Shown: piece after piece, positions 1 through 64,000 of the stretch
Numbering within the stretch: the stretch's first letter is position 1
How the letters are laid out: each line of letters starts with the position of its first letter
Source: Achromobacter xylosoxidans
GTDB lineage: Bacteria; Pseudomonadota; Gammaproteobacteria; Burkholderiales; Burkholderiaceae_B
Direction of reading: 5' to 3'
NCBI RefSeq assembly: GCF_001457475.1
Contig: NZ_LN831029.1
Location: 3,596,001-3,660,000 of the forward strand
DNA length: 64,000 nucleotides
Translations under genes and position numbers: made by a program
The notes under the pieces: generated by a model
The model's database searches: none
Told to the model about the DNA's origin: nothing
The model's input: only the letters and a program-made list of their open reading frames with translations

Positions 1-563
1 TGCATCCGGAACGCCTGTTCCAGGAGATGCTGCGGCTGGCCGGCGCGCTGATGACGTTCTCTAAGGTGCACACGCTGGCCGACCTGCCGGTGTATCGCCA
101 CGAGCAACCCGGCGCGGCCTTCGCGCAGCTCGACACGATCCTGCGCGACCTGCTCGACACCGTGATCTCGACGCGCTACTTCTCCATCGTGCTGGAAGAG
201 CTGCGCCCCTCGTTCCACGTGGGCCGCCTCGATTCCGACAAACTCGACGAGACCACCGCGCTGTACCTGTCGGTGTCCGCGGCGACGCCAGCCAGCGAGC
301 TGGCCGAAACGGTGCCGCTGCGCTTCAAGGTCGGCGCGCCGGACGATGTCGAGAAGCTGGTGCTGTCGGCCATGCCGGGCGTGCAACTGGCCTACACGCC
401 ACAGGTGCCGCCGGCCGTGCCGGTCAAGCCGGGCGCCTGCTATTTCACCCTGCAGACGCGCGGCTCGCTGTACGACCGCATGCTGCAGGCGCGCAGCATT
501 GCCATCTACGCGCCGTCCGGCATACCCGAGCTGAAACTGGACCTGATCGCCGTCACCCGCTGA
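1..563 (+). CDS. tssK: T6SS baseplate subunit TssK (C-terminal part)
   Basis: The reading frame is open from the left edge (first full codon at position 3) to a stop at 561-563, so only the last ~187 residues of TssK are present. TssK trimers link the cytoplasmic T6SS baseplate to the TssJLM membrane complex. The visible tail holds the family's C-terminal region, including the conserved stretches RYFSIVLEEL, PLRFKVGAP and the ending YFTLQTRGSLYD. The next genes are tssL and vgrG in the same direction, with 58 bp to tssL, which fits the usual tssK-tssL order. The start and N-terminal shell domain lie outside the window. Confidence 0.88.
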   Translation, partial: HPERLFQEMLRLAGALMTFSKVHTLADLPVYRHEQPGAAFAQLDTILRDLLDTVISTRYFSIVLEELRPSFHVGRLDSDKLDETTALYLSVSAATPASELAETVPLRFKVGAPDDVEKLVLSAMPGVQLAYTPQVPPAVPVKPGACYFTLQTRGSLYDRMLQARSIAIYAPSGIPELKLDLIAVTR

Positions 564-621
564 CGCGCGCCCTGTCCGCCCCTTCCCGACGCCACCCCGA
601 CATCCACTGACAGAGCCCGCC

Positions 622-1401
622 ATGAACACCGCCGCGCCCTCTCTGATGCCCGCCGCCTCGCTCCCGCCGCGCGCCGCCGATTTCTACGGATCGCGCCCCG
701 CCAAGTCACTGCTGGACCTGCTGTACGACGGCTTCCTGATGCTGTTCCTGCTCAAGAGCGGGCAGGAACCGGCCAGCGCCGCGTCGTTCTCGGCGCGGGT
801 GCAGCAGTTCCTGGCGGACTTCGAGCGCAGCGCCAAGAAGCTCGACATACCGGCCGAGGACGTCTACGCCACCAAGTATGCGTTCTGCGCGGCGGTCGAC
901 GAAACCGTGCTGAATTCGGGCTTCTCGATCCGCGACGCCTGGATGCTGCAACCGCTGCAACTGACGCTGTTCGGCGAGCAGCTGGCCGGCGAGAACTTTT
1001 TCTCGCGCCTGGAGGACCTGCGCGCCCAGGGCGCGCCGCGGCTGCAATCGCTGGAGGTGTTCTACATGTGCCTGCTGCTGGGCTTCCAGGGCAAGTACAT
1101 GATCGAGGGCCAGGAAAAGCTGGGCTACCTGACCGCGCGCCTGGGCGACGAGATCGCGCTGCTGCGCGGCAAGCGCGCCGGCTTCGCGCCGCACTGGCCG
1201 CTGCCGGACAAGATCGCCCACACGCTCAAGCGCGACGTGCCGCTGTGGAGCATCGGCGCGCTGTTCGCATTGCTGGGCCTGCTGGCCTACCTGGGCATGG
1301 CGCATTTCCTGAACGGCGACATGCAGACGGCCATGGCGCCGTATCACGACATCGTCAAGCTCGGCCCGCGCGCCGCCCACCTGACCATCTCGCTGCCCTG
1401 A
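622..1401 (+). CDS. tssL: T6SS inner-membrane protein TssL (DotU family), short form
   Basis: This 259-residue DotU/IcmH-family protein is a component of the TssJLM trans-envelope complex. The cytoplasmic domain contains the family signature around residues 80-100 (KYAFCAAVDETVLNS) and the LLGFQGKY segment near residue 155. A single transmembrane helix lies near the C-terminus (IGALFALLGLLAYLGMAHFL), leaving a short periplasmic tail. It has no fused OmpA-like peptidoglycan-binding domain; a separate OmpA-like protein encoded at 22432-23226 may supply that function. The gene follows tssK and lies 25 bp upstream of the large vgrG. Confidence 0.9.
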   Translation: MNTAAPSLMPAASLPPRAADFYGSRPAKSLLDLLYDGFLMLFLLKSGQEPASAASFSARVQQFLADFERSAKKLDIPAEDVYATKYAFCAAVDETVLNSGFSIRDAWMLQPLQLTLFGEQLAGENFFSRLEDLRAQGAPRLQSLEVFYMCLLLGFQGKYMIEGQEKLGYLTARLGDEIALLRGKRAGFAPHWPLPDKIAHTLKRDVPLWSIGALFALLGLLAYLGMAHFLNGDMQTAMAPYHDIVKLGPRAAHLTISLP

Positions 1402-1426
1402 CGGCACACGCACACCGCCACGCACC

Positions 1427-4400
1427 ATGATCGATCGTTCCTCCCCGCCCGCGGGCTACAGCAGTCTGGATGTCGCCGTGCTGTCCCAGAACGCCCGCCT
1501 GCTGCAAGTCGAAACGCCTTTGGGCGAAGCGCTCGTCGTCGAACGCCTGCGCCTGCGCGAAGGCGTTTCGGAACTGTTCGCGCTGACCCTGGACTGCCTG
1601 TCCGCGTCGGCCGAGCTGGACGTCGAACCGCTGCTGGGCAAGGAGATCAGCGTCAGTCTGCTGCTGGCCGACGGCGGACGGCGGCGCTGGCATGCGGTGG
1701 TGGAAGGCGTGGACGCGCTCGGCGCCGACGGCGGGCTGGCGCGTTACCGCCTGCACGCCGCGCCCTGGCTGGCCACGCTGCGGCTGCGGCGCGACAGCTT
1801 CGTGTTCCAGGACAAGTCGGTCACCGATATCCTGACCGACGTGTTCGCGGACTACCCGCTGGCCGCGTTCGCCTTCGACATCGCCGAACCGCTGGCGCCG
1901 CGCCCGGTGCGCACCCAGTACCGGGAAACCGACCTGGACTTCGTGCTGCGGCTGATGGCCGAGGCCGGGCTGAGCTTCCGCTTCGACCACCAGCAGGGTG
2001 ACAGCAAGGCCGACGGCGGCGGCGCGCGCCACCGCCTGGTGGTGTTCGATGCCCGCGCCGCGCAGCCGGCCAACCCCGCCGCCTCGCTGCGTTTTCATCG
2101 CAGCGACGCCACCGAATCCGAAGACAGCGTCACGCGCTTCGGCGCGGCGCGCGAGGTCCGCGCCAACGCCGTCACCCGCGTCGCCTGGAACGACCGGACG
2201 CTGCTGGCGCACGGCGCCCATGCCGAATCGGCGCTGGACGCCGGCGCGCTGCCGCCGCTGGAAGACTACGACTACGACGGACACGGCCGCCACCCGGACG
2301 ACGCCGCGGCCGAACAGCTCGCCAACCGCGGGCTGCAGGCGCACGAGGCGCGCGCGCTGCGCTTCGAGGGCGGCGGCAGCGCCCGCCAGATGATGCCGGG
2401 CCACGTCTTCGCGCTGACCCAGCACGACCGCTACGCGCAAGGTGCGGGCGCGGCGGGCGACGAGCTGGGCGGCAACCGCTACACGCTGCTGTGGGTCGAG
2501 CACGAGGCCGCCAACAACCTGGGCAGCCAGGCCGCCCAGGCGCTGGCCGCCCCCGACCTGGAGCATGGCGCCTACCGCAACGACTTCACTGCCCAGCCGG
2601 CCGCCGCGGCGCTGCTGCCCGCCTGGCGAGCCCGGCCGACGGCGCCCGAGGGCGTGACCGCCCTGGTGGTGACGGCGCAGGATGCCAGCATCACGACCGG
2701 CCGCGACCTGCGCGTCAAGGTGCAGTTCCCGTGGCAACGCGGCGAGCGGCCGCTGCCGGGCGGCCTGCGCCACCGCAGCCACGGCGACGACGCCGGCAAC
2801 GCGCCGGGCGACGATCGCTCCGGCACCTGGCTGCGCGTGGCCGGCGCCCAGGCCGGCCCCAACTGGGGCGCGCATCACCTGCCGCGCCAGGGCACCGAAG
2901 TCGTGGTGGAATTCCTCGACGGCGACATCGACCAGCCCGTGGTGGTGGCGCAGCTCTACAACGACAGCGACCTGCCGCCATGGAGCGCGGGCGTGGATGG
3001 CCAGGCCAATCATCCCGGCACGCTCAGCGGCTGGCATAGCCAGGGCCTGGACGGCCAGGGCCACAGCCAGTGGCTGTTCGACGACACCGCCGGCCAGGTG
3101 CGCACGCGCCTGTCGAGCTCCATCGCCGCCTCGCAGCTGGGATTGGGCTATCTGGTCAAGCAGTCCGCCGATGACGCATCGCGCGGCGAATGGCGCGGCA
3201 GCGGTTTCGAGCTGCGCTCGGACGCCTGGACCGTCGTGCGCTCGGGCCAGGGCATGCTGCTGTCGGCCAACGCCCGCGAGGGCGCGCGCTCGACCCAGGC
3301 CGATGCACAGGAGGCCCTGGCGCTGCTGCGGGGCGCGCGCAACGCGGCGGGCCGCATCAACGACGCCGCCACCCAGCGCCAGGCGCGGCCGCTGGCGGCC
3401 AACGAGCAATACGATGCCCTGATCAAGGCGGTCGATCCCAAGGCCGACGGCCGCTATCCCGGCAGCGTCGGCGGCCAGCAGGCGGTCAAGGCCGCCGGCG
3501 GCGAGCGTGGCGGCAGCGATCCGGTCGAGCGCATCGACGGGGCCCGGATGCTGATCGACGCGCCTTCGTCGATGAACCTGGCGACACCGGCCTCGGCCGT
3601 GCTGCACGCCAGCGAAAACCTGCACGTCACCGCCCAGGCCGATGGCCACATCGCCGCGCGCCAGACCTTCGCCAGCGCTTCCGGCCGCTCGACCAGCCTG
3701 TTCGTGCAGGATGGCGGCCTGCGCGCCATCGCCGCCAACGCGCCGGTATCGCTGCAGGCCCATACCGACATGCTCGAAATGCTGGCCGGGCAGGACATCA
3801 CCATCACCTCCACCACCGACAGCATCGAGATCCTGGCCAACCAGCGCATCACCCTGCAGGCGGCCGGCGGCGCCATCGTGATGGACGGCGGCGACATTGT
3901 CTTCAAGGGGCCGGGCATGTTCTCGGTCAAAGGCGCCTCGCACAACCTGATCGGCCCGGCCAGCGACGCGGCCGCCCTGCCGGCCCTGCCCTCGAGCCAG
4001 GTGGGCGATCCGATGCTGGTGACGGCGGAACTGGTGCACCGGCCGAACGCGCTGCTGCAAGCCCTGAATGGCTCCGGCCAGGCGCTCAACGCCGCGGGCG
4101 CGGCCGATGCCGCGGCAACGGGCGCCGCGCTCCCGGCGGCGGGCACCGCGACGGGCGGCGGCTCCATGCTGGGCGGCCTGGGCGCCACCCTGGCCAGCGG
4201 CGCAACGGCCGTCTCCAGCGGATTGCAGAGCGCGACGCAGACCGCGTCCGGCATGGTGGACAAGGCCAAATCCATGGCCAACGCCGCGCTCAAGCCGGTC
4301 CAGGACCTGGGCGCGATGGCGGGCAAGGCCATGGGCTCGGTGACCGAGGCCGGCTCGGGCCTGGTGTCCGGCGCCGCCGCCAGAGCCGGCGGCATGGCGC

Positions 4401-6604
4401 AATCGGCGCTGGGATCGGCAACGCCCTCATTGATGGGCGGCGCCACGCCTTCGTTGATGGGCGGCGCGCTTGCCAGCGCGGCGCCGATGCCCGCCGGCTT
4501 GGCCGATGCGGCCGGCGCGGTATCGCAGGCCGGCCCGATGGCGGACCAGGCCACCGCGATGGCCTCGCAAGCCGCCGCATTGAGCGGCAAGGCCGCCGGC
4601 ATGCTGTCCGGCGCTTCCGGCGCGAGCGCCGCGGCGAGCACGGCCGGCGCAGCCTCCGGCGCGGCGGCATCGTCGCCGGGCGTGGCGGCGCAGGCGGCCG
4701 GCATGGCGTCGTCGGCCACCGGCGTGGCCGCGCAGGCCGCCGGCGCCATGGGCAATGCTTCGGCCGCCTCCGCGCTGTCGGCGGCCTCGGGCCTGACGGC
4801 CGCGGGCGGCGGCGGTGTCGGCGCGGCCATCGGGCCGGTAATGACGCAGGCCATGGGCGCCCTGGGCGACCGCGGCGCCGCGCTGGGTTCCGCGGTGAAC
4901 ACCCTGCTGTCGATGCCCGACGTCAACCAGGGCAACCTGCCGGCGGTGGCCGGCGCCATCCTCGGCACGCCCGGCCTGACCGATTCGGCGGTGCCCACGG
5001 TGGTGGGCGCCATCCTGCAATCGCCCAGCATTTCCAGCGTCACCTTGCCCAAGGTGGCCGAGACCATCATGAACATCCCGGCGGTGGCCAACTCGCCCTA
5101 TCCGGGCCTGGCCAAGCGGGTGATGGAAGCGGCGGGCATCAGCCTGCCGGGAACCGCCGCGCGGCCGGCCGGCCAGGACGCCGGCGCGACGCCGGACCCG
5201 GCCCCGACCTCAGCCACGCCGTCGGCCTACCGGGCCCGCAACGGCGCCAAACTGCAATACGTCAACCTGACGGAGCCTTCCGAACGCTGGAACGACGGCC
5301 AGGCGCTCAACAGCCTGGATCGCCAGACCAACAAGCCCAAGATCCATGTGAAATTCAATAAGGCCGGCCAGCACCGCTTCACCGTAAAGGTCAGCCCGCG
5401 CCCCGGCAACGCCGTGTATTCGGCGCGCGAACAGAGCCGCCAACCCCTGTACCGCGAACCCACCCAGCGCACGTACAGCTACGTCACGGACGCCGATGGC
5501 ACCAAGACCGTCGACGACATCGCGCTGCCGGCCGCCGGCCTGAACACCTACCTGTTCGAAGTGATCAACGACAAGAACCAGATCATCTCGACCGAAGTGG
5601 TTGAAACCGTCCGGCGCCTGTATCTGCAGGAAATCATGCTGCCCGGCCCGGAAGCGCTGCCGCGTCCGCACGGCTTCCAGCCGACCGCCACCGAGTACGC
5701 CCGCCATGGCGTCGACGTGCTGCAATTGCCGCCGGTGAGCACTCCCGGCGATGCCAATTCCGACGTCTTCACCGAAGACGGCGAGGCGCGCCTGCGCCAA
5801 CTGGCCGGCTCGGTCTATCCCCGTTCGCAGGGCCCCTCGCACGCGCCCTACACCATCGTGGTCTGCCACGTCGACCGGCTGGCGTCGATGCTGCCCGTGC
5901 AGCCGATCTACGTGCAGGCCAGCGCCGGCCCCGGCGCGCCCGACAAGGAAGTCCAGTTCGTCAGCGCCGACGGCAACGTCAGCTTCCTCTGGCACAACAT
6001 CGAGCCGAATGTCGACTGGTTCCTGGAATGCCTGTTCGAATACACCGACCCGGCCGCGGGGGTGCGGCGCGTGCCTGTCGCGCGCGACCGCTTGACGCCG
6101 CTGCCCTACGATCCGGCCGAGCCCAAGGCCTGCCATGCCGTCAATATCCGCCTGGCCGGGCTGCTGCCGATACCGGCCACCGGCAGGTTGATCCTGCGCG
6201 TGCGGCTCATGGAAAGCGCCGCCGCCGGCGCGGCCTTCTACGACACCAACCTGCTGTGCGTCGCGGCCCTGTCGCCCTTCGAGCCGGTCACCATGAACTA
6301 CCAGCAGGAAACGCTGGTGCACGAGATCGGCCACTTGATCGGCATGGTTCCCAGCGGCCCGGAATGGGCCCAGGCCCATCCGGACGAAGCCGACATGGAT
6401 TCGTCCAGGCTCGACAAGGGCCCGTTCTTCTATTCCCAGTTCGGCAACCATTGCCACTTCGGCCTGCCCGCCAGCCAGGCCGATCCCAGCCACACCGGCG
6501 CCTGCGTCATGTTCGGCGGCGACTGCCAGAGCATCCGCTATTGCGTCCATTGCGCCAAGGCCGTGCGTAAAGTGGACATGTCCAATGGCTGGCCGTCGTT
6601 CTGA
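1427..6604 (+). CDS. vgrG: Evolved VgrG with C-terminal metzincin-like metallopeptidase effector domain
   Basis: This 1725-residue protein is a T6SS spike fused to a toxin. Residues ~15-530 are a standard VgrG core: gp27-like region with the motif TQYRETDLDFVLRLMAEAGL, then a gp5 OB-fold ending in FLDGDIDQPVVVAQLYN. Residues ~540-860 form the DUF2345 beta-helix region. A ~300-residue Ala/Gly/Ser/Met-rich linker follows, with a duplicated ATPSLMGG (998-1013) and three helical ~18-residue repeats (~1171-1225). Residues ~1260-1725 end in HEIGHLIG (H1632, E1633, H1636), NHCH (1674-1677), CVM (1693-1695) and CVHC (1706-1709). This pattern resembles metzincins: HExxHxxG plus a Met-turn, with a CxM...CxxC tail like archaemetzincins. 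Zinc-protease activity is inferred, not shown. The next gene overlaps its end by 20 bp and encodes a secreted protein that may be the immunity partner. Confidence 0.9.
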   Translation: MIDRSSPPAGYSSLDVAVLSQNARLLQVETPLGEALVVERLRLREGVSELFALTLDCLSASAELDVEPLLGKEISVSLLLADGGRRRWHAVVEGVDALGADGGLARYRLHAAPWLATLRLRRDSFVFQDKSVTDILTDVFADYPLAAFAFDIAEPLAPRPVRTQYRETDLDFVLRLMAEAGLSFRFDHQQGDSKADGGGARHRLVVFDARAAQPANPAASLRFHRSDATESEDSVTRFGAAREVRANAVTRVAWNDRTLLAHGAHAESALDAGALPPLEDYDYDGHGRHPDDAAAEQLANRGLQAHEARALRFEGGGSARQMMPGHVFALTQHDRYAQGAGAAGDELGGNRYTLLWVEHEAANNLGSQAAQALAAPDLEHGAYRNDFTAQPAAAALLPAWRARPTAPEGVTALVVTAQDASITTGRDLRVKVQFPWQRGERPLPGGLRHRSHGDDAGNAPGDDRSGTWLRVAGAQAGPNWGAHHLPRQGTEVVVEFLDGDIDQPVVVAQLYNDSDLPPWSAGVDGQANHPGTLSGWHSQGLDGQGHSQWLFDDTAGQVRTRLSSSIAASQLGLGYLVKQSADDASRGEWRGSGFELRSDAWTVVRSGQGMLLSANAREGARSTQADAQEALALLRGARNAAGRINDAATQRQARPLAANEQYDALIKAVDPKADGRYPGSVGGQQAVKAAGGERGGSDPVERIDGARMLIDAPSSMNLATPASAVLHASENLHVTAQADGHIAARQTFASASGRSTSLFVQDGGLRAIAANAPVSLQAHTDMLEMLAGQDITITSTTDSIEILANQRITLQAAGGAIVMDGGDIVFKGPGMFSVKGASHNLIGPASDAAALPALPSSQVGDPMLVTAELVHRPNALLQALNGSGQALNAAGAADAAATGAALPAAGTATGGGSMLGGLGATLASGATAVSSGLQSATQTASGMVDKAKSMANAALKPVQDLGAMAGKAMGSVTEAGSGLVSGAAARAGGMAQSALGSATPSLMGGATPSLMGGALASAAPMPAGLADAAGAVSQAGPMADQATAMASQAAALSGKAAGMLSGASGASAAASTAGAASGAAASSPGVAAQAAGMASSATGVAAQAAGAMGNASAASALSAASGLTAAGGGGVGAAIGPVMTQAMGALGDRGAALGSAVNTLLSMPDVNQGNLPAVAGAILGTPGLTDSAVPTVVGAILQSPSISSVTLPKVAETIMNIPAVANSPYPGLAKRVMEAAGISLPGTAARPAGQDAGATPDPAPTSATPSAYRARNGAKLQYVNLTEPSERWNDGQALNSLDRQTNKPKIHVKFNKAGQHRFTVKVSPRPGNAVYSAREQSRQPLYREPTQRTYSYVTDADGTKTVDDIALPAAGLNTYLFEVINDKNQIISTEVVETVRRLYLQEIMLPGPEALPRPHGFQPTATEYARHGVDVLQLPPVSTPGDANSDVFTEDGEARLRQLAGSVYPRSQGPSHAPYTIVVCHVDRLASMLPVQPIYVQASAGPGAPDKEVQFVSADGNVSFLWHNIEPNVDWFLECLFEYTDPAAGVRRVPVARDRLTPLPYDPAEPKACHAVNIRLAGLLPIPATGRLILRVRLMESAAAGAAFYDTNLLCVAALSPFEPVTMNYQQETLVHEIGHLIGMVPSGPEWAQAHPDEADMDSSRLDKGPFFYSQFGNHCHFGLPASQADPSHTGACVMFGGDCQSIRYCVHCAKAVRKVDMSNGWPSF

Positions 6605-7226
6605 CGGCCGGCGCCGACTGGCGCCGGCCCTGGCCCTGCTGCTCGCGGCCGCGCTGGCCGCCGCGCCCGCGTCGGCGCGGACCGTGGGCGGTCCGCGCGC
6701 TCCCTCCCAATCCGCTACCCAGACCGCTTCCATGAATACCGACTGGATCGACCCGCCCGCCTTCGCCACCGCGCCCATCGGCACCGTGCGCGACCATGCC
6801 TGCATCCCGCCCAACCAGGGCAGCGACGACCAACTGAACATCGCCGCGCCCGCCCGCGTGCGGCCGCAGGCATCGGGCGCCTTGGTGATTCCCGTCTGCG
6901 CCCAAGGCATCATCCCGGTTTCGCAAGACCAGAAGCTGCCGCGCTTTGTGGCGGTCGACACGCTGACCGGCAAGACCTACGAAGGCGTGGCCTACGAGTA
7001 CAAGCGCCGCAGCCCGCCGCCGGGCGTCGAGGTCGACGAGATCGCCAGCTCGCGCCCGCCCAAGGGCATCCCGATCAGCCCGGGCATCAGCGTGGGCACG
7101 CAGTTCAGCACCGACCTGGCGGCGCAGGTGGGGCTGCCGAAGGAGCCGGCGAAGTACGAGGTGTATATCGAGTCCAACGGCGTGCGGTCGAACACCGTGA
7201 CGATCGAGGTGCAGGCGGCGCCATGA
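6585..7226 (+). CDS. Secreted periplasmic protein, putative immunity protein of the VgrG metallopeptidase
   Basis: This 213-residue protein starts inside the last 20 bases of the large vgrG, so the two are probably translationally coupled. Residues 1-31 look like a Sec signal peptide: an Arg-rich n-region (GRRSDGRRR), a Leu/Ala core and an ASA cleavage site. The mature part has two cysteines (in HACIPP and PVCAQG) that could form a disulfide, and a C-terminal beta-rich segment (YEVYIESNGVRSNTVTIEV). I do not recognise the family. Its position directly after a VgrG-fused toxin and its predicted periplasmic location are typical of T6SS immunity proteins and would mean the metallopeptidase acts in the periplasm. 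That role is inferred from context only. Confidence 0.7.
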   Translation: MAGRRSDGRRRLAPALALLLAAALAAAPASARTVGGPRAPSQSATQTASMNTDWIDPPAFATAPIGTVRDHACIPPNQGSDDQLNIAAPARVRPQASGALVIPVCAQGIIPVSQDQKLPRFVAVDTLTGKTYEGVAYEYKRRSPPPGVEVDEIASSRPPKGIPISPGISVGTQFSTDLAAQVGLPKEPAKYEVYIESNGVRSNTVTIEVQAAP

Positions 7227-7267
7227 CCGCGCCCGCCAGACGCTACGGCTAGAGGTCGCCCTCGACC

Positions 7268-9568
7268 TTACGGCCGGGCCGGCGCCAACCCGTCCAGGTT
7301 CGCCCGCATCTGCTCCACGCGCGCCGCCGAGGCGGTGTCGGTCTTCATCTTGGCCTCCTCGGCCTTGAAATCGGTCTTGCCGAAGATGTCCTTGTCGCGC
7401 GTGCGGAAGTACAGCGTGGTGCTGGCCAGCAGGTGATCGGGCCAGCTGCTCAACATGGCGTCGTGCACCAGGAAGTCGAACAGCGCCATCACTTTGGGCG
7501 GCAGCGGATTCTTGCCGGCGCTGGCCTCGCGCCACACGTTCAGCAGCCGCTGCTCGGTGGCGCGCCTGGCCTTCATGTCGGCGAACGGATCCTTGGGCTT
7601 GTCTGCCTCGGTGAGCGTGCCGCCACCGCGGGTGATGAGCTCGTTGCGCATGTTCTGCATGTCGAGCTGGTCCTGCTCCATCCGCTCGATGGCCCGCACC
7701 GTATTCGGATTGTTGCGGCGGAATTCTTCCTTGTGGCGCTCCATGGCGGCGTCCTGGCGCTCCGCGTCCTCCAGCGCCCGGTACTCTTCCTCCAGGCGCT
7801 GCCACAGCGGCTTGAAGCGCTGCGGCGGCAGCTCGCCACGACTGGCCACGGCTCGATCCCAGCGTTCGTTCTTGAGCGCCTCCAGTTCCTTCAGGCGGGC
7901 CGTGTTCTCCGGCTTGGCCTGCTCTTCCCTGGACAGCCCCAGCACGCGGCGGTACTCCTCGATATAGGCCTTCTCGGGCGTATAGAAGTCGCGGTCCTGG
8001 ATCCACTTCTCGGCGGGATCGGACAGCTCGCTCTTGAATACCGGATCCTGGTAGCGCACGGCCAGCCAGCGCAGGAACACTTCCATGTGCGGCATGAAGT
8101 CCACGCCCGGCTCGTACTTGACCACGCCGCGATACGCCTCGACCAGCTCGGTGATGCGGTAGCTCTGGCCACCGTCCTGGATGGACATGCCCATGCTGAA
8201 CTTGGCGTACGTCAGCGGGCGCTTGTCGAACAATTGCTCCATGCTGTAGAAACCCACGCCGTGGCACAGGCCGAGGTTCAGCATGTCGCGCAGCGGCACC
8301 CGCGACAGTTCCGCGCGCGAGCCCAGCGACCCCTCGGGGCTGACCCCGGTGACGTCGCCGCTGGATCCCGGATAGAGATACTGTTCGCCCCGAGTCTTCT
8401 CCAGGCTGTCCAGGCGCTGGTTGGCGCGCAACTCCTGGGCGGCGGCGAAATGCACGCATTTGTCGACCGCGCCCGGCACCGTCAGGGTACGATCCTTGTG
8501 CGTCTGCTTGAGCAGATCGGTGAAAGGCAGAAAGCCCAGGAACGTGTTCTCGTCCATGATCGAGGACACTGAATCCAGCAGCCCCAGGAAGCGGATGCGG
8601 ATCTCGGCCTCGCGCGCGCCGTTCTTGCCCGGAAACACCAGGTCCTTGTCGTGGCGCCGGCGGTACTTCTTGACCACGTCGTTGATGAACTGGCGCGCCA
8701 TGACCCCGCCGCGGTCGCCGCCGAACACCGAAATCTCGATCCGCCGCACGTTGTTCATCTCGGCGCTGACGGCTTCATGCGTTGCGCGCAGTTGGCGCAG
8801 CGCGGCGTCCACCCGCACGTCGACCCCGGTGCCCATCAGGTAGGCCACGGTCTCGTTGTCGCGAATGACGGGCACGCCTTCCAGCGCGGTGCTCTTGGCC
8901 ACTTCCTTGGCCGCCGTCCAGCCCACCTTCAGCGGGTTCTTCTTGAAGCCGGCCCAGAACCCACGCACGGTGCCCTTGGCACGGTTGGCCAGGCGTTCCG
9001 GATCCCAGGCATTCCAGATTCGCACGACCTTGTCGGGCAAGGTCTTGACGTCTTTCACCACGTCCTTGTACGCCTTGACCATAGGCTGGAATGACCCCTC
9101 CTTGATCATCTTCTGCGTGGCGCTGCGCAGGCGCTTCAAGGCATCCGTCTCGGGGATCTCGTCGGTACGGGTAATGTTCTTGACCGCGCTCTTGGCATTG
9201 TTGGCCGCTTCGCTGAGGATCTTCCGGCCGGCGACGGTCGCGCCGTAGATGAGATCATCGTTCTTGGCGTCCTCGTTGAGCTCGGTGCCCAGGCCGGAAT
9301 AGTAGAACCTGAACCAATACTGGTTCACGGGACGGTCTTCATCGTCGTGGGCATAGTGCGCTTCCCAGAGCCGGCAGACGTTCGAATAGAACGTGGGGTG
9401 CTGGCTGTCCACATCCCGGCTGCGGCCGAAGCCGTCGAAAAAGAACCCGATGCGGATCACGGCGCCGCACTCCTGGCAATCCTGCCTGGGATAGGCGGCC
9501 TCGCTTTCGGCCATTTTCTTCAGAACGCTGGCGGGGGTGCGATCCACCGGCGGCAGGCTGTCAGCCAT
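7268..9568 (-). CDS. Tle1-like (DUF2235) T6SS lipase-family effector with Asp at the nucleophile position
   Basis: This 766-residue protein resembles the DUF2235/Tle1 alpha/beta-hydrolase effectors. The N-terminal strand motif is IGFFFDGFG (family form FFDGT). The nucleophile elbow is VFGGDRGG with D285, where Tle1 enzymes have GFSRGA with serine. A C-terminal LVHDAMLSSW matches the family's catalytic-His region (VHDS-type), and a central TERELLTRG-like charged helical part includes a Glu/Arg-rich coiled segment around residues 560-660. The gene is the last of a minus-strand module: vgrG, DUF4123 adaptor, DUF3304 lipoprotein, effector. The start overlaps the lipoprotein stop by 8 bp. Phospholipase activity is doubtful with Asp; an Asp-nucleophile chemistry, a non-enzymatic role or loss of activity are alternatives. 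Confidence 0.78.
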   Translation of the reverse strand: MADSLPPVDRTPASVLKKMAESEAAYPRQDCQECGAVIRIGFFFDGFGRSRDVDSQHPTFYSNVCRLWEAHYAHDDEDRPVNQYWFRFYYSGLGTELNEDAKNDDLIYGATVAGRKILSEAANNAKSAVKNITRTDEIPETDALKRLRSATQKMIKEGSFQPMVKAYKDVVKDVKTLPDKVVRIWNAWDPERLANRAKGTVRGFWAGFKKNPLKVGWTAAKEVAKSTALEGVPVIRDNETVAYLMGTGVDVRVDAALRQLRATHEAVSAEMNNVRRIEISVFGGDRGGVMARQFINDVVKKYRRRHDKDLVFPGKNGAREAEIRIRFLGLLDSVSSIMDENTFLGFLPFTDLLKQTHKDRTLTVPGAVDKCVHFAAAQELRANQRLDSLEKTRGEQYLYPGSSGDVTGVSPEGSLGSRAELSRVPLRDMLNLGLCHGVGFYSMEQLFDKRPLTYAKFSMGMSIQDGGQSYRITELVEAYRGVVKYEPGVDFMPHMEVFLRWLAVRYQDPVFKSELSDPAEKWIQDRDFYTPEKAYIEEYRRVLGLSREEQAKPENTARLKELEALKNERWDRAVASRGELPPQRFKPLWQRLEEEYRALEDAERQDAAMERHKEEFRRNNPNTVRAIERMEQDQLDMQNMRNELITRGGGTLTEADKPKDPFADMKARRATEQRLLNVWREASAGKNPLPPKVMALFDFLVHDAMLSSWPDHLLASTTLYFRTRDKDIFGKTDFKAEEAKMKTDTASAARVEQMRANLDGLAPARP

Positions 9569-10340
9569 TCTTGTCTCCTGGCGCGGTTCCCGTGGCTTTC
9601 AGGTGCGCGATCTTTTCGGCCGGCAGGGCCTGCACGGCCTTGGCGAAGTCCCCGGCTTGCCGGCCGGATCTGGCCAGCAGCGCCGCGATGTCGGGATCGG
9701 CGTCGAAATTCGATGCCACCGTGAAGTAGAGGAACATGTATTGCTGCATGTCCTGCCTGTCTTCGATTCGGTATTTGGTCCAGGCCGTCCTGGCCACTTT
9801 GGCCACCACCCGACGCACTTCGGCGCTGCTGCGGTAATCGCCCAGGGCGTCGCGATGCTGGGCGTACAGCCAGCGCGTGACCTCCACGATGGGGATGCGC
9901 ACCTGCCCCAGCAACTTGCGGCTCAGCGCCAACTCCATGTGCTCGTCGGGATAGATATGCAATTCCAGGTACAGCGGGCCGTCGCCCGGCGGGATCTCGG
10001 CCGCCGGGAAATGCACTGGCGTCTCTTTGTTGAAGATCACCTGTTCCAGCTTGCCGTCGAACATGTGCTGGCGGACTTCCTCGCCGTCCGCGCCGCGCCA
10101 GGCCACCTTGAAATCGGTGCCCTTGAGGCTGTAGCAGCAGGTCACCGAGCCCTCGCCGCCTCCCGCACCGATGGAACCGGTGGCGGCCGAACTTCCGTGG
10201 GTATCGGTGATCTGGACGCGGTCCAGGTCCCAGGGCGTGTAGTTGTACGCCACGAACGACAGCCCCTGATAACTGGGCTCGCCATTGCATCCCGCCAACA
10301 TCCCCAGCCACAGCAGCAGGACGACCAAGCCCTTACGCAT
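9561..10340 (-). CDS. DUF3304 lipoprotein, putative immunity protein for the Tle1-like effector
   Basis: This is a 259-residue predicted lipoprotein. The start at 10340 gives a short lipoprotein signal (MRKGLVVLLLWLGMLAGC) with the lipobox cysteine at residue 18; longer upstream readings have no signal and Arg/Trp-rich shadow composition. The mature part starts YQGLSFVAYNYTPWDL and has a VTCCYSL motif characteristic of DUF3304, followed by a helical C-terminus. The start overlaps the DUF4123 stop by 8 bp and the stop overlaps the effector start by 8 bp, so the three genes form one tight translational unit. Tle1 lipases are commonly neutralised by periplasmic lipoproteins, so an immunity role is likely but inferred from position. 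Confidence 0.75.
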   Translation of the reverse strand: MRKGLVVLLLWLGMLAGCNGEPSYQGLSFVAYNYTPWDLDRVQITDTHGSSAATGSIGAGGGEGSVTCCYSLKGTDFKVAWRGADGEEVRQHMFDGKLEQVIFNKETPVHFPAAEIPPGDGPLYLELHIYPDEHMELALSRKLLGQVRIPIVEVTRWLYAQHRDALGDYRSSAEVRRVVAKVARTAWTKYRIEDRQDMQQYMFLYFTVASNFDADPDIAALLARSGRQAGDFAKAVQALPAEKIAHLKATGTAPGDKNG

Positions 10341-11307
10341 GCAACACTCCCTGTTCCGCTTCCCGTTCCTGTTCCGCCCGCAGCAGCGCATCCCACACCG
10401 CGTCGGGCACGTGTGCCAGCGCCTGCGACAACCCCTCGCCCTGGAAGTCCCGCAGCGCCGGCGCGATCGCCTCGTGTTCGTCAAAGCGCGGGGAAATGGT
10501 GATGCCCCACGCCACGTAGTCCAGCATGTCGCGCTCGCTCTCGATACCGTAGGCCCGCGCCCGCGCCATCTGTTCGGCCACGCGCGCCACCAGTTCGTCC
10601 TGCCGCAGTTCGCCGCCCAGCACGCCCAGGTAGATGCGGCGGATCTGCACGGCCAGCTTGTCCGGATAGTCCAGGTCCAGCAGCGCCTGGTGCTGCGCCA
10701 GCGTGAACGGCTGCTGCCGCGGCGCATCGGCGGCGGGCCGCTGGCCCGGGCCGGCCCACTGCGCCATGGTGCCGTCGCGGCGCGCGTAGCGCAGCAGATT
10801 GAACGGCGCCAGGAAGCGCGCGCGCTCGGACGGCGTCCAGACCTGGAAGGCGCGGTCGAGGATGCGGCTGTCGTACAGGTGCAGGTAATACTCGCGGCCG
10901 TCAGGCAAGCCGTATTCGCCGTGATAGGCGAAATGCGCCATCAGTTCGGCCAGCGGCAAGGGCGACACGAGATGCGTCAGCGCGTACGCGCCGCCCTCGG
11001 CCTGGTGCAGCCGCTTGAGCAGCCGCAGCAATTCCGAGGTCCGCGGCTGCGACGGGCCGCGCCACAATTCGAAGCGGCTCAGGTCATCGACCTCGATCAG
11101 CAACGGCGCGATGTCTTCGTAGATCGCCAGCTCGGTGCCGACCCAGATCGACCCAAAGCTGAGGTCCGCGCTGGCCCGGATCGGGCCGGCCAGTTCGGCG
11201 TGGCCGCGCAAGTCCACCAGCAGGTAGGTGTTCAAGCTGGCGCCGCCGGCGGCCAGTTCGCCGGCCTGCGCCAGCGTGTCGTTGAGACGGGATTCCCAAT
11301 CCATCAT
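10333..11307 (-). CDS. DUF4123 T6SS effector adaptor/chaperone
   Basis: This 324-residue cytoplasmic protein has a DUF4123 domain in its N-terminal ~140 residues (from LNTYLLVDLRG through HLYDSRILDRAF). DUF4123 proteins (Tap/Tec type) load specific effectors onto their VgrG, and the gene sits exactly between a vgrG and an effector module, as known adaptors do. The start at 11307 (MMDWES, ATG ATG) leaves 10 bp from the vgrG stop; a longer in-frame reading runs into the vgrG end and is Ser/Arg-rich noise. The C-terminal half is helical and probably determines cargo specificity; it contains no catalytic motif that I recognise. Confidence 0.85.
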   Translation of the reverse strand: MMDWESRLNDTLAQAGELAAGGASLNTYLLVDLRGHAELAGPIRASADLSFGSIWVGTELAIYEDIAPLLIEVDDLSRFELWRGPSQPRTSELLRLLKRLHQAEGGAYALTHLVSPLPLAELMAHFAYHGEYGLPDGREYYLHLYDSRILDRAFQVWTPSERARFLAPFNLLRYARRDGTMAQWAGPGQRPAADAPRQQPFTLAQHQALLDLDYPDKLAVQIRRIYLGVLGGELRQDELVARVAEQMARARAYGIESERDMLDYVAWGITISPRFDEHEAIAPALRDFQGEGLSQALAHVPDAVWDALLRAEQEREAEQGVLHA

Positions 11308-11317
11308 GCCGCGCCCC

Positions 11318-14194
11318 TCACGCCTTGTCGGTGATGGACTGCACGCCATCCTGCGCGTCCAGCACGCACTGCTTGCAGACGGTGAATTGCGGGAAGGCGT
11401 AAGGCAGCCGGTCCGGTCCGGCGAACTGCTTGTTGCCGGTCTTGACGTCGATGCGGCCCGGCGCGGTGACGGTGATGTTGCCGCCTTCGAGCACGATGCT
11501 GGCGCCCGCCGCCGTGGCAATGCGGATGCGCTTGGGCGCGGCATACTCCACCGCGCTCTGGGCGCTGCCGATCTTCAGGTCCTGCTGCGCCTGCACGCGC
11601 AGGATGTCGTGCTGCGCCTGGATGTCGACGTTGCCCTTGGCCGAGATCAGGTCCAGGCCCGATTCCGCGCCGCCCTGCTGCAGGCCGGCCACGATGCCCA
11701 GGCCCTGGCCGGTATGCAGGCGCAAGGCGCCCATCACCGCCAGGTTCTGGTCCTTGCCCGCGGACCAGTGCACCGCCTCGCCGGCGGTGTACTGTAAATG
11801 CTGGCCGGCGACCTGCGCCAGGCCGGCGCGCGCCGCCATCAGCACCACCGGGTCGGTGGCATGCGGCACCTTGCCCTGCGCCGCGGCGGTGTGCTTGGCC
11901 GACGCGTCGCCGCGCGCCCCGCCCAGGCTCTCGCCCGCCACGGTGCCGGAGACCGCGCGGTGCATCGCCGCCAACGGCGCCTTGTCGCCATCGAGCACGC
12001 TGGCGCCGGGGCCGCGCGTGCCCTGCACCGTCGCCAGCCGCAGGCCCTGGTGCGCGCCCACCACGCCATCGAGCGAACGCGCCATCTGGTCGGTCTGGCC
12101 GGCCAGCGCCTGCACCCCGGCGGCGTCGCCGATGGCGCTGGCGTTGGCGCCGGTGGCGCTATAGGTGCTCAGCAGCACGCCGGCGCCGCCGCGCACCGCG
12201 CCATAGCCGTCGGTGCGCAATTCCGCGCCCAGGCCGCGCAGGCCGCCGCGATAGTTGCCGGCCTGGTGGATCAGGTGGCCCAGGTTCAGCTCGCTGGCCT
12301 GCTCGCTGCTCTTGATCTGCATGCGCAGCTGGCCGTCGGTATCGTCGAACACGATCTGGTTGTAGCCGGAGCCGCCGAATTCCTTGCTCTTGAAGCCGCT
12401 CAACGCGGCCGCGTTGCGGTGGTTCTCGTCGCCGCCGGCCGCGCCATGCCAGGCCGGCGCATTGCCGGACGCCAGGTTGGCCTGCGCGCTGGGCGCGCCA
12501 TCGCGGGCCGCGGCGTAGACCTGCGTGTCGGCCTTGGCGCCCTGGCGGCCGCCGGGCGTGGCCGGCGTGCCGCCTTCGCCGCGGCCGTTGTACAACGCGC
12601 CCACGACGATGGGCTGGTCGATGTCGTCGTCCAGGAAACGCACCAGCACTTCCTGGCCGATGCGCGGCACGAAACTGATGCCCATGCCGGCGCCCGACTG
12701 GCGCTGCGCCACCCGTACCCAGCGGCTGCGGGCTTCGCCATCGGCGCCGCTCCCTTGCCAATGGAAGCGGATGCGCACGTCGCCGCGCTTGTTGCGCAGG
12801 ATCTCGTCCTGCTCCTTCGGCTGGGTGCCGCCTTCGGCATCCGTCACGACGGCGGTATGCACGCCGTGCACCGAGGGCGCGCCCGCCAACCGCGCGCCGC
12901 GGGCGCTTGGCAACGGCGGCCGCCAGGGGCGGTCGCAGCGCACGGCCTCGAAACGGTTGGCATAGCCGACCTCGCGCGCCTTGGCCAGCACCGCCGGGTC
13001 CACGCGCAGCGACACGGCTTCATGCGGTTCGGCGCCCGGCGCGGCCAGCGCGTCGCCGTCCAGCACCAGGTGCGCATCCAGCCCTCCCAGGCGCTGGGCC
13101 AGCGAGGCCCGCGTCTCGGGCGGCAGGTTGTTGATGCCCGCGTGTTCGACGCGATCGAGCGCGAACTCCGGTTCGAAGCCGCCTTCCCCGGCCGGCCCCA
13201 GCGGCGACAGATCCCGCAACGTAAAACGCGTGCCGGAACGGAAGGTGCGCACCACCCCCAGGCCGACGAAGGTCTCGGCCCGGGCGCGCAGGGCTTCGGT
13301 CGCCAGATTGGCCTGGCGCCGCGCCTGCGCTTCATCGGCGAAACCACCGTGGCCGGCGACCTCGTACCAATCCAGCCCCGCGGCGTCGTCCTGGCCGCTG
13401 GCCGGATTGACCAGCGCCTGCGCCGCCACCGCGCGCTTGCCGCTGTCGTGCCAGCCCAGCACGGTGATGCTGTCGGGCACGCGGCGGCGCTGGCGCGCCA
13501 GCATCTGCACGGTGTCGCGCGACTCGGTCGCGGCGGCCCGCTGGAAGCGGATGCCGCCGCCGGCGGACTCGGCGTCTTCGGCCAGGCCGCGGCTGTCGGC
13601 GAACAACTGCACCACGTGGCGCGCCGGCACGCCGGCGTCTTCCAGCACGGTCCAGCCCAGGCCGGCCTCGGCCAGCAGGCGGGCAATGAAGTCGTAGTCG
13701 GTCTCGCGGTACTGCGTGGTGTAGGGACGCGGCGCCAGGTCGGCCAGCGCCGCCTCCACGTCGCCGGCGACGCGGTAGACATACCCTTCGTAGCCGTCCA
13801 GCACATGGCGCACGATGTCCAGCACGGGCTTGGCCTCGAACACGCGGCTGGCGCGCCGCTGCGTGGCCAGCCACAGCCATGGCACCACCGTCAGCCGGTA
13901 GCGCGCCAGGCCGGCGTCGCCGGACAGCAATTCCGCTTCGCGGACGACGCCGCTGCGCCCGGCGCGGCTGCCGTCGGCGCGGGTGGTCCACAGCGTGACG
14001 GGCCGCGAGATCATGTCCTGCAAGGACAGGCCGGCGTTGTCGGACAGCGCCACCACGCGCCATTGCCCCACGCCCGAGAGCGCTTCGCGCGCGACCCAGC
14101 CTTCCACCTGCAACGACGCGAGCGCGCCCTCGCCCTGCAGGCCGTAAAGGCGGGCATCGGAATTGAACAGGCCGGTGTTCGCGGTCGGATCCAT
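11318..14194 (-). CDS. vgrG: T6SS spike protein VgrG (no effector extension)
   Basis: This 958-residue VgrG has the gp27-like N-terminal region with TQYRETDYDFIARLLAEAGL, a gp5 OB-fold region ending FLDDDIDQPIVVGALYNGRG, and a DUF2345 region finishing near GNKQFAGPDRLPY. The C-terminus is short (FTVCKQCVLDAQDG, a CxxC pair) and carries no toxin domain, so it should deliver its cargo through the DUF4123 adaptor encoded 10 bp downstream. The start at 14194 (MDPTANTGLF) was chosen because VgrG homology begins there; the in-frame upstream extension is unconvincing. It shares motifs with the larger VgrG at 1427-6604, but is encoded on the other strand as part of its own effector island. Confidence 0.92.
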   Translation of the reverse strand: MDPTANTGLFNSDARLYGLQGEGALASLQVEGWVAREALSGVGQWRVVALSDNAGLSLQDMISRPVTLWTTRADGSRAGRSGVVREAELLSGDAGLARYRLTVVPWLWLATQRRASRVFEAKPVLDIVRHVLDGYEGYVYRVAGDVEAALADLAPRPYTTQYRETDYDFIARLLAEAGLGWTVLEDAGVPARHVVQLFADSRGLAEDAESAGGGIRFQRAAATESRDTVQMLARQRRRVPDSITVLGWHDSGKRAVAAQALVNPASGQDDAAGLDWYEVAGHGGFADEAQARRQANLATEALRARAETFVGLGVVRTFRSGTRFTLRDLSPLGPAGEGGFEPEFALDRVEHAGINNLPPETRASLAQRLGGLDAHLVLDGDALAAPGAEPHEAVSLRVDPAVLAKAREVGYANRFEAVRCDRPWRPPLPSARGARLAGAPSVHGVHTAVVTDAEGGTQPKEQDEILRNKRGDVRIRFHWQGSGADGEARSRWVRVAQRQSGAGMGISFVPRIGQEVLVRFLDDDIDQPIVVGALYNGRGEGGTPATPGGRQGAKADTQVYAAARDGAPSAQANLASGNAPAWHGAAGGDENHRNAAALSGFKSKEFGGSGYNQIVFDDTDGQLRMQIKSSEQASELNLGHLIHQAGNYRGGLRGLGAELRTDGYGAVRGGAGVLLSTYSATGANASAIGDAAGVQALAGQTDQMARSLDGVVGAHQGLRLATVQGTRGPGASVLDGDKAPLAAMHRAVSGTVAGESLGGARGDASAKHTAAAQGKVPHATDPVVLMAARAGLAQVAGQHLQYTAGEAVHWSAGKDQNLAVMGALRLHTGQGLGIVAGLQQGGAESGLDLISAKGNVDIQAQHDILRVQAQQDLKIGSAQSAVEYAAPKRIRIATAAGASIVLEGGNITVTAPGRIDVKTGNKQFAGPDRLPYAFPQFTVCKQCVLDAQDGVQSITDKA

Positions 14195-14220
14195 TGCGGG
14201 AAAACCTAGGTCAGGCGCGC

Positions 14221-15105
14221 TCACGGCTCGATGTGAGCTTGCGCATTGGGACATTCCGGAGCAGTGCCCCAGTGGCCCGCGCAAACGCGCAGGCGGCATT
14301 GTTCGCTTTCAAGAAAGCCAAGCTTGCGGCATTCCGCCAGGCGCGCCGACAGCGGCGACCCCGGCAGCTCGCGGATGAAGATACCGTCGGTCTTGTAGAC
14401 CTTCGTGCCCGGCGGCGACGCGGGCGGCAGGCCATACGACATCAGGGTCGCCAGCAGGGCGGCGTCGCTGTCGTTGCGGGGCGCCGCCTTGCCGCGCGCC
14501 GGCGCGGTCTTCGAAGTAGCGGCCGGCGTGGCCGCCGCGGCCGGGCCGGGGGCCTTGGCGGTGGCCGCGCGCGGCGTGGCGGAGGCAGGCTTGGGCGGGG
14601 CCGCCGTCACCGCCAGCGCGGCCAGCGGGTTGGGCACGTCCGCCTCGGACGGGCGGGTCAGTTGCGCCAACGGATGATCGTCGATGATGGCCGCGGCATT
14701 CGAGGGCGCGGCATCGGCATTCGCGGGCATGCTCGCGCGCGGCGCTGCCGGCATACCGGCAGCGCCCGCGTTGGCGGCGGGCGCCTGGGTCTGAGTCTGG
14801 GTCTGAGGCTGGGATGGGCGCGGCGCGTCGCCATCCACGCGCGCCACCACCACCGGCAATTGCGCCGTGTCATACACCGCCCACAGTCCCGCGCCGGCGG
14901 CGCCCAGGAACAGCAGCAGCAACACCAGCAGCGGCGTCCTGGAACGTTGCCGGACAGGCAGGTGCTTGACCTCGGCATCGGGCACGCGGCCTTCGAGCGA
15001 GGCAAGAATGCGCGACGACTGCGGCTCATCCACGGCGGATGAACGCCCCGCCAGCAAGCTGGGAATGGCGGGCGGAGGTCGCGATTTTTTTTCGTCTTCT
15101 GCCAT
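14221..15105 (-). CDS. T6SS-linked single-pass membrane protein with Pro/Ala-rich linker and Cys-rich C-terminus
   Basis: This 294-residue protein is not recognised as a named family. Residues 1-57 are polar and cytoplasmic, ~58-80 form one transmembrane helix (TPLLVLLLLFLGAAGAGLWAV), ~90-215 are a low-complexity Pro/Ala/Gln/Thr linker, and the last ~60 residues form a compact domain with three cysteines (CRKLGF, ESEQCRLRVCAGH) plus one more near the end (APECPN). The layout suggests an inner-membrane anchor with a disulfide-stabilised periplasmic domain. It is the first gene of the minus-strand vgrG module, 26 bp upstream of vgrG, and is divergent from the TagX-like peptidase, so a role in T6SS assembly or spike loading is plausible but unproven. 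Confidence 0.7.
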   Translation of the reverse strand: MAEDEKKSRPPPAIPSLLAGRSSAVDEPQSSRILASLEGRVPDAEVKHLPVRQRSRTPLLVLLLLFLGAAGAGLWAVYDTAQLPVVVARVDGDAPRPSQPQTQTQTQAPAANAGAAGMPAAPRASMPANADAAPSNAAAIIDDHPLAQLTRPSEADVPNPLAALAVTAAPPKPASATPRAATAKAPGPAAAATPAATSKTAPARGKAAPRNDSDAALLATLMSYGLPPASPPGTKVYKTDGIFIRELPGSPLSARLAECRKLGFLESEQCRLRVCAGHWGTAPECPNAQAHIEP

Positions 15106-15296
15106 GCGAGGTTCCGTGTCGGCAGGGGCTTGGTCGGCCCCTATTAACCAAGGTGATCGAGAATACCCGATGACATCTTTTAGATCACGGCATCTTGTTA
15201 CGATTCCTAAAGCATCGACGCTGTCTGCAACGCCCTGGCGCTTGCCTCAATCACGAATAGAACAAAAGATTACGCCTTCGTGATTGAGGGATACCG
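15106..15296. promoter_or_regulatory. Divergent promoter region between T6SS membrane protein and tagX-like gene
   Basis: This 191-bp gap is clearly AT-richer than its flanks and separates two divergent T6SS transcription units, so it must hold promoters for both. It contains AT-rich stretches such as CTATTAACCAAGG (15140s), ATCTTTTAGATC (15175s) and TTGTTACGATTCCTAAAG (15190s). None forms an unambiguous -35/-10 pair. The right end holds the perfect inverted repeat listed separately. Confidence 0.5.
15245..15289 (+). promoter_or_regulatory. Perfect 13-bp inverted repeat covering the tagX ribosome-binding site
   Basis: CCTCAATCACGAA (15245-15257) and TTCGTGATTGAGG (15277-15289) are exact reverse complements separated by 19 bases. 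The right arm contains most of the GAGGG Shine-Dalgarno sequence (15286-15290) that serves the TTG start at 15297. In RNA this would fold into a hairpin that hides the ribosome-binding site; as DNA it could also be an operator for a dimeric regulator. No T-run follows, so it is not a typical terminator. Confidence 0.7.
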
Positions 15297-16148
15297 TTGC
15301 TACTTCTACTGCCCCTATATTTTCTGCTCGCGATCGGCGTCTCCGCGCTGCTGGTGTTCCCGTCTTTCAGGGCCGGGACCGCGCGGGGCGCGCGCGCGTT
15401 CGCACAGGGAATACGCCGCCGCGTGGCGCGCGGCGCGGGGCAGGCGGGCGGCGTGGTGGGCGGCTCGGCGCAAGTGGTGCGCGCCGGCGTCGGCAAGGCC
15501 GGCAACACGTTTTCGGCGTACCGCTGGCAGATCGCCGCCGGGCTCGCGGTGGTGCTGCTTCCGTCCCTTTTCGCTTTCGTCATGCGACACAATCACACAT
15601 TTATTTACGAGGATCGGATGGCCGGTCCGGACCCGCGCATCCAGGCGCTGTTGACGGGCGAACGGCTGGTCCCGCCGCCACCGCTGCCGCCCGAAGTGTT
15701 CACCACGCGCGAGGTGGAACTGGTGCGTCCCAACCTGGGCGGCGCCAGCCGCGACTGGAATCTGCTGGACGCCGACTACCGTCAGCGTCTGCTGGCGGCC
15801 TACCGCGTGATGCGCGAAGAACATGGCTATGAAATGGTGTTGATCGAGGGCTACCGCAGCCCCGAGCGCCAGGAGGAATTGGCGAGCAAAGGCTCGCACG
15901 TGACCAACGCCGGCGCCTACCAGAGCTATCACCAGTACGGGCTGGCCGCCGACAGCGCGTTCCTGCGCGACGGCAAGGTGGTGGTCTCCGAGAAGGACCC
16001 GTGGGCCATGCGCGGCTACGAGCTGTTCGGCGAAACCGCCGAACGCGTCGGCCTGACCTGGGGCGGACGCTGGAAGCTGATGGACTTCGGCCACACCGAG
16101 CTGCGCCGCCCGGGCGTCATGCGCCGCGATACGGGGGCCGCGCAATGA
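15297..16148 (+). CDS. tagX: TagX-like M15 peptidoglycan peptidase, membrane-anchored, TTG start
   Basis: This 283-residue protein has two hydrophobic segments (residues 1-20 and ~78-95) followed by a periplasmic M15-family zinc peptidase domain. The zinc-binding signature is SYHQYGLAAD (H212, D219) and the second part is MDFGHTEL (H266); the GYRSPERQ segment is also typical of the family. M15 enzymes cleave peptidoglycan peptide stems. TagX, an L,D-endopeptidase of this type, is needed for T6SS machine insertion, which fits the position between T6SS genes. The start is TTG at 15297 with GAGGG 6 bases upstream; the site lies within a 13-bp inverted repeat, suggesting controlled translation. 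Assignment to TagX rather than a generic VanY-like carboxypeptidase is by context. Confidence 0.8.
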   Translation: MLLLLPLYFLLAIGVSALLVFPSFRAGTARGARAFAQGIRRRVARGAGQAGGVVGGSAQVVRAGVGKAGNTFSAYRWQIAAGLAVVLLPSLFAFVMRHNHTFIYEDRMAGPDPRIQALLTGERLVPPPPLPPEVFTTREVELVRPNLGGASRDWNLLDADYRQRLLAAYRVMREEHGYEMVLIEGYRSPERQEELASKGSHVTNAGAYQSYHQYGLAADSAFLRDGKVVVSEKDPWAMRGYELFGETAERVGLTWGGRWKLMDFGHTELRRPGVMRRDTGAAQ

Positions 16149-16218
16149 TCCGATCATCTTGCGCCGCTACCCTGCCCCTCACGCTTACTCGAACAACCGA
16201 CCACCGCTACGAACCCAC

Positions 16219-17619
16219 ATGACCCGCTTTCTCAAAACCGGCCTGCTGCTGGCCCTGGTCTTCGGTGTGGTCTGGCTGGCCGTCATCATCTGGTGGCAGG
16301 AATCGCGCACGCTGCCCACGGGGCTCGACATCGGCCTGTACCTGTTCGCGCTGCCGCTGGCGCTGATCGCGGCCGGCTGGGCCGGCCTGCGCATCGCGCG
16401 CGCGCGCCGCGAAGCCCGTGCCGCCGCCGCCGCAGCCCCCGCCGACGCACCGGCCGCGACGTCCGCCGCGGCGGCGCCCGCCATTACCCGGCTGGTGGCC
16501 CTGGCCGGCGCCGCGCGCGCCGCGCCCGGCAGCGACCCCGCCGCCATCCACGCCGCGCTGGCCAAACAGCAGCGCCCGGACCTGGACGAAACGCTCAAGA
16601 ATGCGCGCGGCTATCCCGTCTTCAGCGCCCGTGCCGCGCACCTGGACAGCGATGCCCTGCGCGAGATCGCCGAAACCGACGACACGCCGGCGGCGGCGCG
16701 CACCGAGGACTGCCTGCGCGCCACCGCCCTGTTGTGCGAAGTGATCGAAACACTGTCACGCGATGCCCGCGCCCACGTGCTGGAGCACGGCACGCCGGAG
16801 CGCGACGACGACTGGCCCCTGTTGCAGCTGGAACTGCTGCTGCCGGCCCAATGGCCGTCGGCCGCGCGCGAACACGCCCAGGCGCGGGCGCGGCAGGCCG
16901 CGGCCTGGCCCGCGGCGCGCCTGGGCCTGCGGCCGCACGAGGCGCGCGACGCCTTGGCCAGCGACGGCCTGCTGCGCGAACTGGCGCTGGAGCCAGCGAC
17001 GGCCGCCCGCGCGCCGCTGCGCATCGTGGCCGCGGCCGATTCGTTCATCGACAGCCATGTGGTGGGTGAATGGGACGCCGGCGGCCTGCTGGTCGGCAAC
17101 GGCAATCCGCAAGGGCGCGTGCCCGGCGAAGCGGCCGCCGGCCTGCTGCTGGACCTGAACCTGGCCCCGCCCGCGACGCCCGGCAATGGCGCGCCCGCCG
17201 CGCCGCCGGCGGGCGCCTTCGCGCTGACGCTGTCACCCATGGCGCATCGCGCCACCGGCGCCGATGACCGCGGCGCCGCCAACGAACCGATACTGGCCGA
17301 GCTGACGACCCGCTTCCTGGAACAACATGAACGCCGCGCGCAGGACATCCGCGCGCTGGTCAGCGACGCCGACCATCGCGGCAGCCGTCCGCTGGAAGCC
17401 GCGGGGCTGGCCAGCACGCTGTTCACCACCCTCGACCCGAACCAGGATTGCCTGGCGGTCGGCGGCGCCTGCGGCTATACCGGCGCCGCCGCGCACCTGC
17501 TGACGTTGTCGGTCGCCGCTGAAGCCTGCGCCCAGGCCGAGGCGCCGGTGCTCGCCGTGATGACCCAGGACCCCATGTTGCGTACGCTCGCGCTGCTGTC
17601 CCCTTCCCCCTCCGCCTGA
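16219..17619 (+). CDS. T6SS-associated inner-membrane protein with thiolase-fold-like C-terminal region
   Basis: This 466-residue protein has two N-terminal transmembrane helices (residues ~5-27 and ~38-58), then an Ala-rich stretch and a large soluble domain. The end (CGYTGAAAHLLTLSVAAEAC and PVLAVMTQDPMLR) resembles the end of beta-ketoacyl-synthase/thiolase folds, with a Gly-rich loop and a final strand, but I see no Cys-His-His active site in the expected order. It is therefore probably a structural relative rather than an enzyme. It lies between the TagX-like gene and tssM, 23 bp before tssM, so it should be co-expressed with the membrane complex. The start ATG at 16219 was chosen because the preceding in-frame residues are not hydrophobic. 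Confidence 0.75.
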   Translation: MTRFLKTGLLLALVFGVVWLAVIIWWQESRTLPTGLDIGLYLFALPLALIAAGWAGLRIARARREARAAAAAAPADAPAATSAAAAPAITRLVALAGAARAAPGSDPAAIHAALAKQQRPDLDETLKNARGYPVFSARAAHLDSDALREIAETDDTPAAARTEDCLRATALLCEVIETLSRDARAHVLEHGTPERDDDWPLLQLELLLPAQWPSAAREHAQARARQAAAWPAARLGLRPHEARDALASDGLLRELALEPATAARAPLRIVAAADSFIDSHVVGEWDAGGLLVGNGNPQGRVPGEAAAGLLLDLNLAPPATPGNGAPAAPPAGAFALTLSPMAHRATGADDRGAANEPILAELTTRFLEQHERRAQDIRALVSDADHRGSRPLEAAGLASTLFTTLDPNQDCLAVGGACGYTGAAAHLLTLSVAAEACAQAEAPVLAVMTQDPMLRTLALLSPSPSA

Positions 17620-17642
17620 CCCCCATAAGAAAAGCCAGAATC

Positions 17643-20600
17643 ATGCGTAGCCCTTCAGGTTTCTTTTCCGGTATCTCCAGCGCCCTGAGCGAAGGTCGCC
17701 ATTGGACCTCCCGCGCCCTCGGCAATCCGCGCCTGTTCATGGCGATCGGCCTGATCGCCCTGGTCGTGTTCCTGTTCCTGTTTGCCGACACCGTCGAGAT
17801 CGGCCTGGCCTGGGCCGGCATCGCGCTGGGAATATTCCTGTTGCTCTGGCTGTGCGCCTATCTGTGGCGCCGGCGCCGCGCGCGCCGCGCCAACAAGAAC
17901 CTGGGCGACATGCTGGAGCAGCAGGTGCAGACGGGCAGCGCGGCCGCCAATCGCGGGGACGTGGACGCGCTGCGCACGCGCCTGGTGCAGGCGGTGCGCA
18001 CCATCAAGACGTCCAAGATCGGCCAGGTGTCGGGCAACGAAGCGCTGTACGAACTGCCCTGGTACATCGTGATCGGCAACCCCGCCGCGGGCAAGAGCAG
18101 CGCGGTGATCAATTCCGGCCTGCAATTCCCCTTCGCCGACAAGAACGGCGCGGCGGTGCGCGGCGTGGGCGGCACCCGCAACTGCGACTGGTTCTTCACC
18201 ACCGAAGGCATCCTGCTGGACACGGCCGGCCGCTACTCGGTGCACGAGGAAGACCGCAATGAATGGATGGGTTTTCTCGACCTGCTCAAGCGTCATCGCC
18301 CCAAGGCGCCGATCAACGGCATCATCGTGGCCGCCAGCATCGACGAGCTGACCGGCGCCGGGCCGGAATTCGCCATCAACCTGGCCAAGAACCTGCGCCA
18401 GCGCGTGCAGGAACTGACCGACCGGCTGGAAGTGTTCGCGCCGGTCTACATCATCTTCACCAAGGCCGACCTGATCTCGGGCTTCAGCGAATTCTTCTCC
18501 GACAGCGACCAGCGCGAGCGCGACCGCGTCTGGGGCGCCACCCTGCCCTACGGCGCGGAAGAGAACCGCGACGTGCTGGCCCTGTTCGACGAACGCTTCG
18601 ATGAACTGTACGAAGGCCTCAAGGAAATGGGCACGGCGCAGATCTCGCTGCGCAACAACCGCGAACTGCCGCCGGGACTGCTGACCTTCCCGCTGGAGTT
18701 CGCCGGCATCAAGCCGGCGCTGCGCACCTTCCTGTCGACGCTGTTCGAGACCAACCCGTTCCAGTACAAGCCCGTGTTCCGCGGCTTCTACTTCACCAGC
18801 GCGCTGCAGGAAGGCGTGTCGCAAAGCACCTCGACCGAACGGCTGGCCGAACGCTTCGACCTGCGCCCGGCCGCCCGCGGCCAGGCGCGCAACGTGTCCT
18901 CGCACAACGGCTTCTTCCTGCGCGACCTGTTCTCCAGCGTGATCTTCGCCGACAAGACGCTGGTGCGCCAGCACGCCAGCCCGGCCAAGACCCGCATGCG
19001 CTACCTGACCTTCTTCGGCCTGGTGCTGGCGCTGGGCCTGGTGCTGGGCGGCTGGAGCTGGTCGTACCTGGGCAACCGCCAGCTGGCGCAGAACGTGCAG
19101 GCCGACCTGGACAAGGTGGTGCGCCTGCAAAGCGAGCGCACCGACCTGCAGAGCCGCCTGGAGGCCATGGAGATCCTGCAGGACCGCATCGAGCAGCTGG
19201 ACCGCTATTCGTCCAGCCGCCCGTGGTCGCTGGGCCTGGGCCTGTACCAGGGCGACGTGCTCAAGGAGCGCCTGCTGGCCGAGTACTACAACGGCGCGCG
19301 CCAGTTCATGCTGAGCCCGGTCAAGGCCAGCCTGGAGGACTTCCTGGCCAAGGTCGACATGTCCGGCGCCGCGGCGGCGGCCGGCGGCGCGCAGCAGCCG
19401 GCGCCGCAGGCGGTGCGCGCCTCGCACGTCCCGGGCGGCGACACGCTGTTCCAGGATGCCTCGCCGACCAATGCCGACGACGCCTACAACGCGCTCAAGA
19501 CGTACCTGATGATGGCCAATCGCCAGCACGTCGACCCCACCCACCTGTCCGACCAGATCACGCGTTTCTGGCGCGGCTGGCTGGAGACCAACCGCGGCGC
19601 CATGCCGCGCGACCAGCTGATTCGCAGCGCCGAACGCCTGATCTCGTTCTACGTCAGCCGCGCGCCCGACGCCGGCTGGCCGCAGATCGACACCAACCTG
19701 GCGCTGGTGGAAAAGACCCGCGCCAGCCTGCGCGCCGTGATGCAGGGCATGCCGGCGCGCGAACGCGCCTACGCCACGCTCAAGGCGCGCGCCGCCACGC
19801 GCTTCCAGACCATGACGGTGGCGCGCATCGTCGGCGAGAACGACGCCGGCGTGGTGGCCGGCAGCTACGCCATCCCCGGCACCTTCACCCGCGAGGCCTG
19901 GGAGCAGTACATCCAGCCCGCCATCAACGAGGCCGCCAAGAAGGAAGTGCAGACCAGCGACTGGGTGCTGGGCGTGAACGCGCGCGACGACCTGACGCTG
20001 GACGGCAGCCCCGAGCAGATCCAGAAGAGCCTGGCGACGATGTACAAGACGGAGTACGCCCAGGAATGGCAGAAGTTCCTGCGCGGCGTGACCATCAAGC
20101 CCTTCACCAGCTTCGAGCAGTCGGTGGGCGCGATGAACCGCCTGGGCGACCCGCAGACCTCGCCCATCGCCAAGCTCATCAACACCGCCTACGAACAGAC
20201 CTCGTGGGACAACCCGTCGCTGGTCAACGCCGGTCTGCAACAGGCGCAGAGCGGCGTGGTCGGCTGGTTCAAGCGCGTGATCCTGCGGCAGACGCCGCCC
20301 GCGCCCACGCCCGCCACCACCGCCAACGGCGAAGCCATTCCGATGGGTCCGGTGGGCCGCGAGTTCTCGGACGTGGCGCGCCTGGTGGTGACGCGCGAGA
20401 ACCAGTCGCTGCTGGGTAACTACATGGGCGCGCTGTCCAAGATCCGCACGCGCTTCAACCTGCTCAACAACCAGGGCGACCCCGGCCCCGGCTCGCTGGT
20501 GCTGCTGCGCCAGACGCTGGAGGGCAAGGATTCGGAGCTGGCCGACGCGCTCAAGCTGGTCGACGAGCAGATGCTGGCCGGCCTGTCGGCGACGCAGCGC

Positions 20601-21449
20601 GAAACGCTGCGTCCGCTGCTGGTGCGGCCGCTGATCCAGGCCTACGCCGTGGCCATGCAACCGGCCGAACGCGAACTGAACAAGGTCTGGAACGCGCAGA
20701 TCTACCAGCCCTTCAACCAGACCCTGGCCGAGAAGTACCCGTTCGCCGCGCGCGCCAGCGTCGAGGCCAGCAGCGACGAGATCGGCCAGGTGTTCGGTCC
20801 GCAGGGCAGCATCGCCAAGTACGTCAACGACACCCTCGGCCCGCTGACCGTGCGCCGCGGCGACATCCTGACGGCGCGCACCTGGGGCGACATGGGCATC
20901 AGCCTGCAGCCGACCTTCACCGCCAACTTCGCGCAGTGGGTGGCGCCGCTGTCCGGCGGCGCGGGCGCCGGTTCGGCCAGCCAGCCGCAGACGCTGTTCC
21001 AGATCCAGCCCAAGCCCGCCGCCGGGGTGACCGAATACACCATCGAGATCGACGGCCAGCAGCTGCGCTACCGCAACACGCCGCCGCAATGGGTCAACTT
21101 CGTCTGGCCCAACGCCCAGGGCGCGCCCGGCGCGCGCATTACCGCCACCACCTTCGACGGCAGCGTGGTCGAGATCGTCAACGAACCGGGACGCTTCGGC
21201 CTGGAGCGCCTGATCGCGACCGCCCAGCGCACCGCCAACGCCGACGGCAGCTTCAACATGAGCTGGGGCAAGTCCAACGTGACGGTGCCGGTCAAGCTGC
21301 GCATCATCAGCAACGCCCAGGCGCCCGGCGCCGGCGGCAGCGAGCCCGGCGGCAGCCAGGGCCTGCGCAACCTGCGCCTGCCCTCCTCCGTGGTGGGCGC
21401 ATCCCCCGAATCCTCCTCCGCCCAGACGCGACCCGGAGCGCCGCAATGA
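17643..21449 (+). CDS. tssM: T6SS inner-membrane protein TssM (IcmF family)
   Basis: This 1268-residue protein is the main trans-envelope component of the T6SS membrane complex. Two N-terminal transmembrane helices (~residues 33-80) precede a cytoplasmic NTPase-like domain with Walker A GNPAAGKSS (starting G145) and a Walker B-like ILLDTAGRY. A third helix (~residues 454-477, FFGLVLALGLVLGGWSWSYL) leads to the long periplasmic region, which includes the IcmF-related and C-terminal TssJ-binding parts. Length is normal for the family and Walker A is intact. The stop overlaps the tagF start (ATGA), so the two are coupled. Confidence 0.96.
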   Translation: MRSPSGFFSGISSALSEGRHWTSRALGNPRLFMAIGLIALVVFLFLFADTVEIGLAWAGIALGIFLLLWLCAYLWRRRRARRANKNLGDMLEQQVQTGSAAANRGDVDALRTRLVQAVRTIKTSKIGQVSGNEALYELPWYIVIGNPAAGKSSAVINSGLQFPFADKNGAAVRGVGGTRNCDWFFTTEGILLDTAGRYSVHEEDRNEWMGFLDLLKRHRPKAPINGIIVAASIDELTGAGPEFAINLAKNLRQRVQELTDRLEVFAPVYIIFTKADLISGFSEFFSDSDQRERDRVWGATLPYGAEENRDVLALFDERFDELYEGLKEMGTAQISLRNNRELPPGLLTFPLEFAGIKPALRTFLSTLFETNPFQYKPVFRGFYFTSALQEGVSQSTSTERLAERFDLRPAARGQARNVSSHNGFFLRDLFSSVIFADKTLVRQHASPAKTRMRYLTFFGLVLALGLVLGGWSWSYLGNRQLAQNVQADLDKVVRLQSERTDLQSRLEAMEILQDRIEQLDRYSSSRPWSLGLGLYQGDVLKERLLAEYYNGARQFMLSPVKASLEDFLAKVDMSGAAAAAGGAQQPAPQAVRASHVPGGDTLFQDASPTNADDAYNALKTYLMMANRQHVDPTHLSDQITRFWRGWLETNRGAMPRDQLIRSAERLISFYVSRAPDAGWPQIDTNLALVEKTRASLRAVMQGMPARERAYATLKARAATRFQTMTVARIVGENDAGVVAGSYAIPGTFTREAWEQYIQPAINEAAKKEVQTSDWVLGVNARDDLTLDGSPEQIQKSLATMYKTEYAQEWQKFLRGVTIKPFTSFEQSVGAMNRLGDPQTSPIAKLINTAYEQTSWDNPSLVNAGLQQAQSGVVGWFKRVILRQTPPAPTPATTANGEAIPMGPVGREFSDVARLVVTRENQSLLGNYMGALSKIRTRFNLLNNQGDPGPGSLVLLRQTLEGKDSELADALKLVDEQMLAGLSATQRETLRPLLVRPLIQAYAVAMQPAERELNKVWNAQIYQPFNQTLAEKYPFAARASVEASSDEIGQVFGPQGSIAKYVNDTLGPLTVRRGDILTARTWGDMGISLQPTFTANFAQWVAPLSGGAGAGSASQPQTLFQIQPKPAAGVTEYTIEIDGQQLRYRNTPPQWVNFVWPNAQGAPGARITATTFDGSVVEIVNEPGRFGLERLIATAQRTANADGSFNMSWGKSNVTVPVKLRIISNAQAPGAGGSEPGGSQGLRNLRLPSSVVGASPESSSAQTRPGAPQ

Positions 21450-22429
21450 GCAACTTGCAGTCCCCCCTGTTCCGCACGGCCTACTTCGGCAAGATCCCGG
21501 CCCGCGGCGACTTCGTCAAGAACACCTCGCATCCGCAGCTGATGAGCACGCTGGACGGCTGGGTCGCCAGCACCATGGAGCTGCTGGCCCAGGACCCGCA
21601 CTGGAAAACGCTGTACGACGAGGCCGAGCCGATGCCGTTCGCCATTCTCGGCTCGCGCGGCAAGCTGGCCATCGCCGGCCACCTGCAACCCAGCCGCGAC
21701 CAGTCGGGCCGGCGCTTTCCGTTCCTGTCGGCGACCTCGGTCGAAGTGCAGCGGCCGCTGGCCTTCATCGCGCGCAGCCCGATGGCCTTCAGCCGGCTGT
21801 GGAACCGCATGAGCGGCGCCGCCGCGCTGCTGATGACCGACGCCGACCCCGGCCCGGCGCTGCAGACGCTGAACGAACTCGAAGGCGAGATCCGCACCGA
21901 GGCCGACGACGGTTTCGATGCCTTCGTCGACCTGCAAAGCGTCGAGCGGCTGCAAACCATGCTGCGCGGCAATGGCCACGCGGCCAACGTCCACGACATC
22001 ATCCTGGCGCTGGGCATCCTGCTCGAACCGGTCATGTCCAGCGGCTCGTCGCAGCTCGATCGCGGGCTGGCGCTGCCGCTGCCGGACGATCCGCTCTATA
22101 TCAACCTGGTGGCCTCGTACTGGATGACGCTGATCGCGCCGTTCCTGGCGCGCGCGGATTTCGAGATCACCGTGTTCATCGGCCGCATCGGCGGCAAGCA
22201 TCGCCTGGTGGCGGGCTTTCGCGGCGCCTCGCCGCAGACGCTGGCCAGCCTGCTGTCCACGCCGCAGGCCTTCGCCGAGCAGCACATCGTGCTGGAAGAC
22301 GCGCCCTGGGTGCGCGACCACGTGTCGGCCAGCCACGGCCTGGCCAAGCTTTCCAGCTACCTGGACCAACCCCGGCTGTCCCTGCGCATGGCGCTCGACA
22401 CCTATCTCGAAGTCTTCACCGGAGCCTGA
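21446..22429 (+). CDS. tagF: T6SS-associated protein TagF (ImpM family)
   Basis: This 327-residue cytoplasmic protein starts with the TagF/ImpM signature (TAYFGKIPARGDFVKN) followed by the DQSGRRFPFL segment, both diagnostic of DUF2094. TagF is a post-translational negative regulator of T6SS activity in several bacteria, sometimes acting through Fha. The ATG overlaps the tssM stop by four bases, and the next gene starts 2 bp after its stop, so the three genes are one translational block. A TagF-PppA fusion is not present. Confidence 0.92.
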   Translation: MSNLQSPLFRTAYFGKIPARGDFVKNTSHPQLMSTLDGWVASTMELLAQDPHWKTLYDEAEPMPFAILGSRGKLAIAGHLQPSRDQSGRRFPFLSATSVEVQRPLAFIARSPMAFSRLWNRMSGAAALLMTDADPGPALQTLNELEGEIRTEADDGFDAFVDLQSVERLQTMLRGNGHAANVHDIILALGILLEPVMSSGSSQLDRGLALPLPDDPLYINLVASYWMTLIAPFLARADFEITVFIGRIGGKHRLVAGFRGASPQTLASLLSTPQAFAEQHIVLEDAPWVRDHVSASHGLAKLSSYLDQPRLSLRMALDTYLEVFTGA

Positions 22430-22431
22430 CC

Positions 22432-23226
22432 ATGCGCGTCTCTCTCCTGATCATGGCGGCGCTGTTCTCATGCGCCGCGGCGGCGCAGGACGCGGCCACC
22501 GTCGTCCCCGCCAACGTCATTCCGCAGCCCGGCCAGGTCGTGGCCAGCGGCGCCGTGCCAGACGAGGCCACCAAGGCCGACGTGCTGGCCCGGCTGCAAC
22601 AGGTCTACGGGGTGGGCAACGTCATCGACCAGATCGAGGTCGGCGGCGTGGTGGCGCCGCCCAACTGGTCCGAACACGTGGGCAAGCTGATCGGCCAGCC
22701 GCTCAAGCAGATCAATCGCGGCCAGCTGGAAGTCGACGGCACCCAGATCCGCCTGCTCGGCGAAGTGCAGAACGAAGCCTCGCGCCAGCAGATCGCCAGC
22801 ACCTTCGCCACCTCGCTCAACCCGACCTACAAGATCGTCAACGGCCTGCGCGTGGCCGCCGGCAAGGACGAACAAGGCCTGCTCGACAAGGTGCTGACCA
22901 ACCGCGTGGTGGAATTCGAGACCGGCAGCGCCACGCTGACGGCGCGCGGACGCGAACTGCTCGACCAGGTGGCCGACGTCATCCCGAAGCTGCACAGCGA
23001 CAAGGTGCAGATCATCGGTCACACCGACAGCTCCGGCAGCCGCAGCACCAACCTGGCGCTGAGCCAGGCGCGCGCCGACGCGGTCCGCGCCTATCTGGTG
23101 GACAAAGGCCTGCCGCCCGGACGTTTCGAGACGCTGGGCGCGGGCCCGGACCAGCCGGTGGCCACCAACGCCACCGCCGAGGGCCGCGCCAAGAACCGCC
23201 GCATCGAATTCCGCGCCAGCCGCTAG
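22432..23226 (+). CDS. Periplasmic OmpA-like peptidoglycan-binding protein of the T6SS cluster
   Basis: This 264-residue protein has a signal peptide (MRVSLLIMAALFSCAAAAQ), a middle region with two BON-like alpha/beta units (residues ~35-140), and a C-terminal OmpA domain with VVEFETGSATLT, the peptidoglycan-binding motif IIGHTDSSGSRSTNLALSQARA and the ending AKNRRIEF. It probably anchors the T6SS to peptidoglycan, the job done in other systems by TagL or by a TssL fused to an OmpA domain; the TssL here lacks one. It starts 2 bp after tagF and is the last gene of this plus-strand operon before a pair of terminator-like hairpins. Confidence 0.88.
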   Translation: MRVSLLIMAALFSCAAAAQDAATVVPANVIPQPGQVVASGAVPDEATKADVLARLQQVYGVGNVIDQIEVGGVVAPPNWSEHVGKLIGQPLKQINRGQLEVDGTQIRLLGEVQNEASRQQIASTFATSLNPTYKIVNGLRVAAGKDEQGLLDKVLTNRVVEFETGSATLTARGRELLDQVADVIPKLHSDKVQIIGHTDSSGSRSTNLALSQARADAVRAYLVDKGLPPGRFETLGAGPDQPVATNATAEGRAKNRRIEFRASR

Positions 23227-23245
23227 CCGGCGCGCGGCTGCCGCT

Positions 23246-23267
23246 GGGCGCGCGCCGTCGCGCGCCC
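23246..23267. terminator. GC-rich hairpin after the tssM-tagF-ompA operon
   Basis: GGGCGCGCG pairs perfectly with CGCGCGCCC across a 4-base CCGT loop. It lies 20 bp after the OmpA-like stop, between convergent genes. No T-run follows, so rho-independent action is uncertain. Confidence 0.5.
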
Positions 23268-23280
23268 AATGCCGCGGGCC

Positions 23281-23303
23281 GCGATGGCCCTTGCGGCCAT
23301 CGC
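23281..23303. terminator. Second GC-rich hairpin between convergent genes
   Basis: GCGATGGCC pairs perfectly with GGCCATCGC across a CTTGC loop, 13 bp after the first hairpin and 12 bp from the tssA stop. As the site is symmetric it could end transcripts from both directions. It lacks a clear T-tract. Confidence 0.5.
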
Positions 23304-23315
23304 CGGGCCCCGCTT

Positions 23316-24428
23316 TCAGCCGTTGTTCTCGGGCGCCTTGGGAACGCCCAGCAACTCTTCCAGCCCGGACAGGGCGTCGTTGTTCTTGAGCACCGTGCGC
23401 AGCCACAGGTGCAGCGACATCTCGCCCCAGCTGGCCGCCTTGTCGGCCAGGTAGGCCACCGGGCTGTGCGGCTCGGTGCGGCGGAAGAACTCGGCCACTT
23501 CGCGCAACTGCGCCAGGGCCTGGTCGCGCGTTTGCAGCGGGCCACGCGTGGCCGCCAGCGGCGCGGTGGAAGGCAGGTCGACGGCGGTCAAGGTAGGCTC
23601 CATGCGGGTGACGGCCGCGCCGGCGGGCGGCGTGGCCTGGGCGGCCGGCGGCGCCAGGTCGGCCCGCACCAGCAGGCCGGCCTCGCGGGCAAAGCGGTGC
23701 GCCAGCTCGGTCACGTCCTTCAGGGCGGTGCGCAGCGGCGTGAAAGCCGGGCCTTCCTCGCCCAGGCGTTCGGTCAAGGTCCGCTCGAGCACGTCGACCG
23801 CGCCAAAGCAGCCCTGCAACTGGCTTTCGAGTTCGGAATAGAACGCCGGCGGCGTATCGCGGCGCGCGGCGTCGAACTGGTCGAGCGTAACCTTGCCGCG
23901 GGTCAGGTCGGCGGCGTTCTGCGGCGCGCGCTTGATGGCGTTGGCCAATTGCGTGGCGCTGTCCCACAGCACCGCGCCGAAACGCCCGCCCTCGGACTGC
24001 GTCAAGGGCAGTTCCCGCACCAGCTGCTGCGACCGCGACAGCAGCCACGCCAGGTTGCCCACGCGCTGCTGCACGTCGCCCTCGTCCGGCACCGGGTGCA
24101 GGCCGTCCCAATAGCGCCGACACAGGCCGTCCACCAGCAGGAAGCCGTCGCGCAGGCCGGCGAAGCCGCGCGTCTTGGCCCAGGCTTCGGCCAGCCAGGC
24201 GGCCACGCGCACGTCCTTGCTGCGCTCGGTCAGCACCTCGGTGCAGATGCGGATCACCTGCGGCCAGTCGGCCTCCTTGATGTCGATGACCCAGTCGCCC
24301 TGGTCCAGGTGCGGGTCATCGTGGCGGCGGGCCTCGCGGATGGCGTCGAATTCGGCCGAAAAGACCATGTCGGCGCCACAAGGCGCCTCGCCCGCAATGG
24401 GCTGCAACAGTGCGTCGATATCGCTCAT
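23316..24428 (-). CDS. tssA: T6SS protein TssA (ImpA N-terminal family)
   Basis: This 370-residue protein carries the ImpA_N domain at the start (IAGEAPCGADMVFSAEFDAI, and WLAEAWAKTRGFAGLRDGF near residue 100), with a variable Pro/Ala-rich middle (~residues 255-290) and a helical C-terminal domain (PHSPVAYLADKAASWGEMSL). TssA proteins cap or prime the sheath/tube during T6SS assembly. The start at 24428 (MSDIDALL) gives the expected N-terminus; the in-frame upstream residues are not conserved-looking. It is encoded convergently to tssM-tagF-ompA and divergently from the small repeat protein. Confidence 0.93.
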   Translation of the reverse strand: MSDIDALLQPIAGEAPCGADMVFSAEFDAIREARRHDDPHLDQGDWVIDIKEADWPQVIRICTEVLTERSKDVRVAAWLAEAWAKTRGFAGLRDGFLLVDGLCRRYWDGLHPVPDEGDVQQRVGNLAWLLSRSQQLVRELPLTQSEGGRFGAVLWDSATQLANAIKRAPQNAADLTRGKVTLDQFDAARRDTPPAFYSELESQLQGCFGAVDVLERTLTERLGEEGPAFTPLRTALKDVTELAHRFAREAGLLVRADLAPPAAQATPPAGAAVTRMEPTLTAVDLPSTAPLAATRGPLQTRDQALAQLREVAEFFRRTEPHSPVAYLADKAASWGEMSLHLWLRTVLKNNDALSGLEELLGVPKAPENNG

Positions 24429-24603
24429 AGTTTCTTGGGTCGTTGCGGATGGCGGGCCTTGCGCAAGCGGCGCGCGGCCCGGCGGCAAAGCAGCGATGAT
24501 CCCATATCTGTAACCGCGTTACGTTGGAACATGACACGCCCTATTACAAAACGCATCAGGGACCATCGCTATCATGCAAGCTCTCCAAAAACAGGGAGTC
24601 GCG
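24429..24603. promoter_or_regulatory. Divergent intergenic region between tssA and the PDG-repeat gene
   Basis: This 175-bp gap must contain divergent promoters. It includes a short palindrome GTAAC-CGC-GTTAC (24510-24522) in an AT-richer stretch, and the ribosome-binding site AGGGAG (24593-24598) for the ATG at 24604. No confident -35/-10 pair was identified. Confidence 0.4.
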
Positions 24604-24855
24604 ATGAACAAGTCCTTTCACATGATGCCCAATGGCCGCTTCATCAATGGCGCGCCGCGGCGCTGCCCGGACGGCACCTATGTCGGCGACGGCGGGCCCA
24701 TCACCCGCGCGCCCGACGGCACCTACGTCGCGGGCACCCCACAGCGCGCGCCGGATGGCCGCTACCTGGGCGGCGGCGGGCCGGTGCGCATGGCGCCCGA
24801 CGGCAGCTTCGTCGTGGGCACGCCCCGCATGGCGCCGGACGGCACCTATCTGTAA
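24604..24855 (+). CDS. Small protein of tandem PDG[T/R/S][Y/F] repeats, T6SS-linked
   Basis: This 83-residue protein consists almost wholly of short tandem units. After MNKSFHMMPNGRFINGAPR come five repeats containing CPDGTYV, APDGTYV, APDGRYL, APDGSFV and APDGTYL, spaced alternately 15 and 13 residues, with GDGGPIT/AGTPQ-like connectors. There is no signal peptide or membrane helix. The units look like successive beta-hairpins. I do not recognise a named family. The start at 24604 has AGGGAG 5 bases upstream and was preferred to an ATG at 24574. The gene precedes a PAAR effector by 36 bp, so it could be an accessory, adaptor or immunity factor for it; this is inference. Confidence 0.7.
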   Translation: MNKSFHMMPNGRFINGAPRRCPDGTYVGDGGPITRAPDGTYVAGTPQRAPDGRYLGGGGPVRMAPDGSFVVGTPRMAPDGTYL

Positions 24856-24891
24856 GCATAAATAACCATCGTTTGGGAGCAACGGACGGCC

Positions 24892-26052
24892 ATGGCGCAG
24901 CGATCCGTAATACGCAAGGGTGACCGCACCTCGCATGGCGGCGTGGTGGTCACCGGAGACGAGTCCGTGCAGATCTTTGGCCAGCCCATGGCGCGCGTCG
25001 GCGACCGCGTCACCTGCCCCAAGTGCGCCGGCCAGCACACCATCGTCGAAGGCGTGCAAAGCGTCAGTTCCGATCGCCGCACCGCGCTGGAAGGCATGAA
25101 GACCTCCTGCGGCGCCACCCTCATCGCCAGCCAGCAGTTCTACCAGTTGGAGCACGGCGGCGGCGATGGCGCCGGTGGCGGCGTGAACGATGCGCCGCAG
25201 GCGCTGCAGGCCGGCGCGCCGGCGGCACTGGCCGCGGTGGTGCCGGTGGCGGCCGACGAGGCGCCGCAGCAATGCGCCCAGGTCCAGGACACCCTCAAGC
25301 TCACCGAAGCCATGTTCGACGCCAAGCGCGCCCCGGTCAGGCTGACCGGACCGTCGGCCTACAAGCCGCCGGCCGCGCTGGCGCGCGCGGGCGATGACAA
25401 ACTGGTCATGTATGAAGCCTGGCCGGCCGGCCAGCGCGTGCCCGTGGTGCTGGAACCGCGCAAGCCGCTGTGGACCGGCGACCTGCTGCAGCGCTCGCCC
25501 CACGAGATCAGCGAACGCCTGACCGAGGAACCGCAGCCGCAGCCCGAGCAGGTCGCCAAGAGCCTGGGCGTGGCGCCCAAGGCGCTGCTGCAGGGGCGCG
25601 ACCTGCAGATCACCATCGCCAAGGGCATGTCGGTGGACGACAGCGTCAAGCGGCTCGACGCGCAATGGGTGAAAGGCCCGCCCTGGGCCGATCCCACCCG
25701 CGAGGTCCACACCGTGGGCGAGACGATGTTCTCGCGCATCACGCTCTACAGCATGCCGGGCGAGCAGGCCGTGATCGACCACGCCGTGCTGCACGAGCTG
25801 GCCCACAGCTACGCCAACAACGCCCGTGTCGACATGAAGGCCTGGGGCGCCGCGGCCAAATCGGATGGCAATTTCCCGTCGGACTACGCCAAGGCCGGCC
25901 CACCCGAGGATTTCGCCGAATTCGTGGTGATGGCCATCGCCACCCAGGGCACGCCTTGCGAGAACTACGCCCGCTCGATCTACCCGGCCCGTTACCGGCA
26001 GTTGGACGCGATGGACCTGCTGGAGAAAAGCCCCGCCGCCCAGGCCGCATGA
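24892..26052 (+). CDS. PAAR-domain T6SS effector with C-terminal HExxH zincin domain
   Basis: This 386-residue protein has an N-terminal PAAR domain (residues ~1-85: MAQRSVIRKGDRTSHGGVVV, GDRVTCPKC, KTSCGATLIASQQFY) that forms the sharp T6SS spike tip. A variable segment (~90-220) is followed by a C-terminal metallopeptidase-like domain. Its zinc motif is HELAH (H301, E302, H305), with PPEDFAEF (E339, E343) downstream as the likely third ligand, as in lethal-factor-like gluzincins. This is a specialised effector carried on PAAR. No obvious secreted or lipoprotein immunity gene follows; the next gene is a ParD-like protein with its own promoter. The substrate is unknown. Confidence 0.85.
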   Translation: MAQRSVIRKGDRTSHGGVVVTGDESVQIFGQPMARVGDRVTCPKCAGQHTIVEGVQSVSSDRRTALEGMKTSCGATLIASQQFYQLEHGGGDGAGGGVNDAPQALQAGAPAALAAVVPVAADEAPQQCAQVQDTLKLTEAMFDAKRAPVRLTGPSAYKPPAALARAGDDKLVMYEAWPAGQRVPVVLEPRKPLWTGDLLQRSPHEISERLTEEPQPQPEQVAKSLGVAPKALLQGRDLQITIAKGMSVDDSVKRLDAQWVKGPPWADPTREVHTVGETMFSRITLYSMPGEQAVIDHAVLHELAHSYANNARVDMKAWGAAAKSDGNFPSDYAKAGPPEDFAEFVVMAIATQGTPCENYARSIYPARYRQLDAMDLLEKSPAAQAA

Positions 26053-26105
26053 CCCTGCCGCGCGGGTGGCGGGTTGCACCCGTCCCCGCAGGTGCGATAC
26101 CATAC

Positions 26106-26132
26106 GTTCCATATACAAACCATATATGGAAC
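26106..26132 (+). promoter_or_regulatory. Perfect 10-bp palindromic operator upstream of the ParD-like/map operon
   Basis: GTTCCATATA (26106-26115) and TATATGGAAC (26123-26132) are exact inverted copies separated by CAAACCA. The site lies 8 bp upstream of the ParD-like ATG in a short AT-rich island. ParD-type ribbon-helix-helix proteins usually repress their own promoter, so this is a probable autoregulatory operator. Confidence 0.65.
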
Positions 26133-26139
26133 GCTCCCT

Positions 26140-26385
26140 ATGGGTATCGTCAAGATTTCCGAGCAGATGCACGAGAACCTGCGCGTGGCCAGCAGCGCGC
26201 TGAGCCGCTCGATCAACTCGCAGGCCGAACACTGGATGCGCATCGGCATGCTGTCCGAGCTCTACCCCGAGCTGCGCCACGCCGACATCTGCCAGCTGCT
26301 GATCCGCATCGAGCAGGCGGAAGGGTTCAGCATCGCCGCCCTGTCCCAGGGACAGGCGTCCACCGGCCAGCAGGAGGCCGCGTAA
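26140..26385 (+). CDS. ParD-like antitoxin-family protein
   Basis: This 81-residue protein matches the ParD-like family: GIVKISEQMHENLRVASSAL at the start is the ribbon-helix-helix DNA-binding strand and helix, followed by SINSQAEHWMRIGMLSELYP. It is normal length for the family. The stop is directly followed by the map start (TAAATG, no gap), so the two genes are one operon. There is no ParE/RelE toxin; the downstream partner is methionine aminopeptidase. A perfect palindrome immediately upstream suggests autoregulation. Whether it controls Map synthesis only or also interacts with Map is unknown. Confidence 0.82.
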   Translation: MGIVKISEQMHENLRVASSALSRSINSQAEHWMRIGMLSELYPELRHADICQLLIRIEQAEGFSIAALSQGQASTGQQEAA

Positions 26386-27177
26386 ATGGCGCGCAAGGTC
26401 TCCATCAAGTCCGCCGCCGACATCGCCATGGCCCGCCAGGCCGGCGCCCTGGCGGCGCAGGTGCTGCACATGATCGCCGAGCACGTGCGCCCCGGCGTCA
26501 CCACCGACGAACTCGACCGCATCTGCCACGACTACATCGTCAATGTGCAGAAGGCGATTCCGGCCAACGTCGGCTACCACGGCTTTCCCAAGACCGTCTG
26601 CGCCTCGGTCAATCATGTCATCTGCCACGGCATCCCGTCGGCCAAGGTGCTCAAGAACGGCGACATCCTCAATATCGACGTGGCCGTCATCAAGGACGGC
26701 TGGTACGGCGACACCAGCCGCATGTACTACGTCGGCCAGCCCAGCCCGCTGGCGCGGCGCCTGGTGAACACCACCTACGAGGCGATGCGCGCCGGCATCA
26801 TGGCGGTCAAGCCCGGCGCCACGCTGGGCGACATCGGCCATGCCATCCAGACGGTGGCGCACCGCGAGCACTTCAGCATCGTGCGCGAATACTGTGGCCA
26901 CGGCATTGGCCAGATCTACCACGACGAACCGCAGGTGCTGCACTATGGCCGTCCCGGCGAAGGCCTGGTGCTGCAGCCGGGCATGATGTTCACCATCGAA
27001 CCCATGATCAACGCCGGCAAGCCGCAGACCAAGCAGTTGCCCGATGGCTGGACCGTGGTCACCAAGGACCGTTCGCTGTCGGCGCAGTGGGAACACATGG
27101 TGGTCGTCACCGACACCGGCTACGAGGTCCTGACGTCCTGGCCGGACGGCTTCGGCGACTATCCGCCGATCCCCTGA
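26386..27177 (+). CDS. map: Type I methionine aminopeptidase (likely second copy)
   Basis: This 263-residue enzyme removes the initiator Met from nascent proteins. All five metal-binding residues can be placed: the Asp in ILNIDVAV, the Asp in WYGDTSRM, the His in CGHGIGQIYHDEP, the Glu in FTIEPMINAG and the Glu in SAQWEHMVV. The substrate-binding His is in HGIPSAKVL. It follows a ParD-like gene with no gap, an arrangement different from the housekeeping map, which normally stands next to rpsB. It is probably a paralogue expressed under ParD-like control. Confidence 0.92.
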   Translation: MARKVSIKSAADIAMARQAGALAAQVLHMIAEHVRPGVTTDELDRICHDYIVNVQKAIPANVGYHGFPKTVCASVNHVICHGIPSAKVLKNGDILNIDVAVIKDGWYGDTSRMYYVGQPSPLARRLVNTTYEAMRAGIMAVKPGATLGDIGHAIQTVAHREHFSIVREYCGHGIGQIYHDEPQVLHYGRPGEGLVLQPGMMFTIEPMINAGKPQTKQLPDGWTVVTKDRSLSAQWEHMVVVTDTGYEVLTSWPDGFGDYPPIP

Positions 27178-27277
27178 CGCACCAGGCCGGCGACGGCAAT
27201 TAACGGAGTGCGACACGCGCGGGGCCCGGTCATGATCGGGCCCTTGCCGTTCTTGCGGCCCCGCCGCCCGTCGCCCC

Positions 27278-28498
27278 ATGTCCGCCCTGCCCCCGGCCTT
27301 CCGCCGGCTCGCCAGTTCCAACCTGGCCGCCCAATTCTCCGAACAGATCGCCCTGGCCGCCGCGCCGCTGGTGGCCGTGCTGGCGCTGGGCGCCACGGCC
27401 GCCCAGACCGGCTACCTGCAGACGGCGCAGACCCTGCCGTTCCTGCTGCTGTCGCTGCCCGCCGGCGTGCTGGCCGACCGCCTGCCGCGCCGCACCCTGA
27501 TGACCAGCGCCGAATGCGTGCGCGCCGCCAGCCTGCTGGCCCTGCTGGCGTTGCTGGCGCTGGGCGGCCTGAACCTGGGCTGGCTGGCGGCGCTGGGCTT
27601 CCTGGGCGCGGTGGGCACCGTGGCCTACAACGTCGCCGCGCCGGCGCTGGTGCCGACGCTGGTGCCCGCCCCCGCCCTGGGCCAGGCCAACCGCTGGCTG
27701 GAACTGGCGCGCAGCGCGGCCTTTTCCGCCGGGCCGGCGCTGGGCGGCGCGCTGGTCGGCGGCATCGGCGCGGCCGCGGCCTACGGCCTGGCGACGCTGC
27801 TGTCGCTGCTGGCCGCGGGCCTGCTGGCCGGCCTGCCGCCGCAAGCGCCGCGCGCCGCCGCGCGGCGCCACCTGTGGCATGAATTGCGCGATGGCGCGGC
27901 CTTCGTGACAGGCCACCCGCTGCTGCGGCCGGTGCTGGTCACGGCGGTGTTCTTCAACCTCGCCTGGTTCGTGCTGCAGGCGGTCTATGTGGTGTACGCG
28001 GTGGAACGGCTGGGACTGGGCGCGGCCGGGGTCGGCGTCACGCTGGGGGTGTACGGCGCGGGCATGCTGGCCGGCGCGCTGGCGGCACCCTGGCTGGCCG
28101 GACGGCTGTCGTTCGGCGCCCTGATCGCGGCCGGCCCGCTGTGCGCGCTGGCGGCCAGCCTGATCCTGCTGTCGACGCTGGCCCAGCCGTCTGGCCTGTG
28201 GGCCGCGGCGGGCTTCTTCCTGTTCGGCGCCGGGCCGATATTGTGGACCATCGCCACCACCACGCTGCGCCAGGCCATCACGCCCAATGCGCTGCTGGGG
28301 CGGGTGTCCGCCGTGATCCTCACCGCCACCTTCGGCGCGCGGCCGCTGGGCGCGCTGATCGGCGCGGCCTTGGCTTCGCGCCTGGGGCTGGAGGCCTGCC
28401 TGTGGGTGTCGAGCGCCGGCTTCGCGGCGCAGTTCGCGGTGCTGGCGGCCTCGCCGGTGCCGCGGCTGCGAAGCCAGCCGGAGCCGGTGACGGGCTGA
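27278..28498 (+). CDS. Major facilitator superfamily transporter (12 TM)
   Basis: This 406-residue integral membrane protein has a 12-helix MFS pattern, with the conserved loop between helices 2 and 3 as [13 protein letters not shown]. It resembles the MFS_3/EntS-like exporter branch ([20 protein letters not shown] near helix 10). The substrate cannot be deduced. It is followed by a GST gene 170 bp downstream, with no shared operon evidence. The start at 27278 is the first ATG before the hydrophobic region. Confidence 0.85.
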
Positions 28499-28668
28499 CG
28501 CGGGACGGTGGCGGCTCGCGTGACGGTCCGACCAATCTGTTGCGCACGCGCAAGGACCGATCTGTATCTGTTGCCGGCCTGCGATGGCCGATAGACTGGG
28601 GGGCCGCCAAGCGCGGGCCTGAGGGCCCGCCCCGGCTTCCCCACGCCCACGTCCGCGTCGCCTCCGCC

Positions 28669-29310
28669 ATGCTGAACATTCTCGGAAAAGCTACTTCCAT
28701 CAACGTCCGCAAAGTGCTGTGGACCTGCGTCGAACTGGATCTGCCATTCGCGCGCGAGGACTGGGGCTCGGGCTTTCGCGCCACCAGCGAACCCGCCTTC
28801 CTGGCGTTGAATCCGAACGCCATGGTGCCGGTGCTGCGAGACGGCGATTTCGTGCTGTGGGAGTCCAACAGCATCATCCGCTACCTTGCCAACCAGTACG
28901 GTGGCGCGCGCAATCCGGACCTGTATCCGGCCGAGGCGCGCCGCCGCGCCGGAGTCGACCAATGGCTGGACTGGCAGGCGAGCGACCTGAACCGTTCGTG
29001 GAGCTATGCCTTCATGGCGCTGGCGCGGCAGTCGCCCGCGCACCAGGACGCGGCCGCCATCGCGGCATCCAGCCGCGAGTGGGGGCGTTTCATGGGGATA
29101 CTGGAACGGCGCCTGCGCGAAACCGGCGCCTATGTGGCCGGCGAGGCGTTCACGCTGGCCGACGTCGCCGTCGGCCTGTCGGTGAACCGGTGGTTCCAGA
29201 CGCCGCTGGACGATGCGCTGCGACCCGACCTGCCGGCGCTGGCCGCCTATTACGACCGGTTGGCCGAGCGGCCGGGCTACCGCGAGCACGGCCGCAACGG
29301 CACCGTGTAG
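28669..29310 (+). CDS. Glutathione S-transferase family protein
   Basis: This 213-residue protein has the thioredoxin-like N-terminal domain (residues 1-80) with the glutathione-binding cis-Pro loop NAMVPVL and the [10 protein letters not shown] helix, and an all-helical C-terminal domain ([15 protein letters not shown]). A Ser in ATSINVRK near residue 10 is the probable catalytic hydroxyl. The start at 28669 is placed by the family N-terminus ([10 protein letters not shown]). The in-frame upstream reading is rejected. The substrate is unknown. Confidence 0.9.
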
Positions 29311-29360
29311 CGCGGTCCGGCCTGCCCGGCCCGCCGCGCGCCTTGCCTGGGGCGTGCCGC

Positions 29361-29888
29361 TTACTTGATCACGCCGCAGGTCATGCGGCCGCCTCCGCCG
29401 CCCAGCGGCTTGGGGGTATCGCTGTAGTTGTCGGCGCCCACGTGGATCATCAGGGCGCGCTGCTTGACGTCGGCCAGCTTCAGGCGCGGCGCCACCACGG
29501 CGGTCTTGGCGGAGCCGTCGGCCGCCACGGTGATGAACGGCAGGTCGCCCAGATGGCCATCGGTGGCCAGCGGGCCCTTGTGGGCCTTGGTGTTTTGCGG
29601 ATCGAGGTGACCGCCCGCGGCGCCGCCCGGCATCACCTTGCCGTCGACTGTGGTCGATTCGCACGAGCCTTTTTCATGCACGTGGAAGCCGTGCTCGCCG
29701 GGCGGCAGCCCTTTGAGGTCGGGCGTGAACTTCAGGCCTTCCTTGGTCTGCTCCAGCGCGACGGTACCGGCGCTCTTGCCCACGGAGCCGTCGTCGTTCA
29801 GGAATGACATCGTGACGCTCTCGGCCTGGGCAACAGCCGAGCCGCCGGCCAGCGCCAGCGTTGCAACGAGAATCGAGAATTTCTTCAT
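29361..29888 (-). CDS. sodC: Periplasmic Cu/Zn superoxide dismutase
   Basis: This 175-residue enzyme dismutates superoxide in the periplasm. A signal peptide (MKKFSILVATLALAGGSAVAQA) precedes the mature domain. Copper and zinc ligands appear in HGFHVHEKGSCE, GGHLDPQNTKAHKG, GHLGDLP and the C-terminal MIHVGADNY; the two disulfide cysteines are in GSCE and MTCGVIK. All expected residues are present, so it should be active. It is preceded in the 5' leader by a strong hairpin and is encoded convergently to the GST gene. Confidence 0.95.
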   Translation of the reverse strand: MKKFSILVATLALAGGSAVAQAESVTMSFLNDDGSVGKSAGTVALEQTKEGLKFTPDLKGLPPGEHGFHVHEKGSCESTTVDGKVMPGGAAGGHLDPQNTKAHKGPLATDGHLGDLPFITVAADGSAKTAVVAPRLKLADVKQRALMIHVGADNYSDTPKPLGGGGGRMTCGVIK

Positions 29889-29923
29889 GGACTTGCCTCC
29901 TGGGAGTGATGCGCATGATACGG

Positions 29924-29941
29924 GCCGCCCGAAAGGGCGGC
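29924..29941 (-). terminator. GAAA-loop hairpin in the sodC 5' leader / after the DUF445 gene
   Basis: GCCGCCC pairs perfectly with GGGCGGC across a GAAA tetraloop (read on the plus strand). It lies 36 bp upstream of the sodC ATG and 139 bp after the DUF445 stop. It could end the DUF445 transcript or form a leader structure on sodC mRNA. There is no adjacent T-run. Confidence 0.45.
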
Positions 29942-30079
29942 GGGCGTCCCCGGAACCCGAGGGCAGGCCGGAGACTGCCAAAGACAATAGCATCGCGCCA
30001 CGGCGCTTCGCCAGCAATCTTGGTTCCTGATACATCGGATACGTCCGCAAATCCGCGATGTTTGACCGCCTCGGCATGA

Positions 30080-31420
30080 CTAGCCCGTCGCCAGCAGCAC
30101 CGCCGCGTGCAGCAGCACGCCGATCAGGCCGCCCACCAGCGTGCCGTTGAAGCGGATGTATTGCAGGTCGCGCCCCACGCTCAGCTCCAGTTCGTCGACC
30201 AGATGGCGCTCGTCCCACAGCTTGACGGTGCGCGAAATGTGCTCGGTGACACCGATGCGCAGCCGTCCGGTCAGGCGCCGCGCCGCGCCCAGCACATGGC
30301 TGTTGACGGCCTCGCGCAGGTCCGCGTCTTCGCCCAGCTTGCGCGCCAGCGCCAGCAAGGCGCTTTCCAGGTGCGCGGACAGCGCCGAATGCTCGTCGCT
30401 CAGGTCGCGCCGCAGCGCGGCGTGGATGTCGTCCCACAGGCCCTGCACGTATTCCTGCACCTTGGGGTGGTCGATGGCGCGCTGCTTCATGGCTTCCACC
30501 TGGGCGGCCAGCGCCGGGTCGGCGCGCAGGCGCGCGATGTAGTCCAGCACCCAGGCCTCGTAGTCGCGCCGCACCGGATGGTCCGGCTCCGACAGCACGT
30601 CGCGCAGTTCCTGCACCAGCGCGCGCGCCAGCCGGTCGGCCAGGTTGTCGGCGATGCCCTCGACCGAGGCGATGACGTCCACCGCCTTGATGATGCGCGG
30701 CCATTCCTTGCGCGCGAACTTGACCAGCAGCGCCGAAGCGCGCTCCTTGACGTCCTCGTCGCCCAGGTAGCCGCCCAGCCGCTCCATGGCGGCGTCCAGC
30801 AATTCCTGGTGGCGGCCGTCGCGGGTCAGCAGGCCCAGCACCTCGCCAGCGGTGCCGGCCGCGTCCCAGCGCCGCAGGTTCTTCACCACGAATTCCTGGA
30901 TCACCCCGCGCACGGCGTGGTCGTCCAGCAGGTCCAGTGTCTGCAACGCCACCCGCCGCGCGCCGTCGCTGAGCGCATGCGCCTGCTTTGGCCGCGCCAG
31001 CCAGCGCGACAGGCGCGCGGCCGGGTCGAAGCCGCGCAGCTTGTCCATCAAGGTGTCCGGATCGAGGAAGTGGTCGCGCACGAACACCGCCAGGTTGTCG
31101 CCGATGCGATCCTTGTTGCTGGGGATGATGGCGGTATGCGGAATGGGCAGCCCCATCGGCCGGCGAAACAGCGCCACCACCGCGAACCAGTCCGCCAGCG
31201 CCCCAACCGTGGCGGCCTCGCAGAAAGCCCGTACCCAGGCCCAGGCGCCCTGCCCGCCCATCAGATGGCTGGTGATGAAACCGCTGATCATGGCCACCAG
31301 CAGGGCCAGCGCGGCGATCTTCATGCGCCGCAGCTGCGCGCGGCGCGCCTGCGAGGCCAGCGCCGAGCGCGTGACGAACGCCTTGGCGGACGGACTGGCG
31401 GACTGCGGCGTATCGGTCAT
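30080..31420 (-). CDS. DUF445-family inner-membrane protein
   Basis: This 446-residue protein has N-terminal transmembrane helices (ALALLVAMISGFITSHLM and the AATVGALADWFAVVALFRRP segment that defines DUF445) and one at the extreme C-terminus (TLVGGLIGVLLHAAVLLATG). The long central region is helical and polar. Function is not established for the family, though E. coli YjiN is a member. The start at 31420 (MTDTPQ) has a good context; the twelve residues preceding it in frame are not conserved-looking. It is followed by sodC 191 bp away on the same strand. Confidence 0.85.
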   Translation of the reverse strand: MTDTPQSASPSAKAFVTRSALASQARRAQLRRMKIAALALLVAMISGFITSHLMGGQGAWAWVRAFCEAATVGALADWFAVVALFRRPMGLPIPHTAIIPSNKDRIGDNLAVFVRDHFLDPDTLMDKLRGFDPAARLSRWLARPKQAHALSDGARRVALQTLDLLDDHAVRGVIQEFVVKNLRRWDAAGTAGEVLGLLTRDGRHQELLDAAMERLGGYLGDEDVKERASALLVKFARKEWPRIIKAVDVIASVEGIADNLADRLARALVQELRDVLSEPDHPVRRDYEAWVLDYIARLRADPALAAQVEAMKQRAIDHPKVQEYVQGLWDDIHAALRRDLSDEHSALSAHLESALLALARKLGEDADLREAVNSHVLGAARRLTGRLRIGVTEHISRTVKLWDERHLVDELELSVGRDLQYIRFNGTLVGGLIGVLLHAAVLLATG

Positions 31421-31474
31421 GGGGTCTCCGGCGGGAATGCGCGTCCAGCATACCAAGCCCGTTGCGTCGCTGCC

Positions 31475-33846
<2,372 letters not shown>

Positions 33847-33931
33847 CGCGAGTCGTCGCCCGCGTTCACAGGCGTTCAAGACGGCGTCCGCGGCACGGTG
33901 GAAGATAACGCCTTTTGTCCAGGAGTCCGCC

Positions 33932-34378
33932 ATGCCCGAACCGTCCGCCCCTCTTGCCGCCGCCGTGCCGGAAAAAGTCGTGATCGTGCTGGCGGCGGGC
34001 CTGGGCGCCGGCCAGGCCGCCAACGCCGCGGCCTGCCTGGCGGCCGGACTGGTGGCGCGGCAGCCCAACTGGGCCGGCCAAGCCCTGCGCGATGCCGATG
34101 GCATGCTGTCGTCGGCGATCTCGCACCTGCCCATCATCGTGCTGACGGCCGACGAAGCGCGCATGGCGCAACTGCGCGAGCGGCTGTCCCTGCCCATGCC
34201 GGGCGACGCCGGCATGACGCTGTTTCCGGCCTATGCGCGCGAGATCCACGAGGCCGCCGAATACTGGGCCCGGCATCGCCAGACTTCGCATCGCGACCAG
34301 CCCCTGCTGGGCGTGGGCCTGGCCGGCCCGCGGCGCTGGGTCAATGCCCTGACCGGCAGCCTGCCGATGTTGCGTTGA
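33932..34378 (+). CDS. DUF2000 family protein
   Basis: This 148-residue protein belongs to DUF2000, a small alpha/beta family structurally related to peptidyl-tRNA hydrolase 2: KVVIVLAAGLGAGQAANAAACLAAGL is the first strand-helix and PIIVLTADEARM the central strand. No enzymatic function is established. A good ribosome-binding site (CAGGAG) precedes the ATG. It may be expressed with the upstream enolase (85-bp gap). Confidence 0.8.
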   Translation: MPEPSAPLAAAVPEKVVIVLAAGLGAGQAANAAACLAAGLVARQPNWAGQALRDADGMLSSAISHLPIIVLTADEARMAQLRERLSLPMPGDAGMTLFPAYAREIHEAAEYWARHRQTSHRDQPLLGVGLAGPRRWVNALTGSLPMLR

Positions 34379-34406
34379 TCCTGTCGGGCGGCGCCCTGGC
34401 GCCCGC

Positions 34407-35159
34407 TCAGGCCTCGGCACGCTCGCGGTATGCCGTGCCGCACAGGATGGCGAAGAACAGGACCAGAACCAGCGTGATCACCAGGCCGCCGCCCGCCGTC
34501 GCAATCGCCTGCGGCCAACGCAGCAGCACCGATTTGCGCAGCGCCACGCCCGTCACCTCGGTGATGCCGGTCAGCAACAGCAGGAGCCCCGCGAACGGCC
34601 AGACCCGGCCACGCAGCGCCTGGCGCGAGCGGGCCAGGCCATACCGATCGGTCAGCGCGGCCCGCGGCAGGCTCAGGGACCACGCCCCCAGCCAATACAT
34701 CACCGGCAGCCACAGCGCCAGCCATGCCAGCAGCGCGATGGCAAGGAACACGGTGCTGGAGACACCCGGCAGCTTGAAGTAAAGGGCCAGCCCCAGTGTC
34801 AGGCTCACCGCTTTCAGGGCAGCGATGGCGCAGCAGGCCAGCACCAGCAGCGCCAGCACCCGCACATACGCGCCATCGATGCGCCCCAACGCGGCGGCCG
34901 GCTTGATGTCGGAGGCCCGGGCCAGCCGGCGCTGCCAGGCCAGCGCCAGGCGGGCCAGCGCCAGCAGGTTGATGGCGCCGGCCAGCATGAACCAGCCATC
35001 GAGACGGCCGTCGAGCTGGCCCAGCAGCAGCGCCCCCGGCAGCGACAGCGCGAACAGCACGAAAGCCAGCGGCGCGGCGGCGAGCAGGCCGGGAACCTGC
35101 CGGGTGAATTGCGTCGCGGCCAGGGCAAGCAGGCGTCGGGCGGTCAGCGGATGCGGCAC
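34407..35159 (-). CDS. Integral membrane protein, unknown function (GTG start)
   Basis: This 250-residue protein is mostly hydrophobic, with about six transmembrane helices, for example VPGLLAAAPLAFVLFALSLPG, FMLAGAINLLALARLAL, RVLALLVLACCAIAALKAV, FLAIALLAWLALWLPVMYWL, FAGLLLLLTGITEV and GGLVITLVLVLFFAILCG. The start is GTG at 35159 with AGGGAA upstream. There is no recognisable domain. It lies downstream of two lipoprotein genes on the same strand. Confidence 0.7.
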   Translation of the reverse strand: MPHPLTARRLLALAATQFTRQVPGLLAAAPLAFVLFALSLPGALLLGQLDGRLDGWFMLAGAINLLALARLALAWQRRLARASDIKPAAALGRIDGAYVRVLALLVLACCAIAALKAVSLTLGLALYFKLPGVSSTVFLAIALLAWLALWLPVMYWLGAWSLSLPRAALTDRYGLARSRQALRGRVWPFAGLLLLLTGITEVTGVALRKSVLLRWPQAIATAGGGLVITLVLVLFFAILCGTAYRERAEA

Positions 35160-35244
35160 GGGCGATTCCCTTTCGATGGGTCGACGGGTCCGCCATGATG
35201 GCGGGACCCTCGACCTTATACCAGAGGCCCCGGCGTGGCGCCTG

Positions 35245-35808
35245 TCAATCGGCGAACAAGGCCGGCACCAGGGTCACCAGTGTGCCGATGTGTTGGTCCA
35301 TTTTCTTCGCCTGCGGATTGCCGATATTGGCGGCGCCCGCGGTGCGCAGGCGCAGCGTCAGGGTGCGGCCGCCGCCGTCCACCGTGAACTGCACCCCGAA
35401 CACCCAGTCGACGCCCTGCGAACTGGCGATCAAGGTCAGCCAGCCTTCGTTCGGTTCCAGGTAGCTGTGCGCATCGAACAGGCCGCGTTGCGCCAGCGCG
35501 GCCGGCGCGGCTTCGGCGAAACGGCGCATGGCCGCCTGCAGTGTCGGCGTCTTCGCGCCCAGGTCGATCTGCGTCAATTGCAGCGGCGGCACCATCACGC
35601 GGTGCGAAAACAGCCTCGGCAGGGACGCGACGGGAAAGGACCACGGCGCCGCCAGATCGGCGGGGGGCGGGGCCGGCATCGACATGGCATCATTGCCGCC
35701 GGCGGGCGCCGCCGCCGGGTTGCGGGCCGGACCGGGAGAGGACGCACAGCCCCCGAACAGCACCGCGGCCAGCGCCGGCAACAGCCAGCGAGGCAGCAAG
35801 CGCAGCAT
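35245..35808 (-). CDS. Predicted lipoprotein, unknown function
   Basis: This 187-residue lipoprotein starts MLRLLPRWLLPALAAVLFGGC, with the lipobox cysteine at residue 21, then a Pro/Ala-rich linker and a compact globular domain of ~140 residues (FSHRVMVPPLQLTQIDLG through WVFGVQFTVDGGGRTLTLRL). I chose 35808 over an upstream in-frame ATG at 35853 because it gives a canonical signal and avoids overlap with the preceding gene. It lies 26 bp after a second lipoprotein gene, so the two are probably an operon. Confidence 0.7.
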   Translation of the reverse strand: MLRLLPRWLLPALAAVLFGGCASSPGPARNPAAAPAGGNDAMSMPAPPPADLAAPWSFPVASLPRLFSHRVMVPPLQLTQIDLGAKTPTLQAAMRRFAEAAPAALAQRGLFDAHSYLEPNEGWLTLIASSQGVDWVFGVQFTVDGGGRTLTLRLRTAGAANIGNPQAKKMDQHIGTLVTLVPALFAD

Positions 35809-35834
35809 GCCGGCGCCCTCCGTGTGTCGCAATG

Positions 35835-37133
35835 CTAGGATCGCGCGGCGCATTTCTTGCCCCCCGGGGTGGCGTAGTGGGTCAGGAACGCGTCCAGGTC
35901 CGCCAGCGGCGGTTGCAGCCGGTAGCAGGCATTCAGGCCGCGCAGCAACAGAAACGCTTCCTCGCTGCCAAGCGCCTTGGGAAACTCCTCGTCATTCAGT
36001 TTCTCGGAAATCTCGGTCAGCGTCTGTTCATCCCGATAGCGCGCCAGCCGCTCGCCCAGCGTGTACGCCGTCAACGCCGCCTGCAGCCGCTCCTGCGCGT
36101 CGCTGACCTGCTCGATCGAAGCGCTGGTGCCGACCTTGCCCAGTAGCGAGGTCAGGGCCACCGACTTTTCCAGCACCGACTTGGGCACGATGCTTTCGAA
36201 GGTGCCGACCGACACCAGCGCCGTCGGCACGTTCAGCGGCGTCGCCCCATCGAACACCTGGTTGGTGCGCGTGTTGTAGACCAGCGATTTGTCCCAGAAT
36301 GCGCGGGAGTCGCCCTCGGGCCGTCCCACCACCACGTAGGTGCCCTGCTTGAGCAGCCCCAGGTTGGATCCGGCCGCCTGGCTCACCGCCGACTGCGAAT
36401 AGAGCTGCACGCTGTAGTCCAGCACCATGCGGTTGCGCTGGTTCGCCAGCACCAGTTCGGCGGCGGTGAAGGCCACGCCCACCAGCGGCGATACCAGCGG
36501 ATTGTTGGCTAGGCTGGCGGCGCCGTTGGCCACGCCCTGCGCGCGTTGCAGGGCACGCAGCGTCTCGGCGTTGCGCTCGGTGGTGACGTCCATCACGCGC
36601 AGGCGGAACGACGGCGCCACGCGCTCGTCCCAGCGCTGCACGTAGTAGACCAGCAGGTTCGAGAAGTTCAGGGACTGGTCCGGCTGCACGCCGCGCTGGT
36701 ACCAGACCACGATGGACTGGTTGCTGCCGTCGTCGCGGGCCGCGACGTCCAGGATCACCACGTAGTCGGCCGGGCCGTCGATGCCGGCGGCTTTCCTGCC
36801 TGCGGCGTCCTTGAGCGCCGGGATCTCGACCGAGCGCATCATGATCGACAGCGGCGCGTTGGCCGGCACCGCCAGCTGGCGCTCGTCCTGCGTGGTGGCC
36901 GGCGCGCCGGTCTGCTCCAGCACGCGGGCGCGCTCGTTGCTGCCGGGCTTGAGATAGAAGATGCGGTTGTCCGCGTAGATCGGGGTATGCACGGTGTAGG
37001 CATCGCCGATGCGCGGCTCGCCGCCGGCGCATCCCGCCAACAGGCCCGCCAGTCCCAACATGCCCCACCGCAAGGCGGCGCGTTGCCGCCGCCGCAGGCC
37101 GGCCCCACGCCGGCGCATGAACACGAAAGCCAT
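35835..37133 (-). CDS. Predicted lipoprotein, unknown function
   Basis: This 432-residue protein has a long, Arg-rich lipoprotein signal (MRRRGAGLRRRQRAALRWG, then LGLAGLLAGC, the lipobox). The rest is a large periplasmic domain with beta-strand-rich N-terminal half and helical C-terminal part (ANQRNRMVLDYSVQLYSQ and TAYTLGERLARYRDEQ). I do not recognise a family. The start at 37133 has GGAG about 7 bases upstream; an ATG at 37118 is also possible. A clear sigma70-type promoter lies about 130 bp upstream. It heads a two-lipoprotein operon. Confidence 0.72.
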   Translation of the reverse strand: MAFVFMRRRGAGLRRRQRAALRWGMLGLAGLLAGCAGGEPRIGDAYTVHTPIYADNRIFYLKPGSNERARVLEQTGAPATTQDERQLAVPANAPLSIMMRSVEIPALKDAAGRKAAGIDGPADYVVILDVAARDDGSNQSIVVWYQRGVQPDQSLNFSNLLVYYVQRWDERVAPSFRLRVMDVTTERNAETLRALQRAQGVANGAASLANNPLVSPLVGVAFTAAELVLANQRNRMVLDYSVQLYSQSAVSQAAGSNLGLLKQGTYVVVGRPEGDSRAFWDKSLVYNTRTNQVFDGATPLNVPTALVSVGTFESIVPKSVLEKSVALTSLLGKVGTSASIEQVSDAQERLQAALTAYTLGERLARYRDEQTLTEISEKLNDEEFPKALGSEEAFLLLRGLNACYRLQPPLADLDAFLTHYATPGGKKCAARS

Positions 37134-37266
37134 ACTTGCTCCGCAAGAAAAGGCCCGCAATGGATCGGAACAACGCCTGCCCCGGCGTGGGGATCAGGCG
37201 GCGGTCAACGCCGCCCGTCCCTGGTCCGAGGCTTCCCGCCAGGACGGCGCGCCGGAATGGTCGGCA

Positions 37267-37294
37267 TTTTTATCATTATGTTTCTTTTTGTCAA
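37267..37294 (-). promoter_or_regulatory. Sigma70-type promoter for the lipoprotein operon
   Basis: On the minus strand a perfect TTGACA (37294-37289) is followed after 16 bases by TAAAAA (37272-37267), in an AT-rich island within GC-rich flanks. It would start transcription near 37260, giving a leader of ~125 bases before the ATG at 37133. Confidence 0.5.
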
Positions 37295-37412
37295 ACTTTC
37301 GCGCGGAGGGTGATGCGCCCGTGGCGCCGGGCGGGCGCGAGAAAACTCCAATCGGCGTTCGACATGGCGGCATCCAGGGACGGGGACGCCGATGATAGCC
37401 GGCGGGCCGGAC

Positions 37413-38339
37413 CTATGCCGCGCCCAGCAGTCCGGGCCGCCCTTCATGCGCGGCCTGGGCACGCTGCTGGATGAACTCGATCATCATCGCGATGGCGCGC
37501 GGATGGTGGCGGTTGGGCATATACAGCATGTACATGGCGCGGCCGAAGATGCTGAGTCGCCATTGCGGCAAGGCGGCGATCAAATCGCCGCGCGCGACGT
37601 CGTCGTGCACCACGTAGTCCGGCACCACGCCGATGCCCAGCCCGGCCAGCATGGCGTCGCGCAAAAAGGCGTAGTTGCGCGAGATGATGGTGGGTTCCAG
37701 CACCACGTGCTGGCGCGGCTGGCCGCCGTAGTACGCCGACAACCGCAACGGCCGGCCGATGACGGCGGCGCTGATGACGGGCAGCCGCGCCAGCTCGGCC
37801 GGCTTGTCCGGCAGGCCGCGTTCGCGCACGAAGGCGGGCGAAGCGCAGGCCACGTAACGCACCTGGCCCAGTTCGCGCGCCACCAGATTGTGCGGCGGCT
37901 CGGACATGATGCGCACGGCGATGTCGACCTCGTCGCGCAGCAGGTCGTCGACGCTGTTCTCGAACAGCACGTCCAGCACGATGTCGGGATAAGCGCGCTT
38001 GAATTCCAGCAGCCACGGCGTCATCACGAACTGGCCATAGCCGCTGGGCACGCTGAGCCGCACCTTGCCCTGCGGCGTCTTGCCCAGGGTCTCGACCGCT
38101 TCGCGCGCGGCGGCCAGCTCGTCCTGGATGCTGCGGCCATGCTGGTACAGCTTGAGGCCGATTTCGGTGGGCTCGACGTGGCGCGTGGTGCGCCGCAGCA
38201 GCTGCATGCCGACGGCGCGCTCCAGCTGGGTCAGGTGATAGCTGACGTTGGCCCGCGTCATCTTCAGGCGGCGCGCGGCTTCGCTCAGGTTGCCGGCGTC
38301 CAGGATCTCCACCAGCAGGGTCAGCGCTTTCGTGTCCAT
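37413..38339 (-). CDS. LysR-family transcriptional regulator
   Basis: This 308-residue regulator has an N-terminal winged helix-turn-helix (LVEILDAGNLSEAARRLKMTRANVSYHLTQLE) and a LysR substrate-binding domain (VRLSVPSGYGQFVMTPWLLEF and DAMLAGLGIGVVPDYVV). It is divergent from the acyl-CoA catabolic operon beginning at 38623, with a 283-bp intergenic region that contains TGTCAA repeats, so it is the likely regulator of that operon. Confidence 0.88.
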   Translation of the reverse strand: MDTKALTLLVEILDAGNLSEAARRLKMTRANVSYHLTQLERAVGMQLLRRTTRHVEPTEIGLKLYQHGRSIQDELAAAREAVETLGKTPQGKVRLSVPSGYGQFVMTPWLLEFKRAYPDIVLDVLFENSVDDLLRDEVDIAVRIMSEPPHNLVARELGQVRYVACASPAFVRERGLPDKPAELARLPVISAAVIGRPLRLSAYYGGQPRQHVVLEPTIISRNYAFLRDAMLAGLGIGVVPDYVVHDDVARGDLIAALPQWRLSIFGRAMYMLYMPNRHHPRAIAMMIEFIQQRAQAAHEGRPGLLGAA

Positions 38340-38622
38340 GTCGAGTCTCCAGGGACGGCCGGCATTCCTTCATTGCAACCCGGCGCCCCGCAGGCGATTG
38401 TCAATTTTTTTTATCGTCAATGTCAATTCTTGATGGCATTGTCAAGACTTCTTTGCTGGGAAAGAATAGACGGCTATAAGACGGGCCGTTCCTGGCCCGC
38501 CAGGCGCCGCGACTGCGCCGCGTCCGCCCCGGGACGCGCCGGCCTCGCCAGAGCCCCGCTCTGCGATGCCGCCGTGCCGGCCTGGCCGGCGCGGGCGGCG
38601 ACCCTACCGGAGACACTGTCCC
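38340..38622. promoter_or_regulatory. Divergent control region, LysR gene / acyl-CoA operon
   Basis: This 283-bp gap holds three perfect TGTCAA copies (38399-38404, 38421-38426, 38440-38445) plus CGTCAA (38415-38420) in an AT-rich stretch, a probable cluster of LysR binding sites. Downstream is a candidate plus-strand promoter TTGCTG (38453-38458) and TATAAG (38475-38480), spaced 16 bases, for the acyl-CoA operon. The remaining ~140 bp before the ATG is GC-rich with no visible element. Confidence 0.5.
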
Positions 38623-40743
<2,121 letters not shown>

Positions 40744-40768
40744 CCCCATTCACCCAACGGAAACCGAC

Positions 40769-41950
40769 ATGCGAGAAGCCGTCATCGTCTCCACCGCCCG
40801 CACGCCCATCACCAAGGCGCAGCGCGGCGAATTCAACCTGATCGCCGGGCCGACCCTGGCCGCCCACGCGGTGCGCGCCGCGGTCGAGCGCAGCGGCATC
40901 GACCCCGCCCTGATCGAGGACGCCTTCATCGGCTGCGGCTACCCCGAAGGCGCCACCGGCCGCAACATCGGCCGCCAGGCGGTGATCCGCGCCGGCCTGC
41001 CGGTCGGCATCGGCGGCGCCACCGTCAACCGCTATTGCGCCTCGGGCCTGCAGGCCATCGCCTCGGCCGCGGCGCGCATCGTCATGGACGGCGCGCCCGC
41101 CGTCATCGCCGGCGGCGTCGAGCTGGTGTCGCAGATCCGCACTCGCGACGACGGCGTCAGCGGCATGGACCCGTGGATCGTGGCCAACAAGCCCGAGCTG
41201 TACCTGCCCATGATCGAGACCGCCGACATCGTCGCCGCGCGCTACGGCATCAGCCGCGAGGCGCAGGACCGCTTTGCCGCGCAGAGCCAGGCGCGCACCG
41301 AGGCGGCCCAGGCCGCCGGCCGCTATCGCGAGGAGATCATCGCCGTCACCACCACCATGGCCGTCACCGACCGCGCCACCGGCGCGGTGTCGGAACGCGA
41401 GGTCACGGTCGACAAGGACACCTGCAACCGGCCCGGCACCACCTACGAGGCGCTGGCCAAGCTGGCGCCGGTGCGCGGCCCGGACCAGTTCGTGACCGCC
41501 GGCAACGCCTCGCAGCTGTCCGACGGCGCCGCCGCCTGCGTACTGATGGAAGCGGCCGAGGCGCAGCGCGCCGGCATCCGCCCGCTGGGCGCGTTCCGCG
41601 GCCTGGCGATCGCCGGCTGCGAGCCCGACGAAATGGGCATCGGCCCGGTCTACGCGGTGCCCAAGCTGCTGGCGCGCCACGGCCTGAAGGTCGAGGACAT
41701 CGACCTGTGGGAACTGAACGAAGCCTTCGCCTCGCAGGCGCTGTACTGCCAGGAACGCCTGGGCATCCCGATGGAGCGCCTGAACGTGAATGGCGGCTCG
41801 ATCGCGCTGGGCCACCCGTTCGGCGTCACTGGCGCCCGCCTGGCTGGCCACGTGCTGCTGGAAGGCCGCCGCCGCGGCGCGCGCTACGCCGTCGTCACCA
41901 TGTGCGTGGGCGGCGGCATGGGCGCGGCCGGCCTGTTCGAAATCTACTGA
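40769..41950 (+). CDS. Acetyl-CoA acyltransferase (thiolase)
   Basis: This 393-residue thiolase cleaves 3-ketoacyl-CoA with CoA. Catalytic motifs are present: Cys in [20 protein letters not shown], the His in [17 protein letters not shown] and Cys in [11 protein letters not shown] near the C-terminus. It follows the bifunctional hydratase/dehydrogenase by 25 bp and together they complete the beta-oxidation core. Confidence 0.94.
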
Positions 41951-41961
41951 GGAATCGCCCG

Positions 41962-43158
41962 ATGGATCTGGAATTCACCCCCGAAGAAAACGCCTTCCGC
42001 GACGAGGTCCGCGCCTTCCTGGCCGCCAACCTGCCGGCGCGGCTGTCGGCCAAGGTCACGCAGGGCAAGCTGCTGGCGCGTGCCGACATGGTCGAGTGGC
42101 ACGCCATCCTCAACCGCCAGGGCTGGCTGGCCAGCCACTGGCCGGTGGAGTACGGCGGCACCGGCTGGAGCACTACGCAGAAGTACATCTTCGACAACGA
42201 GTGCGCGCTGGCCGGCGCGCCGCGCATCGTGCCGTTCGGCCTGAGCATGCTGGGCCCGGTGCTGATCAAGTACGGCAACGAGGCGCAGAAGCGCCACTGG
42301 CTGCCGCGCATCCTGGATGGTTCGGACTGGTGGTGCCAGGGCTATTCCGAGCCCGGCGCCGGCTCGGACCTGGCCTCGGTCAAGACCACCGCGGTGCGCG
42401 ACGGCGACCACTACGTCGTCAACGGCCAGAAGACCTGGACCACGCTGGGCCAGTACGCCAACATGATCTTCTGCCTGGTGCGCACCTCGAACGAGGGCCG
42501 CCGCCAGGAAGGCATCAGCTTCCTGCTGATCGACATGGCCAGCCCGGGCGTGCAGGTGCGCCCCATCATCACGCTGGACGGCGAGCACGAAGTCAACGAA
42601 GTGTTCTTCTCGGACGTGCGGGTGCCGGTCGAGAACCTGGTGGGCGAGGAAAACCGCGGCTGGACCTGCGCCAAGTACCTGCTGACCTATGAGCGCACCA
42701 ACATCGCGGGCGTCGGCCAGTCGACCGCGGCACTGGAACGCCTGAAGGCGGTGGCCGCCAGCCAGAAGAAGAACGGCCGCCCGCTGGCCGAGGATCCCGA
42801 CTTCGCCGCGCGCCTGGCGCGGGTCGAAATCGAGCTGGCCAACATGCGCACCACCAACCTGCGCGTGGTGGCGGCGGTGGCCGGCGGCGGCGCGCCCGGC
42901 GCCGAAAGCTCGATGCTGAAGATCCGCGGCACCCAGATCCGCCAGGAGATCACCGCGCTGAACCGCCGCGCCATGGGGCCCTACGCCCGCCCGTTCGTGG
43001 CCGAGGCCCTGCACGACGGCTACGACGCCGCGCCCATCGGCCCGGAGGGCGCCGACAGCGCCGCGGCGCAATACTTCAACAACCGCAAGCTGTCGATCTT
43101 CGGCGGCTCCAACGAAATCCAGAAGAACATCATCTCCAAGATGATCCTGGGACTGTAA
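41962..43158 (+). CDS. Acyl-CoA dehydrogenase
   Basis: This 398-residue FAD enzyme introduces the 2,3 double bond in acyl-CoA. It shows the family signatures: CQGYSEPGAGSDLASVKT, WTTLGQYANMIFCLVRT, and the C-terminal GGSNEIQKNIISKMIL. The gene starts 11 bp after the thiolase stop. A second, shorter acyl-CoA dehydrogenase follows; in several pathways such pairs act as a heteromeric enzyme, which is possible here. Confidence 0.93.
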   Translation: MDLEFTPEENAFRDEVRAFLAANLPARLSAKVTQGKLLARADMVEWHAILNRQGWLASHWPVEYGGTGWSTTQKYIFDNECALAGAPRIVPFGLSMLGPVLIKYGNEAQKRHWLPRILDGSDWWCQGYSEPGAGSDLASVKTTAVRDGDHYVVNGQKTWTTLGQYANMIFCLVRTSNEGRRQEGISFLLIDMASPGVQVRPIITLDGEHEVNEVFFSDVRVPVENLVGEENRGWTCAKYLLTYERTNIAGVGQSTAALERLKAVAASQKKNGRPLAEDPDFAARLARVEIELANMRTTNLRVVAAVAGGGAPGAESSMLKIRGTQIRQEITALNRRAMGPYARPFVAEALHDGYDAAPIGPEGADSAAAQYFNNRKLSIFGGSNEIQKNIISKMILGL

Positions 43159-43167
43159 AGGCCGGCC

Positions 43168-44301
43168 ATGAACTTTGAACACACCGAAGACCGGCGCATG
43201 CTGTCCGACATGCTGCGCCGCTTTGTCGCCGAACAATACGACTTCGCCACGCGCGAACGCCACGCCAGGATGGCGCAGGGCTACAACCCCGAGTTCTGGC
43301 GCCGGTATGCCGAACTGGGCGCCATCGGCGCGCTGTTCGCCGAGGAACACGGCGGGCTGGGCGGCGCGGGCTTCGACATCAGCGTGGTGTTCGAGGCGCT
43401 GGGCCGCGGCCTGGTGCTGGAACCCTTTTTGGACGCGCTGATGGTCGGCAGCGCCATCGCGCGCGCCGGCAGCCCGGCGCAACGCGAGGCGCTGGACGGC
43501 CTGATCGCGGGCGGCATCACCGCTGCGCTGGCCGCGGCCGAGCCCACCTCCGGCTATGCCCTGAACGACGTGCGCACCCGCGCCGAGCGCAGCGGCGACG
43601 GCTGGGTGCTGAACGGCGCCAAGGCGGTCGTGACGGGCGGCGAGCACGCCGACCTGTTCCTGGTGTCGGCGCGCACCGCCGGCGCCGACGACGACGAGTC
43701 CGGCATCAGCCTGTTCCTGGTCAGCGCCGGCACGCCGGGCGTGACGGCGCGCGGCTGCGACCTGATCGACGGCGGCCGCGCCGCGGAACTCGCGTTCGAG
43801 AACGTGGCGCTGGGCGCCGACAGCCTGCTGGGCGAGGCCGGCGCCGGCCATGCGCTGCTGGAACACGCCACCGGCCGCGGCATCCTGGCGCTGTGCGCCG
43901 AGGCCGTGGGCGCGATGGACTGCGCCCGCGACGCCACGCTGGAATACCTGCGCACCCGGCGCCAGTTCGGCGTGCCGATCGGCAGCTTCCAGGCGCTGCA
44001 GCACCGCATGGCCGACGTGTTGCTGGAGATCGAGCAGGCGCGCTCGGCGGTCATCAACGCCGCCGCCGCGCTCGACCATCCCGACCGCGCCACGCGCGAA
44101 CGGGCGCTGTCGGCCGCCAAGTACACCATCGGCCGCATCGGCACGCTGGTGGCCGAAGAAAGCATCCAGCTGCACGGCGGCATCGGCATGACCTGGGAAC
44201 TGCCCCTGGCGCACTACGCCAAGCGGCTGGTCATGATCGACCACCAGCTCGGCGACGAGGACCACCACCTGCGGCGCTACATCGCGCTGGGGCGGGCGTG
44301 A
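43168..44301 (+). CDS. Acyl-CoA dehydrogenase, second subunit/paralogue
   Basis: This 377-residue acyl-CoA dehydrogenase has AAAEPTSGYALNDVRT and GWVLNGAKAVVTGGEHAD in the middle domain, and the ending IQLHGGIGMTWELPLAHYAKRL. It follows the other acyl-CoA dehydrogenase by 9 bp. Tandem paralogous dehydrogenases with a long and short form are typical of operons for branched, aromatic-side-chain or sterol-type acyl-CoAs, but the substrate cannot be assigned. Confidence 0.9.
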   Translation: MNFEHTEDRRMLSDMLRRFVAEQYDFATRERHARMAQGYNPEFWRRYAELGAIGALFAEEHGGLGGAGFDISVVFEALGRGLVLEPFLDALMVGSAIARAGSPAQREALDGLIAGGITAALAAAEPTSGYALNDVRTRAERSGDGWVLNGAKAVVTGGEHADLFLVSARTAGADDDESGISLFLVSAGTPGVTARGCDLIDGGRAAELAFENVALGADSLLGEAGAGHALLEHATGRGILALCAEAVGAMDCARDATLEYLRTRRQFGVPIGSFQALQHRMADVLLEIEQARSAVINAAAALDHPDRATRERALSAAKYTIGRIGTLVAEESIQLHGGIGMTWELPLAHYAKRLVMIDHQLGDEDHHLRRYIALGRA

Positions 44302-44318
44302 GCGGCGAGGACGGCATC

Positions 44319-46250
44319 ATGACGCAGGCCCCCATAGCCTCCCCCACCGCCCCGCCCTTCGCCGCGCCATTCCCGGTGCGTTCCATCGACGACGTGCGCC
44401 GACTGGCGGCCCGGCCGCTGGCCGAGACGCTGACGGTGCAAAGCACCTACGAGATCTTCCGCAACTCGGCCGCCGCCTTCGGCGACCGCACCGCGCTGAC
44501 CTTCCTGCGCAGCGCCGATCCCGACGAGCCGGCCATCAGCTGGCGCTACGACGAGCTGCTGGCCGGCATCCACCAGACCGCCAACCTGCTGCACAGCCTG
44601 GGGCTCGGCCCTTCGGACGCGGTCGGCGTGCTGCTGCCGGGCTGCCTCGAATACCACCTGGCGCTGTGGGGCGGCGAGGCGGCCGGCATCGTGCAGCCGC
44701 TCAATCCGCTGCTGACCGAGGACAAGCTGGCCTCGCTGCTGACCACCGCTGGCGCCAAGGTGCTGATCGCCTACGGCTCGGACACCGAATGCGAATCCTG
44801 GTCCAAGGCCCTGCGCCTGCGCGAGCGGGTGCCGACGCTGCGCACGCTGCTGCGCGTCGCGCCGCATGACGAGCCGCCGTCGCAACGCCCGGCGCTGCCC
44901 GGCTTCGCGCTCGACTTCAACAGCGCGCGCGCCGCCCAGCCCTCGGACCGGCTGGTCAGCGGCCGCGTGATCCGCGCCGACGACGTGGCCGCCTACTTCC
45001 ATACCGGCGGCACCACCGGCGCGCCCAAGCTGGCCATCCATACCCACGCCAACCAGGTCTTCACGGCCTGGGCGGCGGTGCAGTTGCAGGGCGCCGGGCC
45101 CGGCGACGTGGTCATCAACGGCTATCCGCTGTTCCACGTGGCCGGCGTGCTGCCGGCCTCGCTGGCGGCGCTGTCGGCCGGCGTGCAGACCGTGATCCCG
45201 ACCACGCAGCTGCTGCGCAACCGCGAGGTGCTGCGCAATTATTGGCGGCTGGTGGAGCGCCACCGCGCCACCTCGCTGCAGGGCGTGCCGACCATCCTGG
45301 CGGCGCTGGCCGAGATCCCGCTGGACGGCGCCGACATCTCGTCGCTGCGCTACTGCCGCACCGGCGCCGCGCCGTTGCCGGCGGAGCTGGCGGCGCGCTT
45401 CGAACGCCTGTTCGGCCTGCACGTGAACGAAAGCCTGGGCATGACGGAGATGGCCGGCATCACCTCGATCACGCCGCCCGGCTCGCGCTTTCCGGTCAAC
45501 TGCGTGGGCTTTCCGCTGCCCTATGTGCAGGTGCGCGTGGTCGGCCTGGACGCGCCCGCCGGGCAGCCGGCGCGCGACCTGCCGCCCGGGCAGGCCGGCA
45601 TGCTGCTGTTCAAGTCGCCCAACGTGATCCCCGGCTTTCTCGACCCCGAGGATACGGCCCGTGCCTTCACCGCGGACGGCTGGCTCATCAGCGGCGACGT
45701 CGGCTTCCTGGATGCCGAGGGCCGCCTGCATCTGCAAGGCCGCGCCAAGGATTTGATCATCCGCGGCGGCCACAACATCGATCCCAAGACCATCGAGGAT
45801 GCGCTGGCCTCGCACCCGGCGGTGCGCATCTGCGCCGCGGTCGGCGCGCCCGATCCGTACGCGGGCGAACTGCCGATCGCCTTCGTGACCCTGGCCGACG
45901 ATGCCGAGGTCTCCGAGGCCGAGCTGGTCGCGTATGCGGCTGCCCGCGTCGACGAAGCGCCGGCGCGGCCCAAGCGCGTGATCGTGCTCGAGCAGATGCC
46001 CATGACCAATGTCGGCAAGATCTACAAGCCCGATCTGCGGCGCCTGGCCACGGCGGTGTCCGCGCGCGCCGTGGTGGAGCGCGTGCTCGCACAGGCCGGC
46101 CTGCCGCCTGACAGTTCCCTGCTGCGCGTGCTGTCCGACGCGCAGCCCGACGTCGCCGTCGAGGTCGACGCCACCGCCCCCGCGCCGCTGAAGGAGCAGC
46201 TGCGCGAGGCGTTGCAACGATTGCCGGTCAAGGTCGCGCTACGCGACTGA
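44319..46250 (+). CDS. Acyl-CoA synthetase (AMP-forming)
   Basis: This 643-residue ANL-family ligase activates a carboxylic acid as its CoA thioester. Motifs: P-loop YFHTGGTTGAPKLAIHTHAN, ESLGMTEMAGITS, WLISGDVGFLDAEGRL and GRAKDLIIRGGHNIDPKTIEDAL, and the catalytic Lys in NVGKIYKPDLR. It is longer than the typical 540-residue form because of an N-terminal extension of ~55 residues and ~60 extra C-terminal residues. ATG at 44319 has GAGGA 9 bases upstream; a GTG at 44298, overlapping the previous stop, is an alternative. It lies in the same operon. Confidence 0.92.
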   Translation: MTQAPIASPTAPPFAAPFPVRSIDDVRRLAARPLAETLTVQSTYEIFRNSAAAFGDRTALTFLRSADPDEPAISWRYDELLAGIHQTANLLHSLGLGPSDAVGVLLPGCLEYHLALWGGEAAGIVQPLNPLLTEDKLASLLTTAGAKVLIAYGSDTECESWSKALRLRERVPTLRTLLRVAPHDEPPSQRPALPGFALDFNSARAAQPSDRLVSGRVIRADDVAAYFHTGGTTGAPKLAIHTHANQVFTAWAAVQLQGAGPGDVVINGYPLFHVAGVLPASLAALSAGVQTVIPTTQLLRNREVLRNYWRLVERHRATSLQGVPTILAALAEIPLDGADISSLRYCRTGAAPLPAELAARFERLFGLHVNESLGMTEMAGITSITPPGSRFPVNCVGFPLPYVQVRVVGLDAPAGQPARDLPPGQAGMLLFKSPNVIPGFLDPEDTARAFTADGWLISGDVGFLDAEGRLHLQGRAKDLIIRGGHNIDPKTIEDALASHPAVRICAAVGAPDPYAGELPIAFVTLADDAEVSEAELVAYAAARVDEAPARPKRVIVLEQMPMTNVGKIYKPDLRRLATAVSARAVVERVLAQAGLPPDSSLLRVLSDAQPDVAVEVDATAPAPLKEQLREALQRLPVKVALRD

Positions 46251-46336
46251 CCGGCGCCATTGCAAAGCAACACAGCCGTAAAGCAGTCCCGAAGCGACAA
46301 GACCACAAAACCATAATCACATTGGAGACAAGCCCC

Positions 46337-47323
46337 ATGGCCCACCAACCCCTGCGCCGCGCCTGCCTGGGCGCCCTGCTGCTGGCGCTGGCCGGCGGCG
46401 CGCTGGCGCCCGCGGCGTCGGCGCAAAACGCCTTTCCCAACAAACCCATCACCCTTATCGTGCCGTTCCCGGCCGGGGGCTCCACCGATCGTCACATGCG
46501 CATCGTGGCGCAGGACGCATCCAAGTACCTGGGCCAGCCCGTCATCGTCGAGAACCGTCCGGGCGCCGGCGGCACCCTCGGCACCGCCACCATGTCGCGC
46601 ACCGCCAAGCCCGACGGCTACACCGTCGCGCTGTACACGCTGGCCATGCTGCGCATGCCGTACATGCAGAAGACCTCGTGGGATCCGATCAACGATTTCA
46701 CCTTCATCATTGGCCTGTCGGGCTACACGTTCGGCTTCACGGTGCGCGCCGACTCGCCCTACAAGACCTTCAACGAGTACATCGAAGCGGCGCGCAAGAA
46801 CCCCGGCAGCGTCGACTACGGCTCGACCGGCGTGGGCTCGTCGCCGCACCTGCTGATCGAGGAAATCGCCATCAACGCCAAGGTCAAGCTGAACCACGTT
46901 CCCTACAAGGGCAACGCCGACATGCAGCAGGCGCTGCTCGGCGGCCACGTCATGGCGCAGAGCGACGCCACGGGCTGGGACCAGTTCGTGGACTCGGGCA
47001 AGATGCGGCTGCTGGTGACGTTCGGCGAAAAGCGCACCACCCGCTGGCCCGACGTGCCGACCGCGCAGGAGCTGGGCTACAAGGTCGTATCGACCTCGCC
47101 CTATGGCCTGGCCGGCCCCAAGGGCATGGACCCGGCGGTGGTCAAGACGCTGCACGACGCCTTCAAGAAGGCTTTGTTCGACCCGGCCAGCATGGAGGTC
47201 ATGAAGCAGCTGAACCAGGAACCGGCCTACCGCGACAGCGCCGACTACAAGGCCTGGGCCCAGGCCACCTACGTCAAGGAAAAGGGCCTGATCGAATACC
47301 TGGGGCTGATGGCCAAGGATTGA
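46337..47323 (+). CDS. Bug-family tripartite tricarboxylate transporter receptor
   Basis: This 328-residue periplasmic binding protein has a signal peptide (LRRACLGALLLALAGGALAPAASAQ), the Bug opening NKPITLIVPFPAGGSTDRHMR and VIVENRPGAGGTLGTATMSR, and a normal length. Bug proteins bind organic acids or other small carboxylates. It is 87 bp after the acyl-CoA ligase and on the same strand, so it may bind the acid that the operon degrades. No TctAB membrane components are in the window, as is common for Bug genes. Confidence 0.92.
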   Translation: MAHQPLRRACLGALLLALAGGALAPAASAQNAFPNKPITLIVPFPAGGSTDRHMRIVAQDASKYLGQPVIVENRPGAGGTLGTATMSRTAKPDGYTVALYTLAMLRMPYMQKTSWDPINDFTFIIGLSGYTFGFTVRADSPYKTFNEYIEAARKNPGSVDYGSTGVGSSPHLLIEEIAINAKVKLNHVPYKGNADMQQALLGGHVMAQSDATGWDQFVDSGKMRLLVTFGEKRTTRWPDVPTAQELGYKVVSTSPYGLAGPKGMDPAVVKTLHDAFKKALFDPASMEVMKQLNQEPAYRDSADYKAWAQATYVKEKGLIEYLGLMAKD

Positions 47324-47378
47324 CGCCCCCTGCTTCGCCCCGGGCGGGCCGGACGCCTTGCGGCGACCGGCCCGCTTT

Positions 47379-48440
47379 TCATTGGAACGCCGGCTTGTAG
47401 GCGTACAGCCCCGGCGCGCTGCCCGTCATCACGAACAGCACGTCGCTGCCGGCTGCATGGCGGCCGGCGCGCACGTCGGCCAAGAGGCCGGCGAAGGCCT
47501 TGCCCGAATACACCGGGTCGAGCAGCAGCCCTTCGCTGCGCGCCAGCAGGCCGACGGCCTCGAGCATGGCGGGCGTGGGCACGCCGTAGGCCGGACCACG
47601 CTGGCTGCCGTCCACCAGGATGTCGTTGGGCGCCGGCGCGGCCGTCTCGCCCGTGGCGGCGCCGTGTTCGCCATCCGCCCGGCCCAGCAGCGCCAGGGTG
47701 GCGGCCGTCAGGTCGCGCGTCTTCGCCTGCGCGACCTCGGTGTCGGCCAGGGTGGTGAACGACTGCACGCGGGTTGCCGGCAGGCCCGCCGCGACCATGC
47801 CGGCGGCCAGGCCGGCGTGGGTGCCGGCGCTGCCATTGGCCACCACCACCTGCGCGAACGTCACGCCCAGGGCGCGCTCCTGCTCCAGGATCTCCTGCGC
47901 GCAGGCCGCATAGCCCAGCGCGCCGACCGGCGTGGAGCCGCCCAGCGGCGCCAGGTAGACGCGGCGTCCCGCCAGTTCCAGCGCGCGCACCCGTTCCAGG
48001 GCCGCCGCCATGGCGTCGGCGCCGACCGGCAAGGCGTGCACGGTGGCGCCGAGCAGCCGGTTGAGCAGCATGTTGCCGTTTTCTTCGTAATCGGCGTCGG
48101 CGCGCGGCACCACCCGCCCCAGCACCAGCTCGCAGGCCATGCCGGCGCGGGCCGCGGCCGCGGCGGTCAGGCGCGCATGGTTCGATTGCAGGCCGCCCAC
48201 GGTCACCACCGTGTCGGCCCCCTGCCCGCGCGCCTCGCCCAGCAGGAACTCCAGCTTGCGCAGCTTGTTGCCGCCCCCGCCCAGCGCCATGTGGTCATCG
48301 CGCTTGGCGTACAGGCGCACGCCGTTGGCCGCCGCGCCCAGCGCCGCCTCCAGCCGGGCCAGGCGCTGGATCGGCGTCGGGCCATCGAGCAGGGCGTAAC
48401 GGGGAAAGCGTTGCAGGGCGGACGACAAATCTATGGACAT
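47379..48440 (-). CDS. D-cysteine desulfhydrase / ACC-deaminase family PLP enzyme
   Basis: This 353-residue PLP enzyme has GGGGNKLRKLEFLLG with the Schiff-base Lys and the SNHARLTAAAAARAG phosphate/carboxylate loop, as in D-cysteine desulfhydrase (DcyD) and ACC deaminase. A Gly-rich cofactor-binding loop is seen in VVANGSAGTHAG and the ending DVLFVMTGSAPGLYAYKP. The specific substrate (D-Cys, ACC or another D-amino acid) is not determinable. It is divergent from the GntR/FCD gene. The start ATG at 48440 gives the family N-terminus. Confidence 0.85.
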   Translation of the reverse strand: MSIDLSSALQRFPRYALLDGPTPIQRLARLEAALGAAANGVRLYAKRDDHMALGGGGNKLRKLEFLLGEARGQGADTVVTVGGLQSNHARLTAAAAARAGMACELVLGRVVPRADADYEENGNMLLNRLLGATVHALPVGADAMAAALERVRALELAGRRVYLAPLGGSTPVGALGYAACAQEILEQERALGVTFAQVVVANGSAGTHAGLAAGMVAAGLPATRVQSFTTLADTEVAQAKTRDLTAATLALLGRADGEHGAATGETAAPAPNDILVDGSQRGPAYGVPTPAMLEAVGLLARSEGLLLDPVYSGKAFAGLLADVRAGRHAAGSDVLFVMTGSAPGLYAYKPAFQ

Positions 48441-48633
48441 GGGCGGATTCCTGGATACGTTGAAAGCCGGCCGGCAGCCGGATGCCGCTGCCGGTCCGGG
48501 CGTGACACGGGGATGGCCAGCAGGATACGCCAGGTCCCCCGGGGGATTGATCACGCTTGGCGGCGCGATTGTGCGGAATCCGGCATGAATCGACCCAGAC
48601 CGGCTCCACCGGGCGCGCAGAAGGCCGGTTCGC

Positions 48634-48661
48634 CAACAATTTTCGTATGCAATAAATGTTG
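48634..48661. promoter_or_regulatory. Candidate operator in the desulfhydrase / GntR divergent gap
   Basis: In the only AT-rich part of the 278-bp intergenic region, CAACA (48634-48638) and TGTTG (48657-48661) are inverted copies flanking CGTATGCAAT. The arrangement could be a GntR or regulatory binding site. The evidence is weak as the arms are short. Confidence 0.3.
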
Positions 48662-48718
48662 CGTGCGCGGGTTTTTGATAGACTGGCTGCCCATACCGTC
48701 TTCCCGCTCCCGCGCTTC

Positions 48719-49405
48719 ATGACCCAGGCAGTACCTCCCGACCCCAGCGCCGACGACATCGCCAAGGAAGTCGCCGCCGCCATCGTGGCGCACCGCCTGC
48801 CGCCCGGCACCCGCTTGCGCGAAGAGGCCCTGGCGCGCGTCTACAAGGTCAGCCGGACCAAGATCCGCGCCGCCCTGCTGATGCTGTCCAAGGACAAGCT
48901 GATCAACATCGTGCCCGACAAGGGCGCCTTCGTCAGCAAGCCCGACGCCAACGAGGCGCGCGAGGTCTACGCGGTGCGCCGCATCCTCGAAGCCGCGCTG
49001 GCGCGCGAGTTCGTCACCCGCGCCACGGCGGCCGACTACCGCCGCATCGACGCCCACCTGGCCGAGGAACGCGCGGCCGTGGAAAGCGGCGACGTGCAGG
49101 CGCGCAACCGCCTGCTGGGCGACTTCCACATCCTGCTGGCCGAGGCCGTCGGCAACTCGGTGCTGACCGGCATGCTGCGCGAGCTGTCGGCGCGCAGCGC
49201 CGTGATCACCGTGCTGTACCAGAGCTCGCACGACGCCAGTTGTTCCTCGCGCGAGCACCACGCCTTCATCGAAGCCGCTCGCGCCGGCGACGTCGACCGC
49301 GCCTGCGCGCTGATGGACGAGCACCTGGAACACGTGCAGACCGCGCTCGACTTCAGCGAGGGCGACCGCGCCGGCGGCGACCTGGTCGCGGCACTGTTGA
49401 GCTGA
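48719..49405 (+). CDS. GntR-family regulator (FCD domain)
   Basis: This 228-residue repressor has an N-terminal winged helix-turn-helix (VAAAIVAHRLPPGTRLREEALARVYKVSRTKIRAALLMLSKDKLI) and an all-helical FCD ligand-binding domain (EVYAVRRILEAALAREFV, FHILLAEAVGNSVLTGMLREL, SSREHHAFIEAARAGD). FCD metal-site residues are probably the His in FHILL and the His pair in EHHAF. It may regulate the divergent desulfhydrase-like gene or the upstream acid operon. Confidence 0.88.
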   Translation: MTQAVPPDPSADDIAKEVAAAIVAHRLPPGTRLREEALARVYKVSRTKIRAALLMLSKDKLINIVPDKGAFVSKPDANEAREVYAVRRILEAALAREFVTRATAADYRRIDAHLAEERAAVESGDVQARNRLLGDFHILLAEAVGNSVLTGMLRELSARSAVITVLYQSSHDASCSSREHHAFIEAARAGDVDRACALMDEHLEHVQTALDFSEGDRAGGDLVAALLS

Positions 49406-49443
49406 CGCGGCGCCACGCGTGGCGGTTTGACCGCGCGCAACCC

Positions 49444-49457
49444 TTGATTACGCGCAA
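49444..49457 (+). promoter_or_regulatory. Degenerate FNR-type box upstream of usp
   Basis: TTGAT-TACG-CGCAA (49444-49457) has a perfect left half and a 3/5 right half of the FNR/Anr consensus TTGAT-N4-ATCAA. It is 82 bp before the universal stress gene, a family often FNR/Anr-controlled under low oxygen. Only suggestive. Confidence 0.3.
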
Positions 49458-49538
49458 ACGGCGTCCGTCTCCCGCCCGATACAGTGTTACGTAGCCGCCG
49501 CAAGTCGCGGCGGCCGCCGCACAAACACGGGAGACACC

Positions 49539-49985
49539 ATGTACAAGCACATTCTCATTCCCACGGACGGCTCGCAATTGTCCTCGGAAGCCCTGGTCGA
49601 AAGCCTTGATCTGGCCAGGTCGCTGGGCGCCAAGGCCACCATCCTCACGGTCGAGGAACCCTTCCACGTCTTCGCCATGGGCGCGGCGCAGGTGGCCCAC
49701 AGCCTGGGCGAGTACCAGGACCAGATCCGCGCCCAGGCCGAACGCCTCTTGAGCGCGGCCGCCACCCAGGCGCGCGAAGCCGGCGTGCCTTGCGAAACGC
49801 TGCGCGCCACCCACGAAGATCCGTACCAGGCCATCATCGACGCGGCCCGCGAGCGCCACTGCGACCTGATCGCCATGGCTTCGCACGGCCGCCGCGGCAT
49901 GGCCGCCGTGGTGCTGGGCAGCCAGACGCAGAAGGTGCTGGCGCATTCCACCACGCCGGTGCTGGTGTACCGCAAGAAGGCCTGA
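49539..49985 (+). CDS. Universal stress protein (UspA family)
   Basis: This 148-residue protein is a single UspA domain, with the opening KHILIPTDGSQLSSEAL and the ATP-binding tail MASHGRRGMAAVVLGSQTQKVLAHSTTPVLVY, including the G-2x-G-9x-G(S/T) motif. It is presumably cytoplasmic and ATP-binding. A degenerate FNR-like site upstream hints at anaerobic induction. It stands alone. Confidence 0.93.
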   Translation: MYKHILIPTDGSQLSSEALVESLDLARSLGAKATILTVEEPFHVFAMGAAQVAHSLGEYQDQIRAQAERLLSAAATQAREAGVPCETLRATHEDPYQAIIDAARERHCDLIAMASHGRRGMAAVVLGSQTQKVLAHSTTPVLVYRKKA

Positions 49986-50062
49986 CGCGCCCGGACTCGG
50001 GCAGCCGCCGCGGTCGCCTTCCGGCAGCGGCCGGCGCCGGCCGCCCGGCCGCCTCGACCTGC

Positions 50063-50938
50063 TCAGGCCGCCGGATGCAGCAGTTGCTCCATGCGATCCT
50101 GGATCCAGCGCTCGGTGGCCGTCGGCGTCCGGCCTTGCAGCCAGAGCGTGCGCACCGACAACGGCGGCAGCGACAGGCCGACGCACGGCACGTTGGCCAG
50201 GTCCTCGCGGTAGCCCTCGTACTCGGCGATGTTCAGCGGCAGAATGGCCCAGCCCAAGCCATCCACGGCCATGGCAGCGATACTGTAGAAACTGTCTGAA
50301 CGCCAGGCCGACGGACTCATCACCACATCCTCCACCCCCTCCATCCGCATCACCAGTTGACGATGGCGCGCCAGGTCGTTGCGCGTGACTTCGGGCAACG
50401 CGGCCAGCGGATGGTCGCGCGCCACGAAGATGCCCTGCCCCACGTCGCCCAGGTAGCGATGGGCGAAGGCCGCGCCCGGATCGCCGCGATCGTAATGGAA
50501 TGCCACGCTGGCGCGCCCCTGCGAGACATAGTCCGCCACTTCGGTGGCCGTGCCGTTCAACTGGGTCAGCTCCAGCGCGGGAAAGCGCGCCGAGACCTCC
50601 TTCACCAACGCGCCCAGCACCCGATCGGGCAAGGCCTCGTCCAGCGCCAGGCTGAGGTGCGCGTCCTGCCCGGCCGCGAATGACAGCGCCCGCTGCTCCA
50701 GTCCCGCGGCCTGGCGCAACAGTTCGCGCGCCTCCTGCAACAGCACTTCACCGGCCCGCGTCAGCGTGGCATTGCGGCGCGAGCGGTCGAACAATTCCAC
50801 CCCCAGGTCCGCTTCAAGCAATCCCAGCGAGGTGCTGACGGCCGATTGCGCCCGGCCCACCTGGCGCGCCGCCGCCGAAAACGAGCCGGCGTCCGCCGCC
50901 GCCACGAAATGCCGCAGTTGTTCCAGGGTCCAGTGCAT
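50063..50938 (-). CDS. LysR-family transcriptional regulator
   Basis: This 291-residue regulator has the winged helix-turn-helix HFVAAADAGSFSAAARQVGRAQSAVSTSLGLLE and a LysR effector-binding domain (AHLSLALDEALPDRVLGAL, FYSIAAMAVDGLGWAILPLNI). It is divergent from the DHA2-type MFS gene, sharing a 154-bp region with two overlapping palindromes, so it probably regulates the transporter. Confidence 0.88.
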   Translation of the reverse strand: MHWTLEQLRHFVAAADAGSFSAAARQVGRAQSAVSTSLGLLEADLGVELFDRSRRNATLTRAGEVLLQEARELLRQAAGLEQRALSFAAGQDAHLSLALDEALPDRVLGALVKEVSARFPALELTQLNGTATEVADYVSQGRASVAFHYDRGDPGAAFAHRYLGDVGQGIFVARDHPLAALPEVTRNDLARHRQLVMRMEGVEDVVMSPSAWRSDSFYSIAAMAVDGLGWAILPLNIAEYEGYREDLANVPCVGLSLPPLSVRTLWLQGRTPTATERWIQDRMEQLLHPAA

Positions 50939-51013
50939 GGTTGCCTCCAGTAGTGGCCAAGCAAGCCTTCAAAAGGCCGTCGCCCGCGCGGGGCGACGGA
51001 GCCGCCACCGATA

Positions 51014-51050
51014 CATCTATTTTATAGATGGATTCCAACTTCTTATCCAT
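51014..51050. promoter_or_regulatory. Overlapping palindromes between LysR gene and DHA2 MFS gene
   Basis: CATCTAT-TTT-ATAGATG (51014-51030) is a perfect inverted repeat. It overlaps a second one, ATGGAT (51028-51033) paired with ATCCAT (51045-51050). Both sit in an AT-rich stretch in the divergent gap and are probable LysR operators or core promoter sequences. Confidence 0.5.
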
Positions 51051-51092
51051 TCTTCATAGATTGAAAATGTCCGGCGTTACAGGAGTAAATGC

Positions 51093-52622
51093 ATGACGCA
51101 GCGCAATCCCTTCCCCGCTGTCGCCGCGCCCGCGCCGGGTCGCTGGCTGGTGCTGGCCATCGTTTCCAGCGCCCTGTTGCTGATCGTGGTCGACATGACC
51201 GTGCTGTACACCGCCCTGCCCCGGCTCACGCACGAGCTGGGCGTGACGGCCTCGTCCAAGCTCTGGATCGTCAACATCTACGCGCTGGTGGTGTCCGGCC
51301 TGCTGCTGGGCATGGGCACGCTGGGCGACCGACTGGGCCACAAGCGCCTGTTCATGATGGGCCTGGCCGTGTTCGGCGCGGCCTCGCTGGCGGCGGCCTA
51401 TTCGCCCAACCCCGCGGCGCTGATCGCGGCGCGCGCGGTGCTGGCCGTGGGCGCGGCCATGATGATGCCGGCGACCCTGTCGATCCTGCGCCTGACCTTC
51501 GCCGACGAGCGCGAGCGCGCCATCGCCATCGGCGTCTGGGCCTCGGTGGCCTCGGGCGGCGCGGCGCTCGGACCGGTCATCGGCGGCATCCTGCTGGAGC
51601 ACTTCTGGTGGGGCTCGGTGTTCCTGATCAACCTGCCGATCGTGCTGCTGGCCCTGCCGCTGGCGCGCCGCTACATCCCCGCCGGCCAGCCGGATCGCCA
51701 GCGCCCCTGGGACCTGATCGGTTCGCTGCAGGTGATGGTCGGCCTGATCCTGACCGCCTATGCGCTCAAGGAGCTGGGCCGCGCCCAGCCGTCGTGGCTG
51801 GACGCCGCGCTGGCCTGCGCCGGCGGCGCGGCCATGCTGTTCGTCTTCGCCCGGCGCCAACGCGCGCGGCCGCATCCGCTGATCGATTTCGCCATCTTCC
51901 GCAACCGCAGCTTCAGCTCGGCCGTGGCCGCGGCGCTGTTCGCGGCGGCGGCGCTGCTGGGCATGGAGCTGGTGTTCAGCCAGCGCCTGCAGCTGGTGCT
52001 GGGCATGTCGCCGATCGAGGCGGCGCTCTACATCCTGCCTTTGCCGCTGGCCGCGTTCATCGCCGGGCCGCTGGCCGGCTGGCTGCTGCCGAAGGTGGGC
52101 AGCGCGCGTCTGCTGTTCGTGGCGCTGCTGACGTCCGGCCTGGGCATGGGCGGCTACCTGTTCAGCTACGACGGCGCGCTGGCGGCGCAGATGGCCAGTC
52201 TGTGCGTGCTGGGCGTGGGCATCGGCGCCACCATGACGGCCGCGTCCAGCACCATCATGCAGAGCGCCACGCCGGAACGCGCCGGCATGGCCGCCTCGAT
52301 CGAGGAAGTGTCGTATGAACTGGGCGGCGCGCTGGGCGTGACGCTGATGGGCTCGATCCTGTCGGGGGTGTACGCGCACACGCTGGACGTGCCGGCGGGC
52401 GTTTCCGCGGCCGTCGCCCGCGACAGCCTGGACGAGGCGCTGGCGCTGGCCGAGGGCCTGTCCGGCGAATTGGGCGCGTCGCTGGCGCGCCTGGCGCGCG
52501 GCGCCTTCGACGCGGGCTACGCGGCGGTCATCGCCACGGCCGCCCTGATGCTGCTGGGCACCGCGGCGCTGGTGCTGGCAAACCGGCTGCGTGGCGGCGC
52601 GGGCGAGGCCACGCCCCGTTGA
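51093..52622 (+). CDS. MFS transporter, DHA2 family (14 TM)
   Basis: This 509-residue protein belongs to the 14-helix drug/proton antiporters: the helix 1 motif SSALLLIVVDMTVLYTALPRL, the loop GDRLGHKRLFMMG between helices 2 and 3 and motif-C-like ASGGAALGPVIGGILLEHFWW. Export of a toxic compound is likely. It is preceded by AGGAG 7 bases upstream of ATG and is divergent from a LysR gene. Confidence 0.9.
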   Translation: MTQRNPFPAVAAPAPGRWLVLAIVSSALLLIVVDMTVLYTALPRLTHELGVTASSKLWIVNIYALVVSGLLLGMGTLGDRLGHKRLFMMGLAVFGAASLAAAYSPNPAALIAARAVLAVGAAMMMPATLSILRLTFADERERAIAIGVWASVASGGAALGPVIGGILLEHFWWGSVFLINLPIVLLALPLARRYIPAGQPDRQRPWDLIGSLQVMVGLILTAYALKELGRAQPSWLDAALACAGGAAMLFVFARRQRARPHPLIDFAIFRNRSFSSAVAAALFAAAALLGMELVFSQRLQLVLGMSPIEAALYILPLPLAAFIAGPLAGWLLPKVGSARLLFVALLTSGLGMGGYLFSYDGALAAQMASLCVLGVGIGATMTAASSTIMQSATPERAGMAASIEEVSYELGGALGVTLMGSILSGVYAHTLDVPAGVSAAVARDSLDEALALAEGLSGELGASLARLARGAFDAGYAAVIATAALMLLGTAALVLANRLRGGAGEATPR

Positions 52623-52734
52623 TCGGGCGCCGGCTTCGCGGCGCTGCGAAAAACCTGCCCCCTGTCGGCACAAAGGCGGCAAGCCCCGTAAACTTCCGGA
52701 CATTCCCATTGAGATAGATCATCGTACCCAGGGT

Positions 52735-53220
52735 ATGGCTTCGGATAGGCTTATGCGAAACGTGAAACACAAGTCCGCCCCCGACAAGGACAGCTATTTG
52801 TTCTCCGACCAGATTGGGCACCTGCTGCGGCGGGTGTACCAACGGCATACCGCCCTGTTCCAGCAGTACATCCCCGACTCGCAGCTGACCGCGGCGCAGT
52901 TCGTCGTGTTGTGCTCGGTACGCGACAACCAGGGCAGTTCGCTGGCGGATATCGTCAAGGCCACGGTCATCGACCAGGCCACGGTGCGCGGCGTCGTCGA
53001 CCGGCTCAAGCAGCGCGAGCTGGTGCGGGTCGACCACGACCCGCACGACCGCCGCAAGGTGGTCATCAACCTGACCCCGGTGGGCCAGGAGCTGGTGCGC
53101 AAGATGGAACCCTTTGCCCTGCAGATCACCGAAAGCACCTACGGCACGCTCAATCCCGCCGAGCGCGTGGCGCTGGAATTCCTGCTGCGCAAGATGATCG
53201 AGGGCGACGCCGGGGAATGA
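52735..53220 (+). CDS. nicR: MarR-family regulator, BpsR/NicR-like repressor of nicotinate degradation
   Basis: This 161-residue protein is a MarR winged-helix regulator: QLTAAQFVVLCSVRDNQGSS, then the recognition region IVKATVIDQATVRGVVDRLKQRELVRVDHDPHDRRKVVINLT, with dimerisation helices at both ends. In Bordetella the homologue (BpsR) represses the nicotinate catabolic genes in response to 6-hydroxynicotinate, and NicR does this in Pseudomonas putida. The gene is at the left end of the nic locus, which supports the same role. Start choice is 52735 (MASDRLM); a second ATG at 52753 is possible. The ribosome-binding sites are poor for both. Its own operator was not identified. Confidence 0.85.
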   Translation: MASDRLMRNVKHKSAPDKDSYLFSDQIGHLLRRVYQRHTALFQQYIPDSQLTAAQFVVLCSVRDNQGSSLADIVKATVIDQATVRGVVDRLKQRELVRVDHDPHDRRKVVINLTPVGQELVRKMEPFALQITESTYGTLNPAERVALEFLLRKMIEGDAGE

Positions 53221-53275
53221 GGCGTCCGGGCGTCCGGCGTCCGGGCTTCCGGCGTCCGCGCTTCCGGCGTGCGAG
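53221..53275. repeat. 15-bp minisatellite between nicR and the MFS gene
   Basis: Immediately after the nicR stop, three 15-bp units (53231-53245, 53246-53260 and 53261-53275) follow a 10-bp partial unit. Core unit: CTTCCGGCGTCCGCG, with one to a few differences between copies. The repeat is in the noncoding gap between convergent genes; if read on it would encode RRPGF-like pentapeptides. Confidence 0.7.
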
Positions 53276-53316
53276 CGGCACGCGTCCTCCCGGATGCGCG
53301 CCGCCCTTCTGACGGA

Positions 53317-54633
53317 TCAGTCCAGCGCGCGGTTGCGCGACTCGACGTCGACCGCCCGGATCGACAGCGCCGCGGCCAGCAGCATGGCCGCCAGCACCGC
53401 CAGCGCCAGCGTGAAGTGGGTGGCCATGATGGGTGCGATGATGGCCGGCGCGAACAGCCCGCCGAAACGCGCCACCGCGCCCGCCAGCCCCATGCCGCTG
53501 GCGCGCAGGTCGGTCGGATAGACCTCGGGCGTGAAGGCGTACAGCGCGCCCCAGGTACCCAGCAACGCGAAGCTCATGAGCAGCGTCGAGCCAACCACCA
53601 GGAAGCTGGAGGTGCCCAGGCTGTACAGCATGCACCCCACCGCGCTCAGGATCAGGAAGCCGACCAGCGTGGGCTTGCGGCCCCAGCGTTCCACCCCGTA
53701 GGCCGACAGCGCGAAGCCGGGCAATTGCACCAGCGCCAGCAGCACCAGGAATTCCTGGCCGCGCATGAAGGCGAAGCCCTGGCTGCTGAGCTTGATCGGC
53801 AGGTAGACGAACACGCCGTAGTAGGCGATGGAGATCAGCGCCCAGGCCAGGCACAGCGCGATGCTGCGGCGGCGCAGCGCGTTCGAGAACAGTGCCGACA
53901 GCGGCTTGCGCTCATGCAGTTCCGGCTTGAGCTCGGGGATGTCGGTCGGACGTCCGTTGACGCGGGCCACGCGTTCGAGCACCTTGCGCGCCTGTCCCGA
54001 CTTGCCGTTGCGGTTCAGGTACATCGGCGACTCGGGGATGTAGAAGCGCAGTACCACGCCGATCAGCGCCGGCAGGCCGGTGACGAAGAAGATCACGCGC
54101 CAGGCATCATCGCCCCACGACAGCGCGGCCAGCGCCAGCAGCGCCAGGCAGATCGTGCCCAGGGCCCAGAACGATTCCAGCAACACCAGCCAGCGGCCGC
54201 GGCGCTCGCTGGGCAGGAACTCGGCCATCATGGTGTAGTCCACCGGCAGCGTGCCGCCGACACCGATGCCGGTGACGAAGCGCAGCAGCAACAACCACGC
54301 GAAGTCCGGCGCGAAGGCCGAGGCCACGCCGGCGCAGGCGTCGATGACCACCGCCATCATCAGCACCGGCCGGCGGCCGATGCGGTCGGCCAGCCGGCCG
54401 AAGGCGAAGGCGCCGATCAGCATGCCGACGAAGAACGCGGTGCCGGTCTGCAGGGCTTCGGGCACCGGGATGCCGAAGGTGCGGGCGATGGACGGCGCGC
54501 TGAAGCCGATCGACAGCACCTGCATCGCGTCGGCGAGCCAGACCAGGCCGAAGATCATGAACAGCCGGTACTGGAACTTGCCGACACCGGCGGTCTTGAT
54601 GCCTTGTTCCACCGTGATGAATGAAGCTGACAT
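53317..54633 (-). CDS. MFS transporter, probable nicotinate uptake (NicT/NiaP-like)
   Basis: This 438-residue protein has 12 transmembrane helices and the sugar-porter/aromatic-acid-type signatures GRLADRIGRRPVLM (loop 2-3), TGIGVGGTLPVDYTMMAEFLPSERRGR (helices 4-5 region) and YGVERWGRKPTLVG (loop 8-9). These are shared by niacin transporters such as NiaP and by organic-acid importers. As the only transporter inside the nic locus it probably imports nicotinate, but the substrate is inferred from context. The start at 54633 (MSASFITVEQ) gives the family N-terminus. Confidence 0.85.
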   Translation of the reverse strand: MSASFITVEQGIKTAGVGKFQYRLFMIFGLVWLADAMQVLSIGFSAPSIARTFGIPVPEALQTGTAFFVGMLIGAFAFGRLADRIGRRPVLMMAVVIDACAGVASAFAPDFAWLLLLRFVTGIGVGGTLPVDYTMMAEFLPSERRGRWLVLLESFWALGTICLALLALAALSWGDDAWRVIFFVTGLPALIGVVLRFYIPESPMYLNRNGKSGQARKVLERVARVNGRPTDIPELKPELHERKPLSALFSNALRRRSIALCLAWALISIAYYGVFVYLPIKLSSQGFAFMRGQEFLVLLALVQLPGFALSAYGVERWGRKPTLVGFLILSAVGCMLYSLGTSSFLVVGSTLLMSFALLGTWGALYAFTPEVYPTDLRASGMGLAGAVARFGGLFAPAIIAPIMATHFTLALAVLAAMLLAAALSIRAVDVESRNRALD

Positions 54634-54841
54634 ATGCGTGATTCCCTTTGTTTGCCGCGCGCGGCCCGTGCCCGCCAAGGCGCCGGTGCCGCTGTCGGTA
54701 TGTGGCCCGCCCCGCGGATGCGGGGGTACAGCAACGCCCCTCGGCGCCAGGCGGGTGCCGATGGAAAACCGATGCGCGCGATGTTGTGTCGCGAGGCGCG
54801 GCCGGACCCGCCATGGGCCGGTCCGCTGCCCCGTCTTCCCC
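54634..54841. other. Intergenic region between the MFS gene and the nicB-like gene
   Basis: The 208-bp gap separates two minus-strand genes, so it holds the end of the nicCAB transcript and probably the promoter for the MFS gene. It is GC-rich. Only the CATATGCGTG sequence at the MFS start stands out; no operator or terminator with good symmetry was found. Confidence 0.35.
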
Positions 54842-57724
54842 TTACTGCTGCTGCGCGTGCTGGCGCAGCCTGCCTATGGTCGTCGTGTCAACTGGCCAAG
54901 CCTCTTCCTCCGGCGCGAATCGCGCGCGCAAATAGTCGATCAAATCGCCGATCTGCCTGTCGTCCAGGCTGTTGCCGAAACCCGGCATGTATCCCAGGGC
55001 GTCGTCGGCGGGAGCCTGGATGCCGTTGAGGATCACCTGGATCAGGTTGTCGGGCGATGCGGCATGCAGATTGGTGTTCTGGGCCAGCAAGGGCTTGGCG
55101 CCGAACAGGGTGGGACCGCTGCCGGGTTCGTGGCAGACGGCACAGGCATTCTGGTAGATACGTTCGCCGCTGGCGCGGCGCAGCGTGATCGCTTCGCTGG
55201 CGGCGGCGCTGGCCGTGGCGGCGCTGGCGGGCGCAGTGCTCGTGGCGGCGGCGGTCGGGCGCGGCGGCGCCTCGGCAGGCATCGCGCGGGCCCGCCCGGG
55301 CAACGCCGTCAGGTACGTGACGATGGCGCGCAAATCGCTGTCCGGCAACTCGGCCAGGCCATGGATCACCGGCGCCATGGGGCCCGCGGCCACGCCATGG
55401 CGCGGCGAATAGCCGGTGCGCAGGTACTGGTAGAGTTCCTCGCCAGACCAGGCGCGCTCGCCGCTGGCAAGCTGGTTCAGGGCCGGCGCGTTCCAGCCCT
55501 CGGCCTGCCCGCCGGCCAGGTAGTCGAGGCCGCCCTTCTGCGCGCCCAAGGCGTTGCGCGGCGAATGGCAGGCGGCGCAATGTCCCGCGCCTTCGACCAG
55601 GTACGCGCCGCGGTTCCACTGCGCATCCTGCGACGGATCCGGCGTGAAGGGCTTGGGATCATGGAACAGCAGGTTCCAGCCGGCCAGCAGCGGCCGCAGG
55701 TTGAACGGAAAACCCAGCTCGGTGCGCGGCGGCGTGGCGGCGACCGCCGGCTGCGACATGAGGTAGCCATACAAGGCCTGCATGTCCGCGTCGCTGAGCT
55801 TGGCATAGGCGGTGTACGGAAAAGCGGGATACAGCTGGCGGCCATCCTGGTGCACGCCCTGGCGCATGGCGCGTTCGAAGGCCGCGAAGGACCAGCGGCC
55901 GATGCCGGTCCGCGGATCGGGCGTGATGTTGGTGGAATAGATCGTGCCGAACGGCGTCTCCAGGGCCAGGCCGCCGGCGTTGCGGGCGCCGCCCGGCGCC
56001 GTGTGGCAGGCGACGCAATCGCCGGCCGCGGCCACCAGCCGGCCGCGCTCGATTGCCTGGGCCGAATACAAGGACGGGTCGGGACCGGCGGTCAGCGGCA
56101 GCGCCGGCTTGAGCGGCCACAGCGCGGTGGCCAGCGTGGCCACGCTGGCCGCGCCCGCCGCCAGCCAGCCCCAGCCTCGGCGCAGCGCGCCGCGCCGCGC
56201 CGCGCGCCGGTCCGCCAGGGCCAGGCGCAATTGGCCGGCATCGAACGGCGCCTGCCGCAGCCGCACCCCGGTGGCGTCCGCGATGGCGTTGGCGATGGCG
56301 GCGGCGGCCGGCAGCGTCGCCACGCCGTCCAGGTCGAGGCAGCCGGCGCGCACCACGTCGGGCGGCGTCGGCGCCGCCATGGCCAGCGCATCCGTCGCCC
56401 CGTTCGCGGCCGCCGGCGTGGCGGCGCGCCAATCGTCGAACGCCGCCGGCGCGCCGATCAGGCGGCGGGCCTCGGCCAGCCGTTCGGGTTGCTGGCGGGT
56501 GATGGCCAGGCGTGTCGTCGCGCCCTGCGCCGGCCGCAGGTCCTGGCTGTCATGGCCGGCGACTACCCGCGTCACCTCGATCGCGCCGGTGGCGGGCTGG
56601 ATCGCCACCTCGGCAACCCAGGCGCTCCAGACCATGCGTTCCGAACCATCCTCGGCCTCGCAACGCACCTGGGCCGTGGCAAAGCCGCTGCCGCGCAGCA
56701 GGCCGTCGCGCGGCGCGGCGGCGTCATCCATGGCCGCCTGCTCGACCACCTGGCGCGCCAGCTCGCGGCCGCGCGCGTCGGCCAGGTGCCGCAGGCGCCA
56801 GTCAACCGGATCCTCGCCGGCGGCCAGCGCGCGTTCATGCCACAGGCTTTCGCCGGCGAAGACCTGAGCCGCGTTCAACTCGTCGACGCTGGCGTGCAGC
56901 AAGGCATGCGACGACGCTTGCGCCCGTACCGGGCCATCGCCCAGCACCGTGGCATGGCCACTGGCCGGCGCCGGCCCGGACCGCGCCAGCAGGCGCGCCA
57001 GGCTGGGCCGCATGGCCCAGGGCCGCGGCGAGCACAGGACCGGCCCCGCCGCCAGGTCCGCTGCGCGCAGGGCCAGCGTGGCCGGCAGCGGCGGGCGGCT
57101 GGCCACGCACACCGGCCGCGCCACCGCCTCGGACAGCAGCGCCGCTTCGGCGGCGGCATCCAGCAGATCGAGCGCATGCGCCGCGTGCGCGGCCGGGGCC
57201 GCGCCCTGCGGCCATGCCGCCACGGTCACCGCGCACTCGGGCCAGTCGAACAAGGCCGCCAGCTCGCGCCGTGCCAGGGCATGCAGCGCGGCCGCGTCCG
57301 GTGGCAGCCACAGCGTCAGGCGGCCTTCCAGGCACCAGGCCGCGACCCGCGCGCTGGCCGCAGCCGCGGCCGCGGCCGGCCGCCAGAGATATTCAGGTTC
57401 ATCCGCCGGCGCCGTGCCGGCGCTTTCGGCCAGGCCTTCCTGCGCCGGCCGGCCCCCGCCACGCCACGCGGGCGCGAGACTGGCCAGGGCCTGCCGCGCG
57501 TGCAGCGGCGTCACCGCCACCACACCGGCGAAGTTGTCCCGCCGCACCACCGCCACCACGCCCGCCTGCGCCCGCGCCTCGTCCAGGCGCACGCTGTCGA
57601 GCGCGCTGCCGCGATAACGGGTGCCGTCCCAGGCGGCTTCGGGCGGGCGCAGCGCCAGCCCGTGCAACAGCTCGGAGGCCGGCGCGACGGCGAGCGGCGC
57701 GGCCTCGGGCAGCCACGCGCTCAT
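54842..57724 (-). CDS. nicB: NicB-like nicotinate dehydrogenase subunit: condensed molybdopterin-type region fused to triheme cytochrome c
   Basis: This 960-residue protein combines a compressed xanthine-dehydrogenase-like region with a C-terminal triheme cytochrome c. Residues ~1-520 keep pieces of a large molybdopterin subunit, such as EDPVDWRLRHLADARGREL and the end-piece TLPAAAAIANAIADATGVRL, but are much shorter than a full catalytic subunit and lack the usual Gly-rich cofactor-binding motifs. A hydrophobic helix (~residues 540-560) is followed by three CxxCH heme sites: CVACH (570-574), CAACH (716-720) and CAVCH (861-865). P. putida NicB is a single large protein with both functions. 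Here the intact Mo-binding counterpart appears to be the gene starting at 62401. The start overlaps the nicA stop (ATGA), so it is translated with NicA. It probably passes electrons to the respiratory chain. Confidence 0.85.
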   Translation of the reverse strand: MSAWLPEAAPLAVAPASELLHGLALRPPEAAWDGTRYRGSALDSVRLDEARAQAGVVAVVRRDNFAGVVAVTPLHARQALASLAPAWRGGGRPAQEGLAESAGTAPADEPEYLWRPAAAAAAASARVAAWCLEGRLTLWLPPDAAALHALARRELAALFDWPECAVTVAAWPQGAAPAAHAAHALDLLDAAAEAALLSEAVARPVCVASRPPLPATLALRAADLAAGPVLCSPRPWAMRPSLARLLARSGPAPASGHATVLGDGPVRAQASSHALLHASVDELNAAQVFAGESLWHERALAAGEDPVDWRLRHLADARGRELARQVVEQAAMDDAAAPRDGLLRGSGFATAQVRCEAEDGSERMVWSAWVAEVAIQPATGAIEVTRVVAGHDSQDLRPAQGATTRLAITRQQPERLAEARRLIGAPAAFDDWRAATPAAANGATDALAMAAPTPPDVVRAGCLDLDGVATLPAAAAIANAIADATGVRLRQAPFDAGQLRLALADRRAARRGALRRGWGWLAAGAASVATLATALWPLKPALPLTAGPDPSLYSAQAIERGRLVAAAGDCVACHTAPGGARNAGGLALETPFGTIYSTNITPDPRTGIGRWSFAAFERAMRQGVHQDGRQLYPAFPYTAYAKLSDADMQALYGYLMSQPAVAATPPRTELGFPFNLRPLLAGWNLLFHDPKPFTPDPSQDAQWNRGAYLVEGAGHCAACHSPRNALGAQKGGLDYLAGGQAEGWNAPALNQLASGERAWSGEELYQYLRTGYSPRHGVAAGPMAPVIHGLAELPDSDLRAIVTYLTALPGRARAMPAEAPPRPTAAATSTAPASAATASAAASEAITLRRASGERIYQNACAVCHEPGSGPTLFGAKPLLAQNTNLHAASPDNLIQVILNGIQAPADDALGYMPGFGNSLDDRQIGDLIDYLRARFAPEEEAWPVDTTTIGRLRQHAQQQ

Positions 57725-58251
57725 GCGCCGGCCCCTTCCGGCCCGCATGGCCGCGCCGCTGCGCGCAATTGCACCGCGCGCAGCGCCGCCTGCATGATTT
57801 CAACGTGCGTGCCGCAGCGGCACAGGTTGTGATGCAGCTCGCTGCGCACGGCCCGCTCCGAGGGCGCGGGGTCGCGGCGCAGCAACGCCTCGACGGTCAT
57901 GATCATGCCGTTCAGGCAATAGCCGCACTGGGCCGCCTGGCATTCGATGAAAGCGCGCTGGGTCGGCCCGGGCCGCTCGCGCGTGCCCAACCCTTCCAGC
58001 GTGGTGACTTCGCGTCCCTGCGCCGCCCGCACCGGGATCACACAGGAACGCGCCGCCACGCCGTCGATCAGCACGGTGCAGGCGCCGCACTCGCCCAGGC
58101 CGCAACCGTATTTCGGACCGTTCAGCGCCAGGTCGTTGCGCAGCACCAGCAACAGCGGGGTCGCCGGCGCCACCGCCACCCGCGCGGCGGCGCCGTTGAC
58201 CTTCAGGTCGATCGGATCGGCGGCGGGCGCGGTGGCGGCGGTATGTTCCAT
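57721..58251 (-). CDS. nicA: Nicotinate dehydrogenase small [2Fe-2S] subunit NicA
   Basis: This 176-residue protein has the two typical [2Fe-2S] domains of molybdenum hydroxylase small subunits: the plant-ferredoxin-like cluster in KYGCGLGECGACTVL with C in ARSCVIP, and the second cluster in AAQCGYCLNGMIM with the terminal NLCRCGTH. NicA carries electrons from the molybdenum site to the cytochrome domains in the conversion of nicotinate to 6-hydroxynicotinate. The start at 58251 was chosen because the longer in-frame reading has no family features. It overlaps nicB by four bases and is 44 bp after nicC. Confidence 0.92.
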   Translation of the reverse strand: MEHTAATAPAADPIDLKVNGAAARVAVAPATPLLLVLRNDLALNGPKYGCGLGECGACTVLIDGVAARSCVIPVRAAQGREVTTLEGLGTRERPGPTQRAFIECQAAQCGYCLNGMIMTVEALLRRDPAPSERAVRSELHHNLCRCGTHVEIMQAALRAVQLRAAARPCGPEGAGA

Positions 58252-58295
58252 GGTGTGCGTGGCGAAAGTCCGGTGAATGAAGCGCGGCGGGCGCG

Positions 58296-59767
<1,472 letters not shown>

Positions 59768-60601
59768 ATGAGCCAACCATCCAGCACCTTCCTGTACGGC
59801 GCCAACGTCCACGCCAACGGCATCCGCCAGCACTACCTGCGCTACGGCGGCGCGGACGGCGCGCGCGCCGAACGCGACGCGCTCATCCTGATCCCCGGCA
59901 TCACCAGCCCGGCGGTCACCTGGGGCTTCGTGGCCGAGCGCCTGGGCCAGCGCTACGACACCTACGTGCTGGACGTGCGCGGCCGCGGCCTGTCCAGCGC
60001 CGACCCCGGCCTGGACTACAGCCTGGACGCGCAGGCCGCCGACGTGCTGGCGCTGGCGCAGGCGCTGGGCCTGCAGCGCTACGCCCTGATGGGCCATTCC
60101 ATGGGCGGCCGCATCGCGGTGCGCGCGGCCCGCGGCCAGCCGGCCGGCCTGACGCGGCTGGTCATCGTCGACCCGCCCGTCTCCGGCCCGGGCCGCCGCC
60201 CCTACCCCGCCAAGCTGGCCTGGTACGTCGACTCGATCCGCCAGGCCACGCACGGCATGGACGCCGAGGCCATGCGCGCCTTCTGCCCCACCTGGACCGA
60301 GGAACAGCGGCGCCTGCGCGCGCAATGGCTGCACACCTGCCACGAACCCGCCATCGTGCGCAGCTTCGAGGACTTCGGCCGCGACGACATCCATGCCGAC
60401 CTGCCGCATGTGCGCGTGCCGCAGTTGCTGATGACCGCCGAGAACGGCGGCGTGGTCGGCGACGAGGACGTGGCCGAATGGCAGGGCCTGGCGCCCGACA
60501 CCCTGCACCGGCGCGTGCCCGCCGCCGGCCACATGATCCCCTGGGACAACGAGGCCGGCTTCCACGAGGCGCTGGGCGACTTCCTCGAACCGCGCGGCTG
60601 A
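59768..60601 (+). CDS. nicD: N-formylmaleamate deformylase NicD
   Basis: This 277-residue alpha/beta-hydrolase converts N-formylmaleamate to maleamate and formate. The catalytic triad is visible: S111 in GHSMGG, D135 in VIVDPP and H255 in AAGHMIP, each ten residues beyond the positions known in P. putida NicD. It is the first gene of the plus-strand nicDXF group, with the next gene 35 bp away. The start at 59768 has an upstream GGAGCACGGC context. Confidence 0.93.
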   Translation: MSQPSSTFLYGANVHANGIRQHYLRYGGADGARAERDALILIPGITSPAVTWGFVAERLGQRYDTYVLDVRGRGLSSADPGLDYSLDAQAADVLALAQALGLQRYALMGHSMGGRIAVRAARGQPAGLTRLVIVDPPVSGPGRRPYPAKLAWYVDSIRQATHGMDAEAMRAFCPTWTEEQRRLRAQWLHTCHEPAIVRSFEDFGRDDIHADLPHVRVPQLLMTAENGGVVGDEDVAEWQGLAPDTLHRRVPAAGHMIPWDNEAGFHEALGDFLEPRG

Positions 60602-60636
60602 ATCCCCTTTTCCCCCTTACCGGACAGGAGTCCGCC

Positions 60637-61710
60637 ATGCCCGTCAGCGACATCGACCTGATCCGCGCCTGGAAACAGGTGCTCACGCTTTCCCGCCTCG
60701 AAGCCGGCCAGACCGTGACCGTGCTCACCGGCGCCGACACCCATCCGCAGACGCTGCGCTGCGCCATCGCCGCCGCCGGCGACATGGGCGCGCGGGTCAA
60801 CCGCCTCGACCTGCCGCCGGTCAACGGCGAAAAATCCCTCAGCCGCGACTCGCTGGCCTACCTGGGCACCACGCCGCTGACCGGCAACCCCGCCGCCATC
60901 GCCGCGCTCAAGGCCAGCGACCTGGTGCTGGACCTGATGACGCTGCTGTTCTCGCCCGAGCAGCACGAGATCCTGCTGGGCGGCACCAAGATCCTGCTGG
61001 CGGTCGAGCCGCCCGAGATTCTCTGCCGCCTGGTGCCCACCGAGGCCGACCGCGCCCGCGTGCGCGCGGCCGCCGCGCAAATCGCCGAGGCGCGCCAGAT
61101 GCGCATCACCTCCCGGGCCGGCACCGACCTGCAATGCCGCCTGGGCAGCTTCCCGGCGATTTCCGAATACGGTTTCGTCGACGAGCCAGGGCGCTGGGAC
61201 CACTGGCCCAGCGGCTTCGTGCTGACCTGGCCCGACGAGGGCCACAGCAACGGCCAGGTGGTGCTGGACCGCGGCGACATCCTGCTGCCGATGAAGGACT
61301 ACGTCACCGACCCGATCACCCTCACCGTGGAACGCGGCTACGTCACCCGCATCCAGGGCGGCCTGCAGGCCGAGGTGCTGCGCGACTACATGGCGTCGTA
61401 CGAAGACCCGGAAGCGTACGCCGTCTCGCACATCGGCTGGGGCCTGCAGCCGCGCGCCCACTGGTCGATGCTGGGCCACTACGGCAAGGAGACCCACATC
61501 GGCATGGACGCCCGCGCCTTCGAGGGCAACTTCCTCTGGTCCATGGGACCGAACAACGAGGCCGGCGGTCAACGCACCACCGCCTGCCATATCGACATCC
61601 CGATGCGCCGCTGCACGGTGATGCTGGACGAACGCGCCGTCGTCATCGACGGCGTGGTGCAGGACGAACCCGGGCTGGCCTACGCCGCCCGCCGCAAGGA
61701 GCTGGCATGA
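60637..61710 (+). CDS. nicX: 2,5-dihydroxypyridine 5,6-dioxygenase NicX
   Basis: This 357-residue Fe(II) dioxygenase opens the 2,5-dihydroxypyridine ring to N-formylmaleamate. The iron ligands H265 (in SHIGWG), H318 and D320 (in CHID) fall at exactly the positions reported for P. putida NicX, so the protein appears complete and active. A CAGGAG ribosome-binding site precedes the ATG. The stop overlaps the nicF start. Confidence 0.95.
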   Translation: MPVSDIDLIRAWKQVLTLSRLEAGQTVTVLTGADTHPQTLRCAIAAAGDMGARVNRLDLPPVNGEKSLSRDSLAYLGTTPLTGNPAAIAALKASDLVLDLMTLLFSPEQHEILLGGTKILLAVEPPEILCRLVPTEADRARVRAAAAQIAEARQMRITSRAGTDLQCRLGSFPAISEYGFVDEPGRWDHWPSGFVLTWPDEGHSNGQVVLDRGDILLPMKDYVTDPITLTVERGYVTRIQGGLQAEVLRDYMASYEDPEAYAVSHIGWGLQPRAHWSMLGHYGKETHIGMDARAFEGNFLWSMGPNNEAGGQRTTACHIDIPMRRCTVMLDERAVVIDGVVQDEPGLAYAARRKELA

Positions 61711-62360
61711 CCCACACCGTTCCCGCCGGGGATATCTCGGCCTACGCCCGCCAGGGCTTCGGCACGCCGCTGCCGTTGAAGGCGCCGTTCGGCCTGCTGA
61801 TCATCGACTTCGTCAACGGCTTTGCCGACCCCGCCGTGTTCGGCGGCGGCAACATCCCGCCGGCCATCGAGCGCACCCGGACGTTGCTGGCGCATGCGCG
61901 CGAACAAGGGTGGCCGGTGGCCCACAGCCGCATCGTGTTCTCCGACGACGATGCCGACAGCAACATCTTCTGCCTCAAGGTGCCGGGCATGCTGACCCTG
62001 AAGGAAGACAGCCACAACAGCACCATCGTGCCGCAGCTGGCCCCCGCGCCCGGCGAATACGTGGTGCGCAAGAGCACGCCGTCGGCGTTCTACGGCACCA
62101 TGCTGGCGCCGTGGCTGGCGCAACGCGGCGTGCAGACGCTGGTGGTGGCCGGCTGCGTCACCAGCGGCTGCGTGCGCGCCAGCGTGGTCGACGCCATGCA
62201 GGCTGGCTTGCGGCCACTGGTGGTGTCCGACTGTTGCGGCGACCGCGCGCTGGGGCCGCACGAGGCCAACCTGTTCGACATGGCGCAGAAGTACGCCGCC
62301 GTCATGCCGCTGGAGCAGGCGCTGGCCGACATCGCCGCGCTGCCCGGCGCGGCGCGATAG
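61707..62360 (+). CDS. nicF: Maleamate amidohydrolase NicF
   Basis: This 217-residue isochorismatase-like cysteine hydrolase converts maleamate to maleate and ammonia. The Asp-Lys-Cys triad is D34 (LLIIDFVNGF), K122 (VVRKSTPSAF) and C150 (VAGCVTSGCVRAS). The ATG overlaps the nicX stop by four bases, which implies translational coupling. The last pathway step, maleate isomerase, is not seen in the window. Confidence 0.94.
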   Translation: MTHTVPAGDISAYARQGFGTPLPLKAPFGLLIIDFVNGFADPAVFGGGNIPPAIERTRTLLAHAREQGWPVAHSRIVFSDDDADSNIFCLKVPGMLTLKEDSHNSTIVPQLAPAPGEYVVRKSTPSAFYGTMLAPWLAQRGVQTLVVAGCVTSGCVRASVVDAMQAGLRPLVVSDCCGDRALGPHEANLFDMAQKYAAVMPLEQALADIAALPGAAR

Positions 62361-62400
62361 CGGCATAATCAGCCAATCCGCCCGGATCGCCTTCGCCCAT

Positions 62401-64000
62401 GAACCTGCCCCATCCCCGCGCGCAGCACGACGCGCTGCTGAGCCACCCCGGCGCGCTCCTGGTCGTGCGCGCGCCGACCGCCCCGCCGCGCCCGGCGCCC
62501 GGGCAGCCGGGCGTGGTCTCGGATTACGTCCAGGACACGCCCGAGATCTTCGTGGCGGTGCTGGCAGATGATGCCGCGCCTGATGGCTGGCGCGCGCTGG
62601 CCTTCAACGGCCACGTCGACCTGGGCACCGGCATCCGCACCGCGCTGGCGCAGATCGTGGCCGAGGAATTGCATGTGCCGATGGCGCGGCTCGAAATGGT
62701 GCTGGGCCACACCAACGCCACCCCCAACCAGGGCCCCACCATCGCCAGCGCCAGCATCCAGATTTCGGCCGCGCCCTTGCGCCGCGCCGCGGCCCAGGCG
62801 CGCGAGCAGCTGCTGGCGCGGGCCGCGCGGCAATGGGGCGTGGCGGCGGACACGCTGCGCTTGCGCGACGGCATCGTGCGCCCCGCCGATGAGCGCGACG
62901 AACGCGCCCTGCGCTACGGTCAACTGGTCCAGGGCCAGCACACCCGGCTGGAACTGGCCGCCGATGATTCCCAGGTGCGGCTCAAGCCGGCGGGCGACTA
63001 CACCCTGGTCGGCAGCGCCGTCGCGCGCGTCGACATTCCCGCCAAGGCCACCGGCGAACTGAGCTTCGTGCACGACGTGCGCGTGCCCGGCATGCGCCAC
63101 GGCCGCGTGGTGCGCCCGCCGCATCCCGGCCGCGATGCCGGCGACTTCATCGGCCGCTGCCTGCTCGATGTCGACACCGGTTCGGTCGCGCACCTGCCCG
63201 GGCGCGTCCAGGTCGTGGTGCAAGGCGATTTCATCGGCGTGGTGGCGGACCGCGAGGAGCAGGCCGAAGCCGCCATGCGCGCGCTCAAGGTCCGCTGGAA
63301 GCCGGTGCCGCCGGCGCCGGCGCTCGACGACCTGGCCAGCGCCATCCGCGCCAACCCGGCGCGCCGCCGCCTGCTGCTGGAGGAAGGCGACGTCGACGCC
63401 GCCTGTGCCGGCGCAGCGGTGCACCTGCGCCGCACCTACGTCTGGCCCTACCAGATGCACGCGTCGATCGGGCCTTCGTGCGCGGTGGCGGATCATCGCG
63501 ATGGCCGCCTCACGGTCTGGGCCGGCACCCAGAATCCGCACATGCTGCGCGCAGACCTGGACCGCCTGCTCAAGCTGGGCGAGGACCGCATCGACATCAT
63601 CCGCATGGAAGCCGCCGGCTGTTATGGCCGCAACTGCGCCGACGACGTCTGCGCCGACGCCGCGCTGCTGTCGGCCGCCGTCGGCGCGCCGGTGCGGGTG
63701 CAACTGATGCGCGACCAGGAACACCAGTGGGAGCCCAAGGGCACGGGCCAGCTGATGGACGTGGGCGCGGCGCTGGACACCGAGGGCAGGCTGCTGGCCT
63801 ACGACTTCCAGGTGCGCTATCCGTCCAACGACGCGCCGCTGCTGGCGCTGCTGCTGACCGGCGGCGTGTCCGGCGAGCCGCGCGTGCTGGAAATGGGCGA
63901 CCGCACCTCGGTGCCGCCGTATCGCTATCCCAGCCGCCGCATCGTCTGCCACGACACCGCGCCGCTGGTGCGCGCCTCGTGGCTGCGCGGGGTCTCGGCC
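62401..64000 (+). CDS. Molybdopterin-type nicotinate dehydrogenase large subunit (partial, runs off right edge)
   Basis: The frame from ATG at 62401 is open to the window end (533 residues visible). It is an aldehyde oxidase/xanthine dehydrogenase-type large subunit of the isoquinoline-1-oxidoreductase-beta branch: FNGHVDLGTGIRTALAQIVA, ATPNQGPTIASASIQISAAP, the substrate-channel segment PYQMHASIGPSCAVAD and MEAAGCYGRNCADDVCADAA. Unlike the gene at 54842-57724 it keeps the intact Mo-binding features but no heme motifs are visible in the portion present. It follows nicF by 40 bp and is probably the catalytic partner of NicA. The C-terminus cannot be seen, so a fused cytochrome there is not excluded. 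Confidence 0.88.

Follow-up and report, generated by a model that had tools for sequence, protein, structure and literature searches.

The nicotinate cluster of Achromobacter xylosoxidans raises the question of how a molybdenum hydroxylase is assembled when two genes on opposite strands both encode a protein resembling its large subunit, one of them with cytochrome c motifs attached. The window considered here is a stretch of 64,000 nucleotides, in which the initial annotation had described the large subunit as split across the two genes. That description does not hold: NicB1 is whole, and NicB2 apparently joins a degenerate copy to a cytochrome, a division of labour between copies. The features are as follows.

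52591–53220, plus strand: MarR-family regulator, in the NicR/BpsR position.
53317–54678, minus strand: nicT, MFS transporter.
54842–57724, minus strand: nicB2, predicted pseudo-molybdenum-hydroxylase domain, hydrophobic helix and triheme cytochrome c; 960 residues (968 from a start at 57748).
54914–56065, minus strand: NicB2 triheme cytochrome c domain, residues 562–945, with CxxCH at residues 578, 724 and 869.
56111–56212, minus strand: NicB2 predicted membrane helix with an arginine-rich stretch, spanning roughly residues 513–546; the charge pattern predicts a cytoplasmic N-terminus.
56177–57691, minus strand: NicB2 pseudo-catalytic domain, residues 20–524 of 968; active-site motifs degenerate, fold kept in the model.
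57721–58251, minus strand: nicA, [2Fe-2S] subunit; start picked by reading, the open frame reaching 58359.
58296–59453, minus strand: nicC, FAD monooxygenase; 6-hydroxynicotinate 3-monooxygenase by context.
59454–59767: intergenic region, origin of both divergent gene strings, with palindromes TTTTCCAGATGGAAAA and GTGCATTTTTATGCAC as candidate elements only.
59768–60601, plus strand: nicD, alpha/beta hydrolase; N-formylmaleamate deformylase by context.
60637–61710, plus strand: nicX, 2,5-dihydroxypyridine dioxygenase by homology.
61707–62360, plus strand: nicF, isochorismatase-fold protein; maleamate amidohydrolase by context.
62399–64000, plus strand: nicB1, complete catalytic-type molybdenum hydroxylase subunit of 770 residues, running 711 bases beyond the window (L005:12399–14711).

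The clustering of nicA, nicB1 and nicB2 with nicC, nicD, nicX and nicF is the gene content of a tripartite NicA/NicB1/NicB2 nicotinate dehydrogenase. The three-part enzyme proposed earlier for this DNA was already in print, for Delftia acidovorans Cs1-4 in 2015 (PMC4572682) and for Burkholderia gladioli and Bordetella in 2023 (PMC10269826); the available portions of these texts name the genes and are silent on domain decay and topology. The Delftia order, marR-nicT-nicB2-nicA-nicC-nicE-nicD-nicX-nicF-nicB1 (PMC4572682, available text), is that of Achromobacter except for nicE, which here lies elsewhere in the chromosome. Judging from the pathway neighbourhood alone, this enzyme set would hydroxylate nicotinate to 6-hydroxynicotinate. 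NicX is 53–72% identical to three nic-cluster homologues, both Azospirillum ones being annotated as 2,5-dihydroxypyridine dioxygenase. Some database names give both NicB1 and NicB2 as ‘nicotinate dehydrogenase subunit B’.

Both gene strings (nicC-nicA-nicB2-nicT; nicD-nicX-nicF-nicB1) start from the single intergenic region 59454–59767 and run in opposite directions; the suggestion that the two genes need coordination from different promoters is unsupported in that form. According to the accessible text on Bordetella, the nicC and nicE promoters share one repressor, BpsR, which binds to each (PMC6837509), and the expression of both strings is probably coordinated through the common divergent region. 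A single conserved operator for both strings was considered and dropped: palindromes are present, but their recurrence is inconsistent, AGCGTATACGCT recurring in eight Achromobacter and Bordetella loci and being absent from the window, and other palindromes recurring in Cupriavidus. The nicA stop overlaps the nicB2 start by coordinates, provided that nicB2 begins at 57724. The nicB2 open frame (54842–57748, minus strand) encodes 968 residues; the start at 57724, as initially chosen, is preferred over 57748 because M9 (MSAW) is nearly invariant across 54 aligned sequences.

The right-hand gene had been placed from 62401, with intact motifs on the other strand; motifs and strand are correct, and the start moves to 62399. 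Its full sequence, the retrieval of which had been set as a check, comprises 770 residues, and in the gene read past the window to L005:14711 no cytochrome domain is found by Pfam, at the end or elsewhere. MoCoBD_1 and MoCoBD_2 score 103.7 and 121.5 bits (cut-off 27), and NicB1 keeps the family-invariant motifs, including GCYGRN and the GE glutamate (E720), whose role is presumably catalytic. The closest solved structure, by sequence and by fold (Foldseek, with an alignment step covering the best 1000 chains), is the molybdenum large subunit of 8gy3, the Gluconobacter membrane-bound aldehyde dehydrogenase. The best explanation is that NicB1 is the sole catalytic molybdenum subunit, NicA carrying the [2Fe-2S] clusters.

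The three CxxCH sites of NicB2 are confirmed at the positions listed above, and all three are present in each of 47 NicB2 rows. Its C-terminus matches 8gy3_A with E 4.9e-90 over chain residues 17–413 of 444 and can be classed by sequence as a triheme membrane cytochrome c of the 8gy3 or fructose dehydrogenase type. By sequence and by fold, 8gy3 is the best solved match to both proteins; its 444-residue cytochrome chain, unlike NicB2, is without a pseudo-molybdenum domain. The preceding region of NicB2, earlier called condensed, motif-poor and molybdopterin-like, the vestige of a hydroxylase, bears this out. MoCoBD_2 appears at E 0.0095 and 15.9 bits, below the cut-off of 27 that NicB1 exceeds, with no MoCoBD_1 at E 0.01 (Pfam); residues 27–502 align with NicB1 residues 232–747 (BLASTP, 28% identity, E 7e-20). 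The N-terminal GHVDLGTG stretch is missing, GCYGRN and GE are gone in the Achromobacter protein, and the structure model has the molybdenum hydroxylase fold. The domain is apparently a second, inactive copy of the molybdenum subunit. A division of one active site, as in the Eubacterium barkeri nicotinate dehydrogenase (3hrd), is ruled out: there two chains, A and B, share the molybdenum region and match different stretches of NicB1, whereas in Achromobacter NicB1 has the whole site with its motifs and NicB2 is a dead parallel copy. The E. barkeri enzyme also has a flavoprotein subunit (PMC10331938, available text).

Trees and conservation were computed from 128 non-identical complete frames, those cut at locus ends being left out. 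The pseudo-domain sequences form one clade (46 sequences); of the 156 positions that are invariant in the family, 19 are still kept in at least 90% of them. E305, R318, N487 and R496 are retained in all 46 NicB2. Proteins were read stop to stop, which gives some N-termini extra residues; the motif alignment trimmed them, and the NicB1 dN/dS takes in the extra upstream codons. The split arrangement is not peculiar to this genome, being common in Burkholderiales and found also in a Halomonas. In a NicX-anchored scan retaining the best 80 of 573 confirmed matches, NicB1 occurs in 39 loci, all 39 being accompanied by NicB2 or a fragment of it, at the locus itself or at another place in that genome. 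The genes nicB1 and nicB2 lie on opposite strands in 35 of 35 loci and in all 22 Achromobacter genomes with both. By a distance rule NicB2 adjoins NicA in 26 of 35, yet NicA is a listed neighbour in every row with a long N-terminal part. Four of the 41 NicB1-less loci among the best 80 of 573 were searched genome-wide, giving a fused NicB elsewhere in three and none in the fourth; L050, also among the 41, is an ordinary nic cluster on a short contig. Distinct counts are used alongside rows for duplicate loci (L154 = L030, L156 = L121, L157 = L119, L182 = L138, L183 = L139). A minus-strand frame of Cupriavidus campinensis (L058), labelled NicB1 by script, suggested an intermediate still holding two catalytic copies, but is a pseudo-domain cut at a contig end.

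Fused NicB occurs in alphaproteobacteria, Pseudomonas and some Burkholderiales. We take Pseudomonas putida KT2440 to have a two-part NicAB, its NicB having the order molybdenum domain, helix, triheme cytochrome in one protein; the same order is found as one polypeptide in L018, L022 and L023, in nic clusters, and in L136, in a P. fluorescens genome. Those in nic clusters have the same pathway neighbourhood as in Achromobacter, with NicA adjoining, but their molybdenum site is intact and a separate NicB1 is absent, whereas Achromobacter has two proteins.

On which side of the membrane the parts lie can be predicted from their signals. No Tat signal was found in 49 distinct NicB1 partners or 27 distinct fused NicB, and one is present in 17 of 19 molybdenum subunits of separate-gene relatives without a pseudo-domain, which are chance search matches and a non-random sample; of the other two, L177 is incomplete and L179 has no visible signal. 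The pattern was applied without a shuffled control, and the script read the first 200 residues; L173 and L181, which need a longer stretch, and L176, which the strict pattern misses, were scored by eye. A looser pattern, with the hydrophobicity test dropped, also matches two nic-type NicB1 (L056, L096). A Tat-like string occurs in one of 102 NicA or NicA-like frames (L087, a locus without NicB1). NicA and NicB1 are predicted to be cytoplasmic because an export signal was found on neither. The NicB2 membrane helix is a call from hydrophobicity and flanking charge; averaged over 19 residues, its Kyte–Doolittle value (1.37 in Achromobacter; median 1.54 and minimum 1.13 across NicB2) is only moderate against 1.86 for fused NicB and 2.47 for separate cytochromes. 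The charge pattern predicts a cytoplasmic pseudo-domain. With molybdenum and Fe-S predicted in the cytoplasm and the hemes in the periplasm, there would be no visible cofactor for electron transfer across the membrane.

The reading that we favour, at a probability of roughly two in three, is a three-part enzyme in which the apparently dead domain of NicB2 docks NicA-NicB1 to the membrane cytochrome. NicB2 would be the membrane subunit, its apparently dead hydroxylase domain lying in the cytoplasm, its triheme cytochrome c in the periplasm and a single hydrophobic helix between them; the pseudo-domain would tether the soluble NicA-NicB1 module to this respiratory cytochrome. What was computed comprises the homology of the pseudo-domain and its decay, its single clade, purifying selection, NicB1 co-occurrence and, as a prediction, charge topology; docking, also proposed in the initial annotation, is what they would suggest to us. 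Fused NicB would be the ancestral state, NicB1 having arisen by duplication of its molybdenum part, and the cytochrome-linked copy would have lost its active site and kept its surface pairing with NicB1 and/or NicA. We infer this duplication history, since three placements of NicB2 stand unrejected in an AU test (sister to NicB1 0.48, sister to one fused NicB 0.26, outside all 0.37; run on 66 of the 128 sequences with 5000 replicates, a number that the program itself flags as too low). In the cytochrome tree the support for NicB2 is only 43 and deep nodes are weak; the NicA tree (156 columns) branches weakly and does not keep split-type NicA together. Homodimers with two active protomers are usual in the molybdenum hydroxylase family. 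A tentative and rather doubtful extension is that NicB1 pairs with the dead domain instead of a second active protomer on the cytoplasmic side, with the hemes opposite and electrons delivered from cytoplasm to periplasm.

The N-terminal region of NicB2 might instead be a dying relic without a present role, the enzyme being NicA, NicB1 and a triheme cytochrome, as in three-subunit enzymes that have no such domain. The pseudo-domain evolves faster than the cytochrome (dN/dS 0.22–0.30 versus 0.087), and its first half is down to 99–103 of 271 aligned residues in Caballeronia L083 and L084 and Paraburkholderia L021, the three shortest, a pattern also compatible with slow erosion. Relatives with a bare cytochrome gene (fewer than 200 residues, stop to stop, ahead of the match) exist. 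NdhS/NdhL/NdhM of Comamonas testosteroni JA1, like the Achromobacter set, has three genes and three subunits and is nicotinate-active; the subunits are of 21, 82 and 46 kD, the last, taken as the cytochrome, being too small for a pseudo-domain (PMC10331938, a review, available text), and in subunit sizes it goes with the separate-gene enzymes (L151, L153, L155). However, dN/dS is below 0.6 in both halves in 11 of 11 pairs, and the pseudo-domain is under purifying selection; all 46 NicB2 keep a long N-terminal part (shortest 391 residues, helix counted), and one residue reaches at least 90% in 38 of the 215 columns of the second half, compared with 2 of 271 for the first. The bare cytochromes, moreover, are mostly paired with Tat-type molybdenum subunits, a different layout. 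We consider a relic unlikely.

Still less probable is a wholly periplasmic complex, as in the membrane-bound aldehyde dehydrogenase, co-exported by a route invisible in sequence; the nearness of both proteins to the 8gy3 chains and the modest helix would suit it, and the electron-crossing problem would disappear, but the Tat counts for NicB1, fused NicB and NicA and the charge pattern speak against it. Lastly, NicB1 and NicB2 could belong to different enzymes, NicB1 acting on another substrate and sharing merely the cluster and NicA, as opposite strands, separate gene strings and catalytic motifs in NicB1 alone might suggest. This is very improbable given their joint occurrence in 39 of 39 NicB1 loci (best 80 of 573), the presence of NicB1 in 22 of 23 NicB2-bearing Achromobacter genomes (the exception being 57% complete), the lack of a recognisable catalytic site in NicB2, and the single fused NicB that replaces the pair in Rhizobium and Azospirillum nic clusters.

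The gene set is known, and the pseudo-domain is the part worth following; no description of it was found in the literature searched, and the 2018 papers on Bordetella and a 2008 P. putida paper, outside that coverage, may mention it. Annotation should keep nicB1 and nicB2 distinct, not as equivalents, and heterologous expression of such enzymes should take nicB2 including its N-terminal domain. A testable question arises as to the membrane side of NicB-type nicotinate hydroxylases and their path to the respiratory chain; the pairing of NicB1 with its NicB2 twin, if true, would imply a quinone relay or a novel electron route, without a known intervening cofactor. The docking reading, if true, would clearly exemplify an enzyme subunit that has become a non-catalytic scaffold and is maintained across several genera.

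The genome of the window is a single contig of 6.81 Mb, the window lying at 3596001-3660000, and its nic cluster reads from left to right as follows.

MarR regulator: + strand, leftmost in the cluster
nicT, MFS transporter: - strand, right of the MarR regulator
nicB2: - strand, between nicT and nicA
nicA: - strand, between nicB2 and nicC
nicC: - strand, followed by an intergenic region
nicD: + strand, first gene right of the intergenic region
nicX: + strand, between nicD and nicF
nicF: + strand, between nicX and nicB1
nicB1: + strand, rightmost, extending 711 bases beyond the window

The initial annotation had described a hydroxylase large subunit divided between two opposite-strand genes. The observation behind it is real and was seen correctly: NicB1 is complete (770 residues, followed past the window) and has no cytochrome domain of its own, and NicB2 carries a pseudo-molybdenum hydroxylase domain and a triheme cytochrome c. 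Among NicB2 relatives with a source name, the top ones are Achromobacter proteins, one of which, labelled A. xylosoxidans, is 93% identical; the window is accordingly assigned to the genus Achromobacter. A tripartite enzyme on opposite strands is ordinary for the group and already published. Published accounts include the 2015 annotation of Delftia acidovorans Cs1-4 (marR, nicT, nicB2, nicA, nicC, nicE, nicD, nicX, nicF, nicB1; PMC4572682), a 2023 paper that terms the B. gladioli and Bordetella hydroxylase tripartite NicA/NicB1/NicB2 (PMC10269826), a review giving the C. testosteroni JA1 enzyme three subunits of 21, 82 and 46 kD (PMC10331938), and a report of Bordetella BpsR as repressor of nicC and nicE (PMC6837509). 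No description of the pseudo-domain was found in the literature searched, the primary Bordetella 2018 and P. putida 2008 papers being outside its coverage.

The gene nicE, usually sited between nicC and nicD, is absent from the window's cluster; the sole homologue of NicE (maleate isomerase) found in the genome is 66% identical and lies 3.2 Mb away (L104, G000:C1:413447-414187). Nor was nicE seen between nicC and nicD in loci L024, L025, L027, L037, L039 and L040. Upstream of the cluster are frames named by reading as pyridoxal-phosphate deaminase-like (window 47379-48554) and a UspA-like universal stress protein (49539-49985). The same chromosome holds a second molybdenum hydroxylase pair (L168, G000:C1:4609000-4623000, at 6524-9498), with an 897-aa molybdenum frame and a 228-aa [2Fe-2S] frame.

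From the 573 confirmed loci of a NicX-anchored scan of named genomes, the best 80 were retained, and NicB1 was present in 39 of these. At 35 of the 39, a NicB2 with a long N-terminal part accompanies it within the locus and is invariably encoded on the other strand (35/35). In the remaining 41 loci the stretch lacks both NicB1 and NicB2. Only the N-terminal part of NicB2 lies within L025, a contig end interrupts it in L058, and in L042 and L098 it is on another contig of the genome. Many of the 41 NicB1-less loci look like other pathways employing NicX. A nic cluster is truncated in L050; genome-wide searches for four of the 41 found a fused NicB elsewhere in three. Many of the 41 (e.g. L051, L053, L078) show NicE-NicD-NicX-NicF with a longer (~400 aa) NicA-like frame, and such clusters probably represent another pyridine pathway converging on 2,5-dihydroxypyridine. 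Across 41 Achromobacter genomes, NicB2 occurs in 23 and NicB1 in 22, with opposite strands in all 22 pairs; the genome with NicB2 in which no NicB1 was found is a 57%-complete assembly. The split layout recurs in Halomonas (L020) and Paraburkholderia (L021) replicons and in 8/8 further split-type loci (L143-L150) whose genomes belong to the same class or order. In place of the pair, a single fused NicB with an intact molybdenum domain is found in replicons of Rhizobium, Azospirillum and Methylobacterium (L018, L022, L023, L019), in a Pseudomonas fluorescens genome (L136) and in some genomes from the order to which the window belongs (L119, L121, L152). In the tabulated loci, NicA is the same-strand listed neighbour of NicB2, and likewise of fused NicB.

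The decay of the pseudo-domain was assessed at 156 reference positions. Each of them shows 97% identity or more in a set of 82 catalytic sequences made up of NicB1, fused NicB and close relatives. At most a tenth of 46 NicB2 sequences retain 70 of these positions, at least nine tenths retain 19, and 67 are intermediate. The losses include 25 of the 26 positions in the N-terminal stretch; the GCYGRN motif is mostly lost (its C, Y and N in 0/46), as is, in 41/46, the GE-motif glutamate, which we take to be catalytic. Since motifs are lost and the retained positions are concentrated at NicB1 531-603 (8/13) and 721-746 (7/9), catalysis has most likely gone, with part of the surface or core maintained. 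Selection on the pseudo-domain is relaxed, yet purifying: in 11 pairs, some sharing a member, median dN/dS is 0.30 and 0.22 for its two halves, 0.087 for the cytochrome and 0.114 for NicB1. One Achromobacter NicB2 (G008:C3:272000-274279) has an in-frame TAG within the matched stretch; that of Halomonas sp. PA16-9 (L020:10221-12926) stops shortly past the third CxxCH, earlier than its relatives, possibly through a frameshift or sequencing error.

In a tree on 465 shared columns (support labels as printed after re-rooting), the NicB2 N-terminal parts form a single clade (46 sequences, support 92) on a long stem (0.45), and NicB1 another (49 sequences, support 99), which adjoins a same-order fused NicB (support 96). 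All three types fall in a clade of support 100, outside which lie six relatives with a separate or no cytochrome gene. AU tests on 66 of the 128 sequences, with few replicates, did not reject NicB2 as sister to NicB1 (0.48), as sister to that fused NicB (0.26) or outside (0.37), and marginally rejected its placement with fused NicBs to the exclusion of NicB1 (0.047). Several attachments stand; the simplest story, though not a proven one, is that a fused NicB came first and was then duplicated, one copy decaying.

A hydrophobic stretch precedes the first heme in 47/47 NicB2 rows (46 distinct). Its Kyte-Doolittle value is moderate (median 1.54; 1.37 in the window's NicB2, 1.86 in fused NicB, 2.47 in separate cytochromes), so that a membrane helix is likely rather than certain. 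In all of these rows Arg/Lys is more frequent on the N-terminal side (on average 4.9 in 15 flanking residues, versus 1.2 on the other), from which the pseudo-domain is predicted to be cytoplasmic and the hemes periplasmic. A pattern script found no Tat signal in 47 NicB1 rows with a pseudo-NicB2 in the locus, in three others with a NicB2 that is interrupted or sited elsewhere, or in 29 fused NicB rows (49 and 27 distinct NicB1 and fused sequences); a looser pattern lacking the hydrophobicity test matched two NicB1 (L056, L096). Among relatives without a pseudo-domain, 17 of 19 molybdenum subunits have a Tat signal (14 by script, three by eye): 12/13 where the fetched stretch includes a cytochrome gene, the exception (L177) being truncated, and 5/6 where it does not (L158, L169-L171 and L181, not L179). 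Loci L151, L153 and L155 are separate-gene NicA-NicB1-cytochrome sets with Tat-type molybdenum subunits; genome G587 holds both L155 and the L154 cluster, and thus appears to carry both types.

Two routes would accommodate this distribution. By one, the molybdenum subunit would be exported to the periplasm by itself and there join a bare cytochrome; by the other, it would remain cytoplasmic, bound to the cytochrome by fusion or via a dead copy of itself. The pseudo-domain might be a relic with no present role, or it might dock cytoplasmic NicA-NicB1 to the membrane cytochrome. Docking seems the best explanation of the sequences, because Tat-exported molybdenum subunits go with bare cytochromes, whereas those predicted to stay in the cytoplasm are tied to theirs. 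In the predicted layout, electrons would have to pass from the cytoplasmic iron-sulfur subunit to periplasmic hemes. The system is a variant of a known enzyme, and the part worth keeping is the conserved dead domain together with the two-topology pattern.
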